In this document: positions 1 through 23,485 of the stretch, one piece after another
How positions within the stretch are numbered: the stretch's first letter is position 1
How the letters are laid out: each line of letters begins with the position of its first letter
Assembly (NCBI GenBank): GCA_023458215.1
Contig: JAEXAJ010000141.1
Coordinates: 1-23,485, forward strand
DNA: 23,485 bases
Origin: Bacteroidota bacterium
Lineage (GTDB): Bacteria > Bacteroidota > Bacteroidia > Bacteroidales > Bacteroidaceae
Direction: 5' to 3'
Made by a program: the position numbers and the translations under genes
Notes under the pieces: generated by a model
Database searches by the model: none
What the model was told of the DNA's origin: nothing
The model's input: the letters and a program-made list of their open reading frames with translations, nothing else

Positions 1-502
1 CTGCATTGGGCAGGTATCGACATAGTAATTGAGTGTGAGTGCTTTTACCGGTTCCTGATCCACCAAGATATAAAAAAGCATTATTATGATATAAAATAGA
101 AGATGAATGTATAGCAACCGTTTCCAAATCGGCCACTGAGAAGTTAAAAGCAATCCATAATGCATAACGCAATAGCTCGGGAACTAAGCAACCTTTTATT
201 ACACAAGCTCTATCTTGATTATCATATAACAAAGAAAGCTTCAATTCATTCCCTTGTTTTATTTCCAATCCGTTTCCGTTGCCTGTGTGATACAACAGAC
301 ACAGTGCGATTGGAGTTCTCACATTGTAGAACTTTACCCCTTCTATAGGGTTCGGTTCGCTGTTGCTTATTTTTACATTAGCCACAAAGTCCTCACAAGA
401 TTCACAGCGAAACTCCGAAAATCCTTGAATTGATTCCATTACCTCTGAAGTATCGCACTCTATGCGGATTACGTGATCTGCTATTTTATAATATTGCTTC
501 AT
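1..502 (-). CDS. HprK-like serine kinase / PEPCK-fold ATPase (3' end cut by window edge)
   Basis: Translating the minus strand from the ATG at 500-502 gives an open frame of 167 residues that runs off the left edge. Near its end is a P-loop, GGSGTGKST (about residues 147-155), preceded by AIHSSSILYHNNAFLYLGG. That layout of a His-containing strand followed by the P-loop matches HPr kinase/phosphorylase-like proteins. The first 120 residues form a poorly conserved N-terminal domain, as in small HprK homologues of peptide clusters. The start lies 3 nt beyond the PqqD-like stop, so the two are co-translated. HprK-like kinases in some lasso-peptide clusters (PadeK of paeninodin) phosphorylate a C-terminal Ser of the precursor; a similar job on the 56-residue peptide at 1779-1949 is inference. 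The catalytic Asp and C-terminal half lie outside the window. The alternative is a metabolic HPr kinase, which the context makes less likely. Confidence 0.75.
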   Translation of the reverse strand, partial: MKQYYKIADHVIRIECDTSEVMESIQGFSEFRCESCEDFVANVKISNSEPNPIEGVKFYNVRTPIALCLLYHTGNGNGLEIKQGNELKLSLLYDNQDRACVIKGCLVPELLRYALWIAFNFSVADLETVAIHSSSILYHNNAFLYLGGSGTGKSTHTQLLCRYLPNA

Positions 503-505
503 GTA

Positions 506-775
506 TTACAATTCAATAATTCCTTCTTCAGACAATATCTTAATCCACCATTGCAAATTCTTTCTTATTTGCTCTGAATCACCTTCATAATGGTCTATCA
601 GTAGGGAAAAAGCATCTTCCTCGGTGAAAGTGATACTTTGTAACTGTTCCCAAAGCCATACCGAAGTTTTGTTAAACGATATAATTCTTGTCATATCCAC
701 TTCATTGCCTCTCATCAAAAAAATGAATTTTCTTTTGGAAATAGTCTGCAATTTAAATTCTTTTTTGATAAACAT
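506..775 (-). CDS. PqqD-like peptide-binding protein (RRE domain)
   Basis: This 89-residue protein has the length and pattern of the PqqD family: N-terminal beta strands (residues about 5-35), then FNKTSVWLWEQL (about 34-45), an acidic helix leading to LLIDHYEGDSEQIRKNLQWW, and a final LSEEGIIEL. In PqqD and lasso B1 proteins this winged-helix fold (RiPP recognition element) binds the leader of a precursor peptide and presents it to modifying enzymes. It sits between a fimbrillin-family lipoprotein (25-nt gap) and the HprK-like kinase (3-nt gap), in the same operon as a candidate precursor peptide. It is a stand-alone domain, not fused to an enzyme. Family assignment is fairly sure; the partner peptide is inferred from location. 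Confidence 0.78.
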   Translation of the reverse strand: MFIKKEFKLQTISKRKFIFLMRGNEVDMTRIISFNKTSVWLWEQLQSITFTEEDAFSLLIDHYEGDSEQIRKNLQWWIKILSEEGIIEL

Positions 776-800
776 AATTTAATTTGATGCTACAAATAGA

Positions 801-1757
801 CTAATTTACGAAACTTAGTGTACCACTATTTCCACTACCTTCTGTAAAAGTTAGCTTTAAGTGAATATTATAAATCTTTCCTGGAGTAAATACACTTTTT
901 GGAGTGTATTCCACTGGACTCGAATAATCCACGTTATTAGAATCTCTCCAATGTATGGATAAAGATACTCTTTTAATACCATCTGAAATAGTTTGTTTGA
1001 TTGGTACCCAATAATAATAAGAACTATTATTATTGATTTGAACCTGACCACTGAATCCGGCAGTGGCCACTTCCGAATATTCGTATGTTTCAACCTCCAA
1101 GTTGTCATTCCAAAATATATAACTACTAAATGCCTTTGTCTTATCTGATATTGTAAAATTTACATTACTTAAATAACGTCTGTTAGTCATACCTGTTAAT
1201 GTAAAGTTCTCAATATCTACACGAACTTTAGCTAGTGCTGTTACCTGCGCCAAAAGGAAAGAAGGCATTGTTCCATCTGTGGGTGAAATACGCTGCTGGG
1301 TGGAAACAAGCCAATTGTGATTTGCTAAATGGTCGGTATTGTTGCTTCCACTGATATTTGCATGCATGTTAAACACTTCATTTACTCCATCATACACTTC
1401 TACCGAAGCATATGGATACACCACTTTATAGGTTTCTCCTGCTGTCAGATAGTCTTCAGCTCCCACCCCTCTGAAATAGGCGGAAACCTCTCCGGCACCC
1501 GATTCCAATACAAAACGTTTGTAGTCACTACGTCCGCTACCATTTACATGAAACACGGCTATTTCGTCTCCTACTGCCCATTTCACGGAGTTTGTATTCA
1601 CATCCGTAACCGTTCTTGAATCCGCATCTGTTGTTACATCCGCACCTATTTTGATTTTTGTAATCTTGGTTTCATTTTCTTTTTGCGGTTCCGTTTCCGA
1701 AGTGCAGCCCGTTGCCAGCAAAACAATGACCAAGCCTAATAATAATTTTGTTTTCAT
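801..1757 (-). CDS. Fimbrillin-family (Mfa-like) outer-membrane lipoprotein
   Basis: This 318-residue protein starts with a lipoprotein signal peptide and lipobox LATGC (Cys18), followed by SETEPQKENE. The mature part begins with a strand-rich region containing SRTVTDVNTNSVKWAVGDEIAVFH, the typical opening of Bacteroides fimbrillin/Mfa-like proteins ('W..GD.I.VF'). It ends with SPVEYTPKSVFTPGKIYNIHLKL, the usual last beta-strand region ('F.PGK.Y.l.l'). Such proteins are surface-exposed lipoproteins or pilus subunits. A strong Shine-Dalgarno sequence (AAGGAGA, 1763-1769) lies 5 nt before the ATG, which supports this start. The gene sits 21 nt after a 56-residue peptide gene and 25 nt before a PqqD-like gene. 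Finding a fimbrillin inside a peptide-modification and capsule operon is odd; its role there is unknown. Confidence 0.85.
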   Translation of the reverse strand: MKTKLLLGLVIVLLATGCTSETEPQKENETKITKIKIGADVTTDADSRTVTDVNTNSVKWAVGDEIAVFHVNGSGRSDYKRFVLESGAGEVSAYFRGVGAEDYLTAGETYKVVYPYASVEVYDGVNEVFNMHANISGSNNTDHLANHNWLVSTQQRISPTDGTMPSFLLAQVTALAKVRVDIENFTLTGMTNRRYLSNVNFTISDKTKAFSSYIFWNDNLEVETYEYSEVATAGFSGQVQINNNSSYYYWVPIKQTISDGIKRVSLSIHWRDSNNVDYSSPVEYTPKSVFTPGKIYNIHLKLTFTEGSGNSGTLSFVN

Positions 1758-1762
1758 AAAAT

Positions 1763-1769
1763 TCTCCTT
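1763..1769 (-). promoter_or_regulatory. Strong Shine-Dalgarno of the fimbrillin-family gene
   Basis: The minus strand reads AAGGAGA five bases upstream of the ATG at 1757. Most genes in this operon lack a clear Shine-Dalgarno sequence, so this one may give the lipoprotein stronger translation than its neighbours. Confidence 0.6.
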
Positions 1770-1778
1770 TCTATTTTA

Positions 1779-1949
1779 TTACCAACTACCATTTCCCCAT
1801 TGTTGAATTGTAACGGGATCATTATGACCTGACGTAGCATATCCTTTTTCTACTTCTACATCAATAACATTTACCTCCATCGGTTCAAAAACTTCTTTTT
1901 TCACTTCTTGGATTTCATTCTGATTTTGTTTTACTTCTTCCTTTTCCAT
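1779..1949 (-). CDS. 56-residue candidate modified-peptide precursor
   Basis: The 171-nt minus-strand frame from ATG 1947-1949 to TAA 1779-1781 fills the gap between the nucleotidyltransferase and the fimbrillin gene, with 21 nt on each side. The product opens with a Lys/Glu/Gln-rich part (MEKEEVKQNQNEIQEVKKEV). It continues with a beta-like stretch, FEPMEVNVIDVEVEKGYA, and ends in a short tail, TSGHNDPVTIQQWGNGSW (residues 39-56). Charged leader plus small Gly/Ser/Trp tail is the shape of a ribosomal-peptide precursor. The neighbours support this: a PqqD-like leader binder, an HprK-like kinase and a nucleotidyltransferase. It has no signal peptide, no double-Gly leader and no Cys, so lanthipeptide or class II bacteriocin types are unlikely. 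Small peptides of similar flavour also occur next to fimbrillin genes in Bacteroides, so it may instead relate to the lipoprotein. The frame is clear; the function is inference. Confidence 0.7.
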   Translation of the reverse strand: MEKEEVKQNQNEIQEVKKEVFEPMEVNVIDVEVEKGYATSGHNDPVTIQQWGNGSW

Positions 1950-1970
1950 AATTCATTGTTGTTAAATTAG

Positions 1971-3098
1971 TTACTGTTTTACTAAAAGCTTGTTTTTGCA
2001 TTTCTTTTTGAACCATACAATTATAGTCCTACATAATCGTTCGGGTAAATATTCTTTTTTAAATAAATCATACACCCACTGGTTATGATAGAAGCGTTGC
2101 CATCTACAATACAAAGTGTTTTTTTCTATCTCTTTCGACCCTGGAAAATGCCTGAATAAGCTGTTTACAAATTTTGCATTGATTTGCTCTCTATCCCCCT
2201 TCTTATAGAAAGACGGGGCAAATTCAGCCGGCATTCCTATATAACGGATAGCTATGTCTGTCATCATCAAACACAGCAATTTGAAATTCATCTTGTCAAG
2301 CGCCTGTTCTATTCTTCTCTCGTTATACTTCCCTTTATTGGCTGCCAAAAAGCAAGCCCAATCACACACATGCCTCACGACTAATTCTTTTCCTAAGTGT
2401 GAGCCGGTATGCATGATCATAAATAAAAAATTGAATGTAGCAGAAGGAACGCGAATGCTGTAACGATCCAAATACTGTTTTTTATCTTCTTTCAGGATCT
2501 CATGCAGGATCCATTCCATAAATTGAAAAGCCTCTTTCCTTTTTTTACAGAAAATATCAGAGTCACCAATCAAATCAATAAACATCTTATGATTTTCCAC
2601 CAGAATGCCTTGAAATATAAATGCCGAATGCTTTTCTACCTCTTTGACCGGAATCCCCTGCTTCCTTAAGAGAGAATCTCCTTTGCTATGATTCCCGAAC
2701 AAGTAAATATCAATATCTCCATATTCCCTATATTCAGGTATCGGATAACAGTCAGCCAATGCACACCCTTTAAGCAGCAACAACTCCATGCCTTCAGCCG
2801 CAAAGAGAGTATCTAGCTGACTTACAATCTCCATATTTCGCAAGCTTTTCTCTTTTGCCAATGCGGTATTTGCAGCCCAAGACAATAAAAGCTTTTCATC
2901 AGGCTGCATACTTTCCGGTAACCGTGAAACGCCTCCAAAAGCCAGGCTTCTCACTCCTTGCTTGCCCGAAAGACGATATACCTCCAGCCACTCTTCGCCC
3001 GAAAGATTACCATAGTCTATATTCGGAGAAACATCCCAAAGTGAGATCTTCAGCAGATCTAACAATACATTTTGGGTGAGAGAACATTCCTTAGCCAC
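1971..3098 (-). CDS. Nucleotidyltransferase-family protein (PF14907-like)
   Basis: This 375-residue protein carries the nucleotidyltransferase core LLLLKGCALADCYPIPEYREYGDIDIYL, with Lys-Gly at about 110-111 and the metal-binding pair in GDID (Asp128, Asp130). This is the pattern of the NTP_transf_5 family, in which a Lys-Gly strand precedes the GDxD motif. The N-terminal 100 residues are helical. It starts with GTG at 3096-3098; no ATG lies between the wzc stop (3105) and residue 64, and GTG gives a 6-nt gap, so I keep it. Relatives occur in lasso-peptide and other ribosomal-peptide clusters, where they are thought to modify the product. It could instead transfer a nucleotide to part of the polysaccharide machinery, since it follows wzc directly. 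The substrate is unknown. Confidence 0.78.
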   Translation of the reverse strand: MAKECSLTQNVLLDLLKISLWDVSPNIDYGNLSGEEWLEVYRLSGKQGVRSLAFGGVSRLPESMQPDEKLLLSWAANTALAKEKSLRNMEIVSQLDTLFAAEGMELLLLKGCALADCYPIPEYREYGDIDIYLFGNHSKGDSLLRKQGIPVKEVEKHSAFIFQGILVENHKMFIDLIGDSDIFCKKRKEAFQFMEWILHEILKEDKKQYLDRYSIRVPSATFNFLFMIMHTGSHLGKELVVRHVCDWACFLAANKGKYNERRIEQALDKMNFKLLCLMMTDIAIRYIGMPAEFAPSFYKKGDREQINAKFVNSLFRHFPGSKEIEKNTLYCRWQRFYHNQWVYDLFKKEYLPERLCRTIIVWFKKKCKNKLLVKQ

Positions 3099-3104
3099 AG
3101 TAAA

Positions 3105-5543
3105 CTATTTGTGTTTAAAAGTTATTCTCAGGTATTTCCTACAGAACCGTTTAAATCTAGTATCTTTATGATGTTCAGTTCCATAATGGTAATAATAATA
3201 TCCATAGTTATACCTATAACTATAAGCCATCCTCTGATAATCTACCCCATTGAGCACAATACTCAAATTCTTTATTTTATTTGAATTATACAATTCTTGC
3301 AGATCAGGAAGCAAACGTTTATCGAACATACCCGAACGTATTACATATATAGAATGATCTGCCACACGTGAGCATACAAAAGCATCTACCACCAAGCCGT
3401 AAGGTGGATTATCAAACAAGATATAATCATATTTAAGTTTCAGTTTCTCCAGCATATCATCCAACCTGCCATCTTTTAACAATTCTGCAGGATTAGGCGG
3501 AATTGGACCGGAAGAAATCACATCAAATGGTTCACAAGGAGTATCAATAGCATATATCACAGCGTCGACATCAGTAACCTCACCTGATAAATAGTTAGAA
3601 ACACCTTTTCTCTTAGTACCAATTCTCAATCTTCTGGTCAAAGATGCTTTTCTTAAATCAAGATCGAGCACAATGACCCGCGCCTTCGAAAGAGCAATAT
3701 TCGCAGCAAGATTGATAGAAATAAATGTTTTGCCTGATGATGGATTTAGCGAAATCAATTGAATAACTTTACCGCCTTGTTCCAAATTGTCATGATTCAT
3801 AAAGTTCAAGTTCTCACGAATAATCCTCAATGCCTCATTCAAGTATTCATGAGCGGATTCATTCGAAAGCATAATATCTCTATCTTCCATCACTTTATCA
3901 AATGGAAGTTCTCCCAAGAAAGGAATTGAAACTTTATCCTTTATATCCTCCTTCAAGTAGACATAGGTGTTAAGCAACGATTTGAGGTATAGCCATAAAG
4001 AAGGTATTGAAAATCCGACAATCAGGCAAATCAATATTACTTGTATCTTGTTTGGTGAAACGGGTGATATCGGACCGTCTGCTGTATCTACTATTTTGCA
4101 GTTACTTTCTGTAATAGTCTGTTGCAACTCGTTTTCCTCTTTCTTGTTCAGCAAATAGAGGTACAATTCCTCTTTAATCTTTTGTTGTCGCTCTATACCA
4201 ACGATCTGTTTTTGTTGAGTGGGTAGATCGGCAATCTTATCAAACGTTTCTTGCTCTTTGATTTTCATGTTCATCACTTGAAGTTTCAAAGAAGTTTGCA
4301 AATTATCAATTGCTCTGATAATGGCATTCCGACATGATTTCAATGTAGCATCCATATCTTTTATCAACGGGTTCCGTTCACTGCTGTTGGCCAGCAACTT
4401 GTTTCTTTTGGACACTTGCTCGTTATAATCTATAATTTGTGCCTGAATACCATTATCTTGAATGCCGATGCTGGCAGGTATCATCTCAGAGTACCTGTTG
4501 TTTCTCAATAGATATGCCTTCATATATTCTGCCATATTGAGTTGGTTATCCAAGCTCAGCCCATCGTTATCCAACTTATTTGAATTACTAAGGAATACAT
4601 TGCTTTCCGAAGTCAAATCTGTCAGCCTGTGTAACTTCTTGTAATTTTCGATTTCAGAATCCACCACATTCAAGTCCACTTCTATTTTTTGCAGGCGCTC
4701 TTCAATGAAGCTAGCTGTATTAATTGTAATAAGATTTTTATCCTTGATTGCATCCTGATTGTAAACATCAATCAGCGTATTCAGTATATCTTCCGCACGC
4801 TTGGGATTTTCGTCGATAATCGAAAGATTAATCAATGAAGATTGGGTTCCGGATACTTCTACATTCAGCCGATGGCAGAATCCGTTTGAGATGTTCTTCA
4901 TCGGGTTCTTGCTGACCTGCATTTCATACAAAGCATCATTCTTTGTTATATTCGGATTTAACTCTACAATAATATGCCCCACCGGAGTATCTATCGTATC
5001 CCCAATTTGTGCACTAATTTTCTCATCGTATTCCTGTTCTCCAACTAAATCTGATAATTCCACTATTTTACCATTTTTCAGAGTAACCATCATACTTATG
5101 CTTTGACTTTCGTCAGCATCTATAAACTCCACAGTTATTGGAGATGTCAGATACATGTCTGTTTTCTTTAAGTTCAATGCACGATAGTTGATGTTCAAAT
5201 GTAATTTTTCAGCTACCAGACGCATTAATCTTCTACTTTTGAATACCCCAACCTCATTCTCTACTGAGTTTCGTCCTATCGAGAAGATGTCCTCAAAAGT
5301 TTGAGATTCCACCATTCCACTTCCCTTCTGAACATCTTTTATCATGATGGTTGCGGTACGCATATATTGTTTGGGGGTAGAACGGATATAATAATAACCT
5401 ATAGTTAGGCTTATGGTTAAGCAAATTATAAACAAAACTTTGTTTCTTAGTAAAATCGCCCATGCATCGGCCAGTAAAGCCGATTCCGGTTCACGCTTAT
5501 TTTTTATGTCAATCAGATCGTAATCTTCAAATTTATGGTTCAT
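3105..5543 (-). CDS. wzc: Polysaccharide co-polymerase and tyrosine autokinase (Wzc type)
   Basis: This inner-membrane protein of 812 residues controls chain length and export of capsular polysaccharide. Its parts in order are a short cytoplasmic start, a first transmembrane helix (about residues 33-50, VLFIICLTISLTIGYYYI), a Wzz-type periplasmic domain with long coiled coils (about 240-480), and a second helix near 505-525 (IQVILICLIVGFSIPSLWLYL). The C-terminal BY-kinase domain has Walker A NPSSGKT (about 600-606), Walker A' VIVLDLDLRK (about 623-632), Walker B ILFDNPP (about 708-714), and a Tyr cluster MAYSYRYNYGYYYYHYG (about 772-788) that is autophosphorylated. A basic tail of some 24 residues follows the cluster, which is unusual. 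The gene lies 18 nt after wza and 6 nt before the nucleotidyltransferase. Membrane and kinase parts are fused, as is normal in Bacteroidetes and proteobacteria. Confidence 0.93.
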   Translation of the reverse strand: MNHKFEDYDLIDIKNKREPESALLADAWAILLRNKVLFIICLTISLTIGYYYIRSTPKQYMRTATIMIKDVQKGSGMVESQTFEDIFSIGRNSVENEVGVFKSRRLMRLVAEKLHLNINYRALNLKKTDMYLTSPITVEFIDADESQSISMMVTLKNGKIVELSDLVGEQEYDEKISAQIGDTIDTPVGHIIVELNPNITKNDALYEMQVSKNPMKNISNGFCHRLNVEVSGTQSSLINLSIIDENPKRAEDILNTLIDVYNQDAIKDKNLITINTASFIEERLQKIEVDLNVVDSEIENYKKLHRLTDLTSESNVFLSNSNKLDNDGLSLDNQLNMAEYMKAYLLRNNRYSEMIPASIGIQDNGIQAQIIDYNEQVSKRNKLLANSSERNPLIKDMDATLKSCRNAIIRAIDNLQTSLKLQVMNMKIKEQETFDKIADLPTQQKQIVGIERQQKIKEELYLYLLNKKEENELQQTITESNCKIVDTADGPISPVSPNKIQVILICLIVGFSIPSLWLYLKSLLNTYVYLKEDIKDKVSIPFLGELPFDKVMEDRDIMLSNESAHEYLNEALRIIRENLNFMNHDNLEQGGKVIQLISLNPSSGKTFISINLAANIALSKARVIVLDLDLRKASLTRRLRIGTKRKGVSNYLSGEVTDVDAVIYAIDTPCEPFDVISSGPIPPNPAELLKDGRLDDMLEKLKLKYDYILFDNPPYGLVVDAFVCSRVADHSIYVIRSGMFDKRLLPDLQELYNSNKIKNLSIVLNGVDYQRMAYSYRYNYGYYYYHYGTEHHKDTRFKRFCRKYLRITFKHK

Positions 5544-5561
5544 AGCAAAAGCATCAAATAA

Positions 5562-6344
5562 TTATTTAAAAATCAGTACAGACAAAGATACAAGAACAGA
5601 GATGATAGAGGCAAAAGTACCTATCGTACGGTTCTGATTTATCTCTCGTTGTCCGGCTCTTGCTTTATTAGGTTCCACATAAACTACATCATTCTGTTGC
5701 AGAAAATAATAAGGAGACGAGAATATCTGTTTGCTTCTTAGATCTAACGAAGCAACTGTCCGTTTCCCATTTTCTTCACGAATAACTTTCACATTTTCCC
5801 GTTTTCCATAAATCGTTAAATCGCCCGCCATGCTAAGTGCCTCCAATACGGTAATTCTTCCTGACGAAGCATTAAAAACACCTGGTCTGGCTACCTCTCC
5901 CATTACTGAAACATTGAAATTCATATATTGCGCCGTTACTACAGGATCATTAATGTATCCACCGGTTATTATCTTATTTTTAATTAAAGCCGATAGCTCT
6001 ACCAACGATAATCCTTTCACCTCAATAGCTCCTAACTGTGGAAAGTCAATACATCCTTTTTCATCCACCAGATAACCCGAAATTCGATTTGTTCCACCAG
6101 AGGCAATGCCATTTCCGGTCAGCGAGTTGGTAATTACGGGCAGGTTAAACATTTGCGCCAGTTCAAAGTCTTTACTGCTTATCAAGATAGAAATCCAGTC
6201 TCCCGGCCTTACTACACCGCCCTGTTGTATTCCTACTTCCGACGAGTAAGTATCGGGAATATCCTGAAAATAACTTATTTTTTTTTGAGACACACACGAA
6301 GTGAACAGTGCTATTACGAAGAATGGAAATATAAATCGTTTCAT
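5562..6344 (-). CDS. wza: Outer-membrane polysaccharide export lipoprotein (Wza type)
   Basis: This 260-residue protein has a lipoprotein signal with lipobox LFTSC (Cys17). A polysaccharide-export domain follows (about residues 45-130, with VRPGDWISILISS and GYLVDEKGCIDFPQLGAIEVKGLS), then an SLBB domain (about 145-225, with NVSVMGEVARPGVF and the ending LQQNDVVYVEPNKA). A C-terminal hydrophobic helix (about 241-260) takes the place of the alpha-barrel helix of E. coli Wza. The short length is normal for Bacteroidetes. It forms the outer-membrane channel partnered with Wzc, whose gene starts 18 nt downstream. The 77-nt spacer upstream (6345-6421) is the largest within this half of the operon and could hold an internal promoter, but I see no convincing element there. 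Confidence 0.92.
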   Translation of the reverse strand: MKRFIFPFFVIALFTSCVSQKKISYFQDIPDTYSSEVGIQQGGVVRPGDWISILISSKDFELAQMFNLPVITNSLTGNGIASGGTNRISGYLVDEKGCIDFPQLGAIEVKGLSLVELSALIKNKIITGGYINDPVVTAQYMNFNVSVMGEVARPGVFNASSGRITVLEALSMAGDLTIYGKRENVKVIREENGKRTVASLDLRSKQIFSSPYYFLQQNDVVYVEPNKARAGQREINQNRTIGTFASIISVLVSLSVLIFK

Positions 6345-6421
6345 TTCTAATATATTTAATTGGATAGAATAATCTAAATACTGTATTAAAAAAGGTTCTA
6401 TAGTAGATTACAAGGACTGTT

Positions 6422-7570
6422 TTAATGATTGAAATAAGCTACAATCTTAGAAAGTATTATTTCTGATGCTTGCCCGTCTCCAAACAAATTGAAAAAAGCG
6501 ATATTACGGGCTAATAATTCATTATAAGCACTTATTATTTTACTTTCGTCAGCATCAACTAAAATTCCTGCTTTATTATTTATAATTTCCACCCATTCTG
6601 TTTCACCTCTTAGTATGATACAAGGTTTTTCAAAAAAGAAGGCCTCTTTTTGAACACCACCCGAGTCAGTTATTATCATATAAGAATTTTTCTCCAAGCT
6701 AATCATATCCAAGTAAGAAACGGGAGGAATAATAAGCAATTTATCAGACTCCTGAATCTTGTTTTTCATTTCTTTCGACAGATTTGTCTCAATCTGTTTA
6801 AATGTCCGCGGATGAATTGGTAAAACCACCTTCGTATGAAATTCCTGAGAAATATAAATCAGCGCATTAAAAATAGCCGAAAGACGTGCACTTGAATCCG
6901 TATTATTATCACGATGAATGGTCGTTAAAACATATTTTCCCGGAGTTAATTTATTCTTAGAAAGTATTGTGCTCTTTACATCAGCAATTGCGGCATAATA
7001 CACACTATTATCATACATTATGTCACCACTGTTACAGATTTCTCTTTTCCTTCCTTCACTAAAGACAGCCGGAGAGTCTTCATACCCTTCCTTCCTCAAA
7101 TTACCGACAGCCGTGCAAGTCGGTACAAATAAAATTGAAGATAATTGGTCGCACACAATCCTGTTCACCTCTTCAGGCATATCCATATTATACGAACGTA
7201 GTCCGGCCTCTATATGAAAGATAGGAATATGCAATTTAGAGGCGGCAATAGCACCTGCTAATGTTGAGTTCGTATCACCATATACAATAACACCATCCAT
7301 TTTATTTTCTAAAAGAACATTCTCAATACCTGATATCATTTTTGCAGTTTGCTCTCCATGTAATCCGGATCCGATATTCAGATTGTAATCCGGTAATGGA
7401 ATACCCAATTCATCAAAAAAGATCTGAGACATATTCGCATCATAATGCTGTCCTGTATGTAATATCTTCTCGACTATTATATTTGTAAATCCATTTTTAA
7501 TAGTGCGAGATATTGCCGCTGCCTTTATAATTTGGGGACGAGCGCCTATTATTGTCAAAAGTCTAATCAT
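6422..7570 (-). CDS. wecB: Non-hydrolysing UDP-HexNAc 2-epimerase, WbpI-like
   Basis: This 382-residue protein interconverts UDP-GlcNAc-type and UDP-ManNAc-type sugars in the cytoplasm. It shows the family signatures GARPQ (residues 9-13), HTGQH (38-42), GDTNSTLAG (98-106), HIEAGLRS (119-126), PEEVNRIVCD (132-141) and TDSGGVQKEAFFFEKPC (301-317). The GARPQIIKAA start and the TEWVEI stretch resemble the WbpI branch (UDP-2,3-diacetamido-glucuronate 2-epimerase) more than classical WecB, which begins GTRPE. The enzymes that would make a diacetamido-uronic acid substrate are not in this window, so the substrate is undecided. The ATG overlaps the stop of the DUF354 gene (ATGA at 7567-7570), which implies translational coupling. 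Enzyme class is sure; the wecB symbol is a family label. Confidence 0.9.
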   Translation of the reverse strand: MIRLLTIIGARPQIIKAAAISRTIKNGFTNIIVEKILHTGQHYDANMSQIFFDELGIPLPDYNLNIGSGLHGEQTAKMISGIENVLLENKMDGVIVYGDTNSTLAGAIAASKLHIPIFHIEAGLRSYNMDMPEEVNRIVCDQLSSILFVPTCTAVGNLRKEGYEDSPAVFSEGRKREICNSGDIMYDNSVYYAAIADVKSTILSKNKLTPGKYVLTTIHRDNNTDSSARLSAIFNALIYISQEFHTKVVLPIHPRTFKQIETNLSKEMKNKIQESDKLLIIPPVSYLDMISLEKNSYMIITDSGGVQKEAFFFEKPCIILRGETEWVEIINNKAGILVDADESKIISAYNELLARNIAFFNLFGDGQASEIILSKIVAYFNH

Positions 7571-8667
7571 TGGAACTTGTATTGATAAGATGGATTATTC
7601 TGAATAGTGATTTTACTTTCCGGATAGTTTTCTATAAACCAAACCAAAAAGGAAGTCACATTAATTTTATCTCTCAACATTATCAACCTCCTTCTCTGAA
7701 ACTCTTCTTTTAGGTTCAGAGTAGAAAGCAACTCATTTGCTTTTAGCAGTAATTCTTTCGTTTGATTTGTCTTAATACCTAAAGTCAGTTTATAAACATG
7801 TTCCAATTCTTCCAACACGCTAATTCTTCCGGCAAAGTCGCTGAATCTAATAGATGGAACTCCCAGCATAGCTGCTTCTACAGACATGCTTTGGCTATCT
7901 GATATCAAGAGAGAAGAGTAATACATAACATGATGGATATCGTTATAACGTATCTTCAACTGATAAGATCTTAATCTTTCATCTAATTCTTTTTCAGAGC
8001 TGATATAGACAACGTATCCGCTATCTTTTGCTAAATTGATAAAATCCAATATCACATCTATGTTAAGACCATTCACATCGGTATCATGATATGCAGTAAG
8101 TTGCGCCAGCCTAACCAAGCAATATTTACATTCAACTATATATTTCTTTTTGACTTCAATATTAGGAGTAAAGAAAGATGGATGCAGATAGGCTAGTTTC
8201 ATATAGCCATAATACGAAATCTTTTTGTCTTCCCACTTTCCTACCCGACATACGGAAGGGACGACTATTGAATCACTATAAGGAAAGGTTACATTAGCCA
8301 GTTTTTTTATAATTTCAATATCATCTTCGAGTACGGTAATACCCGGTATATGCAATATTTTAGAAACTTGAGCAATAGAGGCATCCCCTCCAACCATCAA
8401 ATCAGGTTTATATTTTCGAGCAATATTAAAGACCTTAATAGTTCTGGCTAATGACGCCCATGCTATCGAAGCAAAATTATTTTTCCTAACTTTCTTTTGT
8501 ATGTTCTCATAATCGTACCCCCATTCACATACCAATTCTTCCAGAATATCTTTTGTTTTTAAAAGAATTTTTATTTGGCAACCATCTTTTTGGAGCTGTT
8601 CAATGATATATTTAAAAAAATGGAATTGTGCAGGATGCCCTAAATACAACAATATTCTCTTATTCAT
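7567..8667 (-). CDS. DUF354-family protein with GT-B-like fold
   Basis: This 366-residue protein matches the DUF354 pattern: an N-terminal RILLYLGHPAQFHFFKYII ('GHP.h..f.k.ii'), then KPDLMVGGDASIAQVSKILH and the acidic pair VLEDD (about residues 133-137). Toward the C-terminus it has SLLISDSQSMSVEAAMLGVPSIR (about 254-276), the nucleotide-sugar-binding half of a GT-B/UDP-GlcNAc-epimerase fold. These proteins occur in polysaccharide clusters, but their reaction is not firmly established; a glycosyltransferase or hydrolysing epimerase is possible. Its stop overlaps the start of the WbpI-like epimerase by 4 nt, so the two probably act in the same step or on the same sugar. It starts 11 nt after the second OmpA-domain gene. 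The family call is good; the function is open. Confidence 0.8.
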   Translation of the reverse strand: MNKRILLYLGHPAQFHFFKYIIEQLQKDGCQIKILLKTKDILEELVCEWGYDYENIQKKVRKNNFASIAWASLARTIKVFNIARKYKPDLMVGGDASIAQVSKILHIPGITVLEDDIEIIKKLANVTFPYSDSIVVPSVCRVGKWEDKKISYYGYMKLAYLHPSFFTPNIEVKKKYIVECKYCLVRLAQLTAYHDTDVNGLNIDVILDFINLAKDSGYVVYISSEKELDERLRSYQLKIRYNDIHHVMYYSSLLISDSQSMSVEAAMLGVPSIRFSDFAGRISVLEELEHVYKLTLGIKTNQTKELLLKANELLSTLNLKEEFQRRRLIMLRDKINVTSFLVWFIENYPESKITIQNNPSYQYKFQ

Positions 8668-8678
8668 AAGTTTTCCAC

Positions 8679-9920
8679 TTAAGGTAATATCATAAACTCA
8701 ACGCGTCTGTTCACACTTCGTCCCTTGTCCGTACTATTTTCAGCCCTGGGGTTCAACTTGCTGTAATATGAATAAACCATTCTGTCATAATTTACCCCTT
8801 TATCATTCAAGTATGCCATTACGGCTTTAGACCTTCGTTCGGACAAACCATAATTATAATCCACCGAACCTTTCACATCCGTATGTCCCATTATCAACAG
8901 CCCAATGTCGGGACTATTCAGCATGAGCGTGGCCAGTTTGTCAAGATACAAAGCAAATTCGGGTTTAATGTCGCTCTTGTCAAAATCGAAATGTACCATT
9001 TCGATGCCGCAAAGTCTTTTTCCTCTGATCGATTTCCCTTGCTCTACCAATTGCAACAATTCATCTATATCATAACATTCGGGGTCAGCGGCTCTGTTTG
9101 TAGGCGTTTCCTGAGGAGAGGCTGCTACCTGTTCAGGCACAGTGACATTCTTTTCGGGCAATATCATTGGGTACGCATTGATATAGACCAATTCCTTCTT
9201 ACAAGGCTTTTGAGCTGGAATCGTATAACGCACACCTACAAGTGCAGTAGTCAGGATATCTCCAATCACCTCCGACTTACTATCACTACACACTTGTCCG
9301 TTGTATTTGTTACTCAATCTATTGATATTGAATTCAAAATTCACATCAATATTTTTATAAACTACTTTTGAAACTTCCACACCTCCATAAATTGCAAAAT
9401 TATCTCTAGGCACAGGATTCAACCATTCGTAATTCTTAACAGTTTCATCCAACTCATACGAAGAACTATGAATGAACCCAACACCCAACTTTAATTCCAC
9501 ATTCCATTTCTTTTCCATTCCTACGATTCTGTTCATCCGGATAAAATTAGAAAAATTGAATGTTCCCTCCGCTATAATTCCGTAATGACGGAATGCAAAC
9601 AAAGGGCTATTCTTGTCGTGATCGTAGTAAACTCCTTTATCACTCCCATACAAGAATTGAAGCCTTGAACCCCACATTGGAGTGAATCTCTTCCCTACCG
9701 CAAAAGCATACGAAGGAGTCAGCATCTTGCTCATACTTACAAATCGTGTATTCTCGGCTGCCAGATAATTCACTCCGCCCTGCACCTGATAATACCACTT
9801 CTCATTCCAATTGTACGAAGTACGAACCGTATCCTGAATCCCATCTGTTGCATAACTCTTGGCTATTGCAAACAGGGAGAGAGCTGCAAATGTCAATAAC
9901 GTTTTATTTAATTCTTTCAT
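8679..9920 (-). CDS. OmpA-domain outer-membrane protein with intact peptidoglycan-binding site
   Basis: This 413-residue protein has a signal peptide (about residues 1-24, cleavage near SYAT-D), an eight-strand-like beta-barrel part (about 40-235, ending VGVRYTIPAQ) and a Pro/Thr-rich linker (about 250-280). Its OmpA C-terminal domain (about 305-413) has FDFDKSDIKPE, GHTDVKGS (Asp348) and LSERRSKAV (Arg363). The Asp and Arg are 15 residues apart, as are Asp271 and Arg286 of E. coli OmpA, which bind diaminopimelate. It also ends with the canonical NRRVEFMILP. It should tether the outer membrane to peptidoglycan. It is a tandem paralogue of the gene 22 nt upstream (9943-11157). Sitting in a polysaccharide operon, it may anchor the export complex or the surface polymer; that is inference. 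Confidence 0.9.
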   Translation of the reverse strand: MKELNKTLLTFAALSLFAIAKSYATDGIQDTVRTSYNWNEKWYYQVQGGVNYLAAENTRFVSMSKMLTPSYAFAVGKRFTPMWGSRLQFLYGSDKGVYYDHDKNSPLFAFRHYGIIAEGTFNFSNFIRMNRIVGMEKKWNVELKLGVGFIHSSSYELDETVKNYEWLNPVPRDNFAIYGGVEVSKVVYKNIDVNFEFNINRLSNKYNGQVCSDSKSEVIGDILTTALVGVRYTIPAQKPCKKELVYINAYPMILPEKNVTVPEQVAASPQETPTNRAADPECYDIDELLQLVEQGKSIRGKRLCGIEMVHFDFDKSDIKPEFALYLDKLATLMLNSPDIGLLIMGHTDVKGSVDYNYGLSERRSKAVMAYLNDKGVNYDRMVYSYYSKLNPRAENSTDKGRSVNRRVEFMILP

Positions 9921-9942
9921 AATCTATCGAAGATTAGTACTT

Positions 9943-11157
9943 TTACAACGGCAATATTCCGAACTCAACCGCTTGTTTTAAGTCAGTTGCGTCATGTTCT
10001 TGTCCCGACAGTTCTATATATTGATACGTCAGTCTGTCTCTTGCTATTCCATGCTTTAGCAGATAATCTCTCACCGCATTCATTCGCTGTTCTGTCAGGC
10101 TATTATTCATCACAGGCTCACCCTGCATCGAGAAACCTTTTATCACCAAAACAAGGTTGGTCTTATTCAGCAACTCCACCACCTTATCCAGATAAATAGA
10201 AGCAAATGGCTTTACATTACTTTTCCCATAATCAAAAAACACGCGTTCGCTACTTGCCAACAACTTTCCGCGTATAGACTCTCTATTATCTACCTTTTCC
10301 AACAAATCTTCGATGCTATAATATTCTTCGGTTTTTGCAGGGAGTATCAAGGAGCGTTCATTTACAACAGCCGGCCGTTCGCTCGTTTCACTCTTTACAA
10401 TAGGTTGTATTGTTCGATCTCCCGTATTCACGCTAACCGTTTTCATTCTATGTTTTTGCCGGGTGCTGTTAAAAGTATAGCGCACTCCAACCAATAAATT
10501 CACCAATCCGTCTGCTTTGAATATTGAGCTTGTGGTAGCCTTCTGTCCGTTATAACGATTGTTCATCCAGTTGGTGCTCAACTCCGCATTCACCTCCCAC
10601 TCCGGTGACAAACGCCTGGCAACTTCCACACCTGCATACACAGACAAGTAAACATAATTATTATAATCCACATCATGCAATAGTGCATCTGCAGGAACTT
10701 TGAACGCGGTATATAAAGCTCCTAACCCGAACAATGCACTTACCTCCCAATGATTCGTGTTCCATTTCTTCTTTTTGAGATTCAGGAATTCAGTAAGATT
10801 AAACGTTCCTATACCCAAGAAACCGTAATGCCCGAAAGAATACGCCGGGCTGTTTTTATCATTTGCATAATAAACGCCTTTGTCATCACCGCCGGTAATT
10901 TGCAGGCGCGCTCCCCACACCGGATTAAACCGTTTGCCCAGCGCTATTGAGAGTTGCGGTGAAAGCACCTCCCAGAAATTTACAAAACGAGTGTTTTCCG
11001 CAGCGTTATAGTTTACGCCTCCTTGCAGTTGCAAGTACCACTCTTCATCTTGTCTGTATTTCGTTCGAACAGAGTCATTGCCACTTTGGGCAGCATATCC
11101 TTTAGCCGATAGAATAAATAAACCGAATGTAATCAATACGAATATTCGTCGCTTCAT
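9943..11157 (-). CDS. OmpA-like outer-membrane protein with degenerate C-terminal domain
   Basis: This 404-residue protein has a signal peptide (about 1-22), a beta-barrel region (about 38-230) and an OmpA-like C-terminal domain (about 303-404). It is clearly paralogous to its downstream neighbour: LQGGVNYNAAENTRFV matches VQGGVNYLAAENTRFV, and GVYYANDKNSP matches GVYYDHDKNSP. In the C-terminal domain FFDYGKSNVKP is kept, but the GHTD motif has become GFSM (341-344), so the peptidoglycan-binding Asp is replaced by Met. The LSERR motif is LTEQR, which keeps the last Arg (358), and the terminal NRRVEF is KQAVEF. It should be a membrane protein with weakened or lost peptidoglycan binding. It lies 11 nt after the GT4 gene and 22 nt before the intact copy. 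Confidence 0.85.
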   Translation of the reverse strand: MKRRIFVLITFGLFILSAKGYAAQSGNDSVRTKYRQDEEWYLQLQGGVNYNAAENTRFVNFWEVLSPQLSIALGKRFNPVWGARLQITGGDDKGVYYANDKNSPAYSFGHYGFLGIGTFNLTEFLNLKKKKWNTNHWEVSALFGLGALYTAFKVPADALLHDVDYNNYVYLSVYAGVEVARRLSPEWEVNAELSTNWMNNRYNGQKATTSSIFKADGLVNLLVGVRYTFNSTRQKHRMKTVSVNTGDRTIQPIVKSETSERPAVVNERSLILPAKTEEYYSIEDLLEKVDNRESIRGKLLASSERVFFDYGKSNVKPFASIYLDKVVELLNKTNLVLVIKGFSMQGEPVMNNSLTEQRMNAVRDYLLKHGIARDRLTYQYIELSGQEHDATDLKQAVEFGILPL

Positions 11158-11168
11158 TGTTTTTAATC

Positions 11169-12098
11169 TTAATTTCTTGTTTTACCTACTTCATTATAAA
11201 TAGCTTGGATTCTTTTTGCCACTACCGATAAATCCAATCCCAATTGAATCACTCTATCCCGTCCGTTAGTCTTTCCCTCAAAAGCCAATGCTTGCAGCAA
11301 TTTATCGGCAATGGCTTGTGGCTCTCTTTTCGCAATGAAACATCCTTCCGTTTCCGAAATCACTTCTTTTACATCCCCCACATCCACACTTACTATAGGA
11401 CATCCACACAACATAGCTTCTTTAATAACCATTGGAGATGCTTCCCTGTCCGAAGTCATCAGAAGACAATCGCAAGCATTCATCAATACATTCACTTCTG
11501 CTCTGTTGTATCCTTCCAATTCCACCAACCGGCAATCCTTTAAAAGCGATACAGCCTTTTCGGCCAATTCACTATTCTTCACTGCATTTTCAAACGCACC
11601 GGCAAACAAGATGTATTTATCATTTTCCCGCCAGCCTAAGCTTTGGCGCGCTTCTTGTTTTGAAAATATATAAAAGTTACTTATATCTGTGCCACAAGGC
11701 TGTATTACATGGTTTTTCTTTTTGTAACCGGCCATTTGACAGATTCTCTTACTTACAAAAATATTGAAAGCAGATAACCGCATACAAATGCGCGACAACT
11801 GCAAAAGAACCCCTTTGGAATGCACGTCACTACCATGAAAAGTAGTAATCACAGGCACTTTCCTTTGAAGATTGGCGAGCAGTCCTGACAAACCGTAGTG
11901 GGCATGAATAATATCCGGTTTGTAAGCCTCTATCTTATGTACCAGTGAATGCCGGCATTTCAGATAGCCCGTTATTCCTTTCTCTGATATTCCATAATAA
12001 TCAAACTCGACACCCAAGCGAGATAAGGACTTGACTTGTTCTTGTACAAAAGGAGAAAGACTTCCGGTGGTATTACTTGCTACAATTAAAACTTTCAT
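11169..12098 (-). CDS. GT4-family glycosyltransferase (GT-B fold)
   Basis: This 309-residue protein resembles retaining GT4 transferases. Its N-terminal half contains KPDIIHAHYGLSGLLA and VITTFHGSDVH, the acceptor-side motifs of the family. The C-terminal half has the donor-binding motif DREASPMVIKEAMLCGCPIV, with the expected E-x7-E pair, followed by VSVDVGDVKEVI. It is somewhat shorter than most family members (350-400), but both domains are present. It is cytoplasmic and adds one sugar to the lipid-linked repeat unit. It lies 30 nt after the Wzy-like gene and 11 nt before the first OmpA-like gene. Donor and acceptor cannot be told from sequence. Confidence 0.9.
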   Translation of the reverse strand: MKVLIVASNTTGSLSPFVQEQVKSLSRLGVEFDYYGISEKGITGYLKCRHSLVHKIEAYKPDIIHAHYGLSGLLANLQRKVPVITTFHGSDVHSKGVLLQLSRICMRLSAFNIFVSKRICQMAGYKKKNHVIQPCGTDISNFYIFSKQEARQSLGWRENDKYILFAGAFENAVKNSELAEKAVSLLKDCRLVELEGYNRAEVNVLMNACDCLLMTSDREASPMVIKEAMLCGCPIVSVDVGDVKEVISETEGCFIAKREPQAIADKLLQALAFEGKTNGRDRVIQLGLDLSVVAKRIQAIYNEVGKTRN

Positions 12099-12128
12099 TG
12101 TTAAGCAATATGTAAAATTAAAACTTAT

Positions 12129-13469
12129 TTATCGTAAATTCCATAACAAGCAAATTCCTAAGATACCGACAAAATAAACATACTGCATTTTATTGGATAT
12201 CTTGAAAGATAATTTATCATAATCGTGTTTAGCCAGAAACCAAAAAGAAACGATATACATCATTGCTAAATGAGGCATTGACAAACGGGTCTCTAAACCT
12301 TTCACACTAATCGCTACACCAACCGCATTTATCAAGAAAAACACAACAAACGGATAAGCTTTCACATGACGTTCTTTAATAATGAAATAAGTGCCTAAAA
12401 AGAATGGGACACATAACAAAAAGCGATACAGTAAACCTGAAGCATAAAGCGATGTCTTCGATAATGATTTTACTTTTATTGATGGAAAAGGTCCGACCAA
12501 TGCAGCTAACGGATCAGCTAATTGATTTACGAATCCCCCTTCTCCTGCTAATTCATTTTTCCGTTCAACTATTAATTCTACATTGCCCCCCCTTAAATAC
12601 CTATCAAAAGTATAAGCAAACAAAGAGGTTGAACAAAGAACTAATGATAGAAGAACTATCAATACAGCAGCTGTAGTTCCTTTCACATAAAGCAATACAT
12701 ATGTAATTCCAAATGTAGCAATTAATAATAAAGACGTTGGTATTCTGAATAATAAAACAAGCAAAGAGAATAAAAAAGTTAACACTAAATATTTTTTTTC
12801 TCTCTTTCTAATATAAGTCATAAAGCAACTAAACGAAGACATAATAACAGCAATCATGAAAGTTTCTTTCAAACATACAGAATAGAAAACAGTAATAAAA
12901 GAAGCTAATGAAAAACTCAAAGCTGCAATAAATGCATATCGGCGTGGTAAGAGGTTTCTTCCGATATCAAATACTAATAAGGCAGTAATGGTACCGATAA
13001 TACAGTAACAGAAATACAAAAAGATCAAAGATGGTATTATTCTAAAGACCATAGAGATTCCAATGAAAGCCCCCACATCATCTATTCCATATCCCAATAC
13101 ATCTGTTGCATAATTGTACCCATCTATAAACGACATGTTTGCCATCTTCATTGCTACCGTATGATAGATTAATCCGTCTCTTTTTGAGAAAAGAAAAATA
13201 TCTCCATCAATCGTATATGAAACTAATCCCCATATAATAACCTCTACTACTGAAATGATTAGAACTATTAATGCTAAATTACGTTTTGTATAAAACGAAT
13301 TAGTCATCAAAGTAGATCGATATATAGTAATGCCGTACAGGACAAATGTTGTAAAAGAAGCAAGATATATCCATATAAAATTAGGATTACTAATTATTAA
13401 AGCGGTAAACACTGTAAACAAAATAGCACCTAAATATAGATATGCCCTATTTATCATCTGTAATAGCAT
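12129..13469 (-). CDS. Polytopic membrane protein, likely Wzy-type polysaccharide polymerase
   Basis: This 446-residue protein is strongly hydrophobic, with roughly eleven or twelve predicted transmembrane stretches. Examples are the first 45 residues, LALIVLIISVVEVIIWGLVSYTI, YVLLYVKGTTAAVLIVLLSLVL and the C-terminal YVYFVGILGICLLWNL. A larger polar loop of about 60 residues (near 285-345, YLRGGNVELIVERKNELAGEGG) is present, as in O-antigen/capsule polymerases, where a periplasmic loop takes part in catalysis. Wzy proteins have little sequence conservation, so the call rests on topology, size and position between the deacetylase and a glycosyltransferase in a cluster that also has Wzx, Wza and Wzc. 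It is the only candidate polymerase in the window. A second Met at residue 5 is an alternative start. Confidence 0.72.
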   Translation of the reverse strand: MLLQMINRAYLYLGAILFTVFTALIISNPNFIWIYLASFTTFVLYGITIYRSTLMTNSFYTKRNLALIVLIISVVEVIIWGLVSYTIDGDIFLFSKRDGLIYHTVAMKMANMSFIDGYNYATDVLGYGIDDVGAFIGISMVFRIIPSLIFLYFCYCIIGTITALLVFDIGRNLLPRRYAFIAALSFSLASFITVFYSVCLKETFMIAVIMSSFSCFMTYIRKREKKYLVLTFLFSLLVLLFRIPTSLLLIATFGITYVLLYVKGTTAAVLIVLLSLVLCSTSLFAYTFDRYLRGGNVELIVERKNELAGEGGFVNQLADPLAALVGPFPSIKVKSLSKTSLYASGLLYRFLLCVPFFLGTYFIIKERHVKAYPFVVFFLINAVGVAISVKGLETRLSMPHLAMMYIVSFWFLAKHDYDKLSFKISNKMQYVYFVGILGICLLWNLR

Positions 13470-13489
13470 GGTCTGAACATATTAAATGG

Positions 13490-14365
13490 TCAACAAGATG
13501 TTTTACGAATAAAAGAGGTCAACGGTTTATAATATTTCCCCATAAATAATTTTAAAGCTATAAATTTCAAAGAGCCACAACTCAGACCATACCGAGGTAT
13601 TGCATAAACATTATCAGATTTAGATATATTATGAGCTTCTGTAGAAAAAGCCAGTTGAACTGAAGTTTCTCTTAAAATACTCATTTCACGTCTACCAAAA
13701 TCCCTGATGGGAGTACCATTGGGATAAGCAAACGTGCGAACAGGGTGTTGCAGTTCTACTTCTAATAGGGCTATAGACTCTTTTATTTCTTTCACTGCCC
13801 TTTCTTCACTTTCGTTAGCCAAGAACGGATGGAGCATGGTATGTGCACCAATTTCAACTAACCCCTCTCTATCTATTTGCTGAATTTGTTGTATAGTCAT
13901 GTTTTGAGGAGTTTTGGGTGCTACATTACACTCGGATTGATATCTTTTTATTATTTTCCAGATATCATCTAATGATAACTTATTCAAATTTGATTTCAAC
14001 GAAAGTCGATTATCATAAGTCAAAGCTGTTTCTGTTGCAAACAGCTTTTTCATTTTTAAAGAATTATAATCGGATATTTCCTGAAACCAAAAGTTTACAG
14101 TCCCCTTTCTTTGAGCAATTAAGGGAGAAACAAAGAAAATTGACGGTATATTGTGTTTTTTTAGTATTGGGTATATTGTTTCATAGGATGATAAATGCCC
14201 ATCATCAACAGTTATTAAACAAGCATTATTCAACTTGGCATCATTATAATAAAATTCATACAGTTGATTAATGCTAATCATTTGATAGTTCTTTTTCAAA
14301 TATGTCACTACTTGCTCAAACCAATCAGAATCGTGTACTTCATGGAAGTTAATAACTTTACTCAT
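13490..14365 (-). CDS. NodB-domain polysaccharide deacetylase
   Basis: This 291-residue protein has the NodB metal-dependent deacetylase motifs in order: TVDDG (residues 52-56, with the catalytic-base and metal Asp pair), HTMLH (175-179, the metal-binding H-x3-H), and RTFAYPNG (210-217). No signal peptide is visible, so it would act in the cytoplasm, on lipid-linked intermediates or sugar precursors, unlike secreted chitin or peptidoglycan deacetylases. An insertion of about 90 residues separates motifs 1 and 2. Its ATG overlaps the acyltransferase stop by 4 nt (ATGA, 14362-14365). Acetyl addition and removal are thus encoded by coupled genes. It could also act on an N-acetyl group of a HexNAc residue. 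Confidence 0.87.
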   Translation of the reverse strand: MSKVINFHEVHDSDWFEQVVTYLKKNYQMISINQLYEFYYNDAKLNNACLITVDDGHLSSYETIYPILKKHNIPSIFFVSPLIAQRKGTVNFWFQEISDYNSLKMKKLFATETALTYDNRLSLKSNLNKLSLDDIWKIIKRYQSECNVAPKTPQNMTIQQIQQIDREGLVEIGAHTMLHPFLANESEERAVKEIKESIALLEVELQHPVRTFAYPNGTPIRDFGRREMSILRETSVQLAFSTEAHNISKSDNVYAIPRYGLSCGSLKFIALKLFMGKYYKPLTSFIRKTSC

Positions 14366-14877
14366 CGTTCTTCTATTTTATATAAAACTTTAGCTGGACA
14401 ACCTGCCACAACTGTCCAGGCGGGTACGTCTTTGGTGACCAAAGCTCCAGCTCCGACAACTGCACCTTCTCCTACCGTCACTCCCGGCATTATCATTGCA
14501 CCCATACTAATGCAACATCCCTTTTTTAACACTACCGGAGCTAAAATAAAGGGCAAATCCTTATATCTTTCTTCAGCATAGTATACTTTCATATTTCGAC
14601 GGTGGCATAGAATCAGACAACGAGATGCTATCCATACATCATCCTCTATAGTTATCAATTTTGCATTATCTACATCATAATACACATCCAGACCAATTGA
14701 CACATTTTTGCCAACATTACACCCCGTTACTCTCCACAGAACACTCCGTTTAAGAACAATATTCAAATAAAACAGTACAACACCGTTACGTGCTCTATTC
14801 GCCAGAAACCAGTACCATAGTTTCTTTACATGTTTGGGGATATGACTAATTTTATTAACGATATAATTAAAGTTCAT
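14362..14877 (-). CDS. Left-handed beta-helix (hexapeptide) O-acetyltransferase
   Basis: This protein of about 171 residues has the hexapeptide-repeat ending of the LbetaH acyltransferase family: NVSIGLDVYYDVDNAKLITIEDDVWIASRC, CHRRNMKVYYAEERYKDLP, then GCCISMGAMIMPGVTVGEGAVVGAGALVTKDVPAWTVVAGCPAK. The catalytic His is probably in LILCHRRNM. It resembles acetyltransferases that modify sugars of surface polysaccharide. I take ATG 14875-14877 as the start (MNFNYIVNKIS), 4 nt after the pyruvyl-transferase stop. An in-frame TTG at 14898 would add seven residues and overlap the upstream gene, which is less likely. Its stop overlaps the deacetylase start. Confidence 0.87.
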   Translation of the reverse strand: MNFNYIVNKISHIPKHVKKLWYWFLANRARNGVVLFYLNIVLKRSVLWRVTGCNVGKNVSIGLDVYYDVDNAKLITIEDDVWIASRCLILCHRRNMKVYYAEERYKDLPFILAPVVLKKGCCISMGAMIMPGVTVGEGAVVGAGALVTKDVPAWTVVAGCPAKVLYKIEER

Positions 14878-14881
14878 AGCA

Positions 14882-15973
14882 TTACTGTCGTTTTGCAAAA
14901 GCGCTACACTTTTCTATTAACATTTTTTTGTATAGATTGTAATTATCTTTATTAACTATACAACTATCAAGACCTATCTTGTTTATTTTCACCAATAATT
15001 CATCATCTGTTGTTAATCTATTTTTCTCAAAAACAAGGATTCTAAATAAATCACTCAATCCCTTAAAACGTCCGACACTATGAATATTCTTTCCTTTGTA
15101 TGGATTGTCTAGTGTAGTAAATATTACTGGGGTTTCAATCCCTAAGCAAGGCAATGCAGCATGAATTCTGCTGGTTACTACCAACGATGCCTTCGCATAT
15201 CTTTTCACTAATTCATTTGCTATTTCAAAGCGTTCTGCACTCATATCAACAGGAGAAGGTTCTTGTATATGAGTAATATAAGTAGCTTGAGTTAATAATT
15301 CATCAGTAAATTTAGTTTTATATACACGATAAAAGCATGCGGCGCGTAATATAGACTCTATTTTATATAAAATCTTATTTCTTTTCACGAATAAAGACTT
15401 AAAGAAAAAACGCTTTGCAATCTTCATAACTAATCTATAATTAAATAATAATGTAACAATTGATTTACTTATAGGTATCAGAGAGATTCTTTTATTAGTA
15501 TTGCGATGAAATTCATAATATGGATCGACAAATATAATTTCCCCACTCTTTTCATTTTCTTTATACTTCAATCCTAAAGTGAGTGTCAAACAAGATGAAT
15601 AATATGCTGAAATACCATTTTTTAACAATGTCTCCATGGTATCCATATCCCTGCAACCTATTGGCTCATGTTTCTTCAAATATTCAACACCTTCATGGCT
15701 TAACATTTTATTGTAAGCGCCTGGAGTGATGTGAAACGATACAAATAAAGGTAAAATATCAGCTGACGGTGGCCAGTTATTAGGATTAGACATAAACCAG
15801 CCATTCATAATGACTTTTACACATTCTCCCCCAGTAGTAAATTTATCAATATATTCCTGTTGTATGTGGTAGTCTATTGTTTCAAAGAACTGTGAAGCAG
15901 CGAGGCTTTGAATATAATCTCCAATATTTTTTCTTCCCAACAATGTTTCTTTATAAAGTAATCCGGTTTTCAT
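14882..15973 (-). CDS. Polysaccharide pyruvyl transferase family protein
   Basis: This 363-residue protein matches the PF04230/CsaB-like pattern. The N-terminus has the family's NIGDYIQSLAASQFF ('NiGD...l'), the middle has GCRDMDTMETLLKNGISAYYSSCLTLTL ('.RD..t...L...gi....s.C.tl'), and the C-terminal half has ASLVVTSRIHAALPCLGIETPVIF ('.d.vit.RlH..i.a...g.PvI'), the family's main signature. Members transfer pyruvate from PEP onto sugars as a ketal, giving the polymer negative charge; some act differently. It lies 2 nt after the flippase and 4 nt before the acetyltransferase, in the chain-assembly part of the operon. The pyruvate acceptor is not known. Confidence 0.88.
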   Translation of the reverse strand: MKTGLLYKETLLGRKNIGDYIQSLAASQFFETIDYHIQQEYIDKFTTGGECVKVIMNGWFMSNPNNWPPSADILPLFVSFHITPGAYNKMLSHEGVEYLKKHEPIGCRDMDTMETLLKNGISAYYSSCLTLTLGLKYKENEKSGEIIFVDPYYEFHRNTNKRISLIPISKSIVTLLFNYRLVMKIAKRFFFKSLFVKRNKILYKIESILRAACFYRVYKTKFTDELLTQATYITHIQEPSPVDMSAERFEIANELVKRYAKASLVVTSRIHAALPCLGIETPVIFTTLDNPYKGKNIHSVGRFKGLSDLFRILVFEKNRLTTDDELLVKINKIGLDSCIVNKDNYNLYKKMLIEKCSAFAKRQ

Positions 15974-15975
15974 TA

Positions 15976-17427
15976 TTATCTATTACTGAATTTAGTTTTT
16001 AACATATATATATATGGTTCAATTCCTTGAACCCTAAATATCAATGCAAAAGAGATATATGAAATGCAAAATATAATGACGTGCAAAAATATCAATAACG
16101 AATACCCCATATGAAATGGGAGATACATTAATAAGTATGACAAAGATGCAGCTAATAGAGAGATGCAAAAAATGGGTATAAAACTTCTAAGTTGCTGCCA
16201 AACGCCATATTGTATCAACTTGCCAGTAACTGCTGCAGAGATAATATAACATAGTATCTCTGAGAAGACATATCCTGCCAACAAGCCCTTCATTCCCCAG
16301 TACAAGCCACTAAATACCAACGATAATCCAAGTGTTCGCTGTAACATCAGAATCAATAATGTAATTTTACTTTTACCCATTGCTTTAGTTACCCCTCTAT
16401 TCAACTCATTGGGAGTATAAAATATACCATAAACACAAAGCACCTGAAAACAAGGAATCGATTGCTCCCATTTTTCTGTAAACAACAGAAGAATTAACGG
16501 TTTAGCAACTACTATCAACATCAGCATTATTGGCAGATTGATAAACATAACTGATTTTAAGCAACTTTCAATAGCATTTCGTAACCGATTCTTATCATCT
16601 TTCATTTCTGAAAAAACAGGAAATGAAACACTTGTCACTACAGAAGAAATACTACTTCGTGGTATGTCTTCCATTTTTTTAGCTTGGGTAAAGTAACCTA
16701 GTGCTGAAGAGGAAAAACTTCTCCCTATAACTAACGACAATATATTGTGATACAGAGCATTGAAAATCACCGTTAAGAATAAAAAACTACCGTATTGAAA
16801 TAGCTCAACAAAGGAAGCCCAACTAAAGACCCAATAAGGTCTCCATTTATTTATTACCCAATAAGTAATACATTGCAAAACAGCTGTTGAAAGAGACTTT
16901 ATTACCAGGCTCCATACTCCAAATCCCAAATAAGCAAACACGATTCCTACAATCGAGCCTACAAAAACTCCAAACAGATTAATCTTAGCAACTCTTTTAA
17001 ATGAAATCTGCTTGACCAATATGTTTTTTTGAATCAAAGAAAAAGCATTTACAATCAATACTAAACCTTGTACTTTCAATACATCAGTAAGCAATTCAAC
17101 GTGATAAAAATCAGCAATGCTTGACGATGAAAAATACAATACTAGATATAAAAGAAAAGCTAGAAATATATTCCAATAGAATATTGTTGAATAGTCTTTT
17201 TGTGAAGGATTCTTTTTGTGAATTAAAGCACTACCAAATCCACCATCAACTATAGCTTCAGATAAACTAACAAAGACAAGTAGCATTCCAATACAACCGA
17301 AATCACTTGGCGAGAGCATTCGGGAGAGTATCAAATTCGTAACAAAAAGGAACAAAGAGGAACCAAAACGCTCTAAAGTGTTCCAAAACATTCCATAGAT
17401 AGTTTTGTCTTTTAATGCTTTTCCCAT
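15976..17427 (-). CDS. wzx: Wzx-type polysaccharide flippase (MOP superfamily)
   Basis: This 483-residue membrane protein with about 12-14 hydrophobic segments starts MGKALKDKTIYGMFWNTLERFGSS, the typical opening of the PF13440-type lipopolysaccharide translocases related to WzxC/AmsL. LSRMLSPSDFGCIGMLLVF, DGGFGSALIHKK and the SALGYFTQAKKMEDIP segment near residue 240 fit the same branch. It flips undecaprenyl-linked repeat units across the inner membrane. A 66-nt gap separates it from the upstream GT2 gene. In this gap the minus strand has TATGTTTG (17472-17479), which fits the Bacteroides -7 element TAnnTTTG, but no -33 element at proper spacing, so an internal promoter is only a weak possibility. 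Confidence 0.9.
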   Translation of the reverse strand: MGKALKDKTIYGMFWNTLERFGSSLFLFVTNLILSRMLSPSDFGCIGMLLVFVSLSEAIVDGGFGSALIHKKNPSQKDYSTIFYWNIFLAFLLYLVLYFSSSSIADFYHVELLTDVLKVQGLVLIVNAFSLIQKNILVKQISFKRVAKINLFGVFVGSIVGIVFAYLGFGVWSLVIKSLSTAVLQCITYWVINKWRPYWVFSWASFVELFQYGSFLFLTVIFNALYHNILSLVIGRSFSSSALGYFTQAKKMEDIPRSSISSVVTSVSFPVFSEMKDDKNRLRNAIESCLKSVMFINLPIMLMLIVVAKPLILLLFTEKWEQSIPCFQVLCVYGIFYTPNELNRGVTKAMGKSKITLLILMLQRTLGLSLVFSGLYWGMKGLLAGYVFSEILCYIISAAVTGKLIQYGVWQQLRSFIPIFCISLLAASLSYLLMYLPFHMGYSLLIFLHVIIFCISYISFALIFRVQGIEPYIYMLKTKFSNR

Positions 17428-17493
17428 TTATTTATTATAATTTCTTATTAAAGCCACGTACTGCGATATTACAAACATAATTCTTTGTTAAAT

Positions 17494-18474
17494 TCACTTA
17501 TATTCAATTTTTGGAGTTGATGGGAAAAAGACAAAGAGAGAAATCAAAAACAATAAATCTCTAGATATAAAGTATGGGAAAACTCTGTAAACTTTAGAAA
17601 CTTTACGTTTAATAGAACGAATTATCACAACTAATAAATAAACCGTAAGCACAAAAGGAGAAAAGGTTGCTAATGTTAGAAGTAATAGTACAACGCTGTA
17701 ATTCATTCGTAAAAACAGATATGCGTAGTGTCTATTCGTAAAGAGATGCTTTCTGACCAATAGGGCGGAAAAGCGATATAATAACATCTTTTTCCATATT
17801 CTGCTTGAGTCCAGAGACTCGAGAGTATGATGAATGACGCCAACCTTAGCTATTCGTAAAGGAAAAAACATCGCTTTTGATAAACTTAATCCAAAATCTA
17901 AGTCTTCATTTGCTTGCAATCGACTATCCATTCCACCCACTGTAACCCATAGTATTTTAGTTATAATGAAGAAACCTCCTGTCGTTTTTTCAAAAACATT
18001 ATCCTGTATTTTGGGAAGATTTTTCACCGAAACAAGTTCCCATCTATTATTATAAAACCAATGACTATTAATTCCTGAAATAAACGGATGAATTAGTTCT
18101 CCGCTTCTTTCAAACAGACAAGGGATAAAATCAGCTTGCAATTCCATATCACCATCTAAAAAGACCAGTATATCTCCTTGTGATTCAATGCCACCAATAT
18201 TTCTAGCAATAGCAGCATTGCATTTTCCTGTTATAACAAAAGTTTTTATATCAGGGTATTTTTGCGCAATACTTAAGCTATTATCTGATGATTGAGCATC
18301 AATATAGAGTATTTCATAGCATTCTATCCGATTCGTTTTTATACTATTTACAATGGATTCAAAGCATAATGATAACTTCCAACCTTCATTTTTTCCGATA
18401 ACGATAAAAGAAAACATTTTACGCATTTTCACTAAAATTTCAGAACGACCCTGCATACAGACTCCTATGACCAT
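17494..18474 (-). CDS. GT2-family glycosyltransferase with C-terminal membrane segments
   Basis: This protein of up to 326 residues has a GT-A domain with SFIVIGKNEG (about 22-31), YIDAQSSDNS, the metal-binding DGD in VFLDGDME (107-109), GGFFIITK and the NED motif (189-191, ANEDLDFG). Two hydrophobic segments follow (about 258-287 and 306-322), so it probably sits on the inner membrane. It may be the first sugar-adding enzyme of the operon. The longest frame starts at 18474 right after the stop of the HTH remnant. An internal ATG at 18454-18456, with AGGAGT (18461-18466) four bases upstream, or MRKMF slightly later, are equally plausible starts. No initiating transferase of the WecA or WcaJ type is visible nearby. 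Confidence 0.86.
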   Translation of the reverse strand: MVIGVCMQGRSEILVKMRKMFSFIVIGKNEGWKLSLCFESIVNSIKTNRIECYEILYIDAQSSDNSLSIAQKYPDIKTFVITGKCNAAIARNIGGIESQGDILVFLDGDMELQADFIPCLFERSGELIHPFISGINSHWFYNNRWELVSVKNLPKIQDNVFEKTTGGFFIITKILWVTVGGMDSRLQANEDLDFGLSLSKAMFFPLRIAKVGVIHHTLESLDSSRIWKKMLLYRFSALLVRKHLFTNRHYAYLFLRMNYSVVLLLLTLATFSPFVLTVYLLVVIIRSIKRKVSKVYRVFPYFISRDLLFLISLFVFFPSTPKIEYK

Positions 18475-18740
18475 TCAATACTCTTCTTCATCTATTCCGC
18501 CCAACTTCAACCAAAACCTCTTGAACTCCTCATCTGTCATTGCCTTACGAAGACTTGCGATGATACGCAAGCAAATGCCGAGCCTTACAAAGCCCCTTTT
18601 TCAAACTTAGTATAAGTAGACGCACTCATTCCGGCATCTTTGCAGAGGTCGTTTATATGTATACCGTATTCCATGCGAGCACGGTTAATGAATCTTCCCC
18701 ACTCTTCGGAAGAAAAAACGGTTTCAAAAAAATCTTTCAT
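18475..18740 (-). pseudogene. Frameshifted XRE/HTH regulator remnant
   Basis: From ATG 18738-18740 the minus strand encodes 51 residues ending in TAA at 18585-18587: MKDFFETVFSSEEWGRFINR, then the helix-turn-helix part, MSASTYTKFEKGAL. After FEKG, another frame continues with VRLGICLRIIASLRK and AMTDEEFKRFWLKLGG, and ends IDEEEY-TGA at 18475-18477. The whole span is 266 nt, one short of an 88-codon gene plus stop, so a single-base deletion near 18590-18600 (in the run AAAAAGGGG) explains it. The shifted part supplies helices that normally complete the small HTH fold. It lies just upstream of the polysaccharide operon and divergent from the 18852 gene, so it was probably a local regulator. A sequencing error, or a slippage-prone switch at the A5G4 run, are alternatives. 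Confidence 0.68.
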
Positions 18741-18778
18741 ACTAATATAAGTTAATTTATGTATTATAAGCTATATAA

Positions 18779-18798
18779 ATTACACGTATAGGTGTAAT
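18779..18798. promoter_or_regulatory. Candidate operator: 7-bp inverted repeat in a divergent promoter region
   Basis: The sequence ATTACAC, six bases, GTGTAAT forms a perfect inverted repeat in the 111-bp AT-rich gap between the HTH remnant (18740) and the plus-strand gene (18852). HTH dimers of this kind bind such sites and often repress their own promoter. It could control both directions. No perfect -7 element (TAnnTTTG) is seen in the gap on either strand. TAATTTAT overlaps the site on the minus strand but is only partial. Confidence 0.4.
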
Positions 18799-18851
18799 CC
18801 ATTCTCAATTTCCCTGCCTAACTTCGCGCTAAATATTAAACAAAACAATAT

Positions 18852-19859
18852 ATGAAAACTCGAAAAATGAACATTTCTGTAACAGAATTGCAAAGTATAA
18901 TCAGACAGTGGAAAAGCCGTAAAATAACCGACTCAACCATTTCCAAACTATTAGAACTTTATCTAGGAATGACCGGATATATGAAAGAAGACCGGACTTA
19001 TCCGATAGAGAATTTCTATGACATCAAACTTTCATTGCATTTTGCCACTACACAAGCACTAATTGAAGCAGTGAAGAAATGCCGATCCTTCGGATTCATC
19101 TTGAACGAAGACCAAAAACAAATCAAAGGTTTTTATTCTCCGCTATGGTACAATCAAAATGGCGAAAAGCAGACAAATCAGGAGGAGAATCCTACCGATA
19201 GCACCCTTAACTTACCGCAAGCTTTTGCGCAAACTTCTGCGGCGGATACTATATATAATATATATACTAAAGGATATTCTTCTAACGAAGTACTTTCGCC
19301 TCAAGGCGAGAGCACATCTACAGAGGATTCTTCTAAGAAAAATATCACTACAGAAGATTCTTTGGCAGCAGCCAAAGAGTTTTTTCATCTCATCAATGAA
19401 ACACCCGTCCAGAAAGAACGGATATTCACCCCATTGATTGACTGGTTTCAACAACATGAGAAACTGCCGAGGAAAGAGGCTTGCGACAACCTGGTCTTAA
19501 TGGTCAACGATTCACTGATACCCTATTTCGCTTCCCAGCCACATTTCCTCAAAGCCAATCACACCGGACGCCTCGCCTGGCTGGGCAATTTACTGAAGTC
19601 AGGACACGGCCAGCATCTATTGAATGATGCCGCACGAAACGGACGACAAAAACGGGAACAAGGCGCTATAGAGAACAGGATCAACCAACGGGACAATCAC
19701 CCCATCAACGAGTTTGAGTGGACGGACCCCGAAACAAAGTTACGCTTCTATGACGACCCTGACGAAGGAATGGTAAACATTCCCGAAGATGCCCTGCCAC
19801 GTCCGTCGGCTACAGCCGTCTGGAATGTATTGAGCAAGAACTGGAATAACTGTTTATAG
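18852..19859 (+). CDS. Bacteroidales hypothetical protein of capsule-flanking module (DUF7833-like)
   Basis: This 335-residue protein has no enzyme motif I can name. Residues about 1-110 look like a helical or winged-helix DNA-binding region: ELQSIIRQWKSRKI, SLHFATTQALIEAV, ending FILNEDQKQIKGFYSPLW. A low-complexity Ser/Thr/Asn-rich linker (about 112-170) follows. Then comes a conserved helical part with FIDWFQQHEKLP-type sequence, YFASQPHFLKANHTGRLAWLGNLLKSG (about 225-255) and Arg/Gln-rich helices. The ending WNVLSKNWNNCL is polar. Proteins with this outline precede primase/helicase genes in Bacteroides, and the family label DUF7833 is my recollection, not a search result. The 64-nt gap to the primase gene is AT-rich and repetitive. 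A role in replication or plasmid-type initiation is possible. Confidence 0.65.
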   Translation: MKTRKMNISVTELQSIIRQWKSRKITDSTISKLLELYLGMTGYMKEDRTYPIENFYDIKLSLHFATTQALIEAVKKCRSFGFILNEDQKQIKGFYSPLWYNQNGEKQTNQEENPTDSTLNLPQAFAQTSAADTIYNIYTKGYSSNEVLSPQGESTSTEDSSKKNITTEDSLAAAKEFFHLINETPVQKERIFTPLIDWFQQHEKLPRKEACDNLVLMVNDSLIPYFASQPHFLKANHTGRLAWLGNLLKSGHGQHLLNDAARNGRQKREQGAIENRINQRDNHPINEFEWTDPETKLRFYDDPDEGMVNIPEDALPRPSATAVWNVLSKNWNNCL

Positions 19860-19923
19860 TTATGAGTTATTAGTTATAAGTTATTCATTATCAAGTATCA
19901 ATTCTCAATTATCAATTATCTAA

Positions 19924-21915
19924 ATGAAAGCATTTTATTCTTTATCAGATTTTCCGGAACGCAAAAACGCCGGAAAGAATTTTGTAGCTATATGTCCCAA
20001 ATGTGGAAAGAAACACCTCTCCATATCCAAGGGTACCGGGCTGTATCATTGTTTCTATGCCGGGTGCGACTTCCACGGAAAGCTGAAAGACTTTTGGGAA
20101 GATCGCCCTTTTGCTGATTCGCCCTACACCCATACCACCTCCTTTCCCTCTGCCACTCACACTTCTGCGCAGCACTCGGGCAACACTGCATTTTCCGAAA
20201 ACAGCAATAGCGGGAAATTCTCGTCCGAAGTACCCATGATTCCCGACGATTATCATCGCCTCACTCAAGAAGTATTTGCCGGGATAAAGCCTCTGACGGA
20301 TGATCCCGAAACTACGGATCAAGACCAACTGGCAGCACGCCGTTACTTGGCAGACCAGCACATATCGCTGCAAACTGCCATCCAAGCGCATATCGGATGT
20401 CTCACCCATCGCTGTTTCAACAAAAATAAGGATGACAAGAAATCCACCGGAACCATGTATCATTGCATCGCCTACGTCAATTACGTGAACGGACAACCCG
20501 TCAACGTAAAATATCGCTCGTGCGATCCCTCCTGCGTATCAGTAGCCGACAGTAATCAACCCACCCTTTACACTAAATCGTGGAGCCAAGACTCTCCCAC
20601 CACCCCTTGTCCGCCCTACAACATAGACTGTACCAATCCCTTGCGGATCAGCGAAGACAACATCCCCCGTCTGATTATCACCGAAGGCGAGAAAGACGTA
20701 TTGACGCTCATCGAAGCCGGATACCCCTACGTCATCAGTGTGCCCAATGGAGCGGCAAGTGATCTGTTGAAGTCGTTCGAAGCCTTTGACCCCTGGATTA
20801 ACCAGGCGCGCGATATTGTTATCTGCGGCGACCGTGACCTGCCCGGACGAACGCTTGTGAAGCATCTCACCGACTACTTCGGTCCTCGTTGCCTGCTCGC
20901 TACACTGCCTGCCGACTGCAAAGATGTCTCCGACGTGCTTGCCGTCTATGGCGTAGAAGTAGTGCATGAAATCATCGAATCGGCCCGTTCGCAACAAACC
21001 ACGGACATCATTACCGTCGGCGAACGTGCCGACGAGGTACTGAACGTGTTGCAAGGTAACTTTGACCACGGCTACGATGTAGGCTATGGTCCGCTGATGG
21101 ATCATGTGTTCCATCCTACCGATCAAGGAGGTCTGGTGATAATCACCGGCATGCCCAACAGTGGGAAAACCGATTTTGTAAACGACCTTACCTGCCGCTT
21201 AATGGCAAAGACGGATCGTTGCGTGTGTTATCTCTCTTTCGAAGTGCCCGACAAGAACAAGCACATTGCCCATCTCATACAGCTGATGCTGGGCAAAATA
21301 AATACCACGAACTATACCAGCGAACAGTTGCTCCCCATCGTCAACTTCCTGAATACTCATATGGTACATCTCGATCTACATGAGGTTCCGCCTACTCCCT
21401 CCAATATTCTGGCTCGTGCCAATATAGTACGCCGCACTGTTCCTCTGAAATATCTCGTTATCGACCCGTACCTGTTTATGGAAGTAGAGACCGGCCGCAA
21501 CACTACCGAAACGCAAGCCATCAAAGGCATGTTGACGCAAATGCAGGCGTGGGGACGAAGCAATGGTATATGGGTAATTATCGTGGCTCATCCGCGTAGC
21601 TTGACTAAACTGAGCGGCAGGAATGAACTCGAAGGGATAGATATGTACACCATTTCGGGCAGTGCCAATTGGGCGAATCTGGCCGATTTCATCTTCTCCA
21701 TTACCCGTATCAAGCAGCAGGACAAGAATTACACAAGACTCGACATGCTGAAAGTGCGCGACCAGGACTTGTGCCAAACGGGTAGCGTGCTTTTGGTACG
21801 CCAACCCTGCGGCCGATACGACGAGCGTGAATCTGAAGAGCAAATAATGATGGAAGCGCGAGGCAAAATCCTTACTAAAGACCAGGCCCCTTGGCTTGAA
21901 ATGATTGGGCATTGA
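19924..21915 (+). CDS. Primase-helicase: zinc finger, TOPRIM and RecA-fold helicase domains
   Basis: This 663-residue protein is built like phage T7 gp4 or Twinkle. At the N-terminus is a zinc-binding motif with Cys24, Cys27, Cys43 and Cys48 (CPKC ... CFYAGC). The TOPRIM domain has ITEGEKD (Glu255) and the metal-binding ICGDRD (Asp303, Asp305). The C-terminal RecA-like ATPase has Walker A GMPNSGKT (409-416), Walker B LVIDP (511-515), and WVIIVAHPRSL with His556. The ordering implies primer synthesis coupled to DNA unwinding. It is more GC-rich than the capsule operon. A set of 22-bp repeats lies directly after the stop. It is likely a remnant or conserved part of a mobile or replicative module. 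Confidence 0.88.
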   Translation: MKAFYSLSDFPERKNAGKNFVAICPKCGKKHLSISKGTGLYHCFYAGCDFHGKLKDFWEDRPFADSPYTHTTSFPSATHTSAQHSGNTAFSENSNSGKFSSEVPMIPDDYHRLTQEVFAGIKPLTDDPETTDQDQLAARRYLADQHISLQTAIQAHIGCLTHRCFNKNKDDKKSTGTMYHCIAYVNYVNGQPVNVKYRSCDPSCVSVADSNQPTLYTKSWSQDSPTTPCPPYNIDCTNPLRISEDNIPRLIITEGEKDVLTLIEAGYPYVISVPNGAASDLLKSFEAFDPWINQARDIVICGDRDLPGRTLVKHLTDYFGPRCLLATLPADCKDVSDVLAVYGVEVVHEIIESARSQQTTDIITVGERADEVLNVLQGNFDHGYDVGYGPLMDHVFHPTDQGGLVIITGMPNSGKTDFVNDLTCRLMAKTDRCVCYLSFEVPDKNKHIAHLIQLMLGKINTTNYTSEQLLPIVNFLNTHMVHLDLHEVPPTPSNILARANIVRRTVPLKYLVIDPYLFMEVETGRNTTETQAIKGMLTQMQAWGRSNGIWVIIVAHPRSLTKLSGRNELEGIDMYTISGSANWANLADFIFSITRIKQQDKNYTRLDMLKVRDQDLCQTGSVLLVRQPCGRYDERESEEQIMMEARGKILTKDQAPWLEMIGH

Positions 21916-21916
21916 T

Positions 21917-22004
21917 GCACTTATCTACATCAGCTCACACAGATATCTGCATCAGCTCGCGCACTTATCTGCGTAAGCCGATGCAGATATCTGTGATGAC
22001 TTCA
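21917..22004. repeat. Four 22-bp degenerate tandem repeats with a 16-bp inverted repeat
   Basis: Units begin at 21917, 21939, 21961 and 21983, exactly 22 bp apart. Unit starts are GCACTTATCT, ACAGATATCT, GCACTTATCT and GCAGATATCT, all sharing TATCT at the same place; units 1 and 2 agree at 17 of 22 bases. Within the set, CACAGATATCTGCATC (21938-21953) is a perfect inverted copy of 21980-21995, with a 26-nt loop. The array begins 1 bp after the primase-helicase stop and lies between convergent genes. The exact period resembles replication iterons, but no iteron-binding protein is identified. No U-tract follows, so it is not a typical terminator. Confidence 0.8.
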
Positions 22005-22031
22005 CCCTCCACAACCAAACTATCCATTATT

Positions 22032-22283
22032 TCAAGGTCTGCCCAAATACTTGAATATCAACCCCACTTGCATGGAGGTGAAAACTTGCTGTCTTGATTT
22101 ATAGCCCGTTGCCAATAGGGCATCGTTCAGTTGGCTGTTCAGTTTAATCCAGCGTGCCAGGCGGTTGAGTGCGGATACAGGTGCTATATCGGGAGCATAA
22201 GCTTCGGCTAGTTCGCGCTTGTAATAAGGGCGCACAGACCATGCATTTTCTTGTGACTCTTCGTCGTCATTATTCTGTTTCAT
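22032..22283 (-). CDS. DUF4248-family protein
   Basis: This 83-residue protein begins with an acidic stretch (MKQNNDDEESQENAW). A conserved small helical domain follows, with RPYYKRELAEAYAPDI, ALNRLARWIKLN and GYKSRQQVFTSMQVGLIFKYLGRP, the pattern I know as DUF4248. Such proteins occur next to HU-like genes at Bacteroides capsule loci, and their function is unknown. The helix-rich, moderately basic core would allow DNA binding, but I see no clear motif. It is convergent with the primase-helicase and divergent from the HU gene, with a 229-nt gap to the latter. Confidence 0.82.
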   Translation of the reverse strand: MKQNNDDEESQENAWSVRPYYKRELAEAYAPDIAPVSALNRLARWIKLNSQLNDALLATGYKSRQQVFTSMQVGLIFKYLGRP

Positions 22284-22426
22284 TGTAGATAATTTATTGA
22301 TTTATAATGGATAAAGGTAAAAAAAACTTTTCATTTATCCATCCTCATCTGCTATTATCTTTCATTATCTTTCATCGTCCTCAATAGCCCTTCATCCCCT
22401 TTCATTATCAGCCCTGAGCCACATTG

Positions 22427-22434
22427 TACCTTTG
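22427..22434 (+). promoter_or_regulatory. Candidate Bacteroides -7 promoter element for the HU gene
   Basis: TACCTTTG is an exact match to the Bacteroides -7 consensus TAnnTTTG and lies 78 bp before the HU start. No TTTG-type -33 element is seen at the normal 19-21 bp spacing. The 229-nt gap (22284-22512) also holds a pyrimidine-rich stretch with repeated ATCTTTCATT near 22355-22375 and otherwise no further gene. Confidence 0.45.
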
Positions 22435-22512
22435 TTTTGTCAAGAGGAAAAAGAAGCGCTTCGACCCCTCTCTGTCATAATTCATAATATATAAATCATA
22501 ATTAAAAAAACT

Positions 22513-23034
22513 ATGCCATTAAATTACAGTATTGCAATGATGGGCAATCCGATGAATGCGGAAGAACCCAAAAAAGCGTATGCAAAAGCGCAAATCTCAC
22601 AGGAGTTAACATTAAAAGACTTATCCAAGCAAGTGGCGAGCCAAACTACTGTAAGCCGTGCGGACGTAAGTGCCGTACTGATTTCTACAGTAGAAAACCT
22701 ATTTGCAGCCCTTCAGGAAGGCAAACAAGTTGATTTCGGCGAATTGGGCAAATTCCGGCTTCAGATTACCAGTCGCGGAGCCGAGACGGCGGAAAAATTC
22801 ACTGCTACCAACATTACCGGTGTCAACATCCAATATGTGCCCGGCGAAGATTTGAAAGCTATATTCACCGGTATGGAGTTTGCCCCTGTACCTACCCGTG
22901 CTGCTATGAAGGCTGTACTCAAGGCCCAGAAGGCGGGACAAACCACGGTGGATATCTCGAAAGTTCCAACTACCAAGCCCGGTGGAAATACCGGAGGTGG
23001 TTCAGGAGATGAAAACGATAATCCGTTAGGTTAA
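22513..23034 (+). CDS. HU-like DNA-binding protein (HU-HIG type)
   Basis: This 173-residue protein has an HU-fold region at about residues 20-120: KAYAKAQISQELTLKDLSKQ, then DVSAVLISTVENLFAALQEG, the turn KQVDFGELGKFRLQITSRGA (the 'G.fG.f.v' segment of HU/IHF), and NIQYVPGEDLKAIFTGMEF. The C-terminal half has a segment rich in Ala/Lys and ends in a flexible tail with GGNTGGGSGDENDN. This longer HU relative is typical of Bacteroides. It probably binds DNA or RNA as a dimer. It is followed 19 nt later by the smalltalk peptide gene, so HU, smalltalk and amidase seem to form one transcript. Confidence 0.9.
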   Translation: MPLNYSIAMMGNPMNAEEPKKAYAKAQISQELTLKDLSKQVASQTTVSRADVSAVLISTVENLFAALQEGKQVDFGELGKFRLQITSRGAETAEKFTATNITGVNIQYVPGEDLKAIFTGMEFAPVPTRAAMKAVLKAQKAGQTTVDISKVPTTKPGGNTGGGSGDENDNPLG

Positions 23035-23053
23035 TATTTTAAATTAAAACATT

Positions 23054-23161
23054 ATGAAAGAAAAATCATCCTCTTCAGTGTGGGGCATCGTCCTCAAAGT
23101 TGTTGTTGCCTTAGCCACTGCCTTGGCAGGTGTATTCGGTTTAAATTCTTGCATGAATTAG
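23054..23161 (+). CDS. Smalltalk family small membrane peptide
   Basis: This 35-residue peptide starts MKEKSSSSVWGIVLKVVVAL and ends TALAGVFGLNSCMN. A basic start, a single hydrophobic helix (about residues 9-29) and a near-terminal Cys fit the NCBI family called smalltalk, found in Bacteroides next to an amidase and a HU-like gene, exactly as here. The stop lies 4 nt before the amidase start. The function is unknown; a holin-like or lipoprotein-like helper of the amidase is a guess from context. It is too short for usual ORF listings but is well supported by the neighbourhood. Confidence 0.85.
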   Translation: MKEKSSSSVWGIVLKVVVALATALAGVFGLNSCMN

Positions 23162-23165
23162 CTTT

Positions 23166-23485
23166 ATGAAAGCAGGTAGTTTTTATCAGAACTATCGGGA
23201 GGTGAATCTCCTGATAGTTCATTGCAGCGCAACGCGTTGTGACCGTAACTTCTCAGTAGAGGCACTCCGTCACTGTCATCTGGCCCGGGGCTTTGCGGGC
23301 ATCGGTTATCACTTCTACATCACCCGCGATGGCGAAGTACATGTTTGCCGGCCGGTGCATCAGATTGGCGCCCATGCTACAAGTTGGAATGACAAAAGCA
23401 TAGGCATCTGCTACGAAGGGGGGCTTAACGAATCAGGACAACCCGCTGATACGCGTACGTATGCGCAAAAATGTTCGCTTCTCGA
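23166..23485 (+). CDS. N-acetylmuramoyl-L-alanine amidase (3' end cut by window edge)
   Basis: The open frame of 106 codons runs off the right edge. It shows the Amidase_2/PGRP fold of T7-lysozyme-like enzymes: LLIVHCSAT with the first zinc His, ARGFAGIGYHFYITRDGEVH with the catalytic Tyr region, and HQIGAHATSWNDKSIGICYEGGL. The last zinc ligands lie outside the window. It cleaves the bond between muramic acid and the stem peptide. No signal peptide is visible at the ATG at 23166. An in-frame GTG at 23202-23204 preceded by GGGAG could be the real start, since relatives usually begin just before the LLIVHCSAT strand. That GTG lies in the loop of a strong hairpin (23189-23220). Confidence 0.88.
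   Translation, partial: MKAGSFYQNYREVNLLIVHCSATRCDRNFSVEALRHCHLARGFAGIGYHFYITRDGEVHVCRPVHQIGAHATSWNDKSIGICYEGGLNESGQPADTRTYAQKCSLL
23189..23220 (+). other. 13-bp RNA stem-loop at the start of the amidase gene
   Basis: GAACTATCGGGAG (23189-23201) pairs with CTCCTGATAGTTC (23208-23220), with a 6-nt loop (gtgaat). One position is a G-U pair, which can form only in plus-strand RNA; on the other strand it would be a C-A mismatch. It covers the GGGAG/GTG alternative start, so it could hide a ribosome binding site. Confidence 0.55.

Follow-up and report, generated by a model that had tools for sequence, protein, structure and literature searches.

We find that a capsule operon of a Bacteroidota bacterium ends in a module that probably (at about 70%) makes a RiPP resembling the linear polyphosphorylated peptides (LPPs), which would act at the cell surface jointly with its partner lipoprotein and the exported polysaccharide. 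What we observe directly is gene content, conservation, pairing, linkage and intact catalytic motifs. The window, that is, the whole stretch of 23,485 nt analysed here, has on one strand (-) open reading frames for wza, wzc, a nucleotidyltransferase (NTase), a 56-aa peptide, a fimbrillin-like lipoprotein, a PqqD-like protein and a truncated HprK-like kinase (Table 1). Intergenic spacing 3′ of wzc is 6, 21, 21, 25 and 3 nt in gene order, which confirms the five genes, spaced by 3-25 nt, that an earlier note on this DNA had listed after wzc. Because the window stops inside the kinase gene, an S26 peptidase and an ABC exporter are predictions for the source contig.

Table 1. Features of the capsule operon and peptide module in the window
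Feature	Position	Strand	Basis
Wza-type polysaccharide export lipoprotein	5562..6344	-	Pfam Poly_export 3.3e-13, SLBB
Wzc-type chain-length regulator / tyrosine autokinase	3105..5543	-	Pfam GNVR 1.9e-13, AAA_31; NCBIfam eps_fam above cut-off
NTP_transf_5 nucleotidyltransferase (NTase; LppN/PsmN-like position)	1971..3098	-	Pfam 5e-33
56-aa precursor peptide	1779..1949	-	Homologues, leader/tail profile of family, dN/dS
E34-K-G-Y-A-T-S40 codons: predicted cleavage region and predicted phosphorylated Ser40	1830..1850	-	Sequence reading
Fimbrillin-like surface lipoprotein, precursor's partner	801..1757	-	Lipobox ATGC in translation; hhalign
PqqD-like RiPP recognition element (LppB-like)	506..775	-	Pfam PqqD 2e-8
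HprK-like kinase, N-terminal 167 residues; 3′ end beyond window edge	2..502	-	P-loop GGSGTGKST
Remaining capsule operon	6422..18474	-	Pfam for ten genes

The remaining capsule operon encodes an epimerase, a DUF354 protein, two OmpA-type proteins (the second, 9943-11157, assigned by eye only), glycosyltransferases, a polymerase-like protein (assigned by eye, with weak matches only), a deacetylase, an acetyltransferase, a pyruvyl transferase and a flippase.

All nine candidates for relatives of the window peptide are homologues (9/9), with a mean column identity of 73%, and one pair, the window peptide and its nearest genomic relative, gives a dN of 0.21 and a dS of 1.04. Accordingly, we regard the 56-aa peptide as a real gene. 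It has the leader F21-E-P...E34-K-G-Y-A-T-S40 and two Trp in the tail. E, K, G and S of the E34-S40 region are invariant in 14/14 alignment rows (A4), and Ser40 is the predicted phosphorylation site by likeness to S3 of LppA (PMC13381572).

Across the family, 102 of 103 distinct precursor sequences could be anchored with E.G[FYVIL]..[STA]. The anchor fixes its own positions, including the invariant-Ser position (S in 95, T in 7), while Y and P (each in 100/102) are free of it, but come from sequences that were found by profile. The distance from the aromatic residue to Ser is 19 in 97/102, and a hydrophobic residue stands at P+2 (V in 79/102). The window's subfamily has FEPM or FEPL in place of YxxP, the Pro being shifted by one residue; P0008 is without it. 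At the thresholds used, precursors are found in 47 of 399 Bacteroidaceae genomes with profile A4 (a few of these being expected by chance at E 0.01 per genome) and in 62 with A10, compared to 317 genomes with PqqD matches.

The gene that closely follows a precursor encodes a surface lipoprotein in 65 of 68 cases, compared to 100 of 940 control genes (Fisher 1e-52). This bears out the tie between peptide and surface lipoprotein that the earlier note had suggested. Among 105 precursors, 18 lack a gene of 150 aa or more within 700 nt, and for 19 the sole such gene stands more than 170 nt away. The window lipoprotein is 73% identical to its counterpart in L064, the closest related locus, and has no Pfam match. 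The first half of a profile built from two rows aligns with fimbrillin-like lipoproteins (hhalign probability 96, E 3e-9), and on this profile comparison we class the protein as fimbrillin-like. Partner lipoproteins of two other loci, L003 (1e-16) and L131 (1e-14), match the family Mfa_like_1 (PF13149), and that of L232 falls under the cut-off (5e-5). Most scanned partners, including the one in the window, are without a match to this family, and many are 700-1100 aa long.

The enzymes keep their catalytic motifs. R-E-x-G-D-x-D of the NTase is invariant in 27/27 rows (A3), N35 of PqqD in 21/21 rows (A5), the P-loop, NDD and GSPWSGK blocks of HprK in 15/15 full-length relatives, and Ser33-His72-Asp88 of S26 in 16/16 relatives (the window's own copy lies outside the window). 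Named NCBIfam families are matched by the HprK, S26 and PqqD relatives only under their cut-offs. The HprK fragment of the window has no family match above cut-off in Pfam or NCBIfam, and full-length relatives match weakly: L003 matches HprK_rel_A (TIGR04352) at 2.8e-5 and L016 SynChlorMet ScmC (TIGR04249) at 8e-9, with 23 and 35 bits against curated cut-offs of 200 and 125. An HprK-like kinase is common to these two systems and the module, and both systems also contain PqqD-type proteins. Compared to the PDB, the S26 profile matches signal peptidases and SEC11 (6e-5 to 1e-3), and PqqD profile A5 matches the lasso recognition elements TfuB1 (2.9e-5) and PbaB1 (9x90, 0.2), LppB being absent among its matches. 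In the same database a narrow PqqD profile gives chance-level matches only, the NTase profile nothing at E 1, and the HprK profile only weak matches, to P-loop proteins and PEP carboxykinases (0.02 at best).

Co-occurrence of these genes is conserved across relatives, so the association is more than chance. L064 carries Wza-Wzc-NTase-precursor-lipoprotein-PqqD-HprK-S26-ABC. In 44 loci with PqqD no more than 8 kb from an NTase, a set that takes in the window and some near-copies, HprK is found within 12 kb in 43, S26 in 29 and ABC in 28. Wza-Wzc is missing from 24 of the 44, and 22 of these contain both S26 and ABC. No S26 is seen in 12 of the 20 capsule-linked loci (the cut window among them), which would therefore need an S26 in trans.

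Wza-Wzc adjoins 20 of 39 long loci with PqqD and NTase, compared to 0/16 PqqD loci without an NTase nearby, 3/18 NTase loci without PqqD and 0/13 loci having neither; the loci were chosen by their rank in the NTase, PqqD or precursor searches rather than drawn at random, and some are near-copies of each other (L065/L066, L068/L069 and L231/L232, for example). The lasso-like set of accessory enzymes that the earlier note saw beside Wza/Wzc is thus a conserved arrangement. The NTase tree has two separate capsule-linked branches, and a frequent capsule-linked order is sugar transferase-PqqD-NTase-HprK-Wza-Wzc-precursor-lipoprotein. Of 20 loci kept out of precursor model building, 8 have the full operon and 12 lie outside any wzc operon, several on short contigs. 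In a set of 20 fetched regions, five (L214-L218) were picked for close NTase and PqqD matches, unlike the remaining 15. Many NTases (18 long loci) have no PqqD in the neighbourhood, so an NTase alone is no marker of the module; in Alistipes/Rikenellaceae loci the NTase has no adjoining cassette partner. Pattern matches of the PqqD alignment in genome_contigs (21) and viral_contigs (18), and of the peptide alignment in viral_contigs (41), yielded 0 confirmed cases, and a scan of phage records found nothing.

For the LPP-like module we propose the following pathway, in which the peptide chemistry and any polysaccharide attachment are inferred. PqqD, as the recognition element, would bind the leader through the aromatic residue and a hydrophobic strand, and the HprK-like kinase would place one or more phosphates on the invariant Ser, which is S40 in the window. 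The NTase may then attach a further group to the Ser phosphate, most likely a hexose or a nucleotide, leaving a Ser that is phosphorylated and perhaps glycosylated. The leader would be removed by a cut within G-Y-A-T-S, made by an S26/SipW-like peptidase with a Ser-His-Asp triad whose gene is predicted immediately left of base 1, and an MsbA/PglK-like ABC exporter, also predicted left of base 1, would move a core of about 16-19 aa out of the cell. There, the core may act with the fimbrillin-like lipoprotein and the polysaccharide exported by Wza-Wzc. The NTase reaction, core export and surface role we infer likewise.

A stronger version, in which the modified peptide anchors surface polysaccharide to lipoprotein, covalently or by tight binding, seems to us quite improbable. 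The NTase and the polysaccharide's own sugar-phosphate chemistry would add a glycan to the Ser phosphorylated by the kinase, and the glycan-bearing peptide would join or dock on the fimbrillin-like lipoprotein. If this is true, Bacteroidota would have a capsule or exopolysaccharide primed by a peptide and held by a lipoprotein. We also consider it unlikely, though with a somewhat better chance, that the LPP-like product is secreted freely as an antimicrobial or a signal, its genes being linked to those for capsule and lipoprotein through shared regulation or for self-protection, with no joint structure. Variable precursor tails, as many as 15 precursor matches in one genome and an ABC exporter in 28/44 cassettes would suit such a product. 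Nevertheless, the tails are acidic rather than cationic (D+E 25.6%, K+R 2.8%), and lipoprotein pairing with repeated wza-wzc linkage is unexpected for a plain bacteriocin.

The position of the peptide gene immediately 5′ of the lipoprotein gene could also mean that the peptide serves the latter gene as a regulatory leader or translational coupler, the kinase, NTase and PqqD acting mainly on the lipoprotein or the polysaccharide machinery. This is very unlikely given the conservation at the amino-acid level (the dN and dS of the pair above), a leader profile of the type bound by recognition elements with its conserved Ser/Thr, and 0 matches to the precursor profile in shuffled ORFs. The earlier note favoured a link to lasso peptides, since PqqD, an HprK-like kinase and an NTase are accessory genes in paeninodin/pseudomycoidin-type clusters (PMC7533575, PMC9266682), and it predicted an asparagine-synthetase-like cyclase and a B2 protease to the left of the window. 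A true lasso cluster, with these enzymes there or elsewhere, is in our view hardly credible. At that place L064 has the S26 peptidase and the ABC exporter and no cyclase. In 20 related genomes neither enzyme is near the cassette: all 49 matches to Asn_synthase (PF00733) lie away from it (in G201 at C1:401 kb and C3:668 kb, the cassette being at C3:1,274 kb), and the transglutaminase-like B2 leader peptidase (PF13471) is over cut-off in 0/20. We therefore rejected the lasso reading.

With the LPP-like reading, a peptide family described only recently, and from Bacillota, reaches into Bacteroidota; there it recurs, and it has multiplied in some genomes. The surface lipoprotein becomes a testable partner for LPP-type peptides, and the module supplies candidates for two questions: the function of such peptides, and the way in which surface lipoproteins are connected with capsule or exopolysaccharide in Bacteroidales. 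Bacteroides hosts amenable to genetic work would ease direct testing.

Among known systems, paeninodin/pseudomycoidin-type lasso peptides share PqqD (B1), the HprK-like kinase and the NTase with the module, but the Bacteroidota cassettes examined have no macrolactam synthetase or B2 protease nearby. LPPs, published in May 2026 (Nat Commun) from the Paenibacillus alginolyticus lpp cluster, use a SipW-like peptidase (SpI), a discrete recognition element (RRE), an HprK-like kinase, an NTP transferase and an MsbA-like transporter (PMC13381572). In Bacteroidota the full set of five is present in L064 and in 22/24 cassettes without Wza-Wzc; in the source contig of the window, any SpI and transporter would lie past the window edge. 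LPPs are further marked by multiple phosphates on the core Ser and by an RRE in the LPP clade of the RRE tree. In Bacillota, RRE-leader binding, phosphorylation by the kinase and leader removal by the peptidase have been shown, and no activity of LppN could be detected in the heterologous host (PMC13381572). PsmN has been linked to hexosylation, with nucleotidylation also possible (PMC9266682).

LPP clusters also occur in capsule loci, those of Bacilli (PMC13381572), a location common to both systems that makes the earlier note's statement that this linkage had no description outdated. Absence of a macrolactam cyclase is likewise an LPP trait matched in the 20 related genomes (the left side of the window being outside the data). 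The peptidase triads correspond (S29-H68-D93 in LppS, PMC13381572; Ser33-His72-Asp88 in S26), and both leaders have an aromatic..P.V pattern, with an aromatic-Ser distance of 18 in LPPs and 19 here. Of the LPP motif YxxPxVLxHQxIxFETxxS (PMC13381572), the Bacteroidota family keeps YxxP (F-E-P-M in the window), the hydrophobic P+2 and the Ser/Thr; the remainder differs, with EV.VEKG[FY]AxS in place of HQxIxFETxxS. The core also differs, with 9-22 aa after Ser (87/102) compared to 45 aa in the tested LppA, as does the host phylum, LPPs being restricted to Bacillota according to PMC13381572. Unlike LPPs, the Bacteroidota peptides reach those 15 matches per genome, and their capsule-linked form is often without local S26/ABC. 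New here are what by sequence appears to be a large Bacteroidota branch of LPP-like peptides (precursors in 47/399 Bacteroidaceae genomes), wza-wzc linkage in two separate NTase tree branches and, again unlike LPPs, precursor genes paired with and directly 5′ of surface lipoprotein genes.

The earlier note had placed five genes behind wzc in a single operon, and our analysis confirms this arrangement on the minus strand: nucleotidyltransferase (NTase), peptide, lipoprotein, PqqD-like protein (RRE, RiPP recognition element) and HprK-like kinase follow wzc with gaps of 3-25 nt (6, 21, 21, 25 and 3 nt in order). Upstream of Wza lie ordinary capsule genes. Two OmpA-type outer-membrane proteins are also encoded within the capsule operon (8679-9920, by Pfam; 9943-11157, by eye).

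Genes at the end of the capsule operon in the window
Feature	Position	Strand	Placement
Wza	5562-6344	-	end part of capsule operon
Wzc	3105-5543	-	after Wza
NTP_transf_5 nucleotidyltransferase	1971-3098	-	after Wzc
56-aa peptide	1779-1949	-	after NTase
Lipoprotein	801-1757	-	after 56-aa peptide
PqqD-like protein	506-775	-	after lipoprotein
HprK-like kinase, first 167 residues	2-502	-	cut at window edge

The 56-aa peptide is a true gene. A search of a 5.8-billion-protein set returned nine relatives, in which M1, E34, G36-Y-A-T-S40-G, P45, I48, W51, G54 and W56, among others, are invariant; a comparison with the nearest genomic relative gives dN 0.21 and dS 1.04. The window PqqD also has nine relatives, and the NTase has 31, extending to more distant ones.

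The cassette genes recur across Bacteroidales. The closest complete relative of the window, locus L064 of genome G201, reads Wza-Wzc-NTase-peptide-lipoprotein-PqqD-HprK-S26 peptidase-ABC exporter, with 53-73% identity to the window proteins (40% for the HprK fragment). Because L064 carries the S26 (signal-peptidase-like) gene and the exporter after HprK, we predict both to lie left of window base 1. Other loci have the order peptide-large protein-PqqD-NTase-ABC-HprK-S26 (L065-L069) or different orders, some without a detected peptide (L003, L011, L013, L074, L075, L079, L080, L083). When PqqD lies within 8 kb of the NTase (44 loci), HprK is found in 43, S26 in 29 and ABC in 28. The S26 protein is similar to archaeal/SipW-type signal peptidases and to SEC11, and its Ser, His and Asp are invariant in 16/16 relatives. 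Two ABC proteins scanned gave PglK, type I secretion, CydD and MsbA as best models, all below cut-offs. Among L194-L213, 19 loci have a called PqqD ORF, and 16 of these show an HprK-S26-PqqD trio that lacks the NTase; in nine of the 16 the neighbour is a protein of ~150-200 aa, probably exported, which carries a motif resembling VYMFGFGASFNDSxVYITDIQ.

The accessory genes had been read as lasso-type, with an asparagine-synthetase-like cyclase and a B2 protease expected beside them. Neither is found near the cassette in 20 related genomes. Asn_synthase matches do occur in 19 of the 20 (49 in total); all lie over 100 kb from the cassette or on a different contig, and they are AsnB-sized proteins or weak partial matches. 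PF13471 (B2) gave two weak matches, none above cut-off and none near the cassette. With no Asn_synthase or PF13471 beside the cassette in these genomes, a lasso cluster is very unlikely.

Using a 14-sequence precursor alignment (E ≤0.01 per genome), we found precursors in 47 of 399 Bacteroidaceae genomes, up to 15 per genome, and fetched the regions of most matches with E below ~1e-5. All but one of 103 distinct precursors could be anchored on a Ser (S in 95, T in 7). Residue 19 before the anchor is Y in 100/102 and F in 2, a leader P is present in 100/102, and an E and V pattern lies between these residues and the anchor; the E.G..S positions are imposed by the anchoring, while Y and P are free of it. 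The tail after the anchor has no conservation, with D, E and G abundant, K and R scarce, and W in 58. The window subfamily differs, with F replacing Y and Pro one residue early (FEPM); its relative P0008 has no leader Pro. A joint alignment (A10, E 1e-4) matches 62/399 genomes. Matches are multiplied in some genomes (11 in G159, at L114-L116; 15 in G338). In G159, a stretch of ~51 kb contains nine precursors, each with a large gene behind it, together with the enzymes. At L016:1252-1650, a ~130-aa protein that carries MEKRNYVKPVINENIFQPSSFIAAS close to its N-terminus resembles a longer precursor and precedes a kinase-S26-PqqD-NTase-kinase-Wza-Wzc run.

Precursors are paired with surface lipoproteins. 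Of 105 precursor genes, 87 have a gene of 150 aa or more on their own strand within 700 nt, and 69 of these 87 carry a lipoprotein signal, scored by a simple pattern; the signal is present in 65/68 when the downstream gene starts at most 170 nt away and in 100/940 control genes of the same loci. Partners in L003 and L131 match a fimbrillin-like Pfam family (L232 falls below its cut-off), which most other partners scanned do not match. The window lipoprotein aligns by profile with a fimbrillin-like set (E 3e-9, first 158 residues).

Co-occurrence with wzc, proposed in the earlier note as a check, is borne out. Among loci of at least 14 kb, an adjacent Wza-Wzc pair occurs in 20/39 with PqqD and NTase, compared to 0/16 with PqqD without NTase, 3/18 with NTase without PqqD and 0/13 with neither. 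In 15 regions picked by NTase rank, context disregarded (L219-L233), PqqD, NTase, HprK, Wza and Wzc are consecutive in 12, with one gene inserted in L229. A Bac_transf sugar-phosphate transferase directly precedes PqqD in 10/10 tested of those 12, and in L012. In nine of the 12, wzc is followed at 21-425 nt by a short ORF whose leader shows the Y..P pattern, and a lipoprotein gene comes next in 9/9; two more have a precursor farther from wzc, and none was found in L229. A model of the nine ORFs also retrieves precursors of the first family (best E 6e-7), so that by sequence the leaders look homologous; shuffled ORFs gave 0 matches with either model. The full PqqD-NTase-HprK-Wza-Wzc operon is also present in 8/20 loci fetched from matches that had not entered the model. 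In a midpoint-rooted NTase tree of 50 rows, the window groups with L064 in a single supported clade (100/100) within a branch of capsule-gene-free cassettes. The main capsule-linked clade (100/99) is separate, so capsule linkage changed more than once, whether by gain or by loss. L200, L214 and L215 have another capsule-linked arrangement, in which PqqD occurs twice and an ABC exporter is included, and L020, L021 (recorded as uncultured Fibrobacter) and L022 show Wza-Wzc-small orf (131-132 aa)-NTase with no PqqD nearby.

We conclude that this conserved, capsule-linked RiPP-like module is real. Popov et al. describe linear polyphosphorylated peptides (LPPs) of Bacillota, to which the authors confine them, encoded in capsular polysaccharide loci by LppA (precursor), LppB (RRE), LppK (HprK-like), LppN (NTP transferase), LppS (SipW-like peptidase; S29, H68, D93) and LppD (MsbA-like export pump) (PMC13381572). 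There, LppK adds up to four phosphates to core Ser3, LppS depends on LppB, and LppN had no activity in the published host. By analogy, the anchor Ser (S40 in the window peptide) is the counterpart of LppA Ser3, and the LPP register would put the leader cut between Y37 and A38; the cut may instead fall after A38 or S40. Within the proposed pathway, confidence is lowest for the NTase step; in pseudomycoidin, hexoses on phosphorylated Ser require the NTase gene (PMC9266682).

We found no description of the Bacteroidota form in the literature searched, a scope outside which most subscription papers and all supplements fall. 'Bacteroid' and 'fimbri' are absent from the main text of PMC13381572; the consulted text of a Bacteroidales RiPP survey (PMC10352776) contains no HPr, nucleotidyltransferase, S26 or fimbrillin, and that of two RRE papers (PMC7470986, PMC12710340) does not mention the terms looked for. 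In its enzymes and in the logic of its leader, the Bacteroidota module comes close to the LPPs; what is new is the phylum, the lipoprotein partner and the scale.
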